A stretch of DNA of 64,000 nucleotides from Bacteroidota bacterium (lineage in GTDB: Bacteria; Bacteroidota; Bacteroidia; Bacteroidales; F082), in assembly GCA_024279935.1 (NCBI GenBank), contig JAJRQZ010000066.1, forward strand, positions 1 through 64,000, written 5' to 3'. Below the pieces are notes generated by a model that made no database searches, had not been told where the DNA came from, and saw only the letters and a list, made by a program, of their open reading frames with translations. The translations under genes and the position numbers were made by a program. Below are positions 1 through 64,000 of this stretch, one piece after another (position 1 is the first letter of the stretch; every line of letters begins with the position of its first letter).

Positions 1-1
1 C

Positions 2-223
2 AAGGACTATCCCGGCAATATAGAGGTCATGCCCGACGAGCAAGGCGCCATGGTGTCGAAACTCAGTTTCGACCCCTGGGGCAGGAGGCGCAACCCGTTA
101 AATTGGTCCTATGAAAAATCACCTTTCCCGAAAATTTCCCACCGCGGCTTTACAGCTCACGAGCATCTTGTTCTAGCCCCCTATAAAGCTGGACTAGTGA
201 TATTAAAAATACTAATCTTGTAG
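2..223 (+). pseudogene. RHS/YD-repeat protein remnant, truncated
   Basis: The open frame enters from the left edge and ends at a stop at 221-223. It reads through LSFDPWGRRRNP, then NWSY and RGFTAHEHL. These match the stretch just before the conserved RHS core of Bacteroidota RHS/YD-repeat proteins, where the usual text is FD-x-WGRRRNP and RGYTGHEHL followed by DEFGLINMNGR. Here the reading changes abruptly after HEHL to about 20 unrelated residues and a stop, so the core and any C-terminal toxin are missing. The upstream part lies outside the window. It is probably a decayed end or an orphan tip left by rearrangement. The family call is sound; whether the upstream part is intact is unknown. 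Confidence 0.7.
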
Positions 224-390
224 TTATGAGTGGTTTGAAAAGGACTTTGAGTGTTGATTCAAACCGTAAATCAGAATTAATTCATGAGTGTTTCTTGTTA
301 GGTGCCCCTGTCGTTACCGGCTTATTATTTAGACGTATTATAAAATATGTATTTTTGCCCCCGGAAACGTTTTAGTAATTGAATTAAGAA

Positions 391-398
391 TAATTTTG
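391..398 (+). promoter_or_regulatory. Putative -7 promoter element of gdhA
   Basis: TAATTTTG matches the Bacteroidota TAnnTTTG -7 consensus and lies 83 bases before the gdhA start. A second match, TATTTTTG, sits at 350-357. No convincing -33 element was picked out, so which of the two is used is uncertain. Confidence 0.45.
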
Positions 399-415
399 CG
401 CTATTAAACTTTCGT

Positions 416-435
416 ACTGTTAATATATTAACAGT
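416..435. promoter_or_regulatory. 20-bp perfect palindrome in the gdhA leader (candidate operator)
   Basis: ACTGTTAATATATTAACAGT is a perfect inverted repeat with no spacer. It lies between the predicted -7 element at 391-398 and the gdhA ATG at 482. Perfect dyads of this size downstream of a promoter usually bind a dimeric regulator. The regulator is not identifiable from this window. Confidence 0.5.
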
Positions 436-481
436 GATATTAATTAACAAAAACTATTGTTTAACAGATAAATTAAATATC

Positions 482-1819
482 ATGGATTTAAACAACATAA
501 TGAACGACTTGGTCAAGAAGCATCCCGGCGAGCTTGAATATCATCAGGCAGTGCGCGAAGTACTTGAATCAATTGAGGAGATAGTAAATGAGAACCCCCA
601 GTTTGAATCTGCCGGAATTATCGAGAGGCTTATCGAGCCTGACCGCGTGCTTTCGTTTAAAGTGCCTTGGATGGACGATGAAGGAAAAGTTCATGTGAAC
701 CTAGGCTACAGAGTTCAATTTAATATGGCTATTGGACCTTATAAGGGCGGTTTGCGTTTCCACCCGAGCGTTAACCTTTCGATATTGAAATTCTTGGGTT
801 TTGAACAAATCTTCAAGAATGCGCTCACAACACTTCCCATGGGCGGTGGCAAAGGCGGCTCCGATTTCAACCCCAAGGGGAAATCCGACAATGAGATAAT
901 GCGTTTCTGTCAGGCATTCATGCTTGAGCTTTGGAAAATCATAGGTCCTGAAACCGATGTGCCGGCCGGCGACATAGGCGTTGGCGGAAAAGAGATAGGC
1001 TTCCTTTTCGGAATGTACAAAAAGCTGCAGCGTGAGCATACAGGTGTCTTGACCGGTAAAGGGTTAGGTTGGGGCGGAAGCCTTATCCGTCCTGAGGCCA
1101 CAGGCTTCGGAACGGTATATTTTGCAAAGGAGATGCTTGCCACCAAAGGCGAGACACTCGAAGGCAAGAATGTTGCCCTTTCCGGCTTCGGCAATGTTGC
1201 ATGGGGCGCTGCCTTAAAAGTTACCGAATTGGGTGGTAAAGTAGTAACCCTCTCAGGCCCTGACGGATATATTTATGACCCTAAAGGAATTAGCGGAGAG
1301 AAGATAGAGTATATGCTGGAGCTTCGCGCCACTAACATGGACATAGTGGCCCCTTATGCCGAAGAGTTCCCGGAAGCTGAGTTTTTTGAAGGAAAACGCC
1401 CCTGGGAAGTGAAGGTAGATGTTGCCCTTCCATGTGCTACCCAAAACGAGATTGATGAGAAAGATGCAATAACACTCGTCGAGAATGGATGTATATGCGT
1501 GGCGGAAGGAGCCAATATGCCTTCCACCCCAGAGGCAATGCACGTTTTCTTGAAAAGTGGCATCTTGTTCGGGCCTGCTAAAGCGGTCAATGCGGGCGGT
1601 GTTGCCACCTCCGGCCTGGAAATGACTCAAAACTCGATGAAGATAGCATGGACAAGGGAGGAAGTCGATGCCAAGCTGCATCAGATAATGAAAGATATTC
1701 ATCAGGCTTGCGTTAAATATGGTACTCGTGACGACGGATATGTTGACTATGTGAAAGGCGCCAACATTGCCGGGTTTATGAAGGTTGCCAATGCAATGCT
1801 CGACAACGGAGTTATTTAA
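482..1819 (+). CDS. gdhA: Glutamate dehydrogenase (hexameric, about 445 aa)
   Basis: This cytoplasmic enzyme interconverts glutamate with 2-oxoglutarate and ammonium, the entry point of nitrogen assimilation. The 445 aa match the usual length of hexameric bacterial enzymes. Visible family motifs are the substrate-binding GPYKGGLRFH, the catalytic-lysine loop TTLPMGGGKGGSDF, PAGDIGVGG, the dinucleotide-binding SGFGNVAWG and EGANMPSTPEA. An in-frame ATG exists 48 bases upstream at 434, but the ATG at 482 gives MDLNNIMNDL, which fits homologues better and leaves the 416-435 palindrome in the leader. The gene stands alone and is closed by a strong terminator. Cofactor preference (NADH or NADPH) cannot be told from the sequence by eye. 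Confidence 0.96.
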   Translation: MDLNNIMNDLVKKHPGELEYHQAVREVLESIEEIVNENPQFESAGIIERLIEPDRVLSFKVPWMDDEGKVHVNLGYRVQFNMAIGPYKGGLRFHPSVNLSILKFLGFEQIFKNALTTLPMGGGKGGSDFNPKGKSDNEIMRFCQAFMLELWKIIGPETDVPAGDIGVGGKEIGFLFGMYKKLQREHTGVLTGKGLGWGGSLIRPEATGFGTVYFAKEMLATKGETLEGKNVALSGFGNVAWGAALKVTELGGKVVTLSGPDGYIYDPKGISGEKIEYMLELRATNMDIVAPYAEEFPEAEFFEGKRPWEVKVDVALPCATQNEIDEKDAITLVENGCICVAEGANMPSTPEAMHVFLKSGILFGPAKAVNAGGVATSGLEMTQNSMKIAWTREEVDAKLHQIMKDIHQACVKYGTRDDGYVDYVKGANIAGFMKVANAMLDNGVI

Positions 1820-1841
1820 CATCCGGACATTGTTGAAAAAG

Positions 1842-1877
1842 AGAGGCTGTCCCACAAATCGTGACAGCCTCTTTTTT
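1842..1877. terminator. Bidirectional intrinsic terminator between gdhA and a convergent gene
   Basis: A 10-bp perfect stem (AGAGGCTGTC at 1842-1851, GACAGCCTCT at 1863-1872) is followed by six T's and preceded by five A's at 1836-1840, so it can stop transcription from both sides. It touches the stop codon of the minus-strand gene. Confidence 0.85.
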
Positions 1878-3011
1878 ATCTCCTTCTTGCTTTGGGTGTG
1901 CTCTTTTTCGCCGCTGCCGGTTTAGGCCTTGAAGCGTTCGTGGGTCGTGCAGCAGGCTTATGCGCTCCGCCGGGTTTCGACGAGGGTTTTGTTGTGGCCG
2001 GCCTTTGTGTAGGCCTTGGGGCAGGTTTCGCAGTTGCCGGCCTTTGCGACGGCTTGTCGGCAGGCTTTGCCGAAGCCGGTTTTTGTGCTGGCTTGCCGGT
2101 TGAAGGTTTTTGTGATCGCTTGGTGGTATTAGGTTTGTTTGCAGCTTTATTGCCTGCTTTTTTATTGGTGGTGGCCGCCTTTGCCTTACGGTCGCCCGAA
2201 GGTTTCCAGTCCTTGTTTACAGGGCGGCTGTCCTTATTGCCCGGCCTGGCGGCAGGCTTGGTCCTTTTATTTCTGTCCCTCTGCAATTCATTGCTGTTTT
2301 TTAGTCCCTTGTTCCTTTTTTGAAATGAATTGTTCGGGTTGGCCCTTGCATAATCATTTCGTTTTACCTGCTTTTGCAGATTTGCCGCATTGTTGCTATA
2401 GCGAATGCTTGTACGGTGATATGAATTATGGACATTGATATGAACATGTACGCTGGAACGATAATATGGCGTGGGATAAGGTCGCCACGGACGGTAATAT
2501 GGTGGATAATGCCCCCAATAATACGGCGAGCGCCATGGGTGATATAAAGGACCCCAGAAAAACATGAAAATCACCGGGGGACTAACATATACAGGTTGGA
2601 CGATATAGTTTGTGCCATACATATAAACATCACCTACTACCTGAACGCGGGTTTCGCCTTTTTCGTCTTTTCCACTTCTGCCGTAGCAACGTCCTGGAAC
2701 TGATCCTTGTCGATAACGGCTTGTATGGCAATTAAATGTGTATTTTTTTCGGAGGTTTCAACTACTCTCAGATAATCAACGTTGCCATCCCCGTTAAGGT
2801 CGAGATTGGAAATCTGCAATTCAGGGTCGTTAAGTTTTCTCTCGAAGTCCTCAAGGTCCTTGGCTTCCCCAAAGACTGAGGCAATAGCTTCCAGGTCGAG
2901 GTTCTCGCTAATATCCTCGGATTCCGCTTCCACTGTGGTTACATCTTGTGCAGCGATGTTGAAGCATCGTATGATCATGCACGCGATAATTAGATACAGT
3001 AGTTTTCTCAT
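1876..3011 (-). pseudogene. Frameshifted exported protein with Pro/Lys-rich basic tail
   Basis: Two minus-strand frames together make one gene. The first (3011 down to 2637) gives a signal peptide, an acidic stretch and a segment with DLNGDGNVDYLRVVE, ending at a stop after VEKTKKAKPAFR. Read one base out of phase from about 2668, the DNA continues as VEKDEKGETRVQVVGDVYMYG and runs to 1876. The correct join needs five A's where the minus strand has four (2668-2671). The second part has an aromatic Trp/Pro/Tyr-rich region followed by a long tail of KPA/RPA/TKP repeats ending in KARRR. Similar secreted proteins of unknown role are found in Bacteroidota. The function is not known; either a real mutation or a base-call error would explain the break. 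Confidence 0.75.
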
Positions 3012-3056
3012 GATTATATATTTATTGATTACAATAACAGCATCCAAATATCGTGC

Positions 3057-4250
3057 CTACCAGTCGAGTAATCGCCTGTCGCCCTCTATTTTCTGTATTT
3101 CGCTTATCTCTTGCGATACCTCAAGGGTGCCCTTGAAATTATTTTCGCCGTCGCGCACGGCAAAGTATTTTATCAGCACATATTTTGGGCCCAGGTGTAT
3201 CCAGAAACTTGCCTCATCTTTCTCGTTTTTCCTGAACGACTCCACTATGTTGTTCACAATGCCAACGCTCTCAGGCGGATGGCAGTTTTGAAGCTTGCGC
3301 CCTATTATTGAATGTGTTCTGGGAAAAATACGATGCGGGGGGTCGGAATAAAAGACTACTTTGTCGTTTTCGTCAACATAAGTTATGTCAACAGGTAAAT
3401 ATTTGAATATTAATTCTATTTGCTCAGCGGTGATGTTTCCGGTTTTTAGTTTAATATCGTTAACCTTTGCAGAGGCTTTGTGTTTACGCTTTTCAGGGCT
3501 TTTGTGCTCCGGCCTCACAAATGCAAGCCCGAGCTCGATGGTCTGTTTTAACATCTCATCGAAGGACTCGTCGCCCATGTTCTCGAGCATTAAGGGGAAC
3601 AGTATCTTCTCCTCCCGAAAGATAATGGTATGTACGTTAAAAAACACGCGGCTGCTGAGCTTGTTGAAAAGCCGAAGGTCGAAAGTCTCGGCTTCCAGGC
3701 AGTCGATGGTGGCCTTGATGTTTTTCCTGATATCGTCGTGAAACGACCACATTAATTTAAGGCACTGATGGCTTTTCCATTTTCTCTCCAAAACAGGGAA
3801 AAGTATGTTTTCCTTAACTCTATAGTGGACATCTATTTTTTGTAGCTGCTGGAATATTCGTGATATCTTACTAATCAAATGAGCGCCTTTCTCATTGTTG
3901 ATTTGTTTAATGAGCGGCTTGCAACTTTCCAATAAACTGATAATGCGCCTGTTGTCCTCCTCAAGGTAATAGATGAACGTATCTGTCCTGGCCTTGATGG
4001 CAGGATATGAAGAAAGTGTTTTATATAGTATGTTGAAGAGTTTGTTCGAGGCGGTCTTCAAATCCTCGATGTCAACGTTTTGGTCGAACATCATGTCGAA
4101 GGCCGATAGCACATCGGCCGGGATATAATTCTCGGTGATTAGCTTGTATTCCTTAACCAGGTCAGAACCTTTTTTTCCTTCGATAAGGCCATACATAAAC
4201 TTGCTCAAGTCCGTGGCCCTTGCAACACTTTTGTTAGTAAATTCCGACAT
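3057..4250 (-). CDS. DUF438 / hemerythrin / PAS domain protein
   Basis: A 397-aa soluble protein with three parts. Residues about 10-80 resemble DUF438. The middle has a hemerythrin-like four-helix region with His/Glu ligand motifs such as HYRVKENILFPVLE and HTIIFREEKILFPL, which would hold a di-iron site. The last 100 or so residues form a PAS domain with FYSDPPHRIFPR, GRKLQNCHPPESV and a C-terminal EGDRRLLDW. The family is thought to sense oxygen or redox state, but its output is poorly defined. It lies 33 bases downstream of rlmD on the same strand and is probably co-transcribed with it. The domain calls are firm; the physiological role is not. Confidence 0.88.
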   Translation of the reverse strand: MSEFTNKSVARATDLSKFMYGLIEGKKGSDLVKEYKLITENYIPADVLSAFDMMFDQNVDIEDLKTASNKLFNILYKTLSSYPAIKARTDTFIYYLEEDNRRIISLLESCKPLIKQINNEKGAHLISKISRIFQQLQKIDVHYRVKENILFPVLERKWKSHQCLKLMWSFHDDIRKNIKATIDCLEAETFDLRLFNKLSSRVFFNVHTIIFREEKILFPLMLENMGDESFDEMLKQTIELGLAFVRPEHKSPEKRKHKASAKVNDIKLKTGNITAEQIELIFKYLPVDITYVDENDKVVFYSDPPHRIFPRTHSIIGRKLQNCHPPESVGIVNNIVESFRKNEKDEASFWIHLGPKYVLIKYFAVRDGENNFKGTLEVSQEISEIQKIEGDRRLLDW

Positions 4251-4283
4251 TTGTATTCGTGTTATTAATGTGTGAAAACCAGA

Positions 4284-5717
4284 TTACTTTCTTGTCAAAA
4301 GTACAACATTTTCAACATGATGTGTTTGCGGGAACATATCAAGGGGCTGAATTTTGGCAACTTTGTATTTAGTTGCTAAAATGGCGATGTCGCGAGCCTG
4401 GGTTGCCGGATTGCAACTAACATAAATAATTTTTCCAGGTTTAGCCTTAAGCATCTGCCTTGTTACTCGCTCGTGCATTCCTGCCCTGGGCGGATCGACA
4501 ATGAAAATATCGGGTTTGCCGTTGTTTACGTAAAAAGCATCATCCAGTACCCTGGCCATATCGCCCGCAAAGAGTTTTGTGTTCTCGATGTTGTTTAGCT
4601 TCATATTCTCGGCAGCATCTCTAACGGCATCTTCAACATATTCAATGCCAATTACTTGCTTTACGTGCGCAGCTACAAAACTGGCAATTGTTCCTGCGCC
4701 GCTATAAAGGTCGTAAACCAATTCGTCGCCCTTGAAGTCGGCAAAATCAAAAGCCGTCTTATAAAGTTTATATGCTTGTTCGGGATTTGTTTGATAAAAC
4801 GACAAGGGGCCAACTTTGAATTTAAAAGCTTTTTCGCCTTTGACGGGCGATGGCATCTCTTCAATAATATATGGATTTCCCTTGAAAAGCCTCGGCTCCA
4901 AATCTGTGATGCTGTCGTTTAGCTTTTCGTTGATAACATACATGAGCGAAGTTATCTCAGGAAATTTATCTGCTAAATGCTGAAGCATTTCCTTGATGTC
5001 AGTATCGTCGTACCTGAAAATTAAAATCACCATCAGGTCGCCTGTTCCGGATGTGCGGATTATCAGGTTACGTAAAAAACCTTCCCATTTACGGGCATTA
5101 TAAAAAGTGAGATTGTTCTCCAAAGCATATTTCTTGACCTCCAGCCTAATGTCGTTCGATGGGTCTTTTTGCAGATAGCATTTATCGATATCAAGTATCT
5201 TGTCAAACTTGCCGGGTAGGTGAAACCCCAGGCCATAGCTTTCCTCCCTGCTGGTTTCTTCTTTTGAGGGGTCGAAATCGATTATCCATTTTTTGTCCGA
5301 GAAGCTGTATTCCAGCTTATTGCGGTAATAGAATGTTTTTTCGCTCCCTATTATTGGCAAAAACTCATCATATTCAACTTTTGCTATTCTGTCAAAAGCA
5401 TCCTTGACTTGCTTTTGCTTGAATTCCAATTGGGTTTCGTAATCCATCTGTTGCCATTTGCAACCGCCGCAGAGTCCGAAATGCGCGCATTCGGGCACAA
5501 CCCTCAAGTCCGACTTTTTGTGAAACTTTACTATTCTAGCCTCATATAAGTTTCTTTTCTTTTTATATGCCTGGGCATCAACAATGTCGCCGGGTGCGCC
5601 AAAGGGTATAAAAACAACCCTTTCGCCGGTTTTGGCCACGGCTTTCCCATCGGAGCCCGCATCAATAATCTCTAAATTTTCCAGTAAGGGCAAAGGTGCT
5701 TTTTTTCTTCTAGCCAT
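4284..5717 (-). CDS. rlmD: 23S rRNA (uracil-1939-C5)-methyltransferase RlmD/RumA type
   Basis: This SAM-dependent enzyme methylates C5 of a uridine in 23S rRNA. An N-terminal TRAM-like domain (about residues 10-70) is followed by a 4Fe-4S cluster signature: Cys at about 76, 82 and 85 (CAHFGLCGGCKWQ) and a fourth near 179 (DIDKCYLQ). The catalytic domain shows YDLYSGAGTIASF, FIVDPPRAGMHE and the nucleophile motif YVSCNPATQARD (Cys about 433). The start at 5717 (MARRKK) was chosen because a TATCTTTG promoter lies at 5737-5744, inside any longer reading that begins at 5786. The exact target base cannot be proved here, since paralogues such as RlmC share the fold; the 4Fe-4S cysteines and length favour the RlmD group. 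Confidence 0.9.
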   Translation of the reverse strand: MARRKKAPLPLLENLEIIDAGSDGKAVAKTGERVVFIPFGAPGDIVDAQAYKKKRNLYEARIVKFHKKSDLRVVPECAHFGLCGGCKWQQMDYETQLEFKQKQVKDAFDRIAKVEYDEFLPIIGSEKTFYYRNKLEYSFSDKKWIIDFDPSKEETSREESYGLGFHLPGKFDKILDIDKCYLQKDPSNDIRLEVKKYALENNLTFYNARKWEGFLRNLIIRTSGTGDLMVILIFRYDDTDIKEMLQHLADKFPEITSLMYVINEKLNDSITDLEPRLFKGNPYIIEEMPSPVKGEKAFKFKVGPLSFYQTNPEQAYKLYKTAFDFADFKGDELVYDLYSGAGTIASFVAAHVKQVIGIEYVEDAVRDAAENMKLNNIENTKLFAGDMARVLDDAFYVNNGKPDIFIVDPPRAGMHERVTRQMLKAKPGKIIYVSCNPATQARDIAILATKYKVAKIQPLDMFPQTHHVENVVLLTRK

Positions 5718-5736
5718 TTTATTTTTTTTTAGGCGG

Positions 5737-5744
5737 CAAAGATA
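5737..5744 (-). promoter_or_regulatory. -7 promoter element of rlmD
   Basis: On the minus strand this reads TATCTTTG, an exact TAnnTTTG match, 20 bases before the rlmD ATG. It fixes the start codon at 5717. The same octamer drives both arms of the divergent cluster near 22.2 kb. Confidence 0.6.
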
Positions 5745-6026
5745 GGAAGAAATAAGGTGGTATTTTAAATGATTTATCCGGTTCAAACGTATTTGTTGCC
5801 CGGTGCTACCGACCTCTGCTCACGAGGGCCTTATACAGGCATAAGGGGTTTGTCGATTGTGTAAAGCAAAGCTGCTCAACCTATTATGCCGTATTTGCAA
5901 TTGTTGATATCTAACAGCTTTATGCTATTGTTAGTATATGTTTTTTAAAAGATATTTGCCGACTGTTGTTATGTTACTATCCGCAATTGCTCCCGACCAG
6001 GGTTGTTTTTTGTTAACTACCTAATA
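5745..6026. other. Divergent intergenic region
   Basis: About 280 bases between rlmD and the glucosaminidase gene. A small hairpin with 6-bp arms (CCTTAT at 5829-5834 and ATAAGG at 5841-5846) lies inside it. I see no gene, no RNA fold that I recognise, and no clear promoter for the rightward gene. Confidence 0.4.
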
Positions 6027-6980
6027 ATGAGTGTTATATATAGATATTTAATGATGGTTTTATTATTGCTGCTTGTTTCCTGTTATGGGGACAAGCTGAA
6101 TAATCCTGTTGATTCCCGTAAAAACGATTCATTGTCCGGCAAAATTGATTCATCAGGAAATCAGGGGGATTCAACTAAACTGAAAATGACCGGGCTTAAG
6201 AAGGTTAATGGTCTAACGCATTCGGTGGCCAGGCATGTCGAAACATCATCGGGAACGCACAAAAGCTACAAAGCAGTTTCTTATAGGCTCAGGAAATATA
6301 GCAATGTAACTAATTTTTATTGCCGTATCGCCAAACCTGCCACACGGCTTTGTCTGGACAACAATGTTCCTCCGGCGGCTATTCTGGCCATAGCCGGATT
6401 GGAATCGGGATGGAACCAAGCTTATGTTGGCCGGATAACAGGAAATATCCTTAGCCTTGGCGCGGTCGGGGATAATTATGAGCTGCCCGCATTATATCTT
6501 CCAAGAATCAAATCGACAGGAAAGCTTGTTTTTGATTCCTTGGAAATAATTAAATACGACAGTTCGGAATTAAGTTGGGAATTGCGGCCTGCCAGCCTGA
6601 AAAAGGATTACCGCCCGCCAAACATTGCGGGAACATCCTATCAGCTGGCATATTTTAAATATCATCCCGCTGAGAAAGCAAAGGCCCAAATCAGAAATAT
6701 CAATGATTTTGTTGCTTATTTTATCTCACGCGAGAGCAGAATCTCAGTTTATAGGACGGCAAGGCATAAAATGGATAGCCTTGTGGCCGTTCACGGAAAG
6801 GATGTGCTGTTGGAAGAATCAACTGTCTTGATGTTTGTGAATCAAATAGGGGGGAGGCCCAACTCATTTAATTTTAGGGAAACATGGCCGAAGAAACTTG
6901 AATACATAATAAAAAATGCCGGCTTGGTTGAATTGACAATGCAATTGAACGATAATGAAGAATTTAAGGATGTATGGTAA
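6027..6980 (+). CDS. Lipoprotein with glucosaminidase-like domain
   Basis: A 317-aa predicted lipoprotein. A hydrophobic stretch ends in the lipobox LVSC at about residues 18-21, followed by a Ser/Asp/Lys-rich linker. The catalytic part contains VPPAAILAIAGLESGWNQ and GRITGNILSLGA, the pattern of FlgJ/GH73-type N-acetylglucosaminidases, where the Glu of LESGW is the likely acid. This would cut glycan strands of peptidoglycan from the periplasmic face. The ATG at 6027 is preferred over an upstream TTG at 6003 because it places the signal peptide at the N terminus. The gene overlaps the following L,D-transpeptidase gene by 7 bases, pointing to coupled translation and a shared cell-wall role. 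Confidence 0.8.
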   Translation: MSVIYRYLMMVLLLLLVSCYGDKLNNPVDSRKNDSLSGKIDSSGNQGDSTKLKMTGLKKVNGLTHSVARHVETSSGTHKSYKAVSYRLRKYSNVTNFYCRIAKPATRLCLDNNVPPAAILAIAGLESGWNQAYVGRITGNILSLGAVGDNYELPALYLPRIKSTGKLVFDSLEIIKYDSSELSWELRPASLKKDYRPPNIAGTSYQLAYFKYHPAEKAKAQIRNINDFVAYFISRESRISVYRTARHKMDSLVAVHGKDVLLEESTVLMFVNQIGGRPNSFNFRETWPKKLEYIIKNAGLVELTMQLNDNEEFKDVW

Positions 6981-7594
6981 AAGCAATCAAATATAAGCTG
7001 GTTAGCAGAATATTTATTTTGATGCTGTTTGTTGTAACGGTAAATATCAATAGCTCCTGCCAAAGCAATAAACCGCCTAAAATAGATTCATGTAACAGAA
7101 TCATGGAAAGTTTTTCCCTTAATAGATCCGGTAAGACAATTATTGTGGATAAAGGGGAAAGGAAGATGATATTGTTCAAAGACGGAAAAAAACTAAGTGC
7201 TTTTAAAGTAACAATTGGCGAAGAGCCGGGGAACAAACTAAGAAGCGGAGATAACCGCACCCCTGAAGGTGTTTTTGTCGTTCAGAAAATAGAAAACTCG
7301 AAAAACTGGTATTATTACCCTGACAACGATACTTCCAAACCCGTTTTAGGGGCTTATGGAGATTGGTTCATACGTTTAATAGTACCTGGTTTTCAAGGCA
7401 TAGGGATTCATGGCCACTATCATGACGACGATTTGGGGAATAGAGCCAGTAAAGGTTGTATAAGGTTGAGCAATAATAAGTTACAAGAAGTCGTGGATTT
7501 TGCTGAAGTTGGTACGCCGGTATTGATAATACCCGGGAAAAAAGATGTCGAGGCTAATGCCGAAGAGCTAAAAGCAGTTGTTGACGACAAATAG
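6974..7594 (+). CDS. L,D-transpeptidase (YkuD) lipoprotein
   Basis: A 206-aa protein with a signal peptide and a probable lipobox (NSSC near residue 28). The YkuD catalytic domain ends with GIHGHYHDDD and NRASKGCIRL, carrying the conserved His and the nucleophile Cys of L,D-transpeptidases, which form 3-3 crosslinks or attach proteins to peptidoglycan. The order IHG-x-SKGCIRL is complete, so the enzyme should be active. It is translationally linked to the preceding glucosaminidase gene. Its precise product in the wall cannot be deduced from sequence. Confidence 0.9.
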   Translation: MVKAIKYKLVSRIFILMLFVVTVNINSSCQSNKPPKIDSCNRIMESFSLNRSGKTIIVDKGERKMILFKDGKKLSAFKVTIGEEPGNKLRSGDNRTPEGVFVVQKIENSKNWYYYPDNDTSKPVLGAYGDWFIRLIVPGFQGIGIHGHYHDDDLGNRASKGCIRLSNNKLQEVVDFAEVGTPVLIIPGKKDVEANAEELKAVVDDK

Positions 7595-7758
7595 GCGCTA
7601 CTGTCAAGTATTATTGTTTCCCGAATAGCATTTGGTGCCCGCTTTGATGAATTGTTTCTTGATGTCGCCTGGCTCACAAGCAAGATTCCCGCTCATAAGC
7701 AAACTAAGAACTTTCATTTATGCTTTTCAGAATTACTTACATTTGGGGCGTCAAAAAA

Positions 7759-9831
7759 ATGAATATGAGTTTTACGAATCCTGAGATATTATATGCCCTT
7801 CCGGCTGTCTTGATCCCTTTGGTCATCCACTTGTTCAATTTTAGGAGATATAAGAAATTTTATTTCAGCAACATAAGCCTGCTCAAGGACATCAGCATTG
7901 AAACCAAGCGGCAAAGCCGCGTTAAGCACCTGATAGTTATGCTGTTGCGAATGCTTGCGATTATTGCCCTAATAATTGCGTTCGCAGGACCGCGCTTCGG
8001 GAAGGAGCAGGGCGAACTTAACAACGACAAGATCGTAAATGCGATTTATATCGACAATTCCTTTAGCATGCAAGCTGGGGATTTAAATGGCAGAGTTTTC
8101 GACAGGGCCGTATTGCTTGCGCGGAAATTGGTCAAGAACTCTTCCAAGGATGCGGTTTTCGTCGTTCAGGACAACGATAAAAAAAACGGTCTGAGGAAAT
8201 TAAACAAGGATGAGGCATTAAGCTTTATCGATAATGCAAAAATTAATTTGATGCCTGCCGGAATACCTTCCGTAATGGACGAGTTCAGTAGGTTTGCATC
8301 CTTGAACAAAGATTATTTGCTTAAGGCCTATTTGTTTTCCGACTTCCAGAAATCGGCTTTTTTAGCTGATCAGGTTCATGCCGACAGTATAGCCGAATGG
8401 AATCTCATCAACCTTTTCAATCAGGAAACTGCCAATGTCTTTATTGATACCTGTTTTATAAAAAGCCCCGTATTGCTCCCAAACACCATCGAAAAAGTCT
8501 TTGTCGGGATTAAAAATGCCTCGGCGAACAACATACATGGCCTGGGGATAAAACTTTTTATAGATGGCGAGAACAAATCCATCTCCAATGTCGATTTGGA
8601 GGCAAATGACGAAAAAGTTGTCGAAATGCAGTTCAACACTGCCGGGGGCGGATGGAAAAATGCCCGTTTGGAAATCGAGGATTATCCCATTACTTTCGAC
8701 AATACGATGTACTTTACCTTTAAAGTAAGCAATAAAATTAATGTCCTGGCCATTAACCCGCAGCAGGAAAATAAGTACCTGAAGGCGTTTTATAATTCCG
8801 ACTCAATATTTAACTTCTCGCAAACCGATTATAAATCAATTGATTATCAAAATCTGAATACCAATAAGCTGATAATTGTCAACGGGTTGGACGATATTTC
8901 GAGCGGTTTGACAAATAAGTTGAAGGATTATGCGGATCAAGGCGGTAACTTGATGCTCATTCCGCCTGCTGACGATAATATCGAATCGTTCAATAATATG
9001 CTCGCTAAGTTGAAAATGGGCAAAATAAGCGGGCCTTTTGTTGCCGAAACAAGGGTAAAAGGTATAAAACTGGTGAATAGCATATTTGAGAATGCAATAG
9101 CGGAAATACCCGAAAATGCCGATTTGCCGGTCATTTTCAAGCAATTCGCTTATGATGATGATTTTAAGTCGAAGACAGAAAGCCTGCTAAGCCTTTTGAA
9201 TGGAGATGATTTATTGCTGAAGAAAAACAAGGGCAACGGTATAGTTTATTTGTTGAATATTTCCCTCGACGACAGCTTTAGCAATTTTGCCCGGCATCAG
9301 CTTTTTATCCCGATGATGTACGGAGCCGCAATAGAAGGTGAAAGTGTCAGCAGCTTATATGAAATTGTCGGTAGGCCTTCGGAAGCCGAGGTCGTGATAA
9401 ATCAAGAAGCATTAAATGCCAACGACGATAATGTTTTTTCCCTTAAGTCCATAAACAGCGATTTTAGTTTTATCCCTTATCAGGAAAAGTCAGGGAATAA
9501 GATTTATCTTTCGTTCGATAAATTGCCGGAGGAAGCAGGTGTTTTTTCGTTGCAGATAAACAATGGCGAAAATGAAAGCAGCGGACTGCCTAGAATTGCC
9601 TTCAACTATAATCGCAACGAATCTTTAATGGTTTTTTATTCAGCAGCTTCCGTGGTAAAACTGCTCAAGAAAGCGGGAGTGGCCAATTTTAGGCTCATGG
9701 AATTCAGGGATGCATCCACTAATGAAGTTATCAACAGTGGGCAAAAGGAGAGTCGTCAATGGCGCGTATTTATTATATTCGCACTTTTATTTTTAATGGT
9801 CGAAATACTAATTTTGAGGTTTTGGCCTTAA
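7759..9831 (+). CDS. BatA-type membrane protein with VWA domain
   Basis: A 690-aa inner-membrane protein. The first 30 residues (FTNPEILYALPAVLIPLVIHLFNFRR) are the classic BatA/aerotolerance N-terminal membrane segment; a second membrane helix lies near residues 55-75, and a VWA-like domain follows with the MIDAS motif DNSFSM. The rest is a large periplasmic region, and a last helix closes the protein (VFIIFALLFLMVEILIL). The ATG at 7759 follows CAAAAAAA and gives MNMSFTNPE, matching family N termini; an upstream in-frame ATG at 7720 adds 13 unrelated residues. Related proteins act with MoxR ATPases, but no moxR or batB-E gene is in this window, so it stands alone. Function unknown beyond the family. 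Confidence 0.85.
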   Translation: MNMSFTNPEILYALPAVLIPLVIHLFNFRRYKKFYFSNISLLKDISIETKRQSRVKHLIVMLLRMLAIIALIIAFAGPRFGKEQGELNNDKIVNAIYIDNSFSMQAGDLNGRVFDRAVLLARKLVKNSSKDAVFVVQDNDKKNGLRKLNKDEALSFIDNAKINLMPAGIPSVMDEFSRFASLNKDYLLKAYLFSDFQKSAFLADQVHADSIAEWNLINLFNQETANVFIDTCFIKSPVLLPNTIEKVFVGIKNASANNIHGLGIKLFIDGENKSISNVDLEANDEKVVEMQFNTAGGGWKNARLEIEDYPITFDNTMYFTFKVSNKINVLAINPQQENKYLKAFYNSDSIFNFSQTDYKSIDYQNLNTNKLIIVNGLDDISSGLTNKLKDYADQGGNLMLIPPADDNIESFNNMLAKLKMGKISGPFVAETRVKGIKLVNSIFENAIAEIPENADLPVIFKQFAYDDDFKSKTESLLSLLNGDDLLLKKNKGNGIVYLLNISLDDSFSNFARHQLFIPMMYGAAIEGESVSSLYEIVGRPSEAEVVINQEALNANDDNVFSLKSINSDFSFIPYQEKSGNKIYLSFDKLPEEAGVFSLQINNGENESSGLPRIAFNYNRNESLMVFYSAASVVKLLKKAGVANFRLMEFRDASTNEVINSGQKESRQWRVFIIFALLFLMVEILILRFWP

Positions 9832-9884
9832 GTTAATTATTGACAGAAAATTAAATACGGAAATTAGGGGTTTTTGATTGGGTT

Positions 9885-12725
9885 ATGAGCGAGAACGAAG
9901 AATTACGGAAGTTGGAAGATGAAAAAATGGCAGGGGACAATTCCATAAATAGGGTAAGACACCTTAGTGGGATGTATGAAAGCTGGTTTTTGGATTATGC
10001 CTCTTATGTGATTTTAGAAAGGGCCGTTCCCGGGATTAACGATGGGTTGAAACCGGTACAAAGGCGTATCTTGCATTCAATGAGCCGTATGGAAGACGGG
10101 CGGTTCAACAAGGTGGCCAATATTATCGGGCATACTATGCAGTTCCACCCTCACGGTGACGCTTCAATAGGCGATGCCTTGGTTCAATTGGGCCAAAAGG
10201 AAATGCTTATCGATACCCAGGGGAACTGGGGCAACACCTTGACCGGCGACAGCTCGGCGGCGCCCAGATATATCGAGGCCAGACTCTCGAAATTTGCCAA
10301 GGAAATAGTTTTCAACCCTAAAACTACCGAGTGGACATCGAGTTACGACGGAAGGAATAAGGAGCCTGTGTCGCTGCCCGTTAAGTTCCCGCTACTGCTT
10401 GCCCAGGGCGTTGAAGGAATTGCAGTAGGTCTGGCATCCAAGATACTACCCCATAATTTTAACGAGCTTATCGATGCCTCTGTTAAATATCTGCAAAACA
10501 AAGAGTTCGAGCTTTTCCCCGACTTCCTCACTGGAGGGATGGCCGACGTGTCGAAATATAACAAAGGTTTGCGCGGTGGGAAAGTTAGGGTAAGGGCCCG
10601 TATAAAGCTTATTGACAAAAAAACGCTTGCCATTACCGAAATCCCTTTTACCACAACAACCGGAACCTTAATTGATTCCATTGTAAGCGCCAACAACAAG
10701 GGAAAGATCAAGATCAAGAAGATTGACGACAACACTGCCGAGAATGTCGAGATATTGATTCATCTTTCAGCGAACGTGTCGCCCGACCAAACAATAGACG
10801 CTCTTTATGCTTTCACCAACTGCGAGGTTTCCATATCCCCCAACTCTTGCGTGATCAAAGAAAATCGTCCTGTTTTCGAGGCTGTCGATGAAATCTTGAA
10901 GCATAATACCGACCAAACGGTTTACCTTTTGAAGCGCGAGCTTGAAATACGATTGAGCGAGCTTGAAAATCAATGGCATAATTCCTCCCTGGAGAAAATA
11001 TTCATCGAAAACCGCATATACCTCCGGATAGAGGAATGCGAGACCTGGGAATGCGTAATTAAAACCATAGACGAAGGCTTGATGCCTTTTAAGAAATTGC
11101 TGAGGCGAGAAGTTGTTGAAGATGATATCGTTAGGCTTACCGAGATAAAGATTAAGAGAATATCGAAATATAATGCTTTCAAGGCCGACGATTATATCAA
11201 AGGGGTTGAAAGCGAAATGGAGGAGGTTAAAAACCATCTGGACAACCTTATAAGTTATTCGATAAACTATTTCCGACAGATAAAGAAAAAGTACGGAAAG
11301 GAATTCCCGCGCAAAACAGAGCTGAGGAACTTCGATACTATTGAGGCGGCATCAGTGGCCGTGGCCAACCAGAAATTATACCTTAACAGGGAAGACGGTT
11401 TTGCGGGAACATCCCTTAAAAAAGACGAGTTCGTCTCAGAATGTTCCGATATCGACGACATAATAGTTTTCAGGAAAGACGGGACCTTCATGGTTACCAA
11501 AGTTAGCCCCAAGTTTTTCGTGGGCAGCAATGTCTTGCACATAGAGGTGTTCGATAAGAACGACGACCGCACTATTTACAATATGATTTATCGAGACGGT
11601 AGCAGGGGCAATTATTATGTAAAGCGTTTCGGCGTTACCAGCATCACCCGCGATAAGGATTATGACCTTACAAAAGGCAGCGCCGGCACCAAGGTGGTTT
11701 ATTTTACCGCCAACCCTAACGGGGAGGCAGAAATCATAAAAGTCAACCTGCGCCCTAAAGCGCGCCTGACAAAGCTGGGCTTCGATTTTGATTTCAGCGG
11801 CCTGGCCATAAAAGGCCGTAACGCGAAAGGCAATATCCTTACCAAGCACAATATCAAGAATATTATCCAAAAAGAGGAGGGCGTGTCAACACTGGGTGCA
11901 ATCGATATATGGTACGACGATACCGTAAGGAGGCTGAATACCGATGAAAGGGGGAAATATATTGGTGCCTTTAAAGGCGAGGACAAGATCCTCTCGATAA
12001 TGTCGAGTGCCGAGTTTCGATTGACGGGTTTCGATGTATCGACCCATTTCGACGACGGCTTGCTCCATATTGAAAAACATGACCCAAAAAAGGTTGTAAC
12101 GGCCGTTTATTTCGACGGGGATCAAAAAAAGTATTATGTAAAGCGTTTCGATATTCCAGATACCACATATTCAAATAAGAATTATTTCTTTGGAAGCGAG
12201 GGCAAGGGCTCGAGGTTTGTGATGTTCTCGCTTGATCACCTGCCTGTTATTCAGTTGGATATGAAGTCGAAATCAGGAGATGTAGAAACGGAAGTCGTTC
12301 CGCTGGCCGACTTTATCGCTGTTAAGGGGTATAGGGCCAAGGGCAAGCGGCTTTCTAATAAGGATATTAAAAAACTGAGGTTTTTGGAGCCTTTGCCTTA
12401 TGAGGAAACCATTGCTGAAGATGAAAATGTGGATAACGGGGGAACTGATGTAGAAGCTGTTGACCTAGTGCCGGACGAAAATCCCGATTTGCCGACAATA
12501 GAAAGCCCCGACGGTTTAATCCCTGACGCGAAGGCCTCGGATGACGATGGCGCTGGGGCTGTCAAGGATGTAGAGGGAAAATCGAAGCCTATAAGCCCGA
12601 GGAGCAAAAAAAAACCCCCCGGGAACATGGAGGGTAAAAGAAAGACAATACTGCTTTCATCGATAATGACGACACTCAAATGGAGTTGGATTTCTAGTGT
12701 TGAATTTAATTTCCCCTTAACATAA
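9885..12725 (+). CDS. parC: DNA topoisomerase IV subunit A (ParC-type); C terminus probably frameshifted
   Basis: The breakage-reunion subunit of a type IIA topoisomerase. It starts with the region around SYVILERAVPGINDGLKPVQRR, followed by FHPHGDASIGDALV, GNWGN and the active-site tyrosine in SAAPRYIEARLSKFA (about residue 130). A C-terminal beta-pinwheel follows, then an acidic low-complexity tail from about residue 850. The ParC/GyrA choice rests on the shorter tail domain and the absence of a clear GyrA box; parE is not next to it. The last 29 residues, after MEGK, look out of frame: adding one A in the run at 12637-12640 would give KKKDNTAFIDNDDTQMELDF and a stop at 12695-12697, a far more natural end. 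The enzyme core is intact. Confidence 0.88.
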   Translation: MSENEELRKLEDEKMAGDNSINRVRHLSGMYESWFLDYASYVILERAVPGINDGLKPVQRRILHSMSRMEDGRFNKVANIIGHTMQFHPHGDASIGDALVQLGQKEMLIDTQGNWGNTLTGDSSAAPRYIEARLSKFAKEIVFNPKTTEWTSSYDGRNKEPVSLPVKFPLLLAQGVEGIAVGLASKILPHNFNELIDASVKYLQNKEFELFPDFLTGGMADVSKYNKGLRGGKVRVRARIKLIDKKTLAITEIPFTTTTGTLIDSIVSANNKGKIKIKKIDDNTAENVEILIHLSANVSPDQTIDALYAFTNCEVSISPNSCVIKENRPVFEAVDEILKHNTDQTVYLLKRELEIRLSELENQWHNSSLEKIFIENRIYLRIEECETWECVIKTIDEGLMPFKKLLRREVVEDDIVRLTEIKIKRISKYNAFKADDYIKGVESEMEEVKNHLDNLISYSINYFRQIKKKYGKEFPRKTELRNFDTIEAASVAVANQKLYLNREDGFAGTSLKKDEFVSECSDIDDIIVFRKDGTFMVTKVSPKFFVGSNVLHIEVFDKNDDRTIYNMIYRDGSRGNYYVKRFGVTSITRDKDYDLTKGSAGTKVVYFTANPNGEAEIIKVNLRPKARLTKLGFDFDFSGLAIKGRNAKGNILTKHNIKNIIQKEEGVSTLGAIDIWYDDTVRRLNTDERGKYIGAFKGEDKILSIMSSAEFRLTGFDVSTHFDDGLLHIEKHDPKKVVTAVYFDGDQKKYYVKRFDIPDTTYSNKNYFFGSEGKGSRFVMFSLDHLPVIQLDMKSKSGDVETEVVPLADFIAVKGYRAKGKRLSNKDIKKLRFLEPLPYEETIAEDENVDNGGTDVEAVDLVPDENPDLPTIESPDGLIPDAKASDDDGAGAVKDVEGKSKPISPRSKKKPPGNMEGKRKTILLSSIMTTLKWSWISSVEFNFPLT

Positions 12726-12786
12726 ACGGGAACAAAAAACACAATTCCACTTTTACGGAAACAATCTTTTAGAGCCAGGATTTTTG

Positions 12787-12794
12787 TATATTTG
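12787..12794 (+). promoter_or_regulatory. -7 promoter element of the double-AAA+ gene
   Basis: TATATTTG, an exact TAnnTTTG match, lies 28 bases before the ATG at 12822, which separates this gene from parC transcriptionally. Confidence 0.55.
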
Positions 12795-12821
12795 ATTCAA
12801 ATTAATTGATGATCAAAAACT

Positions 12822-15524
12822 ATGATTTTTGGAAAAAAGAGCAATGGGGATAAATATAAACTTAATAGCCTAAAAGTTTATGCCTGGGATAGGACAGTAG
12901 GGGACAAGAAAAAATTCAGACGTGTATTCGAAAAAGCCGAGCTTAGCTATTTAAGTGTCGAATTGTCGATCTTCAATAAGTTTTTTGATGAGGAGGACTG
13001 GGGCTGTGAGCTGAAGTTTGTGTTGAACAAGATTGAAGAGGACGAAAGCTTAACAAGGATATGCGAAAAAGTCGATGATCTTGAAATTGCTAAAAGCGAA
13101 AATGTTTTTGAATATAATTATGGATGGGGCAGCGATGAGCATGGGTCGTTTTGGGATCCGGGAGCTTATGAATGGGAGGCGTTTATTGATGGGGAATATA
13201 TAATTTCCACAAAGTTCTATGTGGAAGATGTAGGAATTGTCAACAGCAGTGAGAACCCTTATTTAAGTGTTGGCTCCTTAAGGACTTATGAAGCCCCAAA
13301 GGGGGATTTAGAAGAATCCGAGAGAGTTTATCTAAAGACTTTCGATTCGGAAACTTGCCGCTATATCATGGGTGAGCTTAAATTCTTGAGTAAGCTTGAT
13401 CATGAATGGTTTTGTGAATTGTTCTTTAACTTTTATGACGATACCGGAATGTTGCTTGGTGGCAGCGACTCTTTTTTCCTTGTAACACCAAAGAATGGCG
13501 TAAACGAGGAGTTTACGATTACCTTAGGTTGGGGCTTCGACAAGCCCGGGGTTTGGATAAAAGACAATTATACTTTGGAAGTAAGTTTTATGGATACCCT
13601 TATCGCTGTTTTGCCTTTTAGTGTAGATAGTGAGGATGTCAGGAGGATAAGTGATCATGATGCGCTCATAAATGAAGATGCGTCAAATGTATTCAATAAT
13701 TCGATTATTGGCAAGGACACCAAAAAGCCGGACGATGAGGGTGATGTCCCCAATGACAAGGAAGCGGACGATGAGGTGGAACTATATATCGATGACCGTC
13801 CCGTTGAGGAAATACTTGCTGAACTGGATGCGTTGATAGGTTTGGGAAACATCAAACAAAAAGTAAGGGAATATATTGATTATGTGAGCTTTATCCAGTT
13901 GAGGGAAGAGTCGGGGATAAAAGAGGAAGATGAAGTGGTGCTGCATAGTGTCCTTACCGGCAACCCCGGAACTGGCAAGACCACAGTAGTTAAATTGTTA
14001 GGAAAAATTTTTAAGTCGATGGGATTGCTTTCCAAAGGCCATGTCCATATTGTGGAAGCCAGTGATTTGGTATCGGGATTTATCCGTCAAACGGGAAAAG
14101 ACACCAAAAAGGCTATCGAAAAGGCCAGGGGGGGGATATTGTTCATCGATGAGGCTTATATGCTTTATAAAGAAGGCTCGACTAGCGATTACGGGCCAGA
14201 GGCAATTGCCGCCTTGATTACCGAGATGAGCGACGGTAAAGGCGATATCGCTATTTTTATGGCAGGTTATCCGGCAGAAATGAAAAGCCTGATGTCGTCC
14301 AACCCGGGATTGAGGTCGCGCTTGAAAAACTTTTTTGAGTTTAAGGATTATACACCTGACGAATTATATGATATCTCGGAGTTCGCAGCCAAGAAACGTG
14401 CTTTGGTGATTTCAAGACCGGCTGCCAAAAAACTTAAAAAAATTCTTACCGATGCCTTTAGGGGCCGCGACAGAACCTTTGGGAACGCTCGCTATGTTTT
14501 TTCATTAATCGACGAGGCAAAAGTTAATCTAGGTATCAGGATAGTTAATGATAGCAGTCAGGACGAATTTACAAAATCTCAATTATCTACTTTGAAATAT
14601 ATTGATATAGAGGATATTAACGAAAATGAATTTGACAAGTCCCCAAATATAGCCCTGGATGAAGCATTATTGAAGGAAGCCGTAGCCGAGCTTGAGTCAT
14701 TGAGCGGCTTGGAAGAGGTGAAAAAAGAAGTCAGGGACTTGATCAAGCTTAGTAAGTATTACCGCGATATCGGAAGAGACGTGCTTAAAGCCTTTTCGAT
14801 GCATAGCATCTTCACAGGTAATCCCGGGACGGGGAAAACAACGGTGGCGCGCATTATGGCCAAAGTTTATAAGGCACTTGGGGTTCTTGAGCGCGGCCAT
14901 CTGGTAGATGTTGACGGATCGGCGTTGATAGCCGGATACCTGGGCCAGTCGGCACTGAAAACAAAGGAATTAGTCGAAAAAGCCATGGGCGGAATACTTT
15001 TTATCGATGAGGCCTATTCGATTACTGATGGAAACAATAGTGATTTCGGCAAAAAAGCAATAGCGGCGTTGATAAAGGAAATGGAGGATAAAAGAGGTAG
15101 TTTCGGAGTAATCGTTGCCGGATACACAAAAAACATGAACGACTTCGCGGAATCCAACCCGGGAATAAAATCACGCTTCGACCAAACTTTTCATTTCTCT
15201 GATTTCGATGAGGACGAACTCTGGGAAATAATGCTCAATATGTTTGAAGACAGTGATTTGTTACCAAGTAAGGAAGCCGGTGCCCATTTAAGGGAATATA
15301 TCTCGTTTCTTTATGAAAACAGGGATAAATTTTTTGGCAATGCGCGCTCCATGCGCAAGATCGTCGAAAAAGCAATCAGGAACCAGGAGCTTAGAATGTC
15401 GGACATCCCAAAAACAAAACGTAAGTCAGCTATGCTGAATGTAGTTGACATAGTGGATGTTATGGAATTTGTCCCGCAAAACGAGAAAGTATTGACGCGG
15501 CAGCCTTTGGGTTTTAAGCTCTAG
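12822..15524 (+). CDS. Double AAA+ ATPase of the CbxX/SpoVK type with a duplicated N-terminal domain
   Basis: A 900-aa soluble protein. Two complete AAA+ modules follow one another: Walker A GNPGTGKTT at about residues 381 and 665, Walker B LFIDEAY at about 440 and 726, and a RSRLK/KSRFD arginine-finger region in each. Both belong to the CbxX/CfxQ/SpoVK/EccA clade. The first 300 residues appear to be two copies of one domain, each with W-x-CEL then GWG and a closing beta-rich stretch; I do not recognise this domain. Such AAA+ proteins remodel client complexes, but the client here is unknown. The gene converges with the five-gene minus-strand set starting at 22141. It could serve that cluster; that link is inference from position. 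Confidence 0.85.
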   Translation: MIFGKKSNGDKYKLNSLKVYAWDRTVGDKKKFRRVFEKAELSYLSVELSIFNKFFDEEDWGCELKFVLNKIEEDESLTRICEKVDDLEIAKSENVFEYNYGWGSDEHGSFWDPGAYEWEAFIDGEYIISTKFYVEDVGIVNSSENPYLSVGSLRTYEAPKGDLEESERVYLKTFDSETCRYIMGELKFLSKLDHEWFCELFFNFYDDTGMLLGGSDSFFLVTPKNGVNEEFTITLGWGFDKPGVWIKDNYTLEVSFMDTLIAVLPFSVDSEDVRRISDHDALINEDASNVFNNSIIGKDTKKPDDEGDVPNDKEADDEVELYIDDRPVEEILAELDALIGLGNIKQKVREYIDYVSFIQLREESGIKEEDEVVLHSVLTGNPGTGKTTVVKLLGKIFKSMGLLSKGHVHIVEASDLVSGFIRQTGKDTKKAIEKARGGILFIDEAYMLYKEGSTSDYGPEAIAALITEMSDGKGDIAIFMAGYPAEMKSLMSSNPGLRSRLKNFFEFKDYTPDELYDISEFAAKKRALVISRPAAKKLKKILTDAFRGRDRTFGNARYVFSLIDEAKVNLGIRIVNDSSQDEFTKSQLSTLKYIDIEDINENEFDKSPNIALDEALLKEAVAELESLSGLEEVKKEVRDLIKLSKYYRDIGRDVLKAFSMHSIFTGNPGTGKTTVARIMAKVYKALGVLERGHLVDVDGSALIAGYLGQSALKTKELVEKAMGGILFIDEAYSITDGNNSDFGKKAIAALIKEMEDKRGSFGVIVAGYTKNMNDFAESNPGIKSRFDQTFHFSDFDEDELWEIMLNMFEDSDLLPSKEAGAHLREYISFLYENRDKFFGNARSMRKIVEKAIRNQELRMSDIPKTKRKSAMLNVVDIVDVMEFVPQNEKVLTRQPLGFKL

Positions 15525-15620
15525 CGAAGCAATGGAGGCCGCAGTTGGCAATTGCTGGTCTTGATGAATTTTAAGGGTTTTCGGGGAAGCTTGCTGTTGA
15601 ACCTGCCATAAACGACAATT

Positions 15621-16454
15621 TTAATTCGGGTGCAGACGTTGTATGTCATCGTTGTTCTTGACTACTTTCCTTCGCCTGCTTATCTTTGGCCTCCTTGGCT
15701 TTTTCCTCTTGGTTTTTTCTTCCGACCGGAATTTGATCTTTCTGTCCTCCTGGTTCTCCCATTCGCTAAGCTCGGCTTTAAACTCTTTAAACCCACCCTT
15801 TAATATCGTTCCCGCCGATTCGTCATCGTCAACTTCCTTCTTTCTCTTACTGGAGGAAAAGAAAAAGAAACCAATCAGCTTGATAACTAAATATACAATG
15901 CTTATAAATACTATCAGCGATATGGCAATAATTGTAAGGTTAGCCATTAATATACATAAAATACTGTAATACAGTATTCTTATGGGCGCATATCTTGTGT
16001 GCATTTTAATGCTCTCGATACATAACAAAACAAAAAGTGCAAGATATAGAAGAACTATCAGGTTCATAAACATTACAAAGGTCCCTGAGCTGAACAGGCC
16101 TGTTATCCCCTTTTCTTGGAGGAAACTTAAAGTGAAATACGAATATACGGCCGAACGGCTTTTCAGCCCCGCGATAAACAATAGAACAGAAATGAAGGAG
16201 GATGTTTTCAACGCCCACCAACTTTTGTTGAAATAGCTGTCGCGACCCAGGACAATTGCGTAAAAGTACTCGGGGATAATCCCGATGGAAAACGGGATTC
16301 GGTAATATAAGCTGAAGCCCGGGAAATTAGAATTGCTTTTGCCTGAGAAATAGGCGTCAATTTTCGATAAGCCTATTACCCCATATCTTAGCGAAACCCC
16401 CAAAAGGAATACTGATGCCGCAAAAACTATAATTGAAATCAAAAAGTTCATCAT
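15621..16454 (-). CDS. Multi-pass membrane protein with long basic cytoplasmic tail
   Basis: I do not recognise this 277-aa protein. It has about five to six hydrophobic segments in its first 195 residues, then a hydrophilic tail of some 80 residues very rich in Lys, Arg and Glu (KRKKPRRPKISRRRK near the end). A tail of this charge would lie in the cytoplasm and might contact membrane lipid, nucleic acid or an acidic partner. Its start overlaps the end of the preceding gene by 4 bases (ATGA), so the two are translationally coupled; it is the last gene of the leftward set. Function unknown. Confidence 0.72.
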   Translation of the reverse strand: MMNFLISIIVFAASVFLLGVSLRYGVIGLSKIDAYFSGKSNSNFPGFSLYYRIPFSIGIIPEYFYAIVLGRDSYFNKSWWALKTSSFISVLLFIAGLKSRSAVYSYFTLSFLQEKGITGLFSSGTFVMFMNLIVLLYLALFVLLCIESIKMHTRYAPIRILYYSILCILMANLTIIAISLIVFISIVYLVIKLIGFFFFSSSKRKKEVDDDESAGTILKGGFKEFKAELSEWENQEDRKIKFRSEEKTKRKKPRRPKISRRRKVVKNNDDIQRLHPN

Positions 16455-16951
16455 TTTATTTTCAGTGTTCTGTATAATTTTATTAGTGCGTATATTATTA
16501 ATAACAAGGCAAAGGTGGCAGCAATTAATAAGCCGCTAAACATTCCGGTGAAGAAGTAAATCAGCATAATAAGGCTAAGCAAAACACCATGTGCAATGCC
16601 GCTGTTTTTTTTGTGGGATTTAAGGGAAACAATGAGATTATAGATTATCAAAATAATAATTATACCAAATGTGCCGTATTTGATTATATTTATATAGTAC
16701 TGATAATTAACTGATTGTGCAGGAATTAACCAAGCGGATATCACCATTAGCAAACCTATTAGAAATGATGCCGATACAAGGTTTTTACTAATCACGGTAT
16801 TTTTAGAAACATTTCCCTCAACAGTAAAATATTTTTCGAAATCGCTCATATACCTAAATCCGAAAAACAGGATTATGAGCCATAAAAACAGTATTGCATA
16901 ATGATACCATTCTGTGAAAGCTAAGAATTCGAGTATTATAAAGCTGTTCAT
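16451..16951 (-). CDS. Small multi-pass membrane protein, unknown function
   Basis: A 166-aa protein composed almost entirely of hydrophobic helices, roughly five, with short loops and a short basic C-terminal end (KLYRTLKIK). I see no family motif. It overlaps the next gene by 4 bases and follows the pentapeptide/channel gene after a 73-base gap, in the same leftward set. It most likely forms a membrane complex with the 277-aa protein downstream; this is inference from the coupling. Confidence 0.7.
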   Translation of the reverse strand: MNSFIILEFLAFTEWYHYAILFLWLIILFFGFRYMSDFEKYFTVEGNVSKNTVISKNLVSASFLIGLLMVISAWLIPAQSVNYQYYINIIKYGTFGIIIILIIYNLIVSLKSHKKNSGIAHGVLLSLIMLIYFFTGMFSGLLIAATFALLLIIYALIKLYRTLKIK

Positions 16952-17024
16952 ATCATAAAGTTTGGTTTCTTACTATTGCAATTATAATGGCAATGCCGAA
17001 AATTAATATGATATTGATAAAAAA

Positions 17025-18881
17025 TTAAGCGTTTTGTAAAACTTGGCTAAATAGCGTAATCGTAAATATCGTAAGCAAGAACCAGCCGATAATTCCCTCA
17101 ATAATAGAAAGATACATTGCAAGACTATTCTCTTGCTCAGGTAAGGACCCGAATCCGATAACGACAAAGCTGTTCAGGCTGAGTATTAGCGAATTAACAA
17201 ATTTCACTATAAACACATAAGCAATAAAGCATAATGATATCAGTAATATAATAAGCCCTGACCAAAATTTTTCAATTGTTTCAAGAGACTCCCAGGCTTT
17301 TGGTTGGAAGTTAAGAGCATGGATGATTCTTGAAATAAAATTGAGCCTTATCTTGCCGACAAAAGTCAAAGTGCCTCCGAACAACTTTAATAAATGCGGT
17401 AATCTTTTCCCGTTTTTTTGGTAATAGTCAAAAAATGAATCTATTTCACTATAATTCCCCAATTCTGCACTATTTAGTTCCCTGTCATTTTCGAGTACCT
17501 TTTTCAATGAATCTTGCGACCCCACGTATTTCGCTAGAATGCCGAGCTGACTAACATAATATTTATAGTTCATGCCGTCCCATGCTGAAAAAGTCAGCAT
17601 ATATAAGAAAGTAAACCCAAGCAAGACCCATAATGATTGAATGAGTGATTTGCCAGGATTAGTTGCGTAATCGGAAAAATATTTTAGAAATATATTTAAC
17701 TTATAGTTAATCAGGTTGTTGAAACTAGGATTCACGCTTTGCTCAAATTTTTGTTTGCGAGTTTCTATATCCTTGATTTCAACATACGAAGCATTTGCCG
17801 ACCTTATGTCGCCCCTGTCATGGTATAGGGTGTTGAATTTATTGTAAGCACTCATCAAATCATTGTAAACCAAATTGTTGGAAAGTTCTGCATCGGTTTT
17901 GGCCTGAAAGATATTTACAGTGCCGTATTTGTCATCCCAAAAAACCGCGAGTTTTTCGCCCCCTAAATTGCTCCACGACGAATTAGTGTTCTTCTCCGGG
18001 AAGTCGAAATTTAGAATACCTATATATTTTTCTACAAAAAGCGAGTCTATCATAAGTGATTTCTCTATGTTCGATGAACTCAGGTTCAACACTTGAAGCC
18101 GGATCGAATCCAATAAAACATTGCCTAGATTTGTGTTTCCCAGGTTTATCGAAAAGATGTTCTCATTACCATTATTATCGAACCTGCTTGAGCTGATTGT
18201 CAGATTGCCGATATTTTTATCGCTTATTGAAAGTTGATAGTTTATGCCTTCTTCGTCTTTTTCCGAAAAGATTTTGTCGTCGGCTATGAAATTACAATCC
18301 TCGATATTAAGATTTTCAAGGCTGACGTCAATATTCAAGGTAGAATAAAACTTACAGTTTCTAAAGTTAAGTTTGTTTGCCGGGGAAAATTTGTTGCTAA
18401 TATCAACATCATTTTTAAAAATGCAGTTCTCGAATAATAATTGTTCCCTGCTGTGGGGAAAGTTCTCGAATTCCAGAGGGCAGTTAAACTGGCATCCTAC
18501 GACGTTCAGCTTGGTTAACTGCCAGTTCGTGAATTTTAAAGGAGTATTGTTCGAAAGATTAAAATCACAATTGTAAAAATATATTTTCTTCGACTTTTCG
18601 CTTGAAGGCGATATCTGATAAAGGCTGAAAAATACTTTGTCAATTAAGAAAGCCTTGTCGTTATCAGTAGATATTATTTCGTAATCGCTTATAATGCACT
18701 CTTTATCAGGACTATTTAACAGTGATACTAATTCAGAGATGCTTATAATCTGTTTTATGGTGTTTTGTTCGGCAACTTCCTCCTCTTCAGCAATTTCCTC
18801 TTGCTGGGGATACATTATACTACTTCCCGATAATATTAATGTGAAAAGAAATACTGTTATGTAAATAGGATTTAGCTTCAT
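17025..18881 (-). CDS. Exported pentapeptide-like solenoid fused to an ion-channel-like domain
   Basis: A 618-aa protein. A signal-like hydrophobic start is followed by a Glu-rich linker (EEIAEEEEVAEQ), then residues about 60-310 with spaced units such as IYFYNCDF, LNVVGCQF, LLFENCIF, LNFRNCKF and LNIEDCNF, the pattern of a right-handed beta-solenoid (pentapeptide-like) with a regular Cys column. A helix lies near residues 410-430. The C terminus has a helix, a short loop NSFVVIGFGSLPE resembling a potassium-channel selectivity filter (TVGFGD type), and a final helix. This suggests a membrane channel with a sensor outside the cytoplasm. The filter is not canonical, so ion selectivity is doubtful. 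It is separated by one base from the upstream gene. Confidence 0.75.
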   Translation of the reverse strand: MKLNPIYITVFLFTLILSGSSIMYPQQEEIAEEEEVAEQNTIKQIISISELVSLLNSPDKECIISDYEIISTDNDKAFLIDKVFFSLYQISPSSEKSKKIYFYNCDFNLSNNTPLKFTNWQLTKLNVVGCQFNCPLEFENFPHSREQLLFENCIFKNDVDISNKFSPANKLNFRNCKFYSTLNIDVSLENLNIEDCNFIADDKIFSEKDEEGINYQLSISDKNIGNLTISSSRFDNNGNENIFSINLGNTNLGNVLLDSIRLQVLNLSSSNIEKSLMIDSLFVEKYIGILNFDFPEKNTNSSWSNLGGEKLAVFWDDKYGTVNIFQAKTDAELSNNLVYNDLMSAYNKFNTLYHDRGDIRSANASYVEIKDIETRKQKFEQSVNPSFNNLINYKLNIFLKYFSDYATNPGKSLIQSLWVLLGFTFLYMLTFSAWDGMNYKYYVSQLGILAKYVGSQDSLKKVLENDRELNSAELGNYSEIDSFFDYYQKNGKRLPHLLKLFGGTLTFVGKIRLNFISRIIHALNFQPKAWESLETIEKFWSGLIILLISLCFIAYVFIVKFVNSLILSLNSFVVIGFGSLPEQENSLAMYLSIIEGIIGWFLLTIFTITLFSQVLQNA

Positions 18882-18882
18882 C

Positions 18883-21489
18883 TCAGTGTTTTAATATCTC
18901 CTTCTTTAGGTTCATTTTCTTGACAGAGTTATCAGTATCAAAGTCAAATAATAAATCACCCGATTCTTTGAATAGCTTAATGGAGTTCATGTCCAGCCAA
19001 TGGCTGCCGCCCCCGACATAAATACCCGACAGCACTTCAACCAGGATATTGCCGCTTTTGTATTTTACTATGCGTATCCGGGCATTGTTGTCAATCTTTA
19101 TCTTGTCGAGAAGAATAGGTTTTTCATTGCTGGTTTTTATAACGACAATTCCTTTTTCGTTTTTTAGGAACTTCATTTCCTTCAGGTTGTCATAAAATGC
19201 TGAGGCGTAGTCTTTAAACGATTTATTATATGTGTCGAAAGTCGATTTTATGTTAGCGCCCTGGATCTCAACGGTATTGGCCTTTAACAGATTGAGTGCC
19301 GCAAACAAGCCTGCAATGGTTTGCTCATATTCTTTTTCCTTGAGCTTTTTGTCTGTCGTATATAAGACTTCAGCTATGTTCCCCAGGTCGCCTTCAAAAT
19401 TATAGTTGACGAAATCGTTACTGTTCATTCCGGCCGTTGCATAGAACGAGCCTTTGACCAGTATGTTTTCGGAATCGTCCAGCTCGATGCCGTAATGATC
19501 GAAGTTCTCGCTTTGGCTATATAGCTTGGCCATTGTTTTTTCGCCCTTGGGATTGAATCTCACTGCGTAAATAAAACCCAGGCTATGGTCCAGCTTATCG
19601 ATTCCCGCTTTCTTTGCCCACATAAAACTACCATCCTTAGTGTATTTCGCCACAAAGATATCGGGGGCGTCAACAGCGTTGATCCCTAAGTCCCCAAAGT
19701 TTAAATTGTTTTCAAAATTGCCATAGACGTAAATCCCGTTATCATTGCCCATGACCATGCTCAATGCAATGTCGTTGCCCTTGCCCGTGGCCGGTTTCGC
19801 CCAAAGGGCTTTTAAGTCTGAGCTGTATTTTACGATAAAGGCTTCCCTGTCTTGGTTGTCCGATGTCAGTTTGATATCGCCGAAATTGGCTTCATCCATG
19901 AAATAGCCGCACACATAAATGTTTCCTTCGCCATCAAAAACCACATCATTCTGATTGTCGGCCTTAAAGCCTCCCGCCAAATTTGTTTCGACCCAGGCTT
20001 TTGTTGCTAATCCTGATTTGAGATGCTTGTTTTCGATTATAAACAGCTCAGCCTTTTCGCCACTTACCGAAGGCATCAGCATACCTGCTTTAGCGCCCAT
20101 AAATGTTGGGTCGGCTATGGTGAATTTCCTGTTTTTATATGTTAATGATGTTCCTTTTTGTGCCGGGCCAAGGTCAACAGCAGTGGCTATATGGCCCGGG
20201 AAGCCAACAGCCACTATTTCATTGCCCATCAGCGTTTTTACAAGGCAGGCAAATAAAATTGACCTGTCCTCGCAGTCGGCATAAGGATAGTTCAGCATTT
20301 CATCGGCAAAAAAGTATCTCTCCCTGCCAAAAACCTGCTGGTCGGTTTTATAGTCGAAAGCCCCTTGGACAAACGCCAATAGGATATTTGTTTTTTCGAT
20401 GTCGGACTTCCCCTTTAAAATAGGTCCGAAAGCATTTTTAATCGAGTTCTTCGACCTGTTTGTTATTACCGAGTTAAAATAAACCGATACATCGGAAAGG
20501 GGCATGGTATTGTAACACAGCATCATCTGTTCGTCAAAATCAAGCCTTACGACATATTTGTGTTTTTCGTATTCGAACTTATAATCTTTCGACTTTTTAA
20601 TAGGGTTGGTATAAAACGGCTTCCTGATAGTAAGGTCCATAAATATGTCGGCCTCGGGGAAATCGGCCATATAAGTCTCCAGATTATTGCCGTTTACATC
20701 GATCACATAATAATCAATACCCTTAATATTCACAAAATCAAGGTTATACATTTTATATACTGAAGGCAACAATAGAAACAGGCCCTTATTGTTGAAACCA
20801 ATTTTAGCCTTATATCTGCTTCTGTTCAACATTGTCCATTGAAACAATACCTGGAGGTTGCCACTGTTTGGGAAAACCTGTTTGCTGCTTTCCTTCAGCA
20901 GTTGGTAATAGCCCCACCGGTTGAGGTTTAGTGTGTTGGCAACCTCCGAGACCTGATATAGATAATGGTTGTAATTAACTTCCGACATCTGCATCCAGAA
21001 ATCGCTTATTGCGCTTGCCGACGGCTTTGCCATATCAAGCAGGAAGAAAGCCTCGTCGAGTTTGAAGACAAGTTGCCAGCCCAGGAAATCAACATCTATC
21101 GTACGGATATCAAAATCATTTGATTCCTCTTTTTTGATGCTTGGGTAAACGGAACCTTGATAGTATGCCTGGGTTTTGGCAATATCACACTCGATAGTAT
21201 TATCGCTGAGGATGACCTCATCAACAACAGGGATGGTTGACGGTTTTGGCCTTGTTGGTTTAAACGTCTCATGCCCGATATCATAACTTCCAAAGTTGTT
21301 TGACAGATAGTCAGAGAACTCCTTGTCGGTTTCGGCAACAAATGAATTGAACTTTTGTTGGGTTTCCTTTTCGAAGGTGTTGTACTCTTCCCTGATCTGC
21401 TTTTTAAAATCGTCAAAAGTTTGAGAATGTCCGGCAGGAATAGAAAATATAATCAGGGCTAAAACAAGTGATCTTGTTAAGCATTTCAT
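18883..21489 (-). CDS. Exported transglutaminase-like protein with SBBP-type propeller repeats
   Basis: An 868-aa protein with a signal peptide (LALIIFSIPAGHSQ). A transglutaminase-like core carries the Cys of YPYADCEDRSIL (about residue 404), the His of GFPGHIATAV (about 432) and the Asp of IADPTFMGA (about 459), a full catalytic triad. From about residue 510 come repeats of the SBBP type, with GNIYVCGYFM, FIVKYSSDLKALWAK, GIYVYGNFE and FVAKYTKDGSFMWAKKAG, likely a beta-propeller. The C-terminal 200 residues are unassigned. It would act in the periplasm or outside, probably as a protease or peptide ligase. It is 10 bases from the LPP20-like gene and abuts the channel gene. Confidence 0.82.
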   Translation of the reverse strand: MKCLTRSLVLALIIFSIPAGHSQTFDDFKKQIREEYNTFEKETQQKFNSFVAETDKEFSDYLSNNFGSYDIGHETFKPTRPKPSTIPVVDEVILSDNTIECDIAKTQAYYQGSVYPSIKKEESNDFDIRTIDVDFLGWQLVFKLDEAFFLLDMAKPSASAISDFWMQMSEVNYNHYLYQVSEVANTLNLNRWGYYQLLKESSKQVFPNSGNLQVLFQWTMLNRSRYKAKIGFNNKGLFLLLPSVYKMYNLDFVNIKGIDYYVIDVNGNNLETYMADFPEADIFMDLTIRKPFYTNPIKKSKDYKFEYEKHKYVVRLDFDEQMMLCYNTMPLSDVSVYFNSVITNRSKNSIKNAFGPILKGKSDIEKTNILLAFVQGAFDYKTDQQVFGRERYFFADEMLNYPYADCEDRSILFACLVKTLMGNEIVAVGFPGHIATAVDLGPAQKGTSLTYKNRKFTIADPTFMGAKAGMLMPSVSGEKAELFIIENKHLKSGLATKAWVETNLAGGFKADNQNDVVFDGEGNIYVCGYFMDEANFGDIKLTSDNQDREAFIVKYSSDLKALWAKPATGKGNDIALSMVMGNDNGIYVYGNFENNLNFGDLGINAVDAPDIFVAKYTKDGSFMWAKKAGIDKLDHSLGFIYAVRFNPKGEKTMAKLYSQSENFDHYGIELDDSENILVKGSFYATAGMNSNDFVNYNFEGDLGNIAEVLYTTDKKLKEKEYEQTIAGLFAALNLLKANTVEIQGANIKSTFDTYNKSFKDYASAFYDNLKEMKFLKNEKGIVVIKTSNEKPILLDKIKIDNNARIRIVKYKSGNILVEVLSGIYVGGGSHWLDMNSIKLFKESGDLLFDFDTDNSVKKMNLKKEILKH

Positions 21490-21499
21490 ATTTCCTTTG

Positions 21500-22141
21500 T
21501 TAAAAATCCAATATTTTGTCCAGTTTGTCCGACTGAACCTTGGTTTTTTCCTTTAGGCCCTTTTTAATTATTTCTTTTGCCATCTCCACGGCTGCATCGT
21601 AGCTATAACCTATTGTTACAAATATCTCGCTGTTCTTTCCCACTGCTTTGTCGGCCTCGAAAAATGTGCTGGTCCTTCCCATTTTCGATCCTACTATGGA
21701 TTTAAAGGTGGCAACTGTCTCGGTAACCGAAGCGGCTTCCTCAGCGTTAAGCTGTGCGTTTGCGATGTTGGTTTCTATCAAACCGGCTACTTCTGTCCCG
21801 ATCTGTCCGGCGAGGTTTACCTTGGCAACCTCATAAGCTTGTAGCTTGGCGGCCGTATGGGTCTCCCCGACAGCACGTGCATCTGCGACAAACCATTTCT
21901 TGTTTCCTTTGTCATCGGTCTCGTAGCGCTTTATCCAGGTATTCTCAATTTGTTTGTCCATGGGCAGTTGGCCGGGAGCAACCTTGAAACCCTCCTTCTT
22001 GAGTTTTCTGGCCTCCTTGCGGGCTTCTTTCATCGCTTTGGAATGAATGTCTTTTTTAATGGATTTTGTAGTTTGTGCGATAAGTGGGATTGAAATAATA
22101 AATGATAATACAATTACAGATATTGATAATAACTTTTTCAT
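21500..22141 (-). CDS. Exported LPP20-like protein
   Basis: A 213-aa exported protein. The signal peptide ends IPLIAQ; a charged helical segment (KAMKEARKEARKLKKEGF) follows, then a domain with WFVADARAVGETHTAAKLQAYEVA and ETNIANAQL, ending in FVTIGYSYDAAVEMAKE. This layout matches LPP20/FlgP-like domains: an alanine-rich helix against a sheet, binding the envelope periphery. It opens the leftward set and has its own TATCTTTG promoter at 22171-22178. The domain call is by pattern only and is moderate. Confidence 0.75.
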   Translation of the reverse strand: MKKLLSISVIVLSFIISIPLIAQTTKSIKKDIHSKAMKEARKEARKLKKEGFKVAPGQLPMDKQIENTWIKRYETDDKGNKKWFVADARAVGETHTAAKLQAYEVAKVNLAGQIGTEVAGLIETNIANAQLNAEEAASVTETVATFKSIVGSKMGRTSTFFEADKAVGKNSEIFVTIGYSYDAAVEMAKEIIKKGLKEKTKVQSDKLDKILDF

Positions 22142-22170
22142 ATATAAATATTTAAATTAATTAGCTGGCT

Positions 22171-22178
22171 CAAAGATA
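22171..22178 (-). promoter_or_regulatory. -7 element of the leftward operon
   Basis: The minus strand reads TATCTTTG, 30 bases before the ATG at 22141. It is the same octamer as the plus-strand element at 22219-22226, so both arms of the divergent cluster have identical -7 elements 40 bases apart. Confidence 0.6.
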
Positions 22179-22218
22179 GTAAATAATCTTTATTGTTATT
22201 CTTGTAACATTAATTTTA

Positions 22219-22226
22219 TATCTTTG
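22219..22226 (+). promoter_or_regulatory. -7 element of the rightward operon
   Basis: TATCTTTG lies 18 bases before the ATG at 22244 and faces away from the identical element at 22171-22178. The intergenic space is only 102 bases, so any regulator bound there could control both operons. Confidence 0.6.
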
Positions 22227-22243
22227 TTCACCAAGATGCTATA

Positions 22244-22915
22244 ATGACTTTAATAAATTCCGTAATCTTAAAGTGTCCTAATTGTTCTCATTTGCTTGAG
22301 GTCATCGAACTACAATCTTTTCATCTGTTTAAGCCCGAAATGTTCTCTGATGGGAAAATTGATTCAACCTCCTTGATTCCTGATGTTTCTGAAATCTTGA
22401 TTTGCACTAAATGCAATACCGATTTTTGGAGGGAAGATGCGATTTGTCTTAATCCCGATCAAGATTCAGACCCAGGGGCATTGCCTGCCAATCAGCCGTC
22501 CGGTCTCTTTTTAAGCTTTAATAGTGATTTGCGCTTATCGATTTCTAAATATTATAATAAACTGTTAAGTAGAGGGTTTGCCGATACTTATGATAAAGAA
22601 GTTTATTTGAGGACTCTGCTGTGGCACGGATTGAACGATATAACAAGGTATAAATCCAGGGCAAGCAAAGGTGTTATTGCTGAACAAGAAGGTCTTTTGC
22701 GCGACAATTTAAATAAGTTGATAAGTGTTTATAAACCAAGATATCCTGAAGAAGTTTTGCTCTTGGCCGAAATGCATAGGGAGCTGGGGGAATTTGACGA
22801 GGCAATTAACATTTTGGGGAAAGTAAACCGGGACGAATGCCTTTCAGCATATAAACAGATATTGGGGGCATGTAAAAAAAAGTCTGTTTCAGTATTTAAA
22901 ATACACAAAAATTAA
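22244..22915 (+). CDS. Zinc-ribbon protein with helical C terminus, unknown function
   Basis: A 223-aa cytoplasmic protein without signal peptide or membrane helix. Two Cys pairs, KCPNCSH at about residues 12-15 and ICTKCN at about 65-68, frame a zinc ribbon. The rest is helical with a TPR-like pair near the end (EEVLLLAEMHRELGEFDEAINILGKV). This order resembles DUF2225 proteins (zinc ribbon then TPR-like), but I cannot confirm the family. It is the only soluble cytoplasmic member of the rightward set and could be an adaptor or regulator. The next gene starts 4 bases after its stop. Confidence 0.7.
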   Translation: MTLINSVILKCPNCSHLLEVIELQSFHLFKPEMFSDGKIDSTSLIPDVSEILICTKCNTDFWREDAICLNPDQDSDPGALPANQPSGLFLSFNSDLRLSISKYYNKLLSRGFADTYDKEVYLRTLLWHGLNDITRYKSRASKGVIAEQEGLLRDNLNKLISVYKPRYPEEVLLLAEMHRELGEFDEAINILGKVNRDECLSAYKQILGACKKKSVSVFKIHKN

Positions 22916-22919
22916 TACT

Positions 22920-24197
22920 ATGAAATTTAAATTTATCTATCTATTTATTTTCTTGATCTCCTCAGAATTGGCTGTCTCTCAAAATGTGAAGTGCTTTATC
23001 CTGAGCGCGCCTGAAAAATCATTCTATAATATTAAAAAGATCGGGGTGCTGGAGGTGAACTGCGATAACAACCATCGCATGAACAAAGTAGTTACAGATT
23101 TGTTGATTGCCGATTTGGTGAATCAGCAGCGCGGGATTTATGATGAGGGATCTAAATACTGGGGCTTGAAGAAAGGAGAGGAAGGACAGACCTTTGTTAA
23201 AGGTGTCAAGACTGATTTTTACCAGATTATCGAGCGCGAGCAACTGGAAAAGATACTAAGGGAACAGAGGCTTTCCTTAAGTGGCGCCATCGACGAAGGT
23301 TCGGCTGCCGAAGTAGGGCGCTTACTCGGGCTTGATGTCATAATCATGTCAAACGTCAGCTATAACAGCATAGACGAGAGGGGGTCCAGCTTGTTGAACT
23401 TGGCTAGTTCCTCAGGCTCTAACTGCTTAAAGCGGATAGTAACGGTGAAGGGGACAATGAAAATGGTCTCTGTTGAAACAGCACAGATAATAGGAACTAA
23501 ATCAGCTGATTATACAGCGTCCATCCAGAAATGCGACGATCAGCGATCCGGTATCCCCCGCCCCGAGGCAATGGCGGAGATTTGCTTTAAGAACCTTGTT
23601 CACCAATTTGTTGATTATTTTGCCCCAGGCTATAAATATATAGAGTATGAATTGGAGAAAATACAATTGAAGCAGTTTAGGAAACAGGGCAAGGAAGCCT
23701 TCAGTTTAATCGAGAATGGCGACCTCGACAGGGCTTTCCCCATTATTTATGCAATGTTTGAGGCCGATTCGTATAATCCGAAAGCAGCATATAACCTGGG
23801 CGTTTTATATGAGATGGTAGGTTCTTACGAAGATGCTTTTGAATATTACAGCATTGCTTATGACCTTGATTACAGCGAGGGAAAATACGCCGAAGCAGCA
23901 AAGCGCTCGAAGGCCGGGATTGACTTAAACAATTATCTGGACGAGATAGGGCGTCCGGTTGAAACTTACTCTTTTACAAGTATGGATCCTTCGACCGCCC
24001 TTGCCGAAAAGGTTCAGCTAAAAGGAAATGGCGGCGACAGGGTTGTCGCTTACGAATTTCCCGATAAAAGCTCAAATATCGTAGCAAAAATACCAGGTGG
24101 CCTAGAGTTCAAGGTGATAGGGAAAAGTGGCGCCTTTTATAAAGTTCAGCTCAGGGGAACTAAAACAGCATATATACATAAGTCGAATATTAAATAG
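22920..24197 (+). CDS. CsgG-like exported protein with TPR and SH3-like domains
   Basis: A 425-aa protein with a signal peptide (LISSELAVSQ). Residues about 35-225 have the CsgG/curli-assembly pattern: a strand IGVLEVNC, then FYQIIEREQLEKILREQRLSLSG, and then DVIIMSNVSY. Residues about 245-330 carry TPR-like units (NPKAAYNLGVLYEMVGSYEDAFEYYSIAYDL). The C terminus is an SH3-like domain ending GAFYKVQLRGTKTAYIHKSNIK. No lipobox Cys is at the cleavage site, unlike pore-forming CsgG, so an outer-membrane pore is not assured. SH3-like domains often bind peptidoglycan. It sits in the rightward operon ahead of the 594-aa LPP20-like protein. Confidence 0.82.
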   Translation: MKFKFIYLFIFLISSELAVSQNVKCFILSAPEKSFYNIKKIGVLEVNCDNNHRMNKVVTDLLIADLVNQQRGIYDEGSKYWGLKKGEEGQTFVKGVKTDFYQIIEREQLEKILREQRLSLSGAIDEGSAAEVGRLLGLDVIIMSNVSYNSIDERGSSLLNLASSSGSNCLKRIVTVKGTMKMVSVETAQIIGTKSADYTASIQKCDDQRSGIPRPEAMAEICFKNLVHQFVDYFAPGYKYIEYELEKIQLKQFRKQGKEAFSLIENGDLDRAFPIIYAMFEADSYNPKAAYNLGVLYEMVGSYEDAFEYYSIAYDLDYSEGKYAEAAKRSKAGIDLNNYLDEIGRPVETYSFTSMDPSTALAEKVQLKGNGGDRVVAYEFPDKSSNIVAKIPGGLEFKVIGKSGAFYKVQLRGTKTAYIHKSNIK

Positions 24198-24234
24198 GCT
24201 TGATTTGATAAATAAAACCGTTAAACTACCTCAA

Positions 24235-26019
24235 ATGCTAAAAAAAGTTATCATCGCATCAATTATCTTGCTTTTTGGGTCTGGCGCCCATGCTCAAAAA
24301 CCTGCTTGGGCCGATTATTATGAACGACAGGAGATGTATCCCGGAAATGAGTTCCTGGTCGGTTTTGTATCAGGCGAAAACAGCAATGGCGAGGATGCGG
24401 GAACAATAAAATCGAAATATGAGGCCCTGTCGAAAGATAAGGTAGTCCAGAGCATACAGGTTGAGATAGAAAGCTACAATACCTTGGAAATCTCAAACGT
24501 GAACGCTAAGTCCGGCGAGGAGTTTCTTTCCAAGAGTGTGTCCTTCTCCAAGGCAAACATAAATGGGATGACCACACTAAGCTTCTACGACAGGAAGAAA
24601 AAGGAAGTTTATGCGATTTCTTATGTTAACAAAAAAGAACTGGCATTCTTTTATAGAAATACGATAAGCTCTTCCTTGGAAAGCGTAAGGCAGAAGCTAG
24701 GCGAGGGAAGGAAATATGCAAACAAGGCCGATAAGGAAAATGCGTTGCGCAGTTTTTACGAGGCCATGCCGTTCATAAATAAAATTGACGAGGCAAGTGT
24801 TTTGCTCACCGCCCTGAACAGGAAAATGTATGCCGATATCAATATGGGCGAAGTAAACAAGCTGAAGCTCGAGCTGATAAACGAGATCGATGCCATACTG
24901 AAGCCGAGCGGGCTGGATTTAAGCGAGTCGGCATATTTTGCGGCTTATGGAATATTCCTGCAGCTGGGCAAAATCGACGGGAAAATAAATTTATCGGGCT
25001 TTACTTTTGAGAACACCGGGCTGGAAAGCCGCTTTTCGGAAAAATGGAACGATGAATTTGCCGCGGCACTGGTGAAAGCCGGAAAATATGTCGTTGATAG
25101 AAACAACAGCGGCCCCGGTAAATACTCGGCAAGCGGAAATTATTGGCAAGAAGGTGATTACCTGAAGCTTAATGTTGATGTTTCGATGTACGGCAAAATA
25201 ATTGCCGTGTCCAAGGCTAGTATCCCGCTATCCTACCTGAAAAACGAAAGCATCGGTTTTATTCCTGCTCAAATTAATAAAATGAAGCTTTTGTCGATGT
25301 ATGAACTGAGTTTGATAAGTACCCCGGAAATAATCAAATTGGGGATGGCGACCACCGAACCAATTAAAATAGGAGTGCTAAAAAAATCTCCTGATGAAGA
25401 TGTTGTTGTGCAAAATATTCCTGTCAGGCTTGTTAATGCCGAGAGTGGCTTAAGCTTAGGGTTTGCAGTTGCGAACAAGGACGGGATAGCCGAATTTTAT
25501 TTGCCACCATTAAACTCGGGAAAAAAAGTGATGGCCCTGGAGGCCGGTTTAAACATTGCGAGGTATTTTGATGTCGATGAAAATTCCGTTTACTTCGCTA
25601 TTGCGGAAAACAAAAATCCCCTCAAGGCAATCACTTTCAACATAAACACTGCAAAGCCGACCGTTTATGTGCAAAGCATCGAGAAAACCCAGAACCGTAA
25701 GCTAGATATCAAAACTCTTGAACCGGCCGTAAAAGAGTTGCTTGCCGAAAAATCGTATAATTTTGTCGATACTGAAAACGAGGCGGACTTTATTGTTAGG
25801 ATCAAAGCAAATACCACAAGCTCAACAAATTATCGAGGGATCTATTTTGCCTATCTCGACGCAAATATATCTGTTGTGGAAGCTTCTTCGGGCGAAGAGG
25901 TTTATAAAACGCAGCTGGATCAAATCAAAGGTGGCGGGGCAAATTATACAAAAGCCGCCCGAAAGGCATATTTTGTTGGTGCCCAGAGAATTAAAGCGGT
26001 ACTGGAAGATGTATTCTAA
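24235..26019 (+). CDS. Large exported LPP20-like protein, multi-domain
   Basis: A 594-aa exported protein. The signal peptide ends GSGAHAQ, and the mature protein begins KPAWADYYERQ followed by EFLVGFVSGEN, a start typical of LPP20-type domains. About residues 150-340 are a helical then beta region; residues about 385-465 resemble a carboxypeptidase-regulatory-like beta domain (EFYLPPLNSGKKVM); the last 100 residues contain a sheet with SYNFVDTENEADFIVRIKA and YTKAARKAYFVGAQRIKAVLEDVF, again of envelope-lipoprotein type. The ATG at 24235 is chosen because it starts the signal peptide; a longer frame from 24127 overlaps the previous gene. Role unknown; it may share a complex with the CsgG-like protein. 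Confidence 0.78.
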   Translation: MLKKVIIASIILLFGSGAHAQKPAWADYYERQEMYPGNEFLVGFVSGENSNGEDAGTIKSKYEALSKDKVVQSIQVEIESYNTLEISNVNAKSGEEFLSKSVSFSKANINGMTTLSFYDRKKKEVYAISYVNKKELAFFYRNTISSSLESVRQKLGEGRKYANKADKENALRSFYEAMPFINKIDEASVLLTALNRKMYADINMGEVNKLKLELINEIDAILKPSGLDLSESAYFAAYGIFLQLGKIDGKINLSGFTFENTGLESRFSEKWNDEFAAALVKAGKYVVDRNNSGPGKYSASGNYWQEGDYLKLNVDVSMYGKIIAVSKASIPLSYLKNESIGFIPAQINKMKLLSMYELSLISTPEIIKLGMATTEPIKIGVLKKSPDEDVVVQNIPVRLVNAESGLSLGFAVANKDGIAEFYLPPLNSGKKVMALEAGLNIARYFDVDENSVYFAIAENKNPLKAITFNINTAKPTVYVQSIEKTQNRKLDIKTLEPAVKELLAEKSYNFVDTENEADFIVRIKANTTSSTNYRGIYFAYLDANISVVEASSGEEVYKTQLDQIKGGGANYTKAARKAYFVGAQRIKAVLEDVF

Positions 26020-26051
26020 AATTATATTAAAATCATAAAAATCAAGAACTT

Positions 26052-26501
26052 ATGGAAGATCAAGAAATCCTAACCGAAGAGACGCGCGAACTGACCGTTA
26101 ATCAGCGAACAAAAAAGTATTTAAACCAAATCCGTAACTGGACAATGTTCTTTGCCGTTTTGGGCTTCGTGGGCATTGGCATTATGGTTGTGGCCGGACT
26201 TTTTGTTTCCACGATATTTTCTGCATATAACCCCTCAGGGTCGATGCCTGCTGGATATCAGTACCTTGGCTTCGTTTATGTAGTGCTGGCCATGGTATAT
26301 TTGCCACCGCTTGTTTATCTGCTTAAATTCTCCACTAAAATGAAGGACGCAATTTATAAGTCCGATAATTTTTCATTGGAAAATGCCTTTCGCAACCTGA
26401 AATCGCATTTTAAGTTTATGGGAATCTTTACGATTGTGATGATAGTGCTGTATCCTATTATTATGATGTTTGCGTTTTTTGCTGCCGACATGATGAAATA
26501 G
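26052..26501 (+). CDS. Small membrane protein, DUF5362-like
   Basis: A 149-aa protein with a charged N terminus and about three hydrophobic segments (residues roughly 32-56, 70-93 and 118-145). The signature around RNWTMFFAVLGFVGIGIMVVAG and LENAFRNLKSHFKFMGI resembles DUF5362 membrane proteins of Bacteroidota. The cytoplasmic segment between the second and third helices would carry NFSLENAF. It closes the rightward set 32 bases after the LPP20-like gene. Function unknown. Confidence 0.72.
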   Translation: MEDQEILTEETRELTVNQRTKKYLNQIRNWTMFFAVLGFVGIGIMVVAGLFVSTIFSAYNPSGSMPAGYQYLGFVYVVLAMVYLPPLVYLLKFSTKMKDAIYKSDNFSLENAFRNLKSHFKFMGIFTIVMIVLYPIIMMFAFFAADMMK

Positions 26502-26632
26502 CATCGACAATTCAAGTTTTGATAATTATTGCAAGAATAAGCTTCTTTTCGTGAAAACCCTTCCGAAAATATCGCATTAACTGCCAATACTTAATATTAT
26601 CGTTATTATATAGATTCCTAAAGCCTAATAAC

Positions 26633-26640
26633 TAAATTTG
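26633..26640 (+). promoter_or_regulatory. -7 promoter element of a lipoprotein gene
   Basis: TAAATTTG lies 72 bases before the ATG at 26713. It shows that the lipoprotein gene has its own promoter and that in-frame codons upstream of about 26650 are leader, not coding. Confidence 0.55.
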
Positions 26641-26712
26641 CATAATTTTTTGAATTTAACTTCGTTATTCAAAACCGGCCAAGGCTTTTGTATGGCGATT
26701 TGCTTAAACAAT

Positions 26713-27546
26713 ATGAAGAGTACTATTTATATAATATTTTCTGTTTTATCGATGGCTTTGTTTGCCTCATGCAAGCCGCAGAAAAAACTTGCCCGCGAAT
26801 TTGTCTCAAAATCAAGGGATTATAAATTTATGGTATTGGCCCCTACCTCTATTTTCAAACATAATTTAAATACGGCGATTGTTGATTCCCTGGGTATTAC
26901 TGATGATAAAACCCGTGATTCCTTGCTTTGGGAGCAATCCTGCTTTATAAAGAACATTGATGATTCCTTGCTTATTGCAAACTATATTTTGGGTTTCGAA
27001 AAGGAATTGGCCAATTATAATGTAAAGGTTTACGATCAGGGCTCCTCGGCCGCGTTCATGCAAAGCGACTCCAATGCGTGGATGATAAATATCGCTCAGC
27101 TGGAACTGGAGGAAGAAGATTACGAATACCGCGACGAGACTGAATATTATGGGTATGTTTATTATCACGACCACCTCCTGAAGGCTGTTAACGTCAATTC
27201 GTGGTTTGAGATCAATGAGCTGAACTCGAACGACGGCAAGAACAATGTTTATTATGCCACCAATACCATTACAGATGATTTAAATTCAAGCTATGATTTC
27301 GACATATTCACCGAAAAGGTTGTTTATCGGTATGATATCGATAGTTTGGACTTGCCTGGATTATATGAATATGTTTATTTGCTCGGCAGGATCTATGCTA
27401 CTTATACTTATGACTACCTGATGAATAAATACATAAGCCAAAAACAGGGCTTCCCCATGAAAAAAACAGAATTGCTCAGGTATTACCCACCGAACGGAAC
27501 TTTCTTTCAAGCAGGCGAGAACAGGTTTATAAGTCTTGATGAATGA
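26713..27546 (+). CDS. Predicted lipoprotein of unknown function
   Basis: A 277-aa protein. A hydrophobic signal ends in the lipobox LFASC (Cys about residue 20) followed by KPQKKLAREFV. The body is soluble, with SRDYKFMVLAPTSIFKHN, an acidic patch LELEEEDYEYRDETEYYGY and many Asp-Ser/Tyr residues. I do not recognise the family. Upstream in-frame starts are rejected because the promoter at 26633-26640 would fall inside or too close. It lies just past the rightward set but is separated by a 211-base gap with its own promoter, so it is probably an independent gene. The MITE at 27555 begins 9 bases after its stop. Confidence 0.72.
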   Translation: MKSTIYIIFSVLSMALFASCKPQKKLAREFVSKSRDYKFMVLAPTSIFKHNLNTAIVDSLGITDDKTRDSLLWEQSCFIKNIDDSLLIANYILGFEKELANYNVKVYDQGSSAAFMQSDSNAWMINIAQLELEEEDYEYRDETEYYGYVYYHDHLLKAVNVNSWFEINELNSNDGKNNVYYATNTITDDLNSSYDFDIFTEKVVYRYDIDSLDLPGLYEYVYLLGRIYATYTYDYLMNKYISQKQGFPMKKTELLRYYPPNGTFFQAGENRFISLDE

Positions 27547-27739
27547 TATTTGTTGTTACTACTCAGCAGGTTCATCAAGTTGATTATCAATAGCCCCATG
27601 CTTCAGCGTGGGGTTATATATTTGAAATCTCTGTAGTTTTGGCGGAAATTTTGTGTTTTTCAAACAAAAATTGTGACAAAACGGATAGGTAACCAATGAG
27701 TTAATATTTTTCTCTACTGCTGAGTAGTAACTATTTGTT
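27547..27739. repeat. 8-bp target-site duplication flanking the MITE
   Basis: TATTTGTT occurs at 27547-27554 and again at 27732-27739, directly abutting the two ends of the MITE. The left copy begins one base after the stop of the upstream lipoprotein gene. Confidence 0.85.
27555..27731. mobile_element. 177-bp MITE with 15-bp terminal inverted repeats
   Basis: The left end GTTACTACTCAGCAG (27555-27569) and the right end CTGCTGAGTAGTAAC (27717-27731) are exact reverse complements. The element is flanked by identical 8-bp direct repeats, TATTTGTT, at 27547-27554 and 27732-27739, which is a target-site duplication. No transposase gene lies inside, so it moved with help from elsewhere. An internal hairpin at 27592-27615 has 10-bp arms (AGCCCCATGC and GCGTGGGGTT, two G-T pairs) around a TTCA loop. 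Eight-base duplications occur in IS66, ISL3, IS256 and IS1595 families, among others; I cannot assign this element to one. Confidence 0.9.
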
Positions 27740-27806
27740 TAACAATTAAAATGACTGTAAATCAGTAAGATAAATGAAAGTATAGCTTTGTAAAACCTTT
27801 TATTAA

Positions 27807-28322
27807 CTATTGTTTATTGCACGCTTCAATAAATTCTATAACTTGCTCCAGATCAGGTTTCGAGGCCTCGTGTTTAAAATCCGCCTTTAGGTAGTCGGCT
27901 TCTCTTTTTTGCAATAAGTTCCCAATATCCTCAATAAGTTCGTCATGGCTTTTACCAATTGCAAAAGGGCGGGGACGAATGGCATTTTCAAGCCTGTTCG
28001 CCAAAGCGCCGACCGGCATCTTTAAATAAATACTGATACCGTTTTTATTGATCCCTTCTATTGCATTATAATAGCATGGGGTCCCGCCACCGGTGGCTAT
28101 AACTGTGTTTTTGAACGAAAATGTTTCAAGCAGGATTTTATTTTCGAGCTCCCTGAATAATTCTTCGCCATACTTCCCGAAGAAGGCGGCTATATTCAGT
28201 TTGTAGCGACTCTCGAATAAATCGTCGAGGTCAACAAAGTCATACGCAAGTTCCTTGGCAAGTTTCTTTCCAATGGTGCTTTTTCCTGCAGCCATGAAGC
28301 CGATAAGGTATATTAGTGACAT
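27807..28322 (-). CDS. aroK: Shikimate kinase
   Basis: A 171-aa cytoplasmic enzyme, the usual length, that phosphorylates shikimate in the chorismate pathway. Walker A is GFMAAGKST near the N terminus; the shikimate-binding acids are in FVDLDDLFE, the motif GGGTPCYYN binds substrate, and the lid arginines are in RPRPFAIG. All catalytic motifs are present. The neighbour upstream on the same strand is the transketolase C-terminal gene, 69 bases away; transketolase supplies erythrose 4-phosphate, the precursor of this pathway, so co-transcription makes sense. Confidence 0.95.
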   Translation of the reverse strand: MSLIYLIGFMAAGKSTIGKKLAKELAYDFVDLDDLFESRYKLNIAAFFGKYGEELFRELENKILLETFSFKNTVIATGGGTPCYYNAIEGINKNGISIYLKMPVGALANRLENAIRPRPFAIGKSHDELIEDIGNLLQKREADYLKADFKHEASKPDLEQVIEFIEACNKQ

Positions 28323-28391
28323 TTTTTGCGATAATATTCAAAATCAGAAATCCGGTATTGCTTCGGAATCCGTTTGAAGGCGATTATGTTT

Positions 28392-29348
28392 TTATACTTT
28401 TCTGCCAATGGCCTTTTCTGCGGAAGCAACGATATGCCCGGCATCCAGGCCGTAGTGCTTCATTAGCTCGGCAGGTGTGCCGCTTTGCCCAAAGCTGTCC
28501 ATAACAGCCACATATTCCTGCGGTATCGGGAAGTTCCTTGCCATTACTTGAGCAACGGAATCTCCCAGGCCCCCGTTAAGGCTATGCTCTTCGGCAGTAA
28601 CAACGCATCCTGTTTTCTTGGCCGATTCGAGGATTGCCTTTTCGTCGAGTGGCTTAATCGTGTGAATATCAACAACTTCTGCGCTAATCCCTTTACGGTT
28701 AAGGATTTTTGCGGCTTCCAATGCTTCCCAGACCAAATGACCGGTCGCGAAAATACTGACATCTTTACCGTCAATAAGCTTTAGCGCCTTCCCGATTTCA
28801 AATTTCCGGTCGTCGGTAATGAAATTTGGAACGACAGGGCGTCCGAACCTCAAATAAACTGGTCCGATATGATCGGCGATGGCTTTTGTGGCCTGCTTGG
28901 TCTGATTAAAGTCGCAGGGGTTGATAACCGTCATGCCTGGCAGCATCTTCATCAAACCTATATCTTCCAGTGTTTGATGCGTAGCACCATCTTCGCCAAG
29001 CGTAATGCCGGCATGTGAGGCACAAATCTTGACATTCTTTTCAGAGTAGGCCACTTCCTGGCGAATTTGGTCGTAAACCCTCGCTGTGGAGAAGTTTGCG
29101 AATGTCCCGGTAAAGGGGATGTGCCCGCCGATTGTTAATCCGGCCGCCGTACCTATCATATTAGCCTCGGCAATGCCCATCTGAAAAAACCTCTCCGGGA
29201 AATTATCGGCAAAAGCGTTCATCTTTAGCGATCCGGTCAGGTCGGCACACAGGGCAACAACTTTAGGGTTGCTTTGCCCCAGCTCATAAAGCGCTTCCCC
29301 AAATCCGGAACGGGTGTCGCGTTTGTTAATTATCTTATATTCTTTCAT
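28392..29348 (-). CDS. Transketolase, C-terminal subunit
   Basis: A 318-aa protein corresponding to the pyrimidine-binding and C-terminal domains of transketolase. Visible are FMQMGIAEANMIGTAAGL-type text (FFQMGIAEANMIG here, with the catalytic Glu), SHAGITLGEDGATHQ, and LNGGLGDSVAQV near the end. With the N-terminal subunit at 30799-31644 it forms the two-chain enzyme of the non-oxidative pentose phosphate pathway. The ATG at 29348 (MKEYKIINKRD) is preferred; a start 33 bases upstream at 29381 lacks homology. Oddly, a VWA gene separates it from its partner gene. Confidence 0.92.
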   Translation of the reverse strand: MKEYKIINKRDTRSGFGEALYELGQSNPKVVALCADLTGSLKMNAFADNFPERFFQMGIAEANMIGTAAGLTIGGHIPFTGTFANFSTARVYDQIRQEVAYSEKNVKICASHAGITLGEDGATHQTLEDIGLMKMLPGMTVINPCDFNQTKQATKAIADHIGPVYLRFGRPVVPNFITDDRKFEIGKALKLIDGKDVSIFATGHLVWEALEAAKILNRKGISAEVVDIHTIKPLDEKAILESAKKTGCVVTAEEHSLNGGLGDSVAQVMARNFPIPQEYVAVMDSFGQSGTPAELMKHYGLDAGHIVASAEKAIGRKV

Positions 29349-29412
29349 CTGTATAATTTCTCTGTTCTCTACTTCTTTCAATGCTGTATTTTTAATATGT
29401 GATTATTCATTT

Positions 29413-30789
29413 CTACAATTTAATTTTTGTCGTTTTTGACGATGTGATCTCAAAATCCTCCGTTTGGCTATAAGCCGACTGAGTGCTGTAAATAGGTCGG
29501 TAAACCAGTCGATAGAAGCCGGGTTGCAAATATATCGACTCCTGTTTTGAGGAGTTCTCGTTAAGGTCGAGGATTTTAATCTGTTTATTGTCAGTTAAAT
29601 AGTATAAAAACCCGTAAACCCTGATATTTTTTTGAATGCTGAGGATTCCGGGGCTGTCGATCTTAACGGAAGTAGTCTTGTCTGCTTCAATGTTTATTTT
29701 GTCAAGCTCAATTATTGGAAGGCTTAGAACTTCTATCTTATAGCTTCCTTGTAAATAAGATATTTTTTCGCCCAGCCACTGGGTGTTGATGATTTTGTTC
29801 TTAATGCTTTTTACAATTACTTTAGGTTTGTATTCCGAAGGATAATTGCCGTTGAGGGCAACAGATAGCTTCCCGCGGGGGCAATTTGCATAAACAATAT
29901 TGTGCTTTCCCTGGGTGAGGCTGACATTGTTGATCTCAATCGGGGGAAATGTCCCTAAAGTGATTTTATACTCAAGCAGGGGGTCAACTACCAAGGTGTC
30001 GGGCAGGCCCTTGTTATTTAGGGTGTGAACAAAGTTATAAACGATTTTACCACTTGCCATGTCGGTGAAGGCCATGTTGATGTTGCTTTCCTTTGCCCGG
30101 CCGTTTTTGTCGAGCAGATTGACTTGCAAGGTCGTTTTGCTAAGCACTTTTTTAATGATGATATTAAGGGTGCTTTGAAAGCTGTCAATATCGGGGGCGT
30201 TAAAATATGATCCCGCACAGTCGAATATTTGGCTGTTATCGGCTCCGATACCTATAATAAACGGTCTAAGAGCGATACCCTCTTGTTGTAAGCTGGCCGA
30301 GGCTTCGCAAATATCGCCATCGCATTCCTCTATGCCATCGCTGATTAAGATAATTATGTTCCGATAGTTCCCGTTGTTGCCGAAATCCGATTTCGCCCTT
30401 TCCAGCGACATGGCTATGGGCGAGGTTCCCTGCGGTTTAATGTATTTCAACCTCTGTTTTATCCGGTCGAAGTTATTTGCCGCAAAAGCAACTTCAAGTT
30501 TTGTATCATTGCAGTTTTGGGGGGGGTAATTGCGTTGATGACCATAAATCCTGAGCGCAACTTGCAGTTTGTCGGTCGTTTTAAGGCTGTCCAGCACATC
30601 CGAAAGGATTTTTGATGCTATCTTGAATTTCACTTGTCCCTGCCATTTGCCGCTCATGCTTTTTGAGGCATCGAGAATGAAGAGTATCCTCGTGGTTTTT
30701 TCGCTTTTAATTTCCGGTTGGGCCATCGAAAGACTTGCCAGGGAAAGGAAAGCTGCAACAAAAACAATATTTAAGACCGACAGTTTCAA
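29413..30789 (-). CDS. Exported VWA-domain protein inserted between the transketolase genes
   Basis: A 458-aa protein with a signal peptide (FVAAFLSLASLSMAQ). Residues about 30-215 form a VWA domain with a complete MIDAS: LDASKSMSG, the Thr of QGTSPIAMSL and the Asp of LISDGIEECDGD. The remaining 240 residues are beta-rich repeats without a recognised name. VWA proteins with this architecture bind metal-dependent protein partners outside the cytoplasm. The gene shares strand with both transketolase genes: it starts 9 bases after one and ends 64 bases before the other, so it must be in the same transcript. A metabolic link is not apparent. Confidence 0.85.
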   Translation of the reverse strand: MKLSVLNIVFVAAFLSLASLSMAQPEIKSEKTTRILFILDASKSMSGKWQGQVKFKIASKILSDVLDSLKTTDKLQVALRIYGHQRNYPPQNCNDTKLEVAFAANNFDRIKQRLKYIKPQGTSPIAMSLERAKSDFGNNGNYRNIIILISDGIEECDGDICEASASLQQEGIALRPFIIGIGADNSQIFDCAGSYFNAPDIDSFQSTLNIIIKKVLSKTTLQVNLLDKNGRAKESNINMAFTDMASGKIVYNFVHTLNNKGLPDTLVVDPLLEYKITLGTFPPIEINNVSLTQGKHNIVYANCPRGKLSVALNGNYPSEYKPKVIVKSIKNKIINTQWLGEKISYLQGSYKIEVLSLPIIELDKINIEADKTTSVKIDSPGILSIQKNIRVYGFLYYLTDNKQIKILDLNENSSKQESIYLQPGFYRLVYRPIYSTQSAYSQTEDFEITSSKTTKIKL

Positions 30790-30798
30790 TTTCTATAA

Positions 30799-31644
30799 TT
30801 AATAATCGCCCAATGTTTCTTCGAGTTGAGATAAGGCATTGTCTCTTTGTTCGTCGTTGGGCGCCGCACCGTGCCATTTATGTGTTCCCATCATGAAATC
30901 GACGCCCATTCCCATTTCGGTGGTCATCAATATCATTATCGGCTCCCCATTTCCCGAAAGGGTTTTCGCATGTCGCAATGTGGCCACGACATCATCCATA
31001 TCGTTACCGTTCATCTCCAGGACCGTCCAGCCGAAAGCCTCGAATTTCAGCTTTAAATTGCCCAAGGGCATGACTTCATCGGTTGGGCCGTCTATCTGTT
31101 TGCCGTTATAGTCAACTATGCCGATAATATTGTCAACCTTTTTCGACCCTATATGCATCAAGGCTTCCCACACCTGGCCTTCCTGTAGTTCGCCGTCGCC
31201 CATAAGGCAAAAAACTTTTTTGTCGTCCTCGTTAAGTGTTTTGGCCCTTGCTACGCCTATCGAAAAGCTAAGCCCCTGGCCCAGCGACCCGGATGCAACC
31301 CTTACCCCTGGCAGTTTTTCCATCGTTGCCGGATGACCCTGCAAGCGTGAATGAAGCTTGCGGAAAGTTGCCAGTTCCTTAACGGGAAAATATCCGTTTC
31401 TGGCCAGTACAGAATAAAAAACAGGACTTATATGCCCGTTTGAAAGAATAAACACATCCTGGTTTGGCGCATCCATGTCGAAGTTTTCAGGGTCATGGTC
31501 CATTATCTCGAAATAAAGGGCAGTCAATAAATCGGCACATCCCAGCGAGCCGCCCGGATGACCGGATTTAGCTCCATTGACCATTCTGATAATATCTCTT
31601 CTCACTTGCGATGCAATCTCACGCAAACTATTATTGTCGGGCAT
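30799..31644 (-). CDS. Transketolase, N-terminal subunit
   Basis: A 281-aa protein carrying the pyrophosphate-binding domain of transketolase. The thiamine-diphosphate motif GDGELQEGQ followed about 26 residues later by VDYNGKQIDG is visible, as are GAKSGHPGGSLG, SNGHISPVFY and ASGSLGQGLS. It partners the C-terminal subunit at 28392-29348. It is the first gene of the minus-strand transcript, which also contains the VWA gene, the C-terminal subunit and aroK. The 270-base region upstream has a 14-bp palindrome at 31683-31696. Confidence 0.93.
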   Translation of the reverse strand: MPDNNSLREIASQVRRDIIRMVNGAKSGHPGGSLGCADLLTALYFEIMDHDPENFDMDAPNQDVFILSNGHISPVFYSVLARNGYFPVKELATFRKLHSRLQGHPATMEKLPGVRVASGSLGQGLSFSIGVARAKTLNEDDKKVFCLMGDGELQEGQVWEALMHIGSKKVDNIIGIVDYNGKQIDGPTDEVMPLGNLKLKFEAFGWTVLEMNGNDMDDVVATLRHAKTLSGNGEPIMILMTTEMGMGVDFMMGTHKWHGAAPNDEQRDNALSQLEETLGDY

Positions 31645-31682
31645 ATTAAACTATTGTTTTACAGATAAATAATAAAATTTTC

Positions 31683-31696
31683 CGGTAAATTTACCG
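31683..31696. promoter_or_regulatory. 14-bp perfect palindrome upstream of the transketolase operon
   Basis: CGGTAAATTTACCG is a perfect inverted repeat, 39 bases before the ATG of the transketolase N-terminal subunit. It could be an operator. No other copy was noticed nearby. The remainder of 31645-31914 is AT-rich with no gene visible. Confidence 0.4.
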
Positions 31697-31914
31697 TTGG
31701 TAAAAATAACATTAAATTTATGAATGTCGGGCGTGGTTGAAAATTAATGAAAAATTGTTGCTGGTTGCTCTTGCCTAAATCAATGCAAACTGGTTTCACA
31801 ATATCAGAGCGTGTTAAATTATATGCTTGATTTTAAACTATGGTTTATCCATTTCCTTATATTCGTGCACTTGTTTCCCCCTTAAAAGGGGCTTAAAAAA
31901 AATAGGATATATTT

Positions 31915-34845
31915 ATGTGTAGGAACTTGCTTAGAATACCTTTAGTGCTTATGTTCAGCCTGTTGCTGCTTTTTTCGGCTTCGCTTAAAGCCCAGCTTTA
32001 TAAGGATTACGATAGTCCGGTAGTTACGGCTTGGGTCGATTCGGTTTACTCCTCGCTTACTTTGGAAGAAAAAATAGGCCAATTGATATTTGTGAGGGCA
32101 AATTATTCGGGAAAACCCTATTTACAGGAAGTAGATGGTTTTATCAAGAATTATAATATCGGCGGGGTGGTTTTCTTCCGGTCCGATCCGCTATCGCAGG
32201 CCTTGAAGACAAATTATTGGAATTCCATGGCCAAGACCCCGCTGATCGTTGCCATGGATGCCGAATGGGGGATAGGCATGCGCCTGAAAAACACTGTGAA
32301 ATATCCCTTGCAGATGGCCCTGGGGGCTGTTTCCGACGATTCGCTGATTTATGAAATGGGAAAACAAATAGCCCGGCAATGCAAACGTATGGGGATTCAG
32401 ATGAACTATGCGCCCGTGGTGGACGTAAACTCAAATGCCGCAAATCCCGTAATAGGTATGCGCTCCTTTGGCGAGAACCCGCAATCTGTAGCTAAAAAAG
32501 CGTATTTTTACATGAAGGGCATGCAGGACAACGGAATAATTGCTTGCGCCAAACATTTCCCCGGTCATGGCGATACTAAATCCGATTCGCATTTAACCTT
32601 GCCGCTAGTATCTGCAAAGAAAAAAGAACTGCGCAAAACGGAGCTTGTACCGTTCCAGTTCCTTATCGATGAAGGTGTTGCCTCGATCATGACCGCACAC
32701 CTCTCAGTTCCTGCACTCGACAAAAACAAAAAACGCCCCACCTCCCTTTCTTATAAAGTCGTAAGTAAGCTGCTGAAGAAAAAAATGGGCTTCGATGGCT
32801 TGATAGTTACCGATGGCCTTGACATGAAGGGCGTTACAAAATATTACGACAAGGGCGATGTGGCCAAAGAGGCTTTTCTCGCAGGAAACGACATACTCTT
32901 GATCCCTGATGATGTGAAAGCATCGGTGGAGTCGATAGAAGCTTTGATAAAGGACAAACCCGCATTCAGTGCAAGGCTCGCCGAGAGTTGTAAGAAAATA
33001 TTGAAGTTCAAGTATTTGAGCGGGGCCTATAAAGGAGGAATTATCGATACTGCAAATTTGTTGACTGATTTAAACAATCCTGATTTTCATAAGCTTAGCA
33101 AACAATTGTCGTACGATGCCATCACCATAGTAAAAAATGCGGACAGTATAATACCTCTTAGCCGTCCCGATACATTGAAAGCAGCAATACTTGTCATAGG
33201 CTATAAGAACACCGGATTTGAAAAAGTTATATCCGGCTTTATGCCTGTCGATATTTATTATTTAAGCCATAATGCCGATATAGCCGAAAAGCAAGATGTC
33301 CTGAATTCGCTGCAAAGTGCCAATTTGGTGATCATCGCGCTCACAAACACTAATATCTCTGCTGGCAGGCGATATGGCATTAGCCATGAGGAAGTTCAGT
33401 TCATCAGCAAGATAGCATCACTGAAAAGAACGATATTAAACTTGTTTGCAAGCCCCTATGCCTTGAATTTCTTCCCAAGCTTAACTGATTTCGACGCTGT
33501 TATGGTTTCATATCAGGACAGACGATACATTATGCGCCGATCGGCGGAAATTTTGCTTGGCATGGCTCCGGCTCATGGAAAGCTTGCTGTTTCAGCAGCA
33601 GCCTTAAAAGCAGGTTTTGGGATTAACACACTTAAAACCCGTTTGACTTTCATGTCGCCTGAAGATATGGGCATCGATGTCTCCATATTGGGGAAGATAG
33701 ACTCCATTGCTCAAAACGGCATCGATATTCAGGCCTATCCTGGCTGTCAGGTGCTGGCCGCCAAGGATGGTTATATTTTCTACGACAAAAGTTTCGGATA
33801 CCATACCTATGAAAAGAAAATAGCTGTCAGGGACGACGATATTTACGATTTGGCATCATTGACCAAGATACTGGCCACAACGCCATCGTTGATGAGGCTA
33901 TATGAAGATACGATAATTGACATCAACAGGCCCATTTCCGATTATCTTCTTTATCTGAAGAAAAGCAACAAAAAGGACATCTTAATAAATGAAATACTCT
34001 CGCATCAGGCCGGGCTTATCGGTTGGATACCCTATTATGAGAATACCCTTAGTTTAAATAGTTGGGATACAGCAATATATAAATCGCATATTTCTGAGGA
34101 ATTCCCCAAAAGGGTTGCCATGAACATGTATATTCATGAGTATTATAATTATAATATCTATAAACAGATCGCCTCTTCGCCGCTGGGTGAAAAAAAATAT
34201 AAATATAGCGACCTCGGATTCTATCTTTTCAGGCAACTGATAGAGCTTGCTGCTAATTCGCCACTCGACGAATATGTTTTAAATCAGTTTTATTTGCCTT
34301 TAGGCTTGAAGACCATGAGGTTCAGGCCTCTTCGCTTTTTTAGTGCCGATCGTATTTGTCCTACCGAGAACGATAAAGAGTTCAGATACCAGTTGCTCCA
34401 GGGCGATGTGCACGATCAGGGGGCTGCCATGCTTGGGGGCGTATCGGGTCATGCCGGTTTGTTTTCTGACTCCTATGATGTTGCCGTTATGATGCAGATG
34501 TTCTTGAACAGGGGGAACTACGGAGGACGTCAGTATATCGGCTCATGGGTAATGTCGGAGTTTGTTTCCAGGCATTTTGAGGATAATGAAAACCGCCGGG
34601 GACTTGGCTTCGACAAGCCGATGTTGGAATACGAGGATCATGGCCCCAATTGTAAAAGTGCCTCTCCGTCCAGCTTCGGGCATTCGGGCTTTACCGGGAC
34701 TTATGCCTGGGCCGACCCGGAAACGGGCCTTGTTTATGTTTTCTTGAGCAATAGGGTGTTTCCCGATATGCACAACAATAAACTAGGCGAGCTGGATATC
34801 AGGACAACTATCCATCAATTATTTTATGATGCCGTTGGCGATTAG
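31915..34845 (+). CDS. GH3 beta-N-acetylglucosaminidase (NagZ-type) fused to a serine hydrolase
   Basis: A 976-aa exported protein with a signal peptide (LLLLFSASLKAQ). Residues about 40-370 are a family 3 glycoside hydrolase with the NagZ loop KHFPGHGDTKSDSHL (about residue 212) and the nucleophile Asp of VTDGLDMKGV (about 300). Residues about 590-970 are a beta-lactamase/esterase-type domain with the SxxK motif SLTK (about 648) and YSDLGFYL. The fusion is known in Bacteroidota and joins sugar cleavage with a D,D-peptidase-like fold acting on peptidoglycan fragments. Both catalytic sites look complete. It diverges from the transketolase operon and is followed 45 bases later by a membrane-protein gene. 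Confidence 0.92.
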   Translation: MCRNLLRIPLVLMFSLLLLFSASLKAQLYKDYDSPVVTAWVDSVYSSLTLEEKIGQLIFVRANYSGKPYLQEVDGFIKNYNIGGVVFFRSDPLSQALKTNYWNSMAKTPLIVAMDAEWGIGMRLKNTVKYPLQMALGAVSDDSLIYEMGKQIARQCKRMGIQMNYAPVVDVNSNAANPVIGMRSFGENPQSVAKKAYFYMKGMQDNGIIACAKHFPGHGDTKSDSHLTLPLVSAKKKELRKTELVPFQFLIDEGVASIMTAHLSVPALDKNKKRPTSLSYKVVSKLLKKKMGFDGLIVTDGLDMKGVTKYYDKGDVAKEAFLAGNDILLIPDDVKASVESIEALIKDKPAFSARLAESCKKILKFKYLSGAYKGGIIDTANLLTDLNNPDFHKLSKQLSYDAITIVKNADSIIPLSRPDTLKAAILVIGYKNTGFEKVISGFMPVDIYYLSHNADIAEKQDVLNSLQSANLVIIALTNTNISAGRRYGISHEEVQFISKIASLKRTILNLFASPYALNFFPSLTDFDAVMVSYQDRRYIMRRSAEILLGMAPAHGKLAVSAAALKAGFGINTLKTRLTFMSPEDMGIDVSILGKIDSIAQNGIDIQAYPGCQVLAAKDGYIFYDKSFGYHTYEKKIAVRDDDIYDLASLTKILATTPSLMRLYEDTIIDINRPISDYLLYLKKSNKKDILINEILSHQAGLIGWIPYYENTLSLNSWDTAIYKSHISEEFPKRVAMNMYIHEYYNYNIYKQIASSPLGEKKYKYSDLGFYLFRQLIELAANSPLDEYVLNQFYLPLGLKTMRFRPLRFFSADRICPTENDKEFRYQLLQGDVHDQGAAMLGGVSGHAGLFSDSYDVAVMMQMFLNRGNYGGRQYIGSWVMSEFVSRHFEDNENRRGLGFDKPMLEYEDHGPNCKSASPSSFGHSGFTGTYAWADPETGLVYVFLSNRVFPDMHNNKLGELDIRTTIHQLFYDAVGD

Positions 34846-34890
34846 GAAAAATAAACGTTAATTTGTCATTCAGAATTAAATATTTATACA

Positions 34891-35721
34891 ATGAAGAGTA
34901 AATCTAGAAATAGGGGGTTATGGGTTTTGGCAATAGTGCTGACATTCGCGTTTATAATCTATCAAAGGGCCACGGGGCCTACCTATCCGCATAAAGGTTC
35001 GGTAGATATTGCCGGACAAACAGTTGATTATGAGTTGCTGCGCTCATACGAAACCGGAAATAACGCACCAGTTGAGATTGATGTTCCCGCTAAGGATGTA
35101 AGCGGGGTTTTTACTTATAAAAGATATAAAAGCTACGATGAATGGATAAGTGTCGAGATGAAACGTGACGGAAAAACGCTTAAGGCCGAAATCCCCATGC
35201 AGCCCCCGGCCGGTAAAGTGGAGTATAAGGTCGAGCTTAATTATAATGGGCAAACAATAAGCTTGACGGAGGAGCCTGTTGTTTTAAGGTATAAGGGCGC
35301 CGTTCCCAAGCCGGTCTTGGTGCCTCACATATTTTTCATGTTTATTTCTATGTTGTTCGGTATGCGTGCCGGTATAGAGGCTCTTTTTAAAGGTGACGAC
35401 AGTAAATACTATGTTGGGGTTACCTTGATTTGTCTTTTTGTCGGGGGCATCATCCTTGGCCCGATAGTTCAAAAATTCGCGTTTGGCGAATACTGGACCG
35501 GATGGCCCAACGGCACTGATCTGACAGATAATAAAACAGCCATCACCTTGGTGTTCTGGATAATAGCATTTGTCATGCTCGTGCGGGACAAAATGCACCG
35601 TATTATGGTAATCGCGGGTGCCCTTGTTATGGTAGCCGTTTATATCATCCCGCATTCGGCACGCGGTTCCGAGATCGACTATACCAAAAATGAAACCCCT
35701 CAAACAGAAATCGCCGAATGA
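34891..35721 (+). CDS. Membrane protein of unknown function, paired with rhomboid
   Basis: A 276-aa protein. One N-terminal helix (residues about 10-24) is followed by a beta-rich periplasmic domain of about 110 residues (FTYKRYKSYDEWISVEM), then four hydrophobic helices between residues about 145 and 255 and a short Glu-ended tail. I know no named family, although similar proteins occur in Bacteroidota. Its stop overlaps the rhomboid protease start by 4 bases (ATGA), so the two are coupled. It could be a rhomboid partner or simply co-expressed. Confidence 0.75.
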   Translation: MKSKSRNRGLWVLAIVLTFAFIIYQRATGPTYPHKGSVDIAGQTVDYELLRSYETGNNAPVEIDVPAKDVSGVFTYKRYKSYDEWISVEMKRDGKTLKAEIPMQPPAGKVEYKVELNYNGQTISLTEEPVVLRYKGAVPKPVLVPHIFFMFISMLFGMRAGIEALFKGDDSKYYVGVTLICLFVGGIILGPIVQKFAFGEYWTGWPNGTDLTDNKTAITLVFWIIAFVMLVRDKMHRIMVIAGALVMVAVYIIPHSARGSEIDYTKNETPQTEIAE

Positions 35722-36326
35722 GCTTGAGCATTATCATAATCGCTGTAACGGTGCTGGTATCGTTCTTGGCATTCAATAATACCGAGCTGTTCGACAAGCT
35801 GAAATTCAATCCTTATTTGATAAAGGAACATAAGCAATGGTGGCGATTCCTGTCGCATGCATTGATACATGCCGACTTTATGCATCTCATCATCAATATG
35901 TACGTGCTTTATTCCTTTAGCAGCATAGTTGAGGAGGTGTTCTTTAATTCCATGTCGTACCGAGGGCTTTTGTTATTTTTCCTGCTTTATGCGGGAGGTG
36001 TCTTGTTTTCAACATTATACGATTACGGGAAGCATAAATCAGATGCCTATTATAATGCGGTCGGTGCCTCCGGCGCCGTTTCGGCCGTGGTATTTTCAAG
36101 CATCCTGATATTCCCGGGAGGCAGTATATTCTTGTTTCCCATCCCTTTCCCCATTCCTTCATGGGCTTTCGGTATCTTGTATTTGGTTTATTCGGCATGG
36201 ATGGGAAGACGGGGCGGCGACAATATTGGCCATAATGCCCACCTATGGGGAGCCGTTTTTGGCCTTATATTTACGATAATCGCCATCCCGGGTGTGATTG
36301 GCAACTTTATCCGAACTTTGTTCTGA
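35718..36326 (+). CDS. Rhomboid-family intramembrane serine protease
   Basis: A 202-aa membrane protein with about six helices, the minimal bacterial rhomboid length. Landmarks are HALIHADFMHLIINMYVLYSF in the first helices, the catalytic serine in NAVGASGAVSAVV and the catalytic His in HNAHLWGAVFG. It cleaves substrates inside the membrane. It is coupled to the preceding membrane protein gene by a 4-base overlap, and a terminator follows at 36404. Substrate unknown. Confidence 0.9.
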   Translation: MSLSIIIIAVTVLVSFLAFNNTELFDKLKFNPYLIKEHKQWWRFLSHALIHADFMHLIINMYVLYSFSSIVEEVFFNSMSYRGLLLFFLLYAGGVLFSTLYDYGKHKSDAYYNAVGASGAVSAVVFSSILIFPGGSIFLFPIPFPIPSWAFGILYLVYSAWMGRRGGDNIGHNAHLWGAVFGLIFTIIAIPGVIGNFIRTLF

Positions 36327-36403
36327 GACGCTAAAAGTCAAGTTCATAGAAACCATCTGGATTGTTATTGCGTGCTTTTGTTTTAATCCTCCCTTTGGCT
36401 AAA

Positions 36404-36435
36404 ACGGTATCCCTTTGTTTTATACCGTGTTTTTT
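36404..36435 (+). terminator. Putative terminator after the rhomboid gene
   Basis: A 7-bp stem, ACGGTAT (36404-36410) and ATACCGT (36422-36428), is followed by G and six T's. It lies 78 bases after the rhomboid stop, on the plus strand. Confidence 0.6.
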
Positions 36436-36465
36436 GTTATTTTCGTGGCAGACGAATACTGATAA

Positions 36466-39400
36466 ATGTTTCAAAAACCACTTTCATATATCATTGCTGC
36501 ATGGGCTTTTGTAATGAGCCTTTCAGCTATAGCTCAAGTAAACATTATTCCTATTGGGGCGAGGAAAGTTTATCTGGAAGAACCGCTTAGCCAGGGCAGG
36601 GTGTTGAGCATTGTTGAGGATGACAGGGGATTAATGTGGATAGGAACCCTGGACGGGCTTAATTCTTATGACGGATATAATGTAGAAGTGTTCAGGCACG
36701 TTTCAAGTGACTCAACAAGCATCAGCAACAACACCATAAATTCCCTCTGCACCGACGACTCATCAAGGATATGGATAGCCACCGAGAACGGCCTGAATCT
36801 CTTGGATCCTATAAATAAAGTTTTTAAAACTTATTTCGAGGACGAAAAGGATTTTGTGAAAAAAAACGCCAACCAGATAACGAAAGTCTTGGTTGGCGAC
36901 AGCGGATATATTTGGTTGGCTACTGCGGGAGCAGGTATTGTCAGGTTTAACCCGGAAAACGGGGAAAGGGAATATGTTTCGCTGGACATCGACAAAGCAA
37001 ATATTTATAATAATGTTATAGAGCACTTTGACATAGATGGTTATGGTAATATTTGGTTTGCTAACTCAACTGGCGATATAGGCATGATAAACAAAGAGCG
37101 TACTAAAATCCGCTTTATAAAAGTTGATGGCAGGAAATCCGAGAGGAGAACAGGATATGTGCACTCTGTTTTGATAAACTCGGTGGGAAAAGTGTTGTTC
37201 ACGATTACGGGTAAATATAATGGCCTTTATTATTATGATAAAGCAAGGGGCCTGGTTGTTGAAGACAGGGATTTTAACGATAACCTCTATAACGACAATT
37301 ATTGGCCCCAGATCACTACTTTGGGTTATTTGCTTGAGGATTTGCATGGTAATGTATGGATAGCTTCCGTTTTTAATGGGATATTTAAGTATTCCGGTGA
37401 TGGCACCACAATTTATTATCCGGATTATGTACTTGATAAACAGGGCGATGAGCATTTTGCCGGTCCCGGCATAAAGTGTCTGTATTTCAGTAGGAGCAAT
37501 GTTTTGTGGATAGGTTCCAACGGTTATGGGTTGTCGAGCGTCAACGATTTCAACTTTAAGTTTAACGCCATCAGCAAGGGTGATTTTGCACCGGGATTTG
37601 AAGTGAAAAGTGTCAGGGCCATTTATGAGGACTCAACTTACTTGTGGGTTGGAGGTTATTATGGCCTTGCCCGAATTGATAAGCTTACTAATTCAATAAG
37701 CACTTATCTTAGCGGTAGCAGTATTTATAAGATTTATCCTGACAAGGAGGATTATAGCTATCTGTATATTGCAACTGAGGGCGATGGGCTTTATAAATAT
37801 AAAAAGTACAATGGGCATTTCACAAAAGATTTTTATTCTCCGCCCGCAGGTGTTTGGGAAGGTCCCAATGTTTTCGATATTAATCAACAGGGCGATTCAA
37901 TTCTTTGGATAGGCAGAGACAGCGGACTTGAAAAGTTGAACCTTAAAACCAGGACTTCACAAAAAATAGAGCTCGACAGCATACAAAACCAGTTTCTAAA
38001 TAATAGCTTTTCTGTCCTGAGCTCTTTGATTGATAAGCAGGATAATATATGGATAGGAACTTTAAAAAGCGGTCTGTGGCTTTACGACAGGAAAAAAAAC
38101 AAATTGGTTCAGAAAAAACTGAAATTGATTGGGCAAACAGCACAACCGGTCCGTATTAATTCAATATCGCAGGACTCCAAAGGGAATTACTGGTTGTGCA
38201 CAGGTAATGGGCTGTATTTCTCGGATGATATGAATGCCAAGTTTAAAGTGTTTACGATAGAAACCGGCTTGCCGAACGATTTTGTTTATGCCTGTCTCGA
38301 GGATGATCAAGGAACCTTTTGGATAAGTACGAACAACGGGCTGTCGAATTACAATCCCAGTTATGCTTCGTTCACCAATTATTTTATCAACAGCGGCTTA
38401 AAAAGCAACGAATTCAACACAGGGGCTTATTTTAAATCAAAAAACGGGACTTTGTATTTTGGCGGAATTGACGGCCTTTTGTTTTTCCTGCCCAAATACC
38501 TTAGTAACATCCACAAGGAATACCCGATAGTACTCACTAAAATCCTTGTTGACAACAATGTGATCATCCCTCTTAAAAAAGCCGCAGGCAGTTATAAAAT
38601 CAAGCTTGGGGAGGACGACGATAACTTGACTATTGAGTTTGCATATCTGAGCTTTCTGGGCAAAAAACAAAACGAATACGAGTATCGGATATTAAACTCA
38701 AACAGTAAATGGATTAAATTGGGCTCGGCCAACCGGATCGTGATAGAAAAACCCCGATATGGTAAGGAAAAGTATGAAATCAGAGCGAGGACCAAGGATA
38801 GTTTGTGGAACAACAAAACAATTGTCCTGGAAGTTGTAAAGACGCCCCATCCATGGCAAACATGGTATTTTTGGCTGTTTATAGTTGCCTTTGCCGCGCT
38901 TATGTTATTTTTTTATTTTAAAAGGCGCTTGTACAAAATAGAAAATGAGAAAAGAAAACTGGAATCCATCGTTGCCGAACGGACCAAAAAACTGAAAATA
39001 TCAAATGAAAGCCTGATACTATCAAATGCCACTAAGGACAGGTTGTTTTCCATTATCGCACATGACCTAAGAAACCCATTGAATTCGCTATTGGGGTTTA
39101 CCTCCTTGATCCATGCCCAATCGGGTTTGTATAGCGAAGAGGAAATCAAGCAGTTTATCGCAACTATTTATATATCCTCGAAAAACCTTAACAACCTGTT
39201 GGATAACCTTTTAGGTTGGTCAAGGCTTCAAATGGACAAAATAAAACCTAATTTCCGCAATGCCGTCGTTGATGATATCGTAAAGGCTAACCTTAGGTTT
39301 CTTGATGGAAATATAGGCGAAAAGGAATTAAAAATAAAACATTACGAGTATAGCGGGGCCTTGGCTTATATAGATATTGATCTGCTGTCGCTAATAATAC

Positions 39401-39711
39401 GCAATATCGTATCCAACGCCATTAAGTTTACCCCTTACAACGGTGAAATCACCATAAGGACCACTTTGGCGGATGATTACATCTGTATTTCCATAAAAGA
39501 TAACGGAAGGGGCATGGACGAAAAAACCCTCGGGTTATTGTTTGGCGATGGAAACAACTTTACGAATGTTGGCACTAACGATGAGCAGGGAACCGGATTA
39601 GGCCTCGTTTTGTGCAATGATTTCATTAAATTGATCAAAGGAAAGATTGAAGTTAAAAGCACCCCCGGCATTGGGAGCGAGTTTTTGGTTTATGTGCCGA
39701 GGTCCACATAG
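36466..39711 (+). CDS. Propeller-type sensor histidine kinase, no receiver or output domain
   Basis: A 1081-aa membrane sensor. A signal peptide precedes two-component regulator propeller repeats (DDRGLMWIGTLDGL, NIWFANSTGD, NVWIASVFNG, NVLWIGSNGYG and others), then a Y_Y_Y-type domain (YEYRILNSNSKW) at about 670-790. A helix lies at about 798-820, and a short coiled linker leads to HisKA with the phosphorylated His in IAHDLRNPLNSL (about 865). HATPase motifs are RNIVSNAIKFTP, DNGRGMDE and GTGLGLVLC. Hybrid relatives in Bacteroidota add receiver and AraC domains; this one stops after HATPase, so it needs a separate response regulator, which is not in the window. Such sensors often detect glycans. 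Confidence 0.9.
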   Translation: MFQKPLSYIIAAWAFVMSLSAIAQVNIIPIGARKVYLEEPLSQGRVLSIVEDDRGLMWIGTLDGLNSYDGYNVEVFRHVSSDSTSISNNTINSLCTDDSSRIWIATENGLNLLDPINKVFKTYFEDEKDFVKKNANQITKVLVGDSGYIWLATAGAGIVRFNPENGEREYVSLDIDKANIYNNVIEHFDIDGYGNIWFANSTGDIGMINKERTKIRFIKVDGRKSERRTGYVHSVLINSVGKVLFTITGKYNGLYYYDKARGLVVEDRDFNDNLYNDNYWPQITTLGYLLEDLHGNVWIASVFNGIFKYSGDGTTIYYPDYVLDKQGDEHFAGPGIKCLYFSRSNVLWIGSNGYGLSSVNDFNFKFNAISKGDFAPGFEVKSVRAIYEDSTYLWVGGYYGLARIDKLTNSISTYLSGSSIYKIYPDKEDYSYLYIATEGDGLYKYKKYNGHFTKDFYSPPAGVWEGPNVFDINQQGDSILWIGRDSGLEKLNLKTRTSQKIELDSIQNQFLNNSFSVLSSLIDKQDNIWIGTLKSGLWLYDRKKNKLVQKKLKLIGQTAQPVRINSISQDSKGNYWLCTGNGLYFSDDMNAKFKVFTIETGLPNDFVYACLEDDQGTFWISTNNGLSNYNPSYASFTNYFINSGLKSNEFNTGAYFKSKNGTLYFGGIDGLLFFLPKYLSNIHKEYPIVLTKILVDNNVIIPLKKAAGSYKIKLGEDDDNLTIEFAYLSFLGKKQNEYEYRILNSNSKWIKLGSANRIVIEKPRYGKEKYEIRARTKDSLWNNKTIVLEVVKTPHPWQTWYFWLFIVAFAALMLFFYFKRRLYKIENEKRKLESIVAERTKKLKISNESLILSNATKDRLFSIIAHDLRNPLNSLLGFTSLIHAQSGLYSEEEIKQFIATIYISSKNLNNLLDNLLGWSRLQMDKIKPNFRNAVVDDIVKANLRFLDGNIGEKELKIKHYEYSGALAYIDIDLLSLIIRNIVSNAIKFTPYNGEITIRTTLADDYICISIKDNGRGMDEKTLGLLFGDGNNFTNVGTNDEQGTGLGLVLCNDFIKLIKGKIEVKSTPGIGSEFLVYVPRST

Positions 39712-39739
39712 CATGCGAACTCTTATATTGTAAAAGCCG

Positions 39740-39763
39740 TCGGCAGGCACTTATGCCGATTTT
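39740..39763. terminator. Weak bidirectional terminator candidate
   Basis: A 6-bp stem, TCGGCA (39740-39745) and TGCCGA (39754-39759), followed by TTTT lies between the convergent sensor kinase and the DHH-like gene. The T-run is short, so activity is uncertain. Confidence 0.35.
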
Positions 39764-39812
39764 ATATTATTATGCCCTAAATAATCTTTTGTTTGAAGCT
39801 TCATGGGCCGTA

Positions 39813-40805
39813 TTATCCGATAAGCGACTTAAAAGAATTGGGCATCAGCGTATAGCTAAAGTTGTTGTTGCGCCGCGATGAGCGGACAAAAGCGTAGGAA
39901 AAAAGGAAGTTTTCAGGATCAGCCTTGATCGTATTTATGGTATCGCTTGAGTAACTGCACCTTAAAGTCTTGCCTGAGTATGGCGTCAAATTAAACTCAA
40001 GGTCAAAAGGTTTTAAGCAGGCAGTCTCTGCGATGAAATAAATATAAGTTCTGACATATTGATTTAGGGTGTTCTTGCCAAGTTCCCCTTGGCCTTTATA
40101 TCCTCCGTCGGGGCTTGTGCAATAAAATGGTGATGATGTAAGTAAATCAGCTATACCGTTTTTGTGCCCCTTTGTTTTCTTTTCCGTGGAGCTTGTTCTT
40201 GTTTCCTTGATATAATCACAGAAGCTGTTTGTTGTTTTGCCCTTGTCAGATAAGTCGAGCAGCCATTTCCACCATTCTTCGGCATTATCGACATAATTGC
40301 TGAAGGTTGATGTGAGAAGCGCATCGTCGGCACGTAGGAAGATATCGAATAAATTTATATGGCCGATAACTTTTTTGCTAAGCTCAAGTTCGATATCAAG
40401 CCCTTGCTTTTCCAATAGCGCAATTATAAAATGAACAGTCCCAAATGGATATTTTGTATAATATAATCTGTCAGGCTTAAAACATCTTGTGTTTAACAGG
40501 TTGGGGTTTAACTTGTTGGGATTTCGCAATATTTTATCGCTTGCCTTTTCGTCAAATGCCACAATATGTTGGTCGATGCACCTTATTTTTTTCGATGCCA
40601 CGAACATATCAATAAAAACGGCCTCCTTTAGTGTTTTGCATTTATAGCTGTCGAGCCAAATGTTTTCTGCACTGTCGCAAAAGCCCACAATTTGCCAATC
40701 AAGGAAATTATGCACTATCAAAGCCGCCAATATGCCGTCAAGATCAGTGTTTACTATGCATTTTTGATTTCTTTTGAGAATAGGATTGTTGATTATAGAG
40801 TTCAT
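39813..40805 (-). CDS. DHH-superfamily-like protein, unknown function
   Basis: A 330-aa soluble protein. Near the N terminus, CIVNTDLDGILAALIVHNFL looks like the first motif of DHH phosphoesterases (D-x-DG), FIDMFVAS a second and CIDQHIVAF a third, with DQH instead of the usual DHH. The middle and end are unassigned; there are aromatic stretches such as EEWWKWLLDL and YIYFIAETAC. If the fold is right, it would be a metal-dependent hydrolase of phosphodiesters or pyrophosphate, but the motif substitution makes activity doubtful. It has its own promoter (40822-40829) and no linked gene. I cannot assign a function. Confidence 0.65.
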   Translation of the reverse strand: MNSIINNPILKRNQKCIVNTDLDGILAALIVHNFLDWQIVGFCDSAENIWLDSYKCKTLKEAVFIDMFVASKKIRCIDQHIVAFDEKASDKILRNPNKLNPNLLNTRCFKPDRLYYTKYPFGTVHFIIALLEKQGLDIELELSKKVIGHINLFDIFLRADDALLTSTFSNYVDNAEEWWKWLLDLSDKGKTTNSFCDYIKETRTSSTEKKTKGHKNGIADLLTSSPFYCTSPDGGYKGQGELGKNTLNQYVRTYIYFIAETACLKPFDLEFNLTPYSGKTLRCSYSSDTINTIKADPENFLFSYAFVRSSRRNNNFSYTLMPNSFKSLIG

Positions 40806-40821
40806 TTTTAAGTATTTGCGC

Positions 40822-40829
40822 CAAAGGTA
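40822..40829 (-). promoter_or_regulatory. -7 promoter element of the DHH-like gene
   Basis: The minus strand reads TACCTTTG, an exact TAnnTTTG match, 17 bases before the ATG at 40805, so the mRNA would have a very short leader. Confidence 0.5.
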
Positions 40830-40947
40830 GTGTTTTTTTTTATTGATTGTTCATTCGATTGGGCTGACAATAATCGATTAACAAATATTAAGTCGGATAT
40901 TTAGCAATTCTGCGTAAATTGCGCGACAAATTCATATAGAAATAATC

Positions 40948-42462
40948 ATGCTCGAATTATTAATATTTTTGCCCTTATCGTTCACGTTGCCAACCATTTT
41001 TGCTTGGGGTGTTTACAAAAAGGCAGGTCGCAGGGGTTGGGAGACCCTCATACCTTTTTACAACCTTTACGTTTTTGTTAAAATCATTCAAAAGCCCTTA
41101 TGGTGGTTCTTGCTGTTGTTTTTCCCCTTTATAAATGTTTTTGTTTATATGCTCATGTTGGTCGAGCTGGCAAAAGCATTCGAGAAGTATAAACTTTTCC
41201 AGCAGTTTATAGCAGTGGTCTTCCCCTTTGTTTATCTTCCTTATCTGGGGTTTAGCGAAACAGAGGTCTTTGTGCCTGAAGAGAAGCGCAGGAAATTCGA
41301 AAAAGGCTTTGTCCGCGAATGGGTCGATGCTATAATATTCGCCGTTGTGGCCGCGACGATAATCCGCACTTTCCTCTTGGAAGCCTATACTATCCCTACA
41401 TCTTCAATGGAAAAGTCGTTGTTGGTGGGTGATTATCTTTTTGTGAGCAAGATTGCTTATGGGCCAAAAGTGCCAAACACGCCCTTGTCGTTTCCTTTCG
41501 TCCACCATACACTTCCGTTTTCGGAAACCACACCTTCTTTTGTCGAATGGATAAAACTTCCTTATTTCCGTTTTCCGGGATTTGGTGCTGTTGAAAGATA
41601 TGATGCGGTTGTTTTTAATTATCCTGATGGTGATACTGTTTCAACGCGTTATCAAAGCAATAAAAGTTATTATGTATTGAAAAAGGAATTTGGGAGAAAG
41701 CGCGTCTGGACCGACAAAAGAAATTTCGGGGATATTGTTTACCGGCCTGTGGATAAGCGCGAAAATTATATTAAAAGATGTATCGGCTTGCCCGGTGATT
41801 CGCTTCAAGTTGTTGATCGTCAGGTTTATATAAATGGCAAAAAGTCCTTTAACCCGGCTGGCATGCAATTTCAATATTGGGTAAAGACCGATGGCAGCGG
41901 CATTAACCCCCGCATACTTGACGATTTAAACGTTACCGAATTCAGCCGGTCGGGCCAACCCGGATTATTTATGTTTGTTTTAACTGATGAGGCAAAAGCC
42001 AAACTGGAAAAACTTTCGATAGTGAAATCCATTACGCCTTTCAATGATCCGGCAGGCGAATGGAACGAGGCCGTTTTTCCTCAGGATAAAAGATATCAGT
42101 GGAACAGGGACAACTATGGCCCAATTTACATCCCAAAGAAGGGCGTGGCTATACCGCTAAATATGGATGTCCTTCCGCTTTATGAACGCCTGATAAGCGT
42201 TTACGAGGGCAATACGCTGGAAGTTAAGGATAATCAAATATTCATCAATGGTGAATTGGCTAGCTCGTTTGCGCCAAAACTCGATTATTACTGGATGATG
42301 GGCGACAACAGGCATAATTCCGCCGATTCGCGGTATTGGGGTTTCGTGCCGGAAGATCATATTGTCGGCAAAGCCGAGTTTGTCTGGCTTTCGTTGGATC
42401 CAAATAAATCGTTGTTCACAGGCAAAATACGTTGGGATAAAGTTTTCCGGATGGTGAAGTGA
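40948..42462 (+). CDS. lepB: Signal peptidase I with N-terminal membrane domain
   Basis: A 504-aa membrane protease that removes signal peptides. Residues about 1-100 are an extra domain with hydrophobic segments (PLSFTLPTIFAWGVYK, PLWWFLLLFFPFINVFVYML), as is common in Bacteroidota. The catalytic domain starts at about 115: a membrane anchor, the nucleophile Ser in TIPTSSMEKSLL (about 152) and the general-base Lys in KRCIGLPGDSLQVVD (about 276). The final box is YYWMMGDNRHNSADSRYWG. The insertion between these boxes is longer than in E. coli LepB. ftsK follows after 48 bases. Confidence 0.93.
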   Translation: MLELLIFLPLSFTLPTIFAWGVYKKAGRRGWETLIPFYNLYVFVKIIQKPLWWFLLLFFPFINVFVYMLMLVELAKAFEKYKLFQQFIAVVFPFVYLPYLGFSETEVFVPEEKRRKFEKGFVREWVDAIIFAVVAATIIRTFLLEAYTIPTSSMEKSLLVGDYLFVSKIAYGPKVPNTPLSFPFVHHTLPFSETTPSFVEWIKLPYFRFPGFGAVERYDAVVFNYPDGDTVSTRYQSNKSYYVLKKEFGRKRVWTDKRNFGDIVYRPVDKRENYIKRCIGLPGDSLQVVDRQVYINGKKSFNPAGMQFQYWVKTDGSGINPRILDDLNVTEFSRSGQPGLFMFVLTDEAKAKLEKLSIVKSITPFNDPAGEWNEAVFPQDKRYQWNRDNYGPIYIPKKGVAIPLNMDVLPLYERLISVYEGNTLEVKDNQIFINGELASSFAPKLDYYWMMGDNRHNSADSRYWGFVPEDHIVGKAEFVWLSLDPNKSLFTGKIRWDKVFRMVK

Positions 42463-42484
42463 TCGCTGTTTGCAAAAAAAAATG

Positions 42485-42492
42485 TAGGTTTG
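42485..42492 (+). promoter_or_regulatory. Possible -7 element for ftsK
   Basis: TAGGTTTG lies 18 bases before the ftsK ATG and just after the lepB stop. It would give ftsK its own transcript, but lepB read-through is equally possible. Confidence 0.4.
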
Positions 42493-42510
42493 TGAAAATA
42501 ATGGTTATCA

Positions 42511-45009
42511 ATGGCAAAAAAGTCGAATAAGCTTAAAGTAGTCCCGGAAAAAAAGACCGAGAAAAAATCGGTTTCCAAGAAGAAGGCTGTAAGCAAGCGA
42601 AAGTCTAAGACTGCCGAGGCAAAAGGCGGTGGTTTTAAGTTCGATTACAAGTTCCAAAGGGTTTGGGGCTTTTTCCTGCTGTTAATCTCTATTTATACTT
42701 TCCTTTCAATAGCATCTTTTATGATCAACTGGTTCGACTCGAACCCGGGTGCTGATTTGATGAACACCCTTTCTTCTTATTTCAGCAAGCATTCCCAGAT
42801 GGTAGAAACCTGGACGGGAAAGCTAGGGAGTGTTATATCGTCGTACCTGGTGCTTAAAGGTTTCGGGCTTGGTGCATTCTTTGTTTCTTTTTTGCTAATG
42901 GCCATAGGCTTTAAGTTGCTCATTAACATATCGTTGTTTAAAGTCTGGACCTGGTTTCAGCTGCTGACTGTTTCGTTGTTGTGGTTGCCTCTGCTCGCCG
43001 GTCTTGTTTTCCCGGATCATCCCGAGAATATTCTTGGCGGACTTGTAGGCCGGCAATTAAATATTTGGCTCACGGATTATATTGGTAAGATAGGCCTGAT
43101 ATTCAGTTTGATATTCGTGCCCGCGGTTTTTATCCTTATCGACTATCAGTTTAATTTCAAGAGGGAAAAGAAATCAGATAAAAAGCCTTTGCCCAATTCT
43201 GCGAAAAAACCTGCTAAACCTGATGCCGATATTTACAATACAATTGAGTTTTCGGTGGACGATGAAGAAGAGGAACAAGACCTTCCGATAATTGAAGGCA
43301 AGAAAAACAACAAGCCGTCAAATGAATTTAAGATTGAACTAGACACGGCCCTTGCAAAAGAAATAGAAAAAGGCCATACTGATGAAGTCGATGCCATTGA
43401 ATTTACGGTTGAAAAGCCGAAAGAAGAGAAAATAACCGGGGAAAAAGTCGTTCCGGGAGAACATTTCGGCCTTGATACAGAATATGACCCTACCTTGGAC
43501 TTGCCTGACTTCAAGATGCCGCCGATAGACTTGTTGGAGGACTACGGAACCGGAAATATCAACATAGATACGGAGGAACTTGAACGCAACAAGGTGAAGA
43601 TAGTGGAAACCCTAAGGAACTATTCCATCGAGATTACCAAGATCAAGGCCACAATAGGGCCAACGGTAACTTTATATGAAATAGTCCCGGCACCGGGCGT
43701 GCGTATTTCCAAGATCAAGAATCTTGAGGACGATATAGCCTTGAGCCTGGCTGCCATGGGCATTAGGATTATTGCACCTATCCCCGGCAAGGGAACAGTA
43801 GGGATAGAAGTCCCGAATAAAAACCCTAACATTGTTTCAATGCGTTCCATTATCGGCTCAGAGAGGTTTGGCAAGTGCAGATACGAGCTTCCGTTCGGCT
43901 TGGGCAAGACAATCTCGAACGAAAGCTTTGTGGCTGATTTAACTAAGATGCCGCATATCTTGATGGCAGGAGCAACAGGACAGGGTAAATCAGTAGGGCT
44001 TAACGCGATAATCGCATCCTTGCTCTATACGAAACACCCGGCCGAACTAAAGTTTGTTATGGTAGATCCAAAGAAAGTGGAGTTGACGCTTTTTTCTAGG
44101 ATAGAAAGGCATTACCTAGCAAAGCTACCTGATTCCGAGGAGGCTATAATAACCGATACGCGCAAGGTGGTTCGTACGCTGAATTCTCTAGGCATCGAGA
44201 TGGACCATCGTTACGAACTATTGAAGGATGCGCAGGTAAGAAACTTAAAAGAGTATAACAAGAAATTTATTTCCAGGAAACTGAACCCGAACCAAGGGCA
44301 TAAATATCTCCCTTATTTAGTTCTTGTGATCGACGAGTTTGCCGACCTGATAATGACTGCCGGCAAGGAAGTGGAAAATCCCATAACCCGTTTGGCTCAG
44401 CTGGCCCGCGCCGTTGGGATACATCTTATAATAGCAACGCAGAGGCCATCGGTAAACATCATTACGGGGACCATAAAGGCGAATTTCCCTGCAAGGATAG
44501 CATTTAGGGTTATCTCAAAAGTTGATTCGCGGACGATACTTGACTCAGGCGGGGCCGATCAGCTGATAGGCCGCGGCGATATGCTCCTCTCAACGGGCTC
44601 CGACCTTATAAGGCTTCAGTGCGCCTTTATCGATACTCCTGAGGTTGACCGACTTACCGAATACATCGGTTCTCAGCGGGCTTATCCCGATGCTTTTTCG
44701 CTCCCTGAATACTTTGATGAGGAAAATGAAAAGAAAGTTGAGTTTAATTCCGACGACAGGGATGAGCTTTTTGAAGATGCTGCTTATGTAATCGTGCAAA
44801 ACCAGCAGGGATCCACGTCTTTGCTTCAGCGCAAGCTTAAACTGGGATATAACAGGGCAGGCAGGATTATAGATCAACTGGAGGCCGCAGGCATTGTGGG
44901 TGCGTTCGAGGGAAGCAAGGCAAGGGAAGTTAAAGTCGCAAACGAAATGGCCCTGGAACAGTTCTGGAAAGATTTGGACAGAGAAGACGAATCTCTAAAT
45001 ATAGATTAA
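42511..45009 (+). CDS. ftsK: DNA translocase FtsK/SpoIIIE
   Basis: An 832-aa septal DNA pump that clears chromosome DNA at division. A Lys-rich start is followed by four membrane helices (residues about 50-215), an acidic linker (DDEEEEQDLPIIEG), then the alpha domain and the RecA-like beta domain with Walker A AGATGQGKSVGLN (about residue 490) and Walker B YLVLVIDEFADLIM. A C-terminal winged-helix gamma domain (SLLQRKLKLGYNRAGRIIDQLE), which reads KOPS-like sites, is complete. The gene is followed by a LolA-like gene 63 bases later. Confidence 0.95.
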   Translation: MAKKSNKLKVVPEKKTEKKSVSKKKAVSKRKSKTAEAKGGGFKFDYKFQRVWGFFLLLISIYTFLSIASFMINWFDSNPGADLMNTLSSYFSKHSQMVETWTGKLGSVISSYLVLKGFGLGAFFVSFLLMAIGFKLLINISLFKVWTWFQLLTVSLLWLPLLAGLVFPDHPENILGGLVGRQLNIWLTDYIGKIGLIFSLIFVPAVFILIDYQFNFKREKKSDKKPLPNSAKKPAKPDADIYNTIEFSVDDEEEEQDLPIIEGKKNNKPSNEFKIELDTALAKEIEKGHTDEVDAIEFTVEKPKEEKITGEKVVPGEHFGLDTEYDPTLDLPDFKMPPIDLLEDYGTGNINIDTEELERNKVKIVETLRNYSIEITKIKATIGPTVTLYEIVPAPGVRISKIKNLEDDIALSLAAMGIRIIAPIPGKGTVGIEVPNKNPNIVSMRSIIGSERFGKCRYELPFGLGKTISNESFVADLTKMPHILMAGATGQGKSVGLNAIIASLLYTKHPAELKFVMVDPKKVELTLFSRIERHYLAKLPDSEEAIITDTRKVVRTLNSLGIEMDHRYELLKDAQVRNLKEYNKKFISRKLNPNQGHKYLPYLVLVIDEFADLIMTAGKEVENPITRLAQLARAVGIHLIIATQRPSVNIITGTIKANFPARIAFRVISKVDSRTILDSGGADQLIGRGDMLLSTGSDLIRLQCAFIDTPEVDRLTEYIGSQRAYPDAFSLPEYFDEENEKKVEFNSDDRDELFEDAAYVIVQNQQGSTSLLQRKLKLGYNRAGRIIDQLEAAGIVGAFEGSKAREVKVANEMALEQFWKDLDREDESLNID

Positions 45010-45072
45010 TTAAACCGGTGTTGAACCTGGATCAAACCGGCACAACACCATGATTGCGTAAAACTATACAAC

Positions 45073-45708
45073 ATGAAGAAATTAGTAATAGTACTGGCTT
45101 TGTTATCGGCTGTGCCAATGTTCGGGCAAAGTAATAAGGAAGCGGAAAAACTTGTTAAGGAGGTGATAAACAAATTGTCGTCCTACGATAATTTTATGGC
45201 CGACCTGTCATACACTATGATAAATATCGAGATGAACATCAATGAAAAGAAAATCGGTAAAATATTTGTCAGCGGCGATAAATACCGTGTTGAGATGGAA
45301 GGGCAGATAATAATATCTGATGGCGAATCTATATGGACCTACCTTGTTGATTCAGAGGAGGTCATGGTGAGCAGTTCCGCCGACAGCGAAGATGACTTAT
45401 CACCAACAAAGATATTGACCACCTACGATGACAATTATAAGTCCAGTTTTGACAACGCAAAGAAATATAAAAACTCAAATATAAAGAAAGTGGATCTGAA
45501 GGCAAACGAGGACAAAGGCTTCCAGCAGCTTAGCCTGATTATCAATGATAAGGACCTTAGCCTGGAAAGCTTCTCCATATATGATATGAACGGCAGCGTT
45601 TTTACTTATCACATAATTGATTTACAGCCAAACCTGGAATTGCCGGCTGATACTTTTGCTTTTGATACAAGCAGCTACCCTGATGTCGAGATTATTGATA
45701 TGAGATGA
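45073..45708 (+). CDS. LolA-like outer-membrane lipoprotein carrier
   Basis: A 211-aa exported protein with a signal peptide ending SAVPMFGQ. The body shows repeated beta strands typical of LolA: FMADLSYTMINIE, KIGKIFVSGDKYRVEM, IIISDGESIWTYLVD and FQQLSLIINDKDLSLESFSIYD. LolA carries lipoproteins across the periplasm to the outer membrane; Bacteroidota lack a standard LolB and several carry LolA-like paralogues, so the cargo here is uncertain. It is 63 bases downstream of ftsK on the same strand, and a LolE-like permease lies elsewhere in the window (58956-60176). Confidence 0.82.
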   Translation: MKKLVIVLALLSAVPMFGQSNKEAEKLVKEVINKLSSYDNFMADLSYTMINIEMNINEKKIGKIFVSGDKYRVEMEGQIIISDGESIWTYLVDSEEVMVSSSADSEDDLSPTKILTTYDDNYKSSFDNAKKYKNSNIKKVDLKANEDKGFQQLSLIINDKDLSLESFSIYDMNGSVFTYHIIDLQPNLELPADTFAFDTSSYPDVEIIDMR

Positions 45709-45722
45709 TCTTTGCCGGGCCC

Positions 45723-46133
45723 TTAATGTTTATGGCGCCGTTTGTGATGTTCATAGGTAAAACCGGATAGCAGGATATACATCCATCCGGCAATTAACAA
45801 TAAGCCCCCAAAGGGTGTGCTATAATTTAATAAACCTAGTTCAAGCCCTGTTAGCTCAGAAACGGAAGAAATGTATAAGCTCCCTGAAAACAATATGATT
45901 CCGAATAAGAAAAGGTAAAATATTACTGATAAATATGCTCTTTTCAAGTAGCGGTTCATAAATGTTACCGATAAAAGCGCCAAGGTGTGAAACATCTGAT
46001 AATGTACTGCCGTGTCCCAAACCTCAAGTTTCCCTTCCGATATGTTCCCGTTGAGCAGGTGGCTTCCGAAAGCCCCTAAAATAACCGTCAATGCCCCTAA
46101 AATGCCAATGGTGATTAGAAATCTCTTTGTCAT
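45723..46133 (-). CDS. DUF423 family membrane protein
   Basis: A 136-aa protein with four hydrophobic helices. The family pattern is clear: an N-terminal segment with GILGALTVILGAFGSHLL, then WDTAVHYQMFHTLALL and GLLLIAGWMYIL. DUF423 proteins (YgdD-like) are widespread small inner-membrane proteins with no established role. It converges with the LolA-like gene, with 14 bases between the stops, and diverges from the thiamine-binding operon. Confidence 0.85.
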   Translation of the reverse strand: MTKRFLITIGILGALTVILGAFGSHLLNGNISEGKLEVWDTAVHYQMFHTLALLSVTFMNRYLKRAYLSVIFYLFLFGIILFSGSLYISSVSELTGLELGLLNYSTPFGGLLLIAGWMYILLSGFTYEHHKRRHKH

Positions 46134-46184
46134 ATAAATAAGTTTAGTATGTTAAAGGCGAAGATAATAAAATCAAAATAAGAT

Positions 46185-46192
46185 TAACTTTG
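46185..46192 (+). promoter_or_regulatory. -7 promoter element of the thiamine-binding/pnuC operon
   Basis: TAACTTTG matches TAnnTTTG and lies 27 bases before the ATG at 46219. The leader is too short for a TPP riboswitch and contains no THI-box text. Confidence 0.55.
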
Positions 46193-46218
46193 CGCAATAA
46201 AAAAATTAATAACAGGAT

Positions 46219-46476
46219 ATGAATACTTCAGTTGAAATTAGCTATTACCCCTTGAATGTCGAGTTTATTCCCCCCATAAAAGATTTTATCGCACGTTTAA
46301 AAAAACATAGTGAGCTGCGCGTTTGCACAAATGGAATGAGCACCCAAGTCTTCGGAAAGTATAAGGATGTAATGACGATACTTGCCGACGAGATTGAGGA
46401 GTCGTTTGAGCTGCCCCATTCGGTTTTTATATTAAAGATAATCAATGCCGATTTAAATATCGTTGTTAATGAGTGA
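46219..46476 (+). CDS. Thiamine-binding protein family (YkoF/DUF77-like)
   Basis: An 85-aa cytoplasmic protein of the Thiamine_BP/DUF77 family, with the signature YPLNVEFIPPIKDFIARL at the start and GMSTQVFGKYKDVM in the middle, ending FILKIINADLNIVV. Members bind thiamine or its pyrimidine part. The adjacent pnuC gene starts 8 bases before its stop, so they are coupled. The gene order (thiamine-binding protein, PnuC transporter, NadR-like kinase) points to vitamin uptake. It lacks the tandem domain of YkoF but the single-domain form is common. Confidence 0.83.
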   Translation: MNTSVEISYYPLNVEFIPPIKDFIARLKKHSELRVCTNGMSTQVFGKYKDVMTILADEIEESFELPHSVFILKIINADLNIVVNE

Positions 46477-47179
46477 TTTCATTAATTTCTTTTTAGAGCC
46501 ATATTTAAACGCAAGCTGGTTGAACATTACCTTAGAGGTTTTAGCCGCCGTTTTTGGCGTCATGAGTGTTTTTTATGCTCGCCGCGAGAATATCTTGGTC
46601 TTCCCGACAGGAATAATCAGCACTGCTATTTATGTTTACCTGCTTTCGCAATGGAATTTATATGGCGATTTAATAATTAATGTTTATTATACCTTAATGA
46701 GCATATATGGATGGTATCAATGGCAGAAAGCCGTTGGGCCCAACAATGGCCATATAAGCATTAGCAGGACGGGCACAGGCGATAAGCTGAAGGCTTTAGG
46801 GATATTCTTGTTTACGTCGGTATTTGTGATTGCGGTTTACAGGCACTATAACGTTATGCCTGATAAACTTAATTTCTCCGAGAGCCTTAATTTTGCCGTT
46901 GAACATTTAGGCAGTGGCAAACTGAGTGATTTTCGGGAGGCAACACCCTTCCTCGACACTTTTACAACCGGGGTCTTCTTTGCGGCAATGTGGTTGATGG
47001 CAAATAAAAAAATTGAAAACTGGATTCTTTGGATAGCCGGCAATATTGTTTCTATACCACTTTACTTTGTAAAAGGATATGGTTTTACGGGCATACAGTA
47101 CTTCATATTCCTTGTTTTGGCCGTCTTGGGGTATCTTGAGTGGAAGCGCCTAATTGAGGGAAAACATGCTGCTACCTAA
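46469..47179 (+). CDS. pnuC: PnuC/PnuT-type vitamin transporter
   Basis: A 236-aa membrane protein with about seven helices, the usual PnuC size. Motifs are FYARRENILVFPTGIIS, NVYYTLMSIYGWYQW and WILWIAGNIVSIPLYF, with the conserved WXXW-like YGWYQW segment. PnuC proteins facilitate entry of nicotinamide riboside or, in the PnuT branch, thiamine, and rely on a cytoplasmic kinase to trap it. The neighbouring thiamine-binding gene favours thiamine; the NadR-like kinase gene favours nicotinamide riboside. The ATG at 46469 is chosen over an upstream TTG at 46463. Confidence 0.9.
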   Translation: MSDFINFFLEPYLNASWLNITLEVLAAVFGVMSVFYARRENILVFPTGIISTAIYVYLLSQWNLYGDLIINVYYTLMSIYGWYQWQKAVGPNNGHISISRTGTGDKLKALGIFLFTSVFVIAVYRHYNVMPDKLNFSESLNFAVEHLGSGKLSDFREATPFLDTFTTGVFFAAMWLMANKKIENWILWIAGNIVSIPLYFVKGYGFTGIQYFIFLVLAVLGYLEWKRLIEGKHAAT

Positions 47180-47690
47180 GAGGATTTCCATAACAGGGCC
47201 GGAATCTACCGGTAAGTCCCAGTTGGCCAGGCAACTAGCCGTTTATTATAAAACTGCTTATGTTGATGAGTATTCGCGTGGATTCTTGAATAATAAACAT
47301 GGATATGATTTTCAAGATATCCTTTCCATAGCAAGAAAACAATTACAAAACGAGAACAAGCTGGCTGGCCTAACCGATGGGATTTTGTTTTGTGATACGG
47401 ATATCTTAGTTAACAAAGTATGGTGTGATCATGTTTATAACAATCAGCATAAGTGGATTGAAGAAAAGTTTATGGAACATGAATATGGTTTATATTTGCT
47501 TTGTTATCCCGATTTGGAATGGGAATATGACCCTTTAAGGGAGAACCCCGAAAACAGGGATGAATTGTTCGGGATATATGAAAGAGAATTGATGACCGCC
47601 GGCTTTAATTTTAAAATAGTAAAAGGCAAAGGCAATCTCCGGTTTAAAAATGCCGTTGACATAGTTGACGATTATTTAAGACCCCAATGA
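47166..47690 (+). CDS. NadR-like AAA ATPase/kinase
   Basis: A 174-aa soluble protein of the AAA_28/NadR kinase group. The Walker A loop GPESTGKSQLARQLA lies at about residues 8-22; YVDEYSRGFL and LFCDTDILVNKVW follow, as in nicotinamide riboside kinases. NadR kinases phosphorylate the incoming vitamin and trap it in the cell. Here the C-terminal nucleotidyltransferase domain of full NadR is missing. The start overlaps pnuC by 14 bases, which fits transporter-kinase coupling. Substrate (nicotinamide riboside or thiamine) is not settled; I favour vitamin trapping. Confidence 0.82.
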   Translation: MLLPKRISITGPESTGKSQLARQLAVYYKTAYVDEYSRGFLNNKHGYDFQDILSIARKQLQNENKLAGLTDGILFCDTDILVNKVWCDHVYNNQHKWIEEKFMEHEYGLYLLCYPDLEWEYDPLRENPENRDELFGIYERELMTAGFNFKIVKGKGNLRFKNAVDIVDDYLRPQ

Positions 47691-48892
47691 CTATTAGTAA
47701 TAGCAATACGGAAAAAATAAATGTGCTTTATTTAAGCAGATGGTATCCGAACAGATACGACCCGATGCCTGGTTTGTTTATCCAAAGGCATGCCGAGGCC
47801 GCAAATATGTATTGTAATGTGGCAGTGGTTTATGTTCATGCCGTTTCCGGCAATGGTCAAAAGAAATACGAAATCGTTTCGGAAAAAATAAACGGCGTCC
47901 CCACAGTCAAGGTTTATTATAGTAACAATGTCGGCGATGTTCCATTAATAGGCCGGTTTGTTAAAATGTGGAGGTTCTACAGGGCTAATATGTTGGGGAT
48001 AAGAAGCGTAAAGGAATATTTAGGTCATTTCGACTTAGTTCACATACATATCTTGAGCCGTCTGGGATTAATTGGCTTATATTATAAATGGTTCAGGAAC
48101 ATTAATTTTGTAGTTAGCGAACATTGGTCGAGATACCTGACGGCGACGGCCAGTTTTAATGGGTTGCTCAGGAAGTGGTTCACCAGGCTTGTTGTTAGAA
48201 ATGCAGCAGCGGTAACAACCGTAACAGCAAATCTTGCCGTGGCAATGAGGTCGCATAAGCTTGAAAACAATAATTATATTGTTCTGCCAAATGTTTTAAG
48301 CCCCGGTTTTATAAACATAAAAAACAATAACCCCTCCGGGGCGGCAATAAAGAATATCGTGCATATAAGCTGTTTCGAGGATAAATCGAAAAATATAAGC
48401 GGAATACTTAGAGTTATAAAAAGGCTTGCCGATATGCGCGATGATTTCCATATTGCGATGATCGGCGACGGGATGGATTATATAAAAATGAAAAAATATG
48501 CCATATCCCTGAATATACCTTCCAAGATATTGTCGTTCAAGGGATTGCTCGAAGACAAGGAGCTCGTAGCCGAAATGGGGAATGCCTCTTTATCGTTGAT
48601 TTTTAGCAACTACGAAAATTTCCCTGTCGTTATCAACGAGTCGTTTAGCTTGGGCATCGCTGTTATTTCGACAAGGGTAGGGGGGATTCCGGAATATGTA
48701 AATGATGAAAACGGTATATTGTTGGATGCCGGCGATGAAGAAGAGCTGTTTACAAGGCTTAATATGTTCCTCGATGATAAATATAGTTTCGACAGCGAGA
48801 AGATTAAGCAGAATGCCATAGCCGATTTTAGCATGGAAAATGTCGGCAAGAAGTTAATGGATATTTATAAACGCTTTGCTGGCAGGCCTTGA
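47687..48892 (+). CDS. Glycosyltransferase family 4-like
   Basis: A 401-aa cytoplasmic enzyme with two Rossmann-like domains. The N-terminal part has PNRYDPMPGLFIQRHAEA, the C-terminal part GLLEDKELVAEMGNASLSLIFSNYENFPVVINESFSLGIAV, the E-x7-E donor-binding signature of GT-B enzymes (here EN-FPVVINE). It would move a sugar from a nucleotide sugar to an envelope glycan. Its start overlaps the NadR-like gene by 4 bases, which is odd since its function is unrelated; the coupling is probably accidental. The acceptor is unknown. Confidence 0.88.
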   Translation: MTISNSNTEKINVLYLSRWYPNRYDPMPGLFIQRHAEAANMYCNVAVVYVHAVSGNGQKKYEIVSEKINGVPTVKVYYSNNVGDVPLIGRFVKMWRFYRANMLGIRSVKEYLGHFDLVHIHILSRLGLIGLYYKWFRNINFVVSEHWSRYLTATASFNGLLRKWFTRLVVRNAAAVTTVTANLAVAMRSHKLENNNYIVLPNVLSPGFINIKNNNPSGAAIKNIVHISCFEDKSKNISGILRVIKRLADMRDDFHIAMIGDGMDYIKMKKYAISLNIPSKILSFKGLLEDKELVAEMGNASLSLIFSNYENFPVVINESFSLGIAVISTRVGGIPEYVNDENGILLDAGDEEELFTRLNMFLDDKYSFDSEKIKQNAIADFSMENVGKKLMDIYKRFAGRP

Positions 48893-48898
48893 TGTTTG

Positions 48899-49765
48899 CT
48901 ATTCATGAAGGGCAAGCATTGGCAGGCTTAGCTTAAAGAAGTCTTTCTTATGGATTTCGTTGCTGAAAAGGTTGTGGAAGATGGTTGATTTATAGGAGAT
49001 AAAAGAAATAAGGTCTATTTCATATTCCTCGCAAAACGTTCTCAGGCTGATATCTTTATCGTTGGACTCGATAACATTGAAGAATATCTTCCCTTTGGAT
49101 CTCTCTTCCTGAAATGCTTCTCGAAGGTCGTCGATTTTTTTGTTTAAGTTATTGTCGTTCTTGTTGATGTCGAAATGTGTTACGAAAATCTTAATATCCA
49201 GATTTCTGAACAAAGTAAATAAAAGCCGTATTTTCATATAATCCATCTCGCTGAAGTTTGTTGTGTACATTATATTCCCCGGTTTACTGCATTTGCAAGT
49301 TTCAGGAACGGCTATTACGGGTATATGAACTTTTTTCATGATGTTTCTAGCCATACTGCCTTGCATAAAACCCTTGTTGCCCAGGCCTTTGGTGCCCATT
49401 ACCAAAACTTTGGGGGTAAATTTATCACAGATGTTCAATATTTCCCATTCTGCATCACCGCTAATTATGCCGGATGAAACAGTGGTGTTTTTAAAACCGC
49501 TGTTTTGTGCCAAGGTGTTGGTGAAGTTTAGCAATTCGGTCATGTTCTTATCGGCAACCGACCTCAGCTGCTCCAAATATTCGGCATTTAAAAAGGCATC
49601 AGAGTCGATTCCGGCAGGGAAACTGCTATCGGGAACCATTACCCCGTCAGGTAAAATATGAAATAAATGCAATTCGGTATTGTCTGTATTTATCAGGTTA
49701 ACAGCATATTTACACACATTTTTAGTGTAATCGGAGAAATCTACCGGTATCAATATTCGAAGCAT
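48899..49765 (-). CDS. Universal stress protein, two USP domains
   Basis: A 288-aa cytoplasmic protein made of two USP units. The first has ILIPVDFSDYTKNVCKYA, and near residue 135 a binding loop VMGTKGLGNKGFMQGSMARNIM, the G-2X-G-9X-G(S) ATP signature. The second (residues about 150-288) is degenerate, starting ITYTTNFSEMDYMKI-like text (MYTTNFSEMD here) without the glycine loop. USPs of this kind bind ATP or AMP and act under stress. It is convergent with the glycosyltransferase gene (6 bases between stops). Confidence 0.9.
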   Translation of the reverse strand: MLRILIPVDFSDYTKNVCKYAVNLINTDNTELHLFHILPDGVMVPDSSFPAGIDSDAFLNAEYLEQLRSVADKNMTELLNFTNTLAQNSGFKNTTVSSGIISGDAEWEILNICDKFTPKVLVMGTKGLGNKGFMQGSMARNIMKKVHIPVIAVPETCKCSKPGNIMYTTNFSEMDYMKIRLLFTLFRNLDIKIFVTHFDINKNDNNLNKKIDDLREAFQEERSKGKIFFNVIESNDKDISLRTFCEEYEIDLISFISYKSTIFHNLFSNEIHKKDFFKLSLPMLALHE

Positions 49766-49852
49766 GGTATGTAAGTAATAGTCCTTAAAAAAAATCCTGA
49801 ATAAAAATAAACATAATTGTCGTTAGTTTTTAATATAGCACTACAATTATTT

Positions 49853-49860
49853 TAAATTTG
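49853..49860 (+). promoter_or_regulatory. -7 promoter element of the DUF1573 gene
   Basis: TAAATTTG lies 33 bases before the TTG at 49893. With transcription starting about 7 bases after it, the leader would be under 30 bases, which supports this start codon. Confidence 0.5.
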
Positions 49861-49892
49861 CAGTTATAGTATCGATATCCGGAAAAACTGGT

Positions 49893-50711
49893 TTGAAAGT
49901 AAAATACGAAATATTAATTTTATTGTTTTCTGCATTTGTATTAAGTGCGAACTGCCAGCAGGGTAAAAAGCTTGTTGATGATGAGTTCCCTCTGCTTATC
50001 GGTGATATTGCCTTTGCCGTCGATAGCTTGGAATCCGTGGTCGGCGATTTGCCCAAAGGCGAGGTTTTCGAGTTCAATATTAATATTAAAAACATGGGTG
50101 ACAGAACAATAAGCTTTAGGGACGGCAAGTCGAGCAATTTTGTTGACCTTGCCTATGCTCCTTCAAAGTTATCGCCCGGTCAAACGGGCTCAATGAATGT
50201 CAAGTTCGATGTTATCAAGGAGTTGCCGCCAGGCAGGATGAGCGTGGAACTGGTCGTTGAGTCCGATGACAAGAAGAGTCCTTTCAAGTTTTTATATCTC
50301 ATCGCAAATATTTCCGAAAACCCTTCTTTATACAAGGAAAAGACTGTTATCGACACTGTCCCCCGTATTGTTTTCGATCACTATAATTACGATTTCGGGC
50401 ATATTACAAAAGCCAAGACTTTTTATCATGCTTTTTTGTTCACTAATATGGGGAGCAAGGCCCTGGTGATCAAGTCCATTGAAACGTCGCCCGGATGCAA
50501 GGTTGTTGGATGGCCCAACGAGATCATCCCCTCCGAGGAAAACGGCAGCATAGTGGTGCGATTGGTGTTTTTGACCAACTATGGTGTTCAGCACCACTCA
50601 GTTACAATACATACAAACGACCCTGTCAATCCTGATATCATCTTAGGGATACATGGTTCCGTTTACCGGAAATCACCACCAAAAAGAGACCCCGACTTCT
50701 GCATTGAGTAG
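49893..50711 (+). CDS. DUF1573-domain lipoprotein
   Basis: A 272-aa predicted lipoprotein: the signal ends SANC, with the Cys near residue 21. Two DUF1573 (immunoglobulin-like) repeats follow: one about residues 45-140 with SDDKKSPFKFLYLIANIS, and one with FDHYNYDFGHITKAKTFYHAFLFTNMGSKALVIKSIETSPGCKVV, the usual DFG-x-I-x-G pattern. The start codon is a TTG at 49893; no ATG in frame lies nearby and the promoter supports it. DUF1573 proteins are common in Bacteroidota and probably are outer-membrane or surface proteins. It ends convergent with rho. Confidence 0.86.
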   Translation: MKVKYEILILLFSAFVLSANCQQGKKLVDDEFPLLIGDIAFAVDSLESVVGDLPKGEVFEFNINIKNMGDRTISFRDGKSSNFVDLAYAPSKLSPGQTGSMNVKFDVIKELPPGRMSVELVVESDDKKSPFKFLYLIANISENPSLYKEKTVIDTVPRIVFDHYNYDFGHITKAKTFYHAFLFTNMGSKALVIKSIETSPGCKVVGWPNEIIPSEENGSIVVRLVFLTNYGVQHHSVTIHTNDPVNPDIILGIHGSVYRKSPPKRDPDFCIE

Positions 50712-50717
50712 CCGGGG
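50681..50717 (-). terminator. Intrinsic terminator of rho, inside a neighbouring gene
   Basis: On the minus strand, 26 bases past the rho stop, CCCCGGCTACT pairs with AGAAGTCGGGG (one A-A mismatch, one G-T pair) and is followed by TC then TCTTTTT-type text. The hairpin lies across the last 20 coding bases of the DUF1573 gene. Confidence 0.6.
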
Positions 50718-50742
50718 CTAATAAACAAATATTCTAAAATGA

Positions 50743-52617
50743 TCACCCATTCATCGAAATCAGGAATTCTTCATTGGTGGCAGTAAACCTCATCTTTTCT
50801 TTGAGGAAATTCATTGCCTCTAAAGGATTCATGTCCGAGAGGTGGTTCCGAAGTATCCAAATGCGTTGAAGCAAGTCTTTGTCAACGAGCAGATCCTCAC
50901 GGCGGGTGCTTGAGCCTACAATATCGATTGCAGGATAAATGCGTTTGTTCGAAAGTTTGCGGTCAAGTTGTAATTCCATATTACCGGTTCCCTTAAACTC
51001 CTCGAAAATAACCTCGTCCATCTTCGAGCCTGTGTCAACAAGTGCTGTGGCAAGGATAGTTAGGGAGCCTCCGTTTTCTATCTGACGGGCCGCACCAAAG
51101 AAACGTTTCGGTTTTTGAAGCGCATTGGCCTCCACGCCACCCGACAAAACCTTGCCAGATGCAGGCGACACTGTATTGTAAGCCCTTGCCAGCCTTGTTA
51201 TCGAGTCTAAAAGAATAACGACATCATGCCCTGTTTCAGTCAGCCTCTTGGCTTTCTCCAAGATAAGGTTGGCGATTTTAACGTGCTTATCGGCCGGCTC
51301 GTCGAAAGTTGAGGCAATAACTTCGGCATTTACGCTTCTACGCATGTCGGTAACCTCTTCAGGACGCTCGTCGATAAGCAGAACGATCAGGTAAACCTCG
51401 GGATGGTTGGCAGCAATTGCGTTGGCAACTTCTTTTAGGAGAACGGTTTTTCCTGTTTTTGGTTGCGAAACGATAAGCCCCCTCTGTCCTTTGCCAATAG
51501 GTGCGAACATATCCATTACCCTTGTAGAGATTGTTTCTTGCTCATGACCTGTCAGCTTAAATTTTTCCTGCGGGAAAAGCGGGGTTAAAAAGTCGAAAGG
51601 CACCCTGTCGCGGACTTCGTCAGGTGATTTTCCGTTAATCTTCTCGATCTTGATGAGCGGAAAGTATTTCTCGCCTTCTTTTGGTGGTCTTATGCCACCG
51701 AAAACGGTGTCGCCGGTTTTGAGACCGAATAATTTCACCTGTGATTGCGATACATAAATATCGTCGGGCGAATTGAGGTAGTTATAATCGCTGGATCTAA
51801 GGAAACCGTAGCCATCAGGCATCATCTCCAAAACTCCTTCCGCAAAAACCGTTCTGTCCCACACAAATTTAGGTGCAGGTGGCTTTACTTCCTTAAGCTC
51901 GCGTTTTGCCGGAGGTGTCGGTTGGCGCTGTTGCATGTTCCTGTCTTGCGATGACGAGCGCTCCGGTTTCGGTTCGGAAGTGTTTGTTTCTTCAGGCTTT
52001 TGCTGAACGCTGACTTTCTCGACTTTTTGCGGTTCGTTGGGAATTCTACGTCTCTTGTATTTGTCTGAATCAACAATTATTTCTTTTGTTGTCGCCGCTT
52101 TTTCTTTGTCCGAAGTTTTCAGTTCGGTTTTCTCTGTTGCTTTTTCTTTTACGTCTTTGGGCTTTTCTTCCGTTTTTTTAGCCGGGGTTTCAACAACTTT
52201 GTCCTGAGTTTTGGCTTCAGGCTTGTTCTCGGGCTTCTCGGCAGTATCTTTAACTTCCTTTTTTGGGGCAAGTTTTTTTGGCCGGCCCCTGCGTTTTTTA
52301 ACCTCTTCCTTCTTTTCGGGAGTTTTGTCCTTGCTCTCCGAGGCAGCCTCCTTTTTCTCGGTTTTAGGTTTGCTGACTGCTTTGTCTTTAGTGGTTTTTT
52401 CCTTTTTTGCCGGAGCGTTCCGTTTCTTGCTCTTTTCCAAGATACGTTTTTTTTCTTCGTCAAGAACTTCCTTTGATGGATTAAGTGCTTGATGATCAAG
52501 GATTTTGTAAATTAAATCCTGTTTATTTAGTTTCTCTGATTTTGGAATTTGTAATCCTTTTGCTATTTGTCTTAAATCGGCAACGAGTTTGCCGTTAAGC
52601 TCTATTATGTCGTACAT
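50743..52617 (-). CDS. rho: Transcription termination factor Rho with long basic N-terminal extension
   Basis: A 624-aa hexameric RNA helicase. Residues about 1-45 are the Rho N-terminal helical domain; residues about 55-230 are an insertion rich in Lys, Glu, Pro and Thr ([15 protein letters not shown]); the RNA-binding fold starts near 265 ([16 protein letters not shown]). The ATPase has [38 protein letters not shown] and [16 protein letters not shown]. This is about 200 residues longer than E. coli Rho; insertions of this kind are known in Bacteroidota. It is likely a low-complexity domain that modulates RNA binding. A terminator lies downstream in the neighbouring DUF1573 gene. Confidence 0.95.
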
Positions 52618-52734
52618 AAAAAATGGTTTTGTGAAATAATCCGATTTTGTTTAACCGCGATTTGAAAATTTATTATGAGAAAATTTCTTCTATAATGGAA
52701 TATAAAATAAGTTATCTTGTCCTTTTATGAGCCG

Positions 52735-52742
52735 CAAATATA
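52735..52742 (-). promoter_or_regulatory. -7 promoter element of rho
   Basis: The minus strand reads TATATTTG, 118 bases before the rho ATG. The long AT-rich leader may carry autoregulation, as rho leaders do elsewhere, but I see no defined fold. Confidence 0.45.
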
Positions 52743-52831
52743 TAAATAAATCAGATAACTGTGGCATTTTAACGTTTTTTATTTGTATTTAAAATAATCA
52801 CGAAAAACACATCGCTTTGATGGCTTATTAT

Positions 52832-52839
52832 TATTTTTG
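52832..52839 (+). promoter_or_regulatory. -7 promoter element of the DUF4293 gene
   Basis: TATTTTTG lies 31 bases before the ATG at 52870, and confirms that start over one at 52837. Confidence 0.5.
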
Positions 52840-52869
52840 CATTTTTATATCGAAATAATTTTAAAAGAT

Positions 52870-53343
52870 ATGTTACAACGTATTCAAAGCGTGTTTTTGT
52901 TACTCGCGGCTATAAGCTTAAGTTTAATGTTCTTTTTTCCGATTGCTGAATTTATAGGGATTAAGGATTCGTTGATACTTTATATATTTAAGGTACAGAG
53001 CCTGGTGCCGGCCTCAACAAATGTTTACGATATTTGGTTTGTCATGCCGTTATTGGCGGTGGTTTCTTTGGTTGTCATTTTTTCGCTGCTCACGATTTTT
53101 ATGTATAAAAACAGGATGGGGCAAATAAAGGTAATAAGGTTTTTAATGTTGCTGATAGCTGCGCTGATAGGCTTGGTATTCCTTTATTATTATGATATAC
53201 TTGCCGCTGACAGTGGGTCCGAGCCTGATTTTATCCAAATTGGCGCTTTTGCCCCGCTTGCTAGCCTGGTGTTCTTGTTCCTTGCCAATAAGGGGGTTGT
53301 GAAAGATGAGAAACTAATTAAATCAGCCGACAGGCTGAGGTAG
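52870..53343 (+). CDS. DUF4293 membrane protein
   Basis: A 157-aa protein with four helices. MLQRIQSVFLLLAAISLSLM is the standard start of DUF4293, a Bacteroidota family found beside rho. The start at 52870 is 31 bases after the TATTTTTG promoter; a longer frame from 52837 begins inside that promoter. The role is not known. It diverges from rho and is convergent with the phosphodiesterase gene. Confidence 0.88.
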   Translation: MLQRIQSVFLLLAAISLSLMFFFPIAEFIGIKDSLILYIFKVQSLVPASTNVYDIWFVMPLLAVVSLVVIFSLLTIFMYKNRMGQIKVIRFLMLLIAALIGLVFLYYYDILAADSGSEPDFIQIGAFAPLASLVFLFLANKGVVKDEKLIKSADRLR

Positions 53344-53350
53344 GCAAATA

Positions 53351-53851
53351 TTAAACGGCTGACCTCCTGTCGGTTTCAAAAATACTTAAGTCCGTTATCC
53401 TTTCATTGTCGATAATAAATTTAACCAGGGTTATTTTATTGTGAAAACCTGATTTTCCGGCTGCGCCGGGGTTTATGTGCAATAATTGGTTCTTCTTGTC
53501 ATTTATTACTTTTAGGATATGCGAATGGCCTGAAATGAAAAGCTTAGGCTTTATTTCTTTTATCTTGACCCCAACCCCTTTGGCATATCTCCCCGGATAT
53601 CCGCCTATATGCGTCATCATTACCTTTACGCCTTCACAATAAAACACTTCGGTTTCCTTGAAAAATCGCAGCAGTCCACCGTCGATGTTGCCGTAAACAG
53701 CCCGTAAAGGCTTGAAAGACTTTAACTTGTCTGCTGTCTCAATATCTCCTACATCACCTGCGTGCCATATTTCATCGCAATCGGCAAAAAAAGAAAAAAT
53801 CTTGGGGTGAAGATAAGAATGGGTGTCCGACAATAGACCGATACGAGTCAT
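53351..53851 (-). CDS. YfcE/MJ0936-type metallophosphoesterase
   Basis: A 166-aa protein with a complete calcineurin-like set of metal motifs: GLLSDTHSYLH, IWHAGDVGD, AVYGNIDG, MMTHIGGYPGR and LFISGHSHILK. These proteins hydrolyse phosphodiesters with a two-metal centre; their natural substrates are mostly unknown. The ATG at 53851 gives MTRIGLLSDTH, the family start; an in-frame GTG-like start at 53869 would overlap the upstream gene's stop. It is 1 base from the end of the DUF3078 gene, so the two share a transcript. Confidence 0.92.
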   Translation of the reverse strand: MTRIGLLSDTHSYLHPKIFSFFADCDEIWHAGDVGDIETADKLKSFKPLRAVYGNIDGGLLRFFKETEVFYCEGVKVMMTHIGGYPGRYAKGVGVKIKEIKPKLFISGHSHILKVINDKKNQLLHINPGAAGKSGFHNKITLVKFIIDNERITDLSIFETDRRSAV

Positions 53852-53852
53852 A

Positions 53853-54752
53853 TCAGAATGAATATCCAATACCTAACATTAGCAATTGCTTAAACTGCGT
53901 GCGCGGTCCCAATGGTATGTCGTTGGCATCTTTTAATATAACGTCATCGTCGTAAATAAGCTCGGTAGAGAGGTTTACGTTCAGCCAGCTGTTTACTTTT
54001 AACTCCACTAATACCTGCCAGTTGACATCTATGTTTTGAGGCTTGTCGAGATAGTCGGAAAAAAGCTCGAGCTTAGTTGCCAGATTGACGTTTTTTGCCA
54101 CTTCATAACTCAACACCATAAGCAGCTTGGCCCCGAAGGCGCTTTTTACCTGTTTGGCATTTTGTACATCACCATTAAGAGTGTCGGCGGGTTTTAGGCC
54201 GAAAGCACCTTGGTTTGCAAGGTCTTGATCCATTACGACTATCCATCTCGGGGTTATTGGTGAGAAGTTGGCCGTGAAATGATTGCTTGGCTTATAAGTT
54301 ATCCCGGGACCCAGGTCGATATAGGCCGGCGACATAAAACCGGAAATATTATTCGTTGAATCTTTCCCGTAATCGTAACCTTTTGCAAACTGTGATTTAA
54401 AACTTAATACGGCCGATAAAGCCCAGTTTTTGCGTAAATCGTAGTTATAAGATGAAAGGACCTCGATCTTGTCCTCTGTTTTCATGGCTTTGCTCTTACC
54501 GATCATATTATATCCGTAGGCAATATCGAACCAATTGGTCCACGAATGCCTTCCTTTCGAATAATTGGCATCCATAGTGTATTTGGCAACTGCAGTAAGC
54601 GAGTTCTCGCCTCCTGCCGTCCAGTTCGAAAAATAGGATTGTGAGAAATTCAGGCTGGCTTTTCCTTTAAGGGCCCAGTTTTTAATAGTGTCGTTTTGTG
54701 AATATCCCCCGTTACCGGCAATCACCAATATCAACAGTAAAGTTTTTTTCAT
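53853..54752 (-). CDS. DUF3078 exported protein
   Basis: A 299-aa protein with a signal peptide (LLLILVIAGNGGYSQ). The body shows the alternating strands of a beta-barrel or porin-like protein, with NWALKGKASLNFSQSYFSNWTAGGENS near the start, a pattern typical of DUF3078, and a C-terminal aromatic end (LLMLGIGYSF), fitting an outer-membrane protein. The ATG at 54752 is preferred since a TATATTTG promoter lies at 54781-54788; a longer frame from 54860 overlaps the TonB gene. Role unknown. Confidence 0.85.
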   Translation of the reverse strand: MKKTLLLILVIAGNGGYSQNDTIKNWALKGKASLNFSQSYFSNWTAGGENSLTAVAKYTMDANYSKGRHSWTNWFDIAYGYNMIGKSKAMKTEDKIEVLSSYNYDLRKNWALSAVLSFKSQFAKGYDYGKDSTNNISGFMSPAYIDLGPGITYKPSNHFTANFSPITPRWIVVMDQDLANQGAFGLKPADTLNGDVQNAKQVKSAFGAKLLMVLSYEVAKNVNLATKLELFSDYLDKPQNIDVNWQVLVELKVNSWLNVNLSTELIYDDDVILKDANDIPLGPRTQFKQLLMLGIGYSF

Positions 54753-54780
54753 GATAAATATGTTGATTATTAATTTTTTG

Positions 54781-54788
54781 CAAATATA
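54781..54788 (-). promoter_or_regulatory. -7 promoter element of the DUF3078 gene
   Basis: The minus strand reads TATATTTG, 29 bases before the ATG at 54752. It makes the DUF3078-phosphodiesterase pair independent of the TonB gene upstream. Confidence 0.55.
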
Positions 54789-54804
54789 AATTATTGATTG
54801 ATTA

Positions 54805-55602
54805 TTAAAAGCCGGAATTGGTTTGGTTAGGAATATATTCCCCCCCATTGTTGCCGTCAAGGCGGAACTCGATAAATAATTTTTGCCGGCTTCTGACTGC
54901 CAACCCGTTTTTGATGGCCGGATTCCACTTTATCGTATTTGTAATCCTGACCGCTTCTTCAGTACAGCCGCCCCCAACCGTTTGGTTTACAACTATATTT
55001 GACGGCAAACCGTTTTTCTCTATTATCAGGCTCAGCTCAACCCTTCCCTCGATGTTTAAATCGGATGCTTGTTTTGGATATTGCATTTGGGAATATATGT
55101 AGCTGTAGAGGTTTTTATTGCCCCCTGCCAGAGCCGATTGGGCAACGGTATCCAATTCCTTTCTTGAATATATGCGCAATGATGAATCGATAGGATAGCT
55201 TCTCGCGATTTCTTTATAGCCTCTTCTTTTTACGGCCTTATTGTACTTTTTGATTTTGAAATCGATGGTGAGCTCACCGCTGCCTTTCTTGGCTGCGCCA
55301 TCTGCCAAGGCCGGATTCCATTCTATTAAATCAAATAAACGCAGGGCTTCGGTGTCCAATAAGCTTGACGGGCTTTGTTCAATGGCCCTGTTAACGATTT
55401 TACCATCTTCGTCTGCGGTGAAATTAATGACAACCTTGCCTTCCGCCTTGCTTTTCAATGCCGCCACAGGATAAACAATATGCGTTTCAAGGAATTGCTT
55501 CAGCATGGGCTTGTCCATTTTCGGTTTTGGGGCGCTGTTCAGCTGCCCAAAACAAGTCGATGATATAATAAGCAGGATAATTGCTATCAACCTTAAATTC
55601 AT
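54805..55602 (-). CDS. Exported protein with two TonB C-terminal domains
   Basis: A 265-aa protein. A signal-type helix (LIAIILLIISSTCFGQ) starts it, and two TonB_C domains follow: one at about residues 35-115 (HIVYPVAALKSKAEGKVVINFTADEDGKIVN), the other at about 165-255 (QMQYPKQASDLNIEGRVELSLIIEKNGLPSNIVV). It lacks the proline-rich spacer of a true TonB, so it is unlikely to energise a receptor alone. Proteins with duplicated TonB_C domains are common in Bacteroidota with unclear function. Confidence 0.85.
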   Translation of the reverse strand: MNLRLIAIILLIISSTCFGQLNSAPKPKMDKPMLKQFLETHIVYPVAALKSKAEGKVVINFTADEDGKIVNRAIEQSPSSLLDTEALRLFDLIEWNPALADGAAKKGSGELTIDFKIKKYNKAVKRRGYKEIARSYPIDSSLRIYSRKELDTVAQSALAGGNKNLYSYIYSQMQYPKQASDLNIEGRVELSLIIEKNGLPSNIVVNQTVGGGCTEEAVRITNTIKWNPAIKNGLAVRSRQKLFIEFRLDGNNGGEYIPNQTNSGF

Positions 55603-55720
55603 GCTTCCAATTTTGGATTAAAAATACAAAATTCTTCATTGTGGGCGATAATTATCGCATAGAATAATATTCATGCTGATTATTAACTCAGTTTTATTAG
55701 TAATTTTACTAAAAAAAATA

Positions 55721-57199
55721 ATGGATATTATTTACTTGTTAACAGGATTGGCCACAGGATTGGCAGTTGGCCTTTTGTATATGCGCAATAACCTGAGGGC
55801 TAAAATGTTAGATGCCGTCGGCAAATGCGAATCGAAGATTGATGAACTGAAGGAGGACTATAACCGCATAGATAAGCGCAAAGAGGTTCTGGAGAGCTCG
55901 TTGGGCGATAAGCAGCAGATGCTCATTGAAACCGGCAAAAAGCTGCAAGCAGAGACGGCTTCCAGGCAAAACGCCGAGATGTTGCTGGCCAAAACAAGGT
56001 CCGAGAAAGAAAACCTGTTGTCCGACACCAATAAATTAGAGCTTATGTTAAAAGAGCTAAGCGCCAAACACGAAAAGCTGAATTCTGAAAAGCTTGCTGC
56101 CGAGAAAAACAATATCGTTTTAAGAGAAGAAAACAAATCCCTGCAGGAAAAGCTTGAGAACGAGCGTAAGCAGCTTGAGGACATTCAAAAGAAATTTAAG
56201 GACGAATTTGAGAACCTCGCACATAAGATCCTCCAGAGCAATACTGCCGCGTTTAATACGACATCAACAAAAAACATAAGCGAGTTATTGAATCCGTTGA
56301 AGGAAAAACTAAAGAGCTTTGAGCAGAAAGTCGAGAATACATACGAAAAGGGATTAAAGGGTCAAACAGATTTAAAGGCCGAGCTAAAGCGTTTGCACGA
56401 GCTTAGCCTAAGGTTGGACCAGGATGCGCGCAACCTCACTAATGCTTTGAAGTCGGATAGCAAGAAGCAGGGAAACTGGGGCGAGATGATTTTGGAGAGA
56501 GTGCTTGAACGCTCAGGTTTGCAGAAGGATCAGGAGTATTTTGTACAGCAAACAGCACGCGACGGGGAAGGCAGGATGCTTAGGCCTGACGTGGTTGTCA
56601 AGCTGCCCGACGACAAGCATTTGATAATCGACTCAAAAGTATCCTTGACGGCTTATACCCAGTTCGTGTCGGAAGACGATGGTGTGAACAAGGATGCAGC
56701 ACTGAAGCTTCATCTCGCATCCGTAAAAAAACATATTAAAGAGTTGAGCGCTAAAAGTTATGATAGCCTTTCGGAATTCAACTCGCCTGATTTCGTCTTG
56801 ATGTTCATGCCCATCGAGCCTGCCTTTGCCATAGCCGTCCAAACCGATCCCGAGCTATTCAACTATGCCTGGAAAGAGAGGGTGGTAATAGTTAGCCCGA
56901 CCACGCTATTAGCAACATTGCGCACGGTAGCGTCAATCTGGAAATATGAAAAACAAAACCAAAATGCGCTTGAGATCGCGGAAAGGGGCGGTAAGCTTTA
57001 TGATAAATTCGTGAATTTCGTGAAAGATTTGGATGCTGTTGGCGCTAATTTGCAAAGAGCGAGCAAATCATACGATGAGGCGCAGAAGAAACTAAGCTCG
57101 GGCAGCGGCAATATTTTGCGCCAGGTTGAGCAATTGAAGAAAATGGGGGTAAGTACCAAAAACAGCCTTCCTGATAAATATATAATCGATAATGAATAA
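55721..57199 (+). CDS. rmuC: DNA recombination protein RmuC
   Basis: A 492-aa protein with an N-terminal membrane helix (IIYLLTGLATGLAVGLLYM), a long coiled coil (residues about 25-180, KLELMLKELSAKHEKLNSEKL) and a nuclease-like domain with KKQGNWGEMILERVLERSGL and RPDVVVKLPDDKHLIIDSKVSL. The catalytic-looking D-x-K motif is IIDSKVS. RmuC limits recombination at inverted repeats. The ATG at 55721 begins the membrane helix; a longer frame from 55673 is unlikely. The last 8 bases overlap rlmB. Confidence 0.93.
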   Translation: MDIIYLLTGLATGLAVGLLYMRNNLRAKMLDAVGKCESKIDELKEDYNRIDKRKEVLESSLGDKQQMLIETGKKLQAETASRQNAEMLLAKTRSEKENLLSDTNKLELMLKELSAKHEKLNSEKLAAEKNNIVLREENKSLQEKLENERKQLEDIQKKFKDEFENLAHKILQSNTAAFNTTSTKNISELLNPLKEKLKSFEQKVENTYEKGLKGQTDLKAELKRLHELSLRLDQDARNLTNALKSDSKKQGNWGEMILERVLERSGLQKDQEYFVQQTARDGEGRMLRPDVVVKLPDDKHLIIDSKVSLTAYTQFVSEDDGVNKDAALKLHLASVKKHIKELSAKSYDSLSEFNSPDFVLMFMPIEPAFAIAVQTDPELFNYAWKERVVIVSPTTLLATLRTVASIWKYEKQNQNALEIAERGGKLYDKFVNFVKDLDAVGANLQRASKSYDEAQKKLSSGSGNILRQVEQLKKMGVSTKNSLPDKYIIDNE

Positions 57200-57953
57200 G
57201 ACAGAGAAAGACCAACAGGAAATGATTTATGGCGTCCATCCTCTGCTTGAGGCCGTTGATGCAGGAAAAGACATAGAGAAGGTGCTGGTTCAAAAGGGTT
57301 TGAAAACCGATATGTTCAAGGAACTGATGAGCAAGCTAAAGGAGTATATGGTTCCCGTACAGTTTGTTCCAAGGGAAAAATTAAATCGTTTGAGCCGCAA
57401 AAACCACCAGGGGGTAATATCATTCGTGTCGCCGGTTACTTTTTATAAAATCGAGGATGTGTTAGCTGTAGTTTACGAAAAAGGGGAGGATCCTTTTGTT
57501 CTAATACTCGACAGGCTTACCGACGTCAGGAATTTTGGCGCTGTCCTGCGGTCTGCCGAAGCAGCCGGTGTTCATGCCGTTTTAATTCCTTCGCGAAATA
57601 CGGCTCAGCTGAATTCGGCCACGGTGAAGTCATCGGCCGGGGCAATATATAAAATTCCGATCTGTCGAAGCGAAAACCTGAAAGTGAGCATCAACTATCT
57701 GAAGAATAGCGGATTAAAAATTGCGGCTGCTACCGAGAAGGCAGAAAACAATATTTTCAATACTGACTTAACTGGCCCCTTGGCAATAATAATGGGCTCG
57801 GAAGGAGAAGGTGTCTCAGGTGAATATTTGAAGCAGGCCGACATACATTTTGCTATTCCCATGCTGGGTGAAATAGGATCCTTAAATGTCTCGGTGGCTA
57901 CAGGGATTTCACTCTTTGAGGCAGTCAGGCAGAAAATGCTTTATAAGAATTAA
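57192..57953 (+). CDS. rlmB: 23S rRNA (guanosine-2251-2'-O)-methyltransferase RlmB
   Basis: A 253-aa TrmH-type SPOUT methyltransferase. The N-terminal substrate-binding part starts QEMIYGVHPLLEAV; the SPOUT knot has LILDRLTDVRNFGAVLRSAEAAGVHAVLI, IIMGSEGEGVS and IGSLNVSVATGISLFEAVRQ. It overlaps rmuC by 8 bases, so the two are co-transcribed. The rRNA target is inferred from the family; tRNA-methylating TrmH relatives are possible. Confidence 0.92.
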   Translation: MNKTEKDQQEMIYGVHPLLEAVDAGKDIEKVLVQKGLKTDMFKELMSKLKEYMVPVQFVPREKLNRLSRKNHQGVISFVSPVTFYKIEDVLAVVYEKGEDPFVLILDRLTDVRNFGAVLRSAEAAGVHAVLIPSRNTAQLNSATVKSSAGAIYKIPICRSENLKVSINYLKNSGLKIAAATEKAENNIFNTDLTGPLAIIMGSEGEGVSGEYLKQADIHFAIPMLGEIGSLNVSVATGISLFEAVRQKMLYKN

Positions 57954-58034
57954 GGCAGCCCCCTCCCGGTAATTTAAATGGAACATGGGCGAGGCCCTGC
58001 TGTTCTGTCTTCAAACAAGGCCGCTTGCCCAAAT

Positions 58035-58066
58035 AAAAAAACTCCGGCTGTCATACAACCGGAGCT
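58035..58066 (-). terminator. Intrinsic terminator of rplS
   Basis: On the minus strand, about 20 bases after the rplS stop, CTCCGGTTGT pairs with ACAGCCGGAG (one mismatch) around a 3-base loop, followed by seven T's. A clear factor-independent terminator. Confidence 0.85.
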
Positions 58067-58085
58067 CACAATAATGTCTTTGGGA

Positions 58086-58442
58086 TTATTTTCTCCTTGC
58101 TTCCTTGATCCTTGCTTTTTTGCCTCTCAGCTTGCGGAAGTAAAAAATCCTGGCACGGCGAACAACACCAACTTTATTAATGCTTACGTCTTCCAAGAAC
58201 GGTGACGAAATAGGGAAAATCCGTTCGACGCCAATTCCGTTCGATATCTTTCTTACTGTGAATGTTTCTGTTGGACCACTGCCAACACGCTGTATTACAA
58301 CACCTTGGTATTTCTGTAAACGTTCTTTGTTACCTTCTTTAATCTTATATGTAACCGTAACAGTATCCCCGGCCTTAAATTTCGGGAATTCTTTTACTTC
58401 TACCGAGTCCTCAATCAGTTTTATTAATTCGTTCTTGCCCAT
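58086..58442 (-). CDS. rplS: 50S ribosomal protein L19
   Basis: A 118-aa protein with the L19 pattern: FKAGDTVTVTYKIKEGNKERLQKYQGVVI, ETFTVRKISNGIGVERIFP and the basic C-terminal end RIKEARRK. L19 sits at the 30S-50S interface. The ATG at 58442 (MGKNELI) is chosen over a GTG one codon upstream. It stands alone here rather than in the rpsP-rimM-trmD-rplS order of proteobacteria, with its own TATATTTG promoter and terminator. Confidence 0.97.
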   Translation of the reverse strand: MGKNELIKLIEDSVEVKEFPKFKAGDTVTVTYKIKEGNKERLQKYQGVVIQRVGSGPTETFTVRKISNGIGVERIFPISSPFLEDVSINKVGVVRRARIFYFRKLRGKKARIKEARRK

Positions 58443-58481
58443 CACTTTAAATGTTTAAAATGCTATCGTGAAAAATGAGTG

Positions 58482-58489
58482 CAAATATA
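58482..58489 (-). promoter_or_regulatory. -7 promoter element of rplS
   Basis: The minus strand reads TATATTTG, 40 bases before the rplS ATG. Confidence 0.6.
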
Positions 58490-58686
58490 CATCTATTTAT
58501 TAATTTATAGTTAAAAACTTTATTTTTTTTGATTGTCCCCGAAACTACTGTAATATACAGTAAGACAGTATTATACGGTTTTGTAAATTAGACATATTGT
58601 GGCTCTTTGCCAAAGTTGAAACGAGAATAATTCCAATATGCGATAGTTTCAACATATCAGATGTCGGTTTTTGCATTGAATTATGT

Positions 58687-58710
58687 ACTTAGCCGTGGAC
58701 TTAGCCGTGG
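58687..58710. repeat. 12-base tandem repeat, two copies
   Basis: ACTTAGCCGTGG occurs twice in direct succession (58687-58698 and 58699-58710) and is followed by ACTT, the start of a third copy. It sits at the left edge of the possible inverted-repeat element. Confidence 0.8.
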
Positions 58711-58715
58711 ACTTT

Positions 58716-58940
58716 TCTAACCTGATTAATTTATAAAAAATGACAAAATACTTGTTATTACCATGATCCCAGTACCTTAGAAAAGTATTCCCTAAAATGG
58801 ATTTTAGTCATTTTTTACTAAAGTGCATTTATTTTAACGCATCTGCTTCGTTGCTAAACCTTTGAAATAGACTGCTATATCGTCAGGATTAGACGCCTCG
58901 CATCTGCATCAAACTAAACGCATGAATTAATCAGGCTAAA
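58716..58940. mobile_element. Possible second MITE-like element
   Basis: The left part has CCTGATTAATT (58721-58731) and the right part AATTAATCAGG (58925-58935), exact reverse complements; with neighbouring bases the match is about 16 of 20. No target-site duplication or coding frame is seen, and the exact ends are unclear. The interior contains GCATCTGC twice. It may be a decayed non-autonomous element. Confidence 0.4.
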
Positions 58941-58955
58941 TGGGAATTATTAGTT

Positions 58956-60176
58956 TTATTCATACCTCAAAGCCTTTGCCGGCGATATCCTGGTAATGTA
59001 GTAGCTAGGGCCTATAAGTATCAACAAGCTTAATAAGAATGTAGCCAGGTTTAAATATACGTAATAACTAAAATATAATTCAACGGGCACATAGTCAACA
59101 TAATACGATTGGCTGGACAACTTGATGATTTGAAAATAATATTGCAGGAAATATAAACCTAGTCCCCCAGCGTTTCCCCAGAGCATGCCCTTGCCGATGA
59201 TATGGGCGGCTTTATGCAGAAATATTTTTCTGATCCGGGCATTTCGCATGCCCAATGATTTTAATATCCCTATCATTGCTGTCCTTTCCATGATAATTAT
59301 AAAAAGTGTCGATACCATAGTGATTCCCGCCACCAATATCATCAGGGTCAACACGACGGCCACATTGGTGTCGAGCAGGTCTAGCCAGTTAAATATTTGA
59401 GGATATTCTTGTTTTATGCTGATTACTTGTAAGTTATAGGGGATGGACTTATAAAGCCCCATTTGTGTCTCATCGACAATATCCTGATTCTTACAAAACA
59501 ATTCAATGGTGCCGACCTGATTTTCTGCCCAGCCGTTTAGTTTCCGGATGTGTCGCAGATCACCTATTACATATCTGGAATCGAATTCTTCCAGGCTGGT
59601 TTTGTAGATCCCCGAGATTTTAAACTTCCTTCCCCTTGTCCTCGAATTATCCCCGCTCAAAAACCAAACCCTCAGGTCATCCCCGATATTCAAATTTAAC
59701 TTCCTCGACAAATCCCTTGAAATGAGAACGCTATCGTTTTTAGTGCTAAAGCCGGGGATTTTTCCCTCTGTCAAGCTTTTGTTCAGGAAGTCAAGATTAT
59801 AATCTTTGTCAAGCCCCTTGAAAACAATCCCCTGAATCTGATCGTCGGTTTTGATTACGCCGGCCTTTTTGGCCGTTAAATTTATATATGATATGTTTTT
59901 ATCGGCCTTTAAGCCTGCTATTAATTCATTGTCAAGTGTAATGGCTTGTTCTTCAAGCGATTGGTTGTTGTCGAAGGCGACGATTTTGAGTTGGCTCGAA
60001 AAGCCAGTGACTTTTGAGCTTATGGTGTTCTCGAATCCGACAACTATGGCTATCGACAATATCATGACTGCCAACCCCAGGGAAATGCTGAGTATGGAAA
60101 CCCGGATCACAGGGCCGGAAAAACTTTCTTTTCCTTTATTTGATATGCGATTGGCTATGAAGTACTCTAAATTCAA
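58956..60176 (-). CDS. LolC/E-like ABC transporter permease (FtsX family)
   Basis: A 406-aa inner-membrane protein with one N-terminal helix (VSILSISLGLAVMILSIAIVVGF), a periplasmic MacB-type domain (residues about 50-265) and three C-terminal helices in the FtsX fold (VAVVLTLMILVAGITMVSTL, and near the end ATFLLSLLILIGPSYYI). GILKSLGMRNARIRKIFL is the cytoplasmic coupling loop. It matches LolC/LolE permeases, which extract lipoproteins from the inner membrane. No ATPase gene is adjacent. Together with the LolA-like gene at 45073 it could serve lipoprotein export; MacB-type efflux is an alternative. Confidence 0.85.
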   Translation of the reverse strand: MNLEYFIANRISNKGKESFSGPVIRVSILSISLGLAVMILSIAIVVGFENTISSKVTGFSSQLKIVAFDNNQSLEEQAITLDNELIAGLKADKNISYINLTAKKAGVIKTDDQIQGIVFKGLDKDYNLDFLNKSLTEGKIPGFSTKNDSVLISRDLSRKLNLNIGDDLRVWFLSGDNSRTRGRKFKISGIYKTSLEEFDSRYVIGDLRHIRKLNGWAENQVGTIELFCKNQDIVDETQMGLYKSIPYNLQVISIKQEYPQIFNWLDLLDTNVAVVLTLMILVAGITMVSTLFIIIMERTAMIGILKSLGMRNARIRKIFLHKAAHIIGKGMLWGNAGGLGLYFLQYYFQIIKLSSQSYYVDYVPVELYFSYYVYLNLATFLLSLLILIGPSYYITRISPAKALRYE

Positions 60177-60290
60177 TATATTTGATGTTTTTATCAGAAG
60201 GCGAAATTACTAAATCATTTGATTGATAAACGGTATAATTCGCCCATATAGGATGTTTGAAACTTTATGTCGGTAATTTTTATGCAAAAT

Positions 60291-61478
60291 ATGATGTTGA
60301 AAAAAAGTTTTCTGTTTGTTTTGGGCTTAGCGATGTGCTCGTTAATCTTTGCTCAGGACATTCAGCTAACGGAATATGAGTCGATTACTACCGGCTCGCA
60401 GCGTTTCGGTATTTATGGCCCTGAACTGAGGGGGAAGCGTGTTGCCGTGGTGGCCAACAAGGCTTCCAAGGTTGGTGACGAGCATTTAATAGATTTTCTT
60501 TTGCGGAAGGAGGTTAGGATAGCCAAAGTTTTTAGTCCGGAGCATGGCTTTAGGGCCGATGCCGCTGCTGGCGAACTGGTGGAGAGCGATACCGATGCCA
60601 TGACGGGCTTGCAAATAGTCTCGCTATACGGCTATCACAAAAAACCGACCCATAGTGATCTTGAGAACATCGACCTGGTGGTGTTCGACCTTCAGGATGT
60701 GGGTGTTCGCTTTTACACTTATATATCTACCCTGACTTATGTTATGGAAGCATGTGCCGAAAACAACAAGCCCCTCATTTTGCTCGACCGCCCGAACCCA
60801 AATGCCTATTATGTTGACGGCCCCGTTTTGGAACCCGGGTTCAAGTCATTTGTGGGGATGCATCCCGTTCCGATAGTTTATGGCATGACCATAGGTGAGT
60901 TTGCGGTAATGATAAACGAAGAAGGCTGGCTTTACGGTGGCGTAAAATGTGATCTGGAAATAGTGGAAATGAAAAATTACACTCATGACATGATCGTGAA
61001 ATTGCCCGAGAAACCATCGCCTAACCTTCCTGGCTGGGAGTCGGTCTATCTATATCCTTCGCTATGTTTATTTGAGGGAACCGTTGTGAGCGTGGGGCGC
61101 GGAACCGATTATCCGTTCCAGGTTTTTGGCCATCCCGATTTGAAGGGTGGTACTTATTCGTTTACTCCCGAGGCAAATCCGGGATCCAGGCACCCAAAGC
61201 TCGAGTCCGAAAAATGTATTGGCCGGAATTTAACTGGCTATGCCCATAATTATGCGAAAAATGAGCCAAGGATTAATTTAACCTGGTTGATAGCTACTTA
61301 TGGTGCACTGGCTAATGAGGGCGCTTTTTTTAATGATTATTTCGACAAGCTTGCCGGAACGGATAGGTTAAGGAAGCAAATCGAAAAAGGGTTTAGCCAA
61401 GATAAAATCAGGAACTCGTGGAAGGCCAAGTTGGGCAAGTTTAAGAAAATACGTCAAAAATACCTTATATACGGATAA
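60291..61478 (+). CDS. namZ: Exo-beta-N-acetylmuramidase NamZ (DUF1343, GH171)
   Basis: A 395-aa exported protein with a signal peptide (LFVLGLAMCSLIFAQ). DUF1343 motifs are VAVVANKASKVGDEHLIDFL, VFSPEHGFRADAAAGE, FDLQDVGVRFYTYISTLTYVMEA and LDRPNPN. NamZ removes N-acetylmuramic acid from peptidoglycan fragments, making substrates for NagZ-type enzymes such as the GH3 protein at 31915. ATGs at 60291 and 60294 both begin the signal peptide; an upstream ATG at 60267 adds eight extra residues before it. The antiporter gene starts 1 base after the stop. Confidence 0.9.
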   Translation: MMLKKSFLFVLGLAMCSLIFAQDIQLTEYESITTGSQRFGIYGPELRGKRVAVVANKASKVGDEHLIDFLLRKEVRIAKVFSPEHGFRADAAAGELVESDTDAMTGLQIVSLYGYHKKPTHSDLENIDLVVFDLQDVGVRFYTYISTLTYVMEACAENNKPLILLDRPNPNAYYVDGPVLEPGFKSFVGMHPVPIVYGMTIGEFAVMINEEGWLYGGVKCDLEIVEMKNYTHDMIVKLPEKPSPNLPGWESVYLYPSLCLFEGTVVSVGRGTDYPFQVFGHPDLKGGTYSFTPEANPGSRHPKLESEKCIGRNLTGYAHNYAKNEPRINLTWLIATYGALANEGAFFNDYFDKLAGTDRLRKQIEKGFSQDKIRNSWKAKLGKFKKIRQKYLIYG

Positions 61479-61479
61479 T

Positions 61480-63099
61480 ATGTTTGAGATATGGAGCATT
61501 GATGCAATATGGATAAGCGTGGCTTTCTTTTTCGGGGTTATTGCGAAGAAGGTCAATCTGCCTCCCCTGATAGGTTACCTCGCAGGTGGTTTTTTCCTCA
61601 ACTTTATTGGTATTGCCGAAGGCGGAACGGCCTTGCATGTGATTTCCGAGCTTGGTATAATGCTATTGCTTTTTACCATTGGCTTGAAGTTAGATGTAAA
61701 ATCCCTTTTATCGAAAGATATATGGTTGTCAGCAGGCTTGCACATGGTCTTAAGTATATTGGCATTCAGTATGTTAGTATTTATACTAAGTTTTTTTGGA
61801 TTAAGCGGGATAGGGGGGCTCGGCATCGGTTCGGCCATGATAATAGGGTTTGCGCTAAGTTTCTCAAGTACCGTATTTGCGGTTAAAATACTTGAGGAAA
61901 GGGGAGAGATAACTTCATATCATGGAAACTTATCTATTGGTATATTGATATTCCAGGATATTGTTGCGGTAGTTTACCTGACATTTTCGAAAGGTGTATT
62001 GCCAAATTTGTGGGCACTTGGTTTGCCAATCTATTTATTGCTCATCCGGTATGTATTGGTTTGGTTTTTAAAATTGCTCGATAAAAACGAGCTACTCACT
62101 CTTTTTGGTTTTTTGTCCGCTTTTGTCGCAGGGGCGTTCGCATTTGAGTTTTCCGGTATAAAACCTGATCTGGGGGCATTGGTTATTGGAATGTTGTTGG
62201 GCTCTCATCCCCGTTCCAAGGTATTGGCAAAACATATGTTGGGGTTTAAGGATTTTTTCCTTATTGCCTTCTTTCTCAATATTGGGTTGTCGGGCTTGCC
62301 CGATATAAACATGCTTGTCGTCGCTTTGCTGTTTGCCATCGCGATTCCGTTGAAGGGAGGACTCTTCATGCTTATACTCACACGTATGAACCTAAGGGCG
62401 CGCACTGCTTGGCTCGTTACGCTTAGTCTGTCGAATTATAGTGAATTTGGATTAATAATAGCTGCATTGGGTTATAAAAATGGCATGCTTGATGAAAAAT
62501 GGTTGATTATTATCGCCCTTGCCCTTTCTTTTTCCTATCTTCTTGTTTCTCCTTTAAATGCTCATGCGCATAGCCTTTATCAGAGATATTCGGATATATT
62601 GATGAGGCTGAACACCAAAACTGACCATCCCGACGACCAACCATTGGACCTGGGCGATGCCAGGGTGGTTATCTGCGGAATGGGCCACGTTGGCAGGGCG
62701 GCATACCATCAGCTCACAAAAAAGTTTGGCAATAAGGTTATTGCGATCGACTACGACAGGATGGTTGTGAACAGCTTGAGCAAGACCAACAAAAACATAG
62801 TGTGGGGCGATACTACTGATTTCAATTTCTGGAGGAACGTTAACATGCCCGATGCAGAGCTGATTATGATGACCATGCATGATTTTGCCTCTAACAACAA
62901 CACGGCCCTGGCCTTACAAAAGTGCTCAAATACCAAGGTAAAGATCTCGGCGCCCGGATATACCCCTGAAGAGCATAGCAGCTTGAAAGATAGTGGAGTT
63001 GACTATGTTTATAATTATTATAGCCGTGCAGGATCGGAATTTGCTACGGGATTTCTTAATTTCCTCGAAAACAGGGAGAATGAGAATATGGGTTACTGA
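61480..63099 (+). CDS. KefB/YbaL-like cation:proton antiporter with TrkA-N domain
   Basis: A 539-aa membrane protein with about 12 helices in the sodium/hydrogen exchanger fold (VNLPPLIGYLAGGFFLNF, LSFSSTVFAVKILEERGEI) followed by a cytoplasmic RCK/TrkA-N domain at residues about 400-520, with the NAD-binding loop VVICGMGHVGRAAY. It resembles KefB/KefC and YbaL, which exchange K+ or Na+ for protons and respond to NAD(H) or glutathione adducts. It starts 1 base after namZ, so it shares the transcript. The transported ion is not certain. Confidence 0.9.
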   Translation: MFEIWSIDAIWISVAFFFGVIAKKVNLPPLIGYLAGGFFLNFIGIAEGGTALHVISELGIMLLLFTIGLKLDVKSLLSKDIWLSAGLHMVLSILAFSMLVFILSFFGLSGIGGLGIGSAMIIGFALSFSSTVFAVKILEERGEITSYHGNLSIGILIFQDIVAVVYLTFSKGVLPNLWALGLPIYLLLIRYVLVWFLKLLDKNELLTLFGFLSAFVAGAFAFEFSGIKPDLGALVIGMLLGSHPRSKVLAKHMLGFKDFFLIAFFLNIGLSGLPDINMLVVALLFAIAIPLKGGLFMLILTRMNLRARTAWLVTLSLSNYSEFGLIIAALGYKNGMLDEKWLIIIALALSFSYLLVSPLNAHAHSLYQRYSDILMRLNTKTDHPDDQPLDLGDARVVICGMGHVGRAAYHQLTKKFGNKVIAIDYDRMVVNSLSKTNKNIVWGDTTDFNFWRNVNMPDAELIMMTMHDFASNNNTALALQKCSNTKVKISAPGYTPEEHSSLKDSGVDYVYNYYSRAGSEFATGFLNFLENRENENMGY

Positions 63100-63441
63100 T
63101 CATTCTACCACAAGCGATTTTATTTTCAGTTCCTTGCCGTTTAAGGTCTCTATATAATATCCCTCGCACTTTGGGCATTGATCGAATGCTGTCATGATTT
63201 CAAACTCATGACCGCAATCCTTGCACCTTCCATTTGCCTGAATTTTGTTCACTACTATTTTAGCACCATCGAGCAAAGTGTTCTTTGTCGCCGATTCCAT
63301 GGCAAAATCCAGGGCATGAAACTCTATTCCCGCCATTGTTCCAATATCCAGGACCAGTTCGCTTATGGTATCCGAGTTGGCCCTCCTGGCCTCTTTTTCG
63401 GCAATTTCTATTATGCTTAACGCAATGGAGAATTCGTGCAT
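63100..63441 (-). CDS. hypA: Hydrogenase nickel metallochaperone HypA
   Basis: A 113-aa protein. The N-terminal MHEFSIA supplies the nickel-binding His and Glu, and two CxxC pairs (GRCKDCGHEF and DQCPKCEGY) bind structural zinc. HypA delivers Ni to [NiFe]-hydrogenase maturation with HypB. No other hydrogenase or hyp gene is in the window. The ATG at 63441 is taken since the His must be residue 2; a longer frame starts at 63456. It is convergent with, and abuts, the antiporter gene, and follows the aminotransferase gene by 73 bases. Confidence 0.95.
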   Translation of the reverse strand: MHEFSIALSIIEIAEKEARRANSDTISELVLDIGTMAGIEFHALDFAMESATKNTLLDGAKIVVNKIQANGRCKDCGHEFEIMTAFDQCPKCEGYYIETLNGKELKIKSLVVE

Positions 63442-63514
63442 ATTATTTTCTTTCATGTGGCAAAAAGGAAATTCCCGCCTTCTTTCCCCAATATCTAGTG
63501 AAAAGCCTTAATGT

Positions 63515-64000
63515 TTATATCCTTCCCGGATAAACTTTTAGTGCTTCTTCCAAAACCTTGACCGAGCTCTTCAAATCATCCAGTTTAAGTACATAACTAA
63601 TCCTCACCTCATCTTTTCCTCTTCCCGGGCTTGAATAGAACCCTGTTGCTGGAGCAAGCATAACAGTTTGGCTTTCAAACGAAAAATCTTCTAAGAGCCA
63701 TTTGCAGAACTTGTCGGAATCATCGATGGGAAGCCTGGCCATAACATAAAATGCGCCAAGCGGGTTAGGGCAATACGCATTTTTTATCTTGTTTATTCCT
63801 TCAACGACGGCATTTCGGCGGGCAATATATTCTTTTTTTACTTTTACGAAGTATTCTTCAGGTGTGTCAACGGCGGCCTCTGCTGCAATCTGCCCGAAAG
63901 ATGGCGGGCTCAAGCGGGCCTGTGCGAATTTCAGCGCAGTAGCCATCAATTCCTGGTTTTTTGAGGCCAGCCATCCCACTCTTGCGCCGCATGCGCTATA
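63515..64000 (-). CDS. PLP-dependent class I/II aminotransferase, C-terminal part (start beyond window)
   Basis: Only the last 161 residues are inside the window; the frame runs off the right edge. It opens with YSACGARVGWLASKNQELM, which follows the catalytic Lys of the SKRYSACGARIG-type motif in Bacteroidota aspartate-aminotransferase-like enzymes; that Lys lies just past the edge. Near the end, MLAPATGFYSSPGRGKDEVRISYVL carries the substrate-carboxylate Arg. Substrate unknown. hypA follows 73 bases after its stop. Confidence 0.9.
   Translation of the reverse strand, partial: YSACGARVGWLASKNQELMATALKFAQARLSPPSFGQIAAEAAVDTPEEYFVKVKKEYIARRNAVVEGINKIKNAYCPNPLGAFYVMARLPIDDSDKFCKWLLEDFSFESQTVMLAPATGFYSSPGRGKDEVRISYVLKLDDLKSSVKVLEEALKVYPGRI

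Follow-up and report, generated by a model that had tools for sequence, protein, structure and literature searches.

Does the divergent gene cluster at positions 15621–26501 of the window (the whole 64,000-nucleotide stretch of Bacteroidota DNA that was analyzed) encode a single machine and, if so, what would that machine do? Five minus-strand genes diverge from four plus-strand genes over 102 bp (Table 1), and the coordinates, strands and tight packing given in the initial annotation were all correct: m5 and m4 overlap by 4 bp, and the gaps are 1 bp between m3 and m2, 10 bp between m2 and m1, and 4 bp between p1 and p2. The start of p3 is the ATG at 24235; the longer open reading frame from a GTG at 24127 is mechanical. 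Signal peptides were recognized by inspection in four of the proteins.

Table 1. Features of the divergent cluster and its convergent ATPase neighbor.
Feature	Position	Strand	Description	Basis
AAA+	12822–15524	+	tandem AAA+ ATPase (SpoVK/CbbX/EccA-like), N-terminal non-ATPase region, 900 aa	AAA, AAA_lid_6 domains
m5 (mem277)	15621–16454	-	inner-membrane protein, 277 aa, at least three TM segments, charged C-tail	hydropathy
m4 (mem166)	16451–16951	-	inner-membrane protein, 166 aa, four TM segments	hydropathy
m3 (CHAN)	17025–18881	-	signal peptide, pentapeptide-type beta-helix, helical linker, TM segments, C-terminal potassium-channel-like pore (SLNSFVVIGFGSLPE)	model and profiles
m2 (TG)	18883–21489	-	exported; transglutaminase-like domain (Cys406-His433-Asp460); SBBP/beta-propeller-type repeats at ~500–640	conservation, profiles
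m1 (LPP213)	21500–22141	-	exported protein, predicted LPP20/SHS2-like fold	structure model
Divergent promoter region	22142–22243		Bacteroidota-type -7 elements TATCTTTG on each strand	sequence match
p1 (ZnR)	22244–22915	+	cytoplasmic CxxC...CxxC zinc-ribbon and TPR-like protein, 223 aa	conserved cysteines, weak profiles
p2	22920–24197	+	CsgG-domain/TPR/SH3_3 protein, 425 aa, exported, without lipobox	Pfam
p3 (LPP596)	24235–26019	+	exported; LPP20-like N-terminal and DUF4136-like C-terminal regions	profiles of relatives
p4	26052–26501	+	DUF5362-like membrane protein, peripheral	Pfam

We compared the locus with a sample of 100 genomes, its nearest relatives. The genes for the CsgG protein, LPP596, LPP213 and a full-length TG-like protein are found in exactly the same 24 genomes; the CHAN gene is present in 23 of these, the 24th losing it to a contig end. 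The genes form one divergent cluster in 22 of the 24 genomes, with contig ends dividing the remaining two, and gene order is nearly fixed. The p2 CsgG gene (24 of the 100 relatives) never occurs without the cluster, and LPP596 lies alongside the cluster in 24 genomes. The cluster genomes span nine genera of one family, usually with mem166, mem277 and ZnR alongside, and the unit is absent from 36 family members, close congeners among them. A genome-wide scan by peptide patterns gave at least 32 loci. The conservation of the cluster is far beyond chance. The initial annotation had proposed co-occurrence of at least five of the nine genes as a check; LPP213, TG, CHAN, CsgG and LPP596 occur together across the nine genera, which supports its description of a self-contained envelope machine.

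Trees of the minus arm and of the plus arm both recover the genus groupings g1+g7+g16 and g15+g3 with support of 100. FtsK rejects these two groupings (AU p = 0.013 and 0.006, respectively), and its own grouping, g15+g7, is rejected by both arms. The agreement of the arm trees with each other and their conflict with FtsK suggest that the cluster was transferred as one unit, within an inheritance that was mainly vertical because the genera are monophyletic. No mobile genes were seen beside the cluster. By its all-or-none co-occurrence, divergent layout, shared between-genus arm history and accompanying cytoplasmic ATPase gene (see below), the locus is one functional unit. Across a family of uncultured bacteria this unit is kept or lost whole, so we regard it as very probably a genuine cell-envelope machine, as yet unnamed and built around an ion-channel-like protein. 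The partnership does not hold everywhere: relatives of LPP213 and TG are also found alongside caspase-like proteins in different gene sets (L138, L063 and L169).

The nine-gene boundary drawn in the initial annotation was wrong: it left out the AAA+ gene and took in a peripheral one (p4), and the SUKH/TPR gene that is usual in the clusters of relatives is missing at the window locus. The AAA+ protein, with two AAA and two AAA_lid_6 domains, matches the NCBIfam family spore_V_K at 475 bits, which exceeds the cut-off. Its gene is the convergent neighbor of mem277 in several genera and is present in 17 of 17 cluster genomes outside genera g4 and g9 versus 5 of 36 cluster-free family genomes (Fisher p = 8e-10); it belongs to the cluster. 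In g4 and g9 (seven cluster genomes), genes for a HerA/TrwB-type ATPase and the lytic transglycosylase MltC lie within the cluster in place of AAA+. The DUF5362-like identity of p4 was confirmed by a Pfam match over the cut-off; the gene neighbors the cluster in no more than three close species, all of one genus.

The identical -7 elements reported for the two strands are present (TATCTTTG at 22219–22226 on the plus strand and 22171–22178 on the minus strand). Sequence alone makes this a weak match: counting both strands, the window contains 69 copies of TAnnTTTG and six of TATCTTTG. The pair is kept in position in three other species of the same genus (G003, G002 and G004). A dyad, TATTGTTA-N6-TAACAATA, is conserved in the divergent promoters of g7 and g16; we claim no regulator, since in single sequences the dyad does not rise above shuffles.

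The assignment of two LPP20-like proteins stands in part. Neither window protein reaches the LPP20 profile (PF02169), no Pfam family is over cut-off in the window LPP213, a PDB sequence search with LPP213 and LPP596 gave nothing useful, and a direct profile comparison of the two was not significant. However, LPP20 is matched in 6 of 25 LPP596 relatives (best E 1.6e-5; DUF4136 in 16 of the 25), and an LPP20-like fold is predicted for LPP213, whose model (pLDDT 83.4) has Lpp20, Tip-alpha or HP1454 as each of its ten best PDB fold matches (best E 0.011, probability 0.99). In p2, annotated as a CsgG/TPR/SH3 protein, both CsgG (PF03783, 38.1 bits; cut-off 20.8) and SH3_3 (32.6 bits) pass their Pfam cut-offs. 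In the p2 N-terminus (...ELAVSQNVKC), Q21 is invariant and likely the first mature residue, and a lipobox cysteine is absent. For the transglutaminase/SBBP protein, the catalytic-type triad is conserved among 37 TG relatives (H433 and D460 invariant, C406 in at least 90%), but the transglutaminase core family PF01841 is marginal (4 of 37, best E 0.052) and never over cut-off. The TG propeller gives CylK propeller matches at E 6e-27, and the TG N-terminus resembles that of MltC (hhalign probability 89).

CHAN, annotated as a pentapeptide-like channel, has a beta-helix of the pentapeptide-repeat type at about residues 44–290. Pentapeptide repeats are only marginal by profile (4 of 23 relatives), and the PDB profile matches are AlbG (E 0.0015) and HalA (E 0.11). 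The channel half of the annotation drew support from the C-terminal profile, whose 17 PDB matches (E 0.57–9.8) are without exception inward-rectifier potassium channels and align on the selectivity filter. Ion_trans_2 is matched in 2 of 13 CHAN members (E 0.0021), the window protein being unmatched. The pore pattern, SLNxFxxxGFGxxPE and then an inner helix, includes invariant G576, G578 and P581 and a nearly invariant F577; the Thr and Asp of the TVGYGD signature are missing. The GFG filter is kept in A1 and A6, between two predicted TM segments, and L045 has GYG. Overall model pLDDT is 72.5, with low values in the pore region. The conserved filter suggests the channel assignment, for which every individual search gave weak statistics. 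CHAN homologs are also solitary elsewhere (L165–L168, L114–L116), so the channel can operate independently of the cluster.

Neither m5 nor m4 has a Pfam family over cut-off. Thirty-one loci of the mem277 family, duplicates included, were found in the cluster, and mem166 keeps the same position in most relatives. ZnR lacks a signal or TM segment, gives weak zinc-ribbon and TPR matches, and has cysteine pairs conserved in 21 sequences; it was undetected in a few clusters (L053, L054, L055 and L058).

The most likely reading, to which we give a probability of roughly 40%, is a trans-envelope module that would act in the periplasm to regulate a cation channel of the inner membrane. CHAN would reside in the inner membrane as a tetrameric potassium-channel-type cation pore with a periplasmic beta-helix. 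LPP213, TG, the CsgG/TPR/SH3 protein and LPP596 would form a periplasmic assembly held near the peptidoglycan or outer membrane, with mem166 and mem277 as probable inner-membrane partners; ZnR and AAA+ (in other genera, HerA and MltC) may work on the side of the cytoplasm or in remodeling of the wall. How the pore is gated and what TG does are matters of conjecture: the periplasmic assembly might sense an envelope state or pass it on to the beta-helix of CHAN, TG might cleave or cross-link one component and thereby open or close the pore, and the ATPase might assemble or reset the complex. It is possible, if doubtful, that the cluster represents a new class of Bacteroidales trans-envelope signaling or effector system, in which an LPP20/CsgG/TG-like periplasmic assembly controls an inner-membrane pore of potassium-channel type that carries a pentapeptide beta-helix in the periplasm, the cytoplasmic ATPase is exchangeable, and related LPP213/TG modules use a caspase-type protease instead.

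Other readings are less likely. A trans-envelope export or assembly apparatus, in which CsgG/LPP20 proteins form an ATPase-driven periplasmic or outer-membrane conduit, with an opening in the wall made by MltC or TG, would accommodate the HerA/TrwB-type ATPase and MltC inside the g4/g9 clusters, the EccA-like AAA+ of the other genera and the CsgG domain. We consider it unlikely, as the cluster has no beta-barrel, usher or cargo gene that we recognized, its CsgG protein is without a lipobox, ATPases of different types serve in different genera, and the conserved membrane protein resembles an ion pore rather than a translocon. Quite unlikely, too, is a regulator of envelope integrity or peptidoglycan, with the CsgG-fold protein in a role toward wall enzymes loosely like that of LpoB and the channel serving only to maintain turgor. 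LPP20-family proteins have roles in the envelope, and these, SH3_3, MltC and the MltC-like TG N-terminus fit such a regulator; a penicillin-binding protein or synthase is absent from the cluster, however, and patchy, all-or-none presence counts against a housekeeping wall role. The initial annotation had also suggested defense, which found no direct support. A defense or programmed-death module, in which periplasmic or cytoplasmic sensing would open the channel and depolarize the cell, would parallel the caspase-type executioners (C14) encoded beside LPP213/TG relatives and agrees with the patchy presence, the probable transfer as a unit, the HalA-like pentapeptide-plus-TM layout and the SUKH domain of the usual neighbor. 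We regard it as improbable: none of the nine proteins matches a system-specific family in PADLOC 2023 and AAA+ matches by its ATPase core only, CHAN scores 16.1 bits with the HalA family (NCBIfam NF051894) against a cut-off of 250, no nucleotidyltransferase gene is seen in the cluster, and the genera are monophyletic with mainly vertical inheritance and no mobile genes alongside. That two or more independent operons are chance neighbors in one lineage is disfavored and highly improbable: LPP213/TG or LPP596 do occur in other contexts in some relatives (L063–L069, L120–L134), but nine genera share the arrangement, which is present whole or not at all, and the histories of its two arms match.

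The multi-gene system is conserved as a unit and is unnamed in Pfam, NCBIfam, PADLOC and the open-access literature searched, where we found no description of CsgG+LPP20, LPP20+transglutaminase, LPP20+caspase or CsgG/CbbX/SUKH/pentapeptide combinations. The LPP20 and CsgG folds are best known to date from flagella and curli. If the channel reading is true, they would be linked to ion-channel control, and a Gram-negative cell would have a means of gating, from its periplasm and outer envelope, the flow of ions across the inner membrane.

The cluster resembles several known systems in part. Like the FlgO/FlgP/FlgT module of Vibrio and Campylobacter, it has several exported proteins of the LPP20/SHS2-type fold, but it adds a channel, TG and an ATPase. 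FlgP rings depend on a long beta-hairpin between SHS2 helix alpha-1 and beta-2 (PMC12222027), where the LPP213 model has a helix (133–153), and the FliF/YscJ family is absent from the genome (96.5% complete), a control search finding it in four control genomes. On both grounds the flagellar comparison made in the initial annotation is unsupported. The p2 CsgG domain recalls curli CsgG, but p2 has fused TPR and SH3 regions, and curli system membership fails for want of a lipobox and of adjoining curli genes, no curli-like ORF being identified in the cluster or in those of relatives. None of CsgG, CbbX and transglutaminase is among the partners of the PSP envelope-stress system (PMC11237479). 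Hailong HalA shares with CHAN a pentapeptide-type beta-helix followed by membrane helices (a weak profile and fold match), whereas the CHAN signal peptide would place the beta-helix in the periplasm and the partners differ; Hailong membership fails on the NF051894 score, and no HalB-like nucleotidyltransferase was recognized among the conserved neighbors. CHAN shares the pore-helix and filter pattern, then an inner helix, with inward-rectifier and two-TM potassium channels (Ion_trans_2), with weak statistics, and differs in the filter residues noted above and in its predicted N-terminal periplasmic beta-helix. The caspase/DUF4384/LPP20/TG operons of other Bacteroidales have homologous LPP213 and TG proteins, but encode caspase-domain proteins and lack CHAN and the CsgG protein of the cluster. 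Together with the exchange of ATPase sets, these caspase-linked relatives make the logic of the module testable by comparison.

The genes of the divergent locus (15621-26501) travel together. CsgG (p2), LPP596 (p3), LPP213 (m1) and full-length TG (transglutaminase-like, m2) are held by an identical set of 24 among the 100 relative genomes. Full-length CHAN (channel-like, m3) occurs in 23 of these; in the other (G001) the contig stops short of its position. The arrangement is a single divergent cluster in 22/24 genomes, with the halves on separate contigs in G012 and G052. Both CsgG and full-length CHAN were absent from 36 other genomes of the same family. Among the cluster-free genomes are G006, assembled as one contig at 99% completeness, and congeners from genera g2, g3, g4, g7, g10 and g15; the exception is G020, where a CHAN gene is cut at the contig end and lacks an adjoining TG. 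The initial annotation took joint conservation of at least five of the nine genes as support for a system, and these five do co-occur in relatives. A wide named scan gave at least 32 channel loci, every one in MAGs, labeled nearly all Bacteroidota, Bacteroidales or Marinilabiliales. We conclude that this is a genuine and conserved system that has no name.

Positions, strands and spacing of the nine ORFs were confirmed from the sequence, but the boundary required correction: the initial annotation left out a tandem AAA+ ATPase gene that co-occurs with the cluster, and included a DUF5362 gene (p4) that adjoins it in three species only (the next lipoprotein-like gene in fewer). The AAA+ gene is present in 17/17 cluster genomes outside g4/g9 versus 5/36 cluster-free family members (Fisher p 8e-10, ignoring relatedness among genomes), and is the convergent neighbor of the mem277 (m5) end in several genera. 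It is absent from all seven g4/g9 cluster genomes, where the interval from ZnR (zinc-ribbon, p1) to CsgG instead holds genes for a HerA-like ATPase and an MltC-like lytic transglycosylase (L057-L062, L072). Outside g4/g9, most clusters, among them that of sister species G003, have a SUKH/TPR gene adjoining mem277; it is not at the window locus, where the AAA+ to mem277 gap is just 96 bp.

As first reported, TATCTTTG is present on each strand of the 102-bp divergent gap. The pair alone is weak evidence because TAnnTTTG occurs 69 times in the 64 kb window; its position is kept in three further species of the genus. In several relatives (L047, L049, L089) the stretch separating the divergent operons contains an inverted repeat, TATTGTTA-N6-TAACAATA, which is degenerate in the window; single sequences showed no excess of this repeat over shuffles.

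Coordinates of features in the window and of stand-alone CHAN paralogues
Feature	Location	Strand
Tandem AAA+ ATPase	12822-15524	+
Divergent gap	22142-22243	
p3 start codon (ATG)	24235	+
Transketolase, in two genes	28392-31644	-
Transketolase C-terminal half	28392-29381	-
Exported von Willebrand A domain protein, between the halves	29413-30789	
Transketolase N-terminal half	30799-31644	-
Glycoside hydrolase family 3 fused to beta-lactamase-type domain (976 aa)	31915-34845	+
CHAN paralogue, L165	9312-11075	
CHAN paralogue, L166	2281-4071	
CHAN paralogue, L167	176-1999	
CHAN paralogue, L168	2565-3494	

Of the domain names first given, CsgG and SH3_3 (p2) and DUF5362 (p4) reached Pfam cut-offs in the window proteins and the other families fell below; families A1-A5 (CHAN, LPP213, LPP596, TG and CsgG, respectively) were therefore assembled from relatives. 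LPP20 is matched by 6/25 p3 relatives (A3). The ten best PDB fold matches of the m1 model (pLDDT 83) are Lpp20, Tip-alpha and HP1454 (best E 0.011). TG keeps Cys406-His433-Asp460 in the alignment of relatives, the repeats in its C-terminal part hit CylK propellers at E 6e-27, and its N-terminus resembles that of MltC from other clusters.

CHAN comprises a signal peptide, a beta-helix (~44-290; weak matches to AlbG and HalA) and a hydrophobic C-terminal region. Used as a profile, its last 84 residues matched 17 PDB sequences (E 0.57 to 9.8), all inward-rectifier potassium channels, with the alignments falling on pore helix and filter. Two family members match Ion_trans_2 (E 0.0021), and both GFG glycines and the next proline are invariant (n=23). 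These lines are separately weak; combined, their best reading is a putative pore of potassium-channel type. This reading does not extend to selectivity, as CHAN fails to retain the Thr and Asp of TVGYGD. Genomes hosting the stand-alone paralogues carry the cluster as well.

Relatives of LPP213, TG and LPP596 occur in differing gene sets in other Bacteroidales, with caspase-domain (L138, L063, L169), PEGA-domain and LPP20 (L064, L068) or WD40 (L126) partners; CHAN homologues also occur alone, so the window cluster is one stable combination out of a wider stock of envelope components. LPP213-family genes adjoin caspase (C14) genes at L138, L139, L063, L135 and L169, sometimes with LPP20/DUF4384 and TG relatives.

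Genera are monophyletic in the FtsK and cluster trees. Full support for g1+g7+g16 and for g15+g3 is obtained from the TG+CHAN+LPP213 arm and again from the CsgG+LPP596 arm. FtsK, a single marker, rejects these two groups (AU p 0.013 and 0.006), and its own g15+g7 is rejected by each arm; the groupings were picked post hoc from trees already seen. The simplest reading is vertical inheritance within genera and occasional whole-unit transfer between them.

We tentatively favor, at a probability of about 0.4, a mechanism in which an inner-membrane cation channel would be controlled from the periplasmic side and the ATPase would drive assembly or reset. Export, wall regulation and defence are less probable alternatives.

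PADLOC matched none of the nine genes, and a literature search found no description of this gene combination. For the flagellar, curli and Hailong systems alike, at least one defining feature that was tested is missing: the window genome lacks FliF, the CsgG protein lacks a lipobox, and the HalA score of CHAN is 16 against a cut-off of 250. FlgP rings depend on a beta-hairpin insert (PMC12222027), whereas in the m1 model this insert is replaced by a helix.
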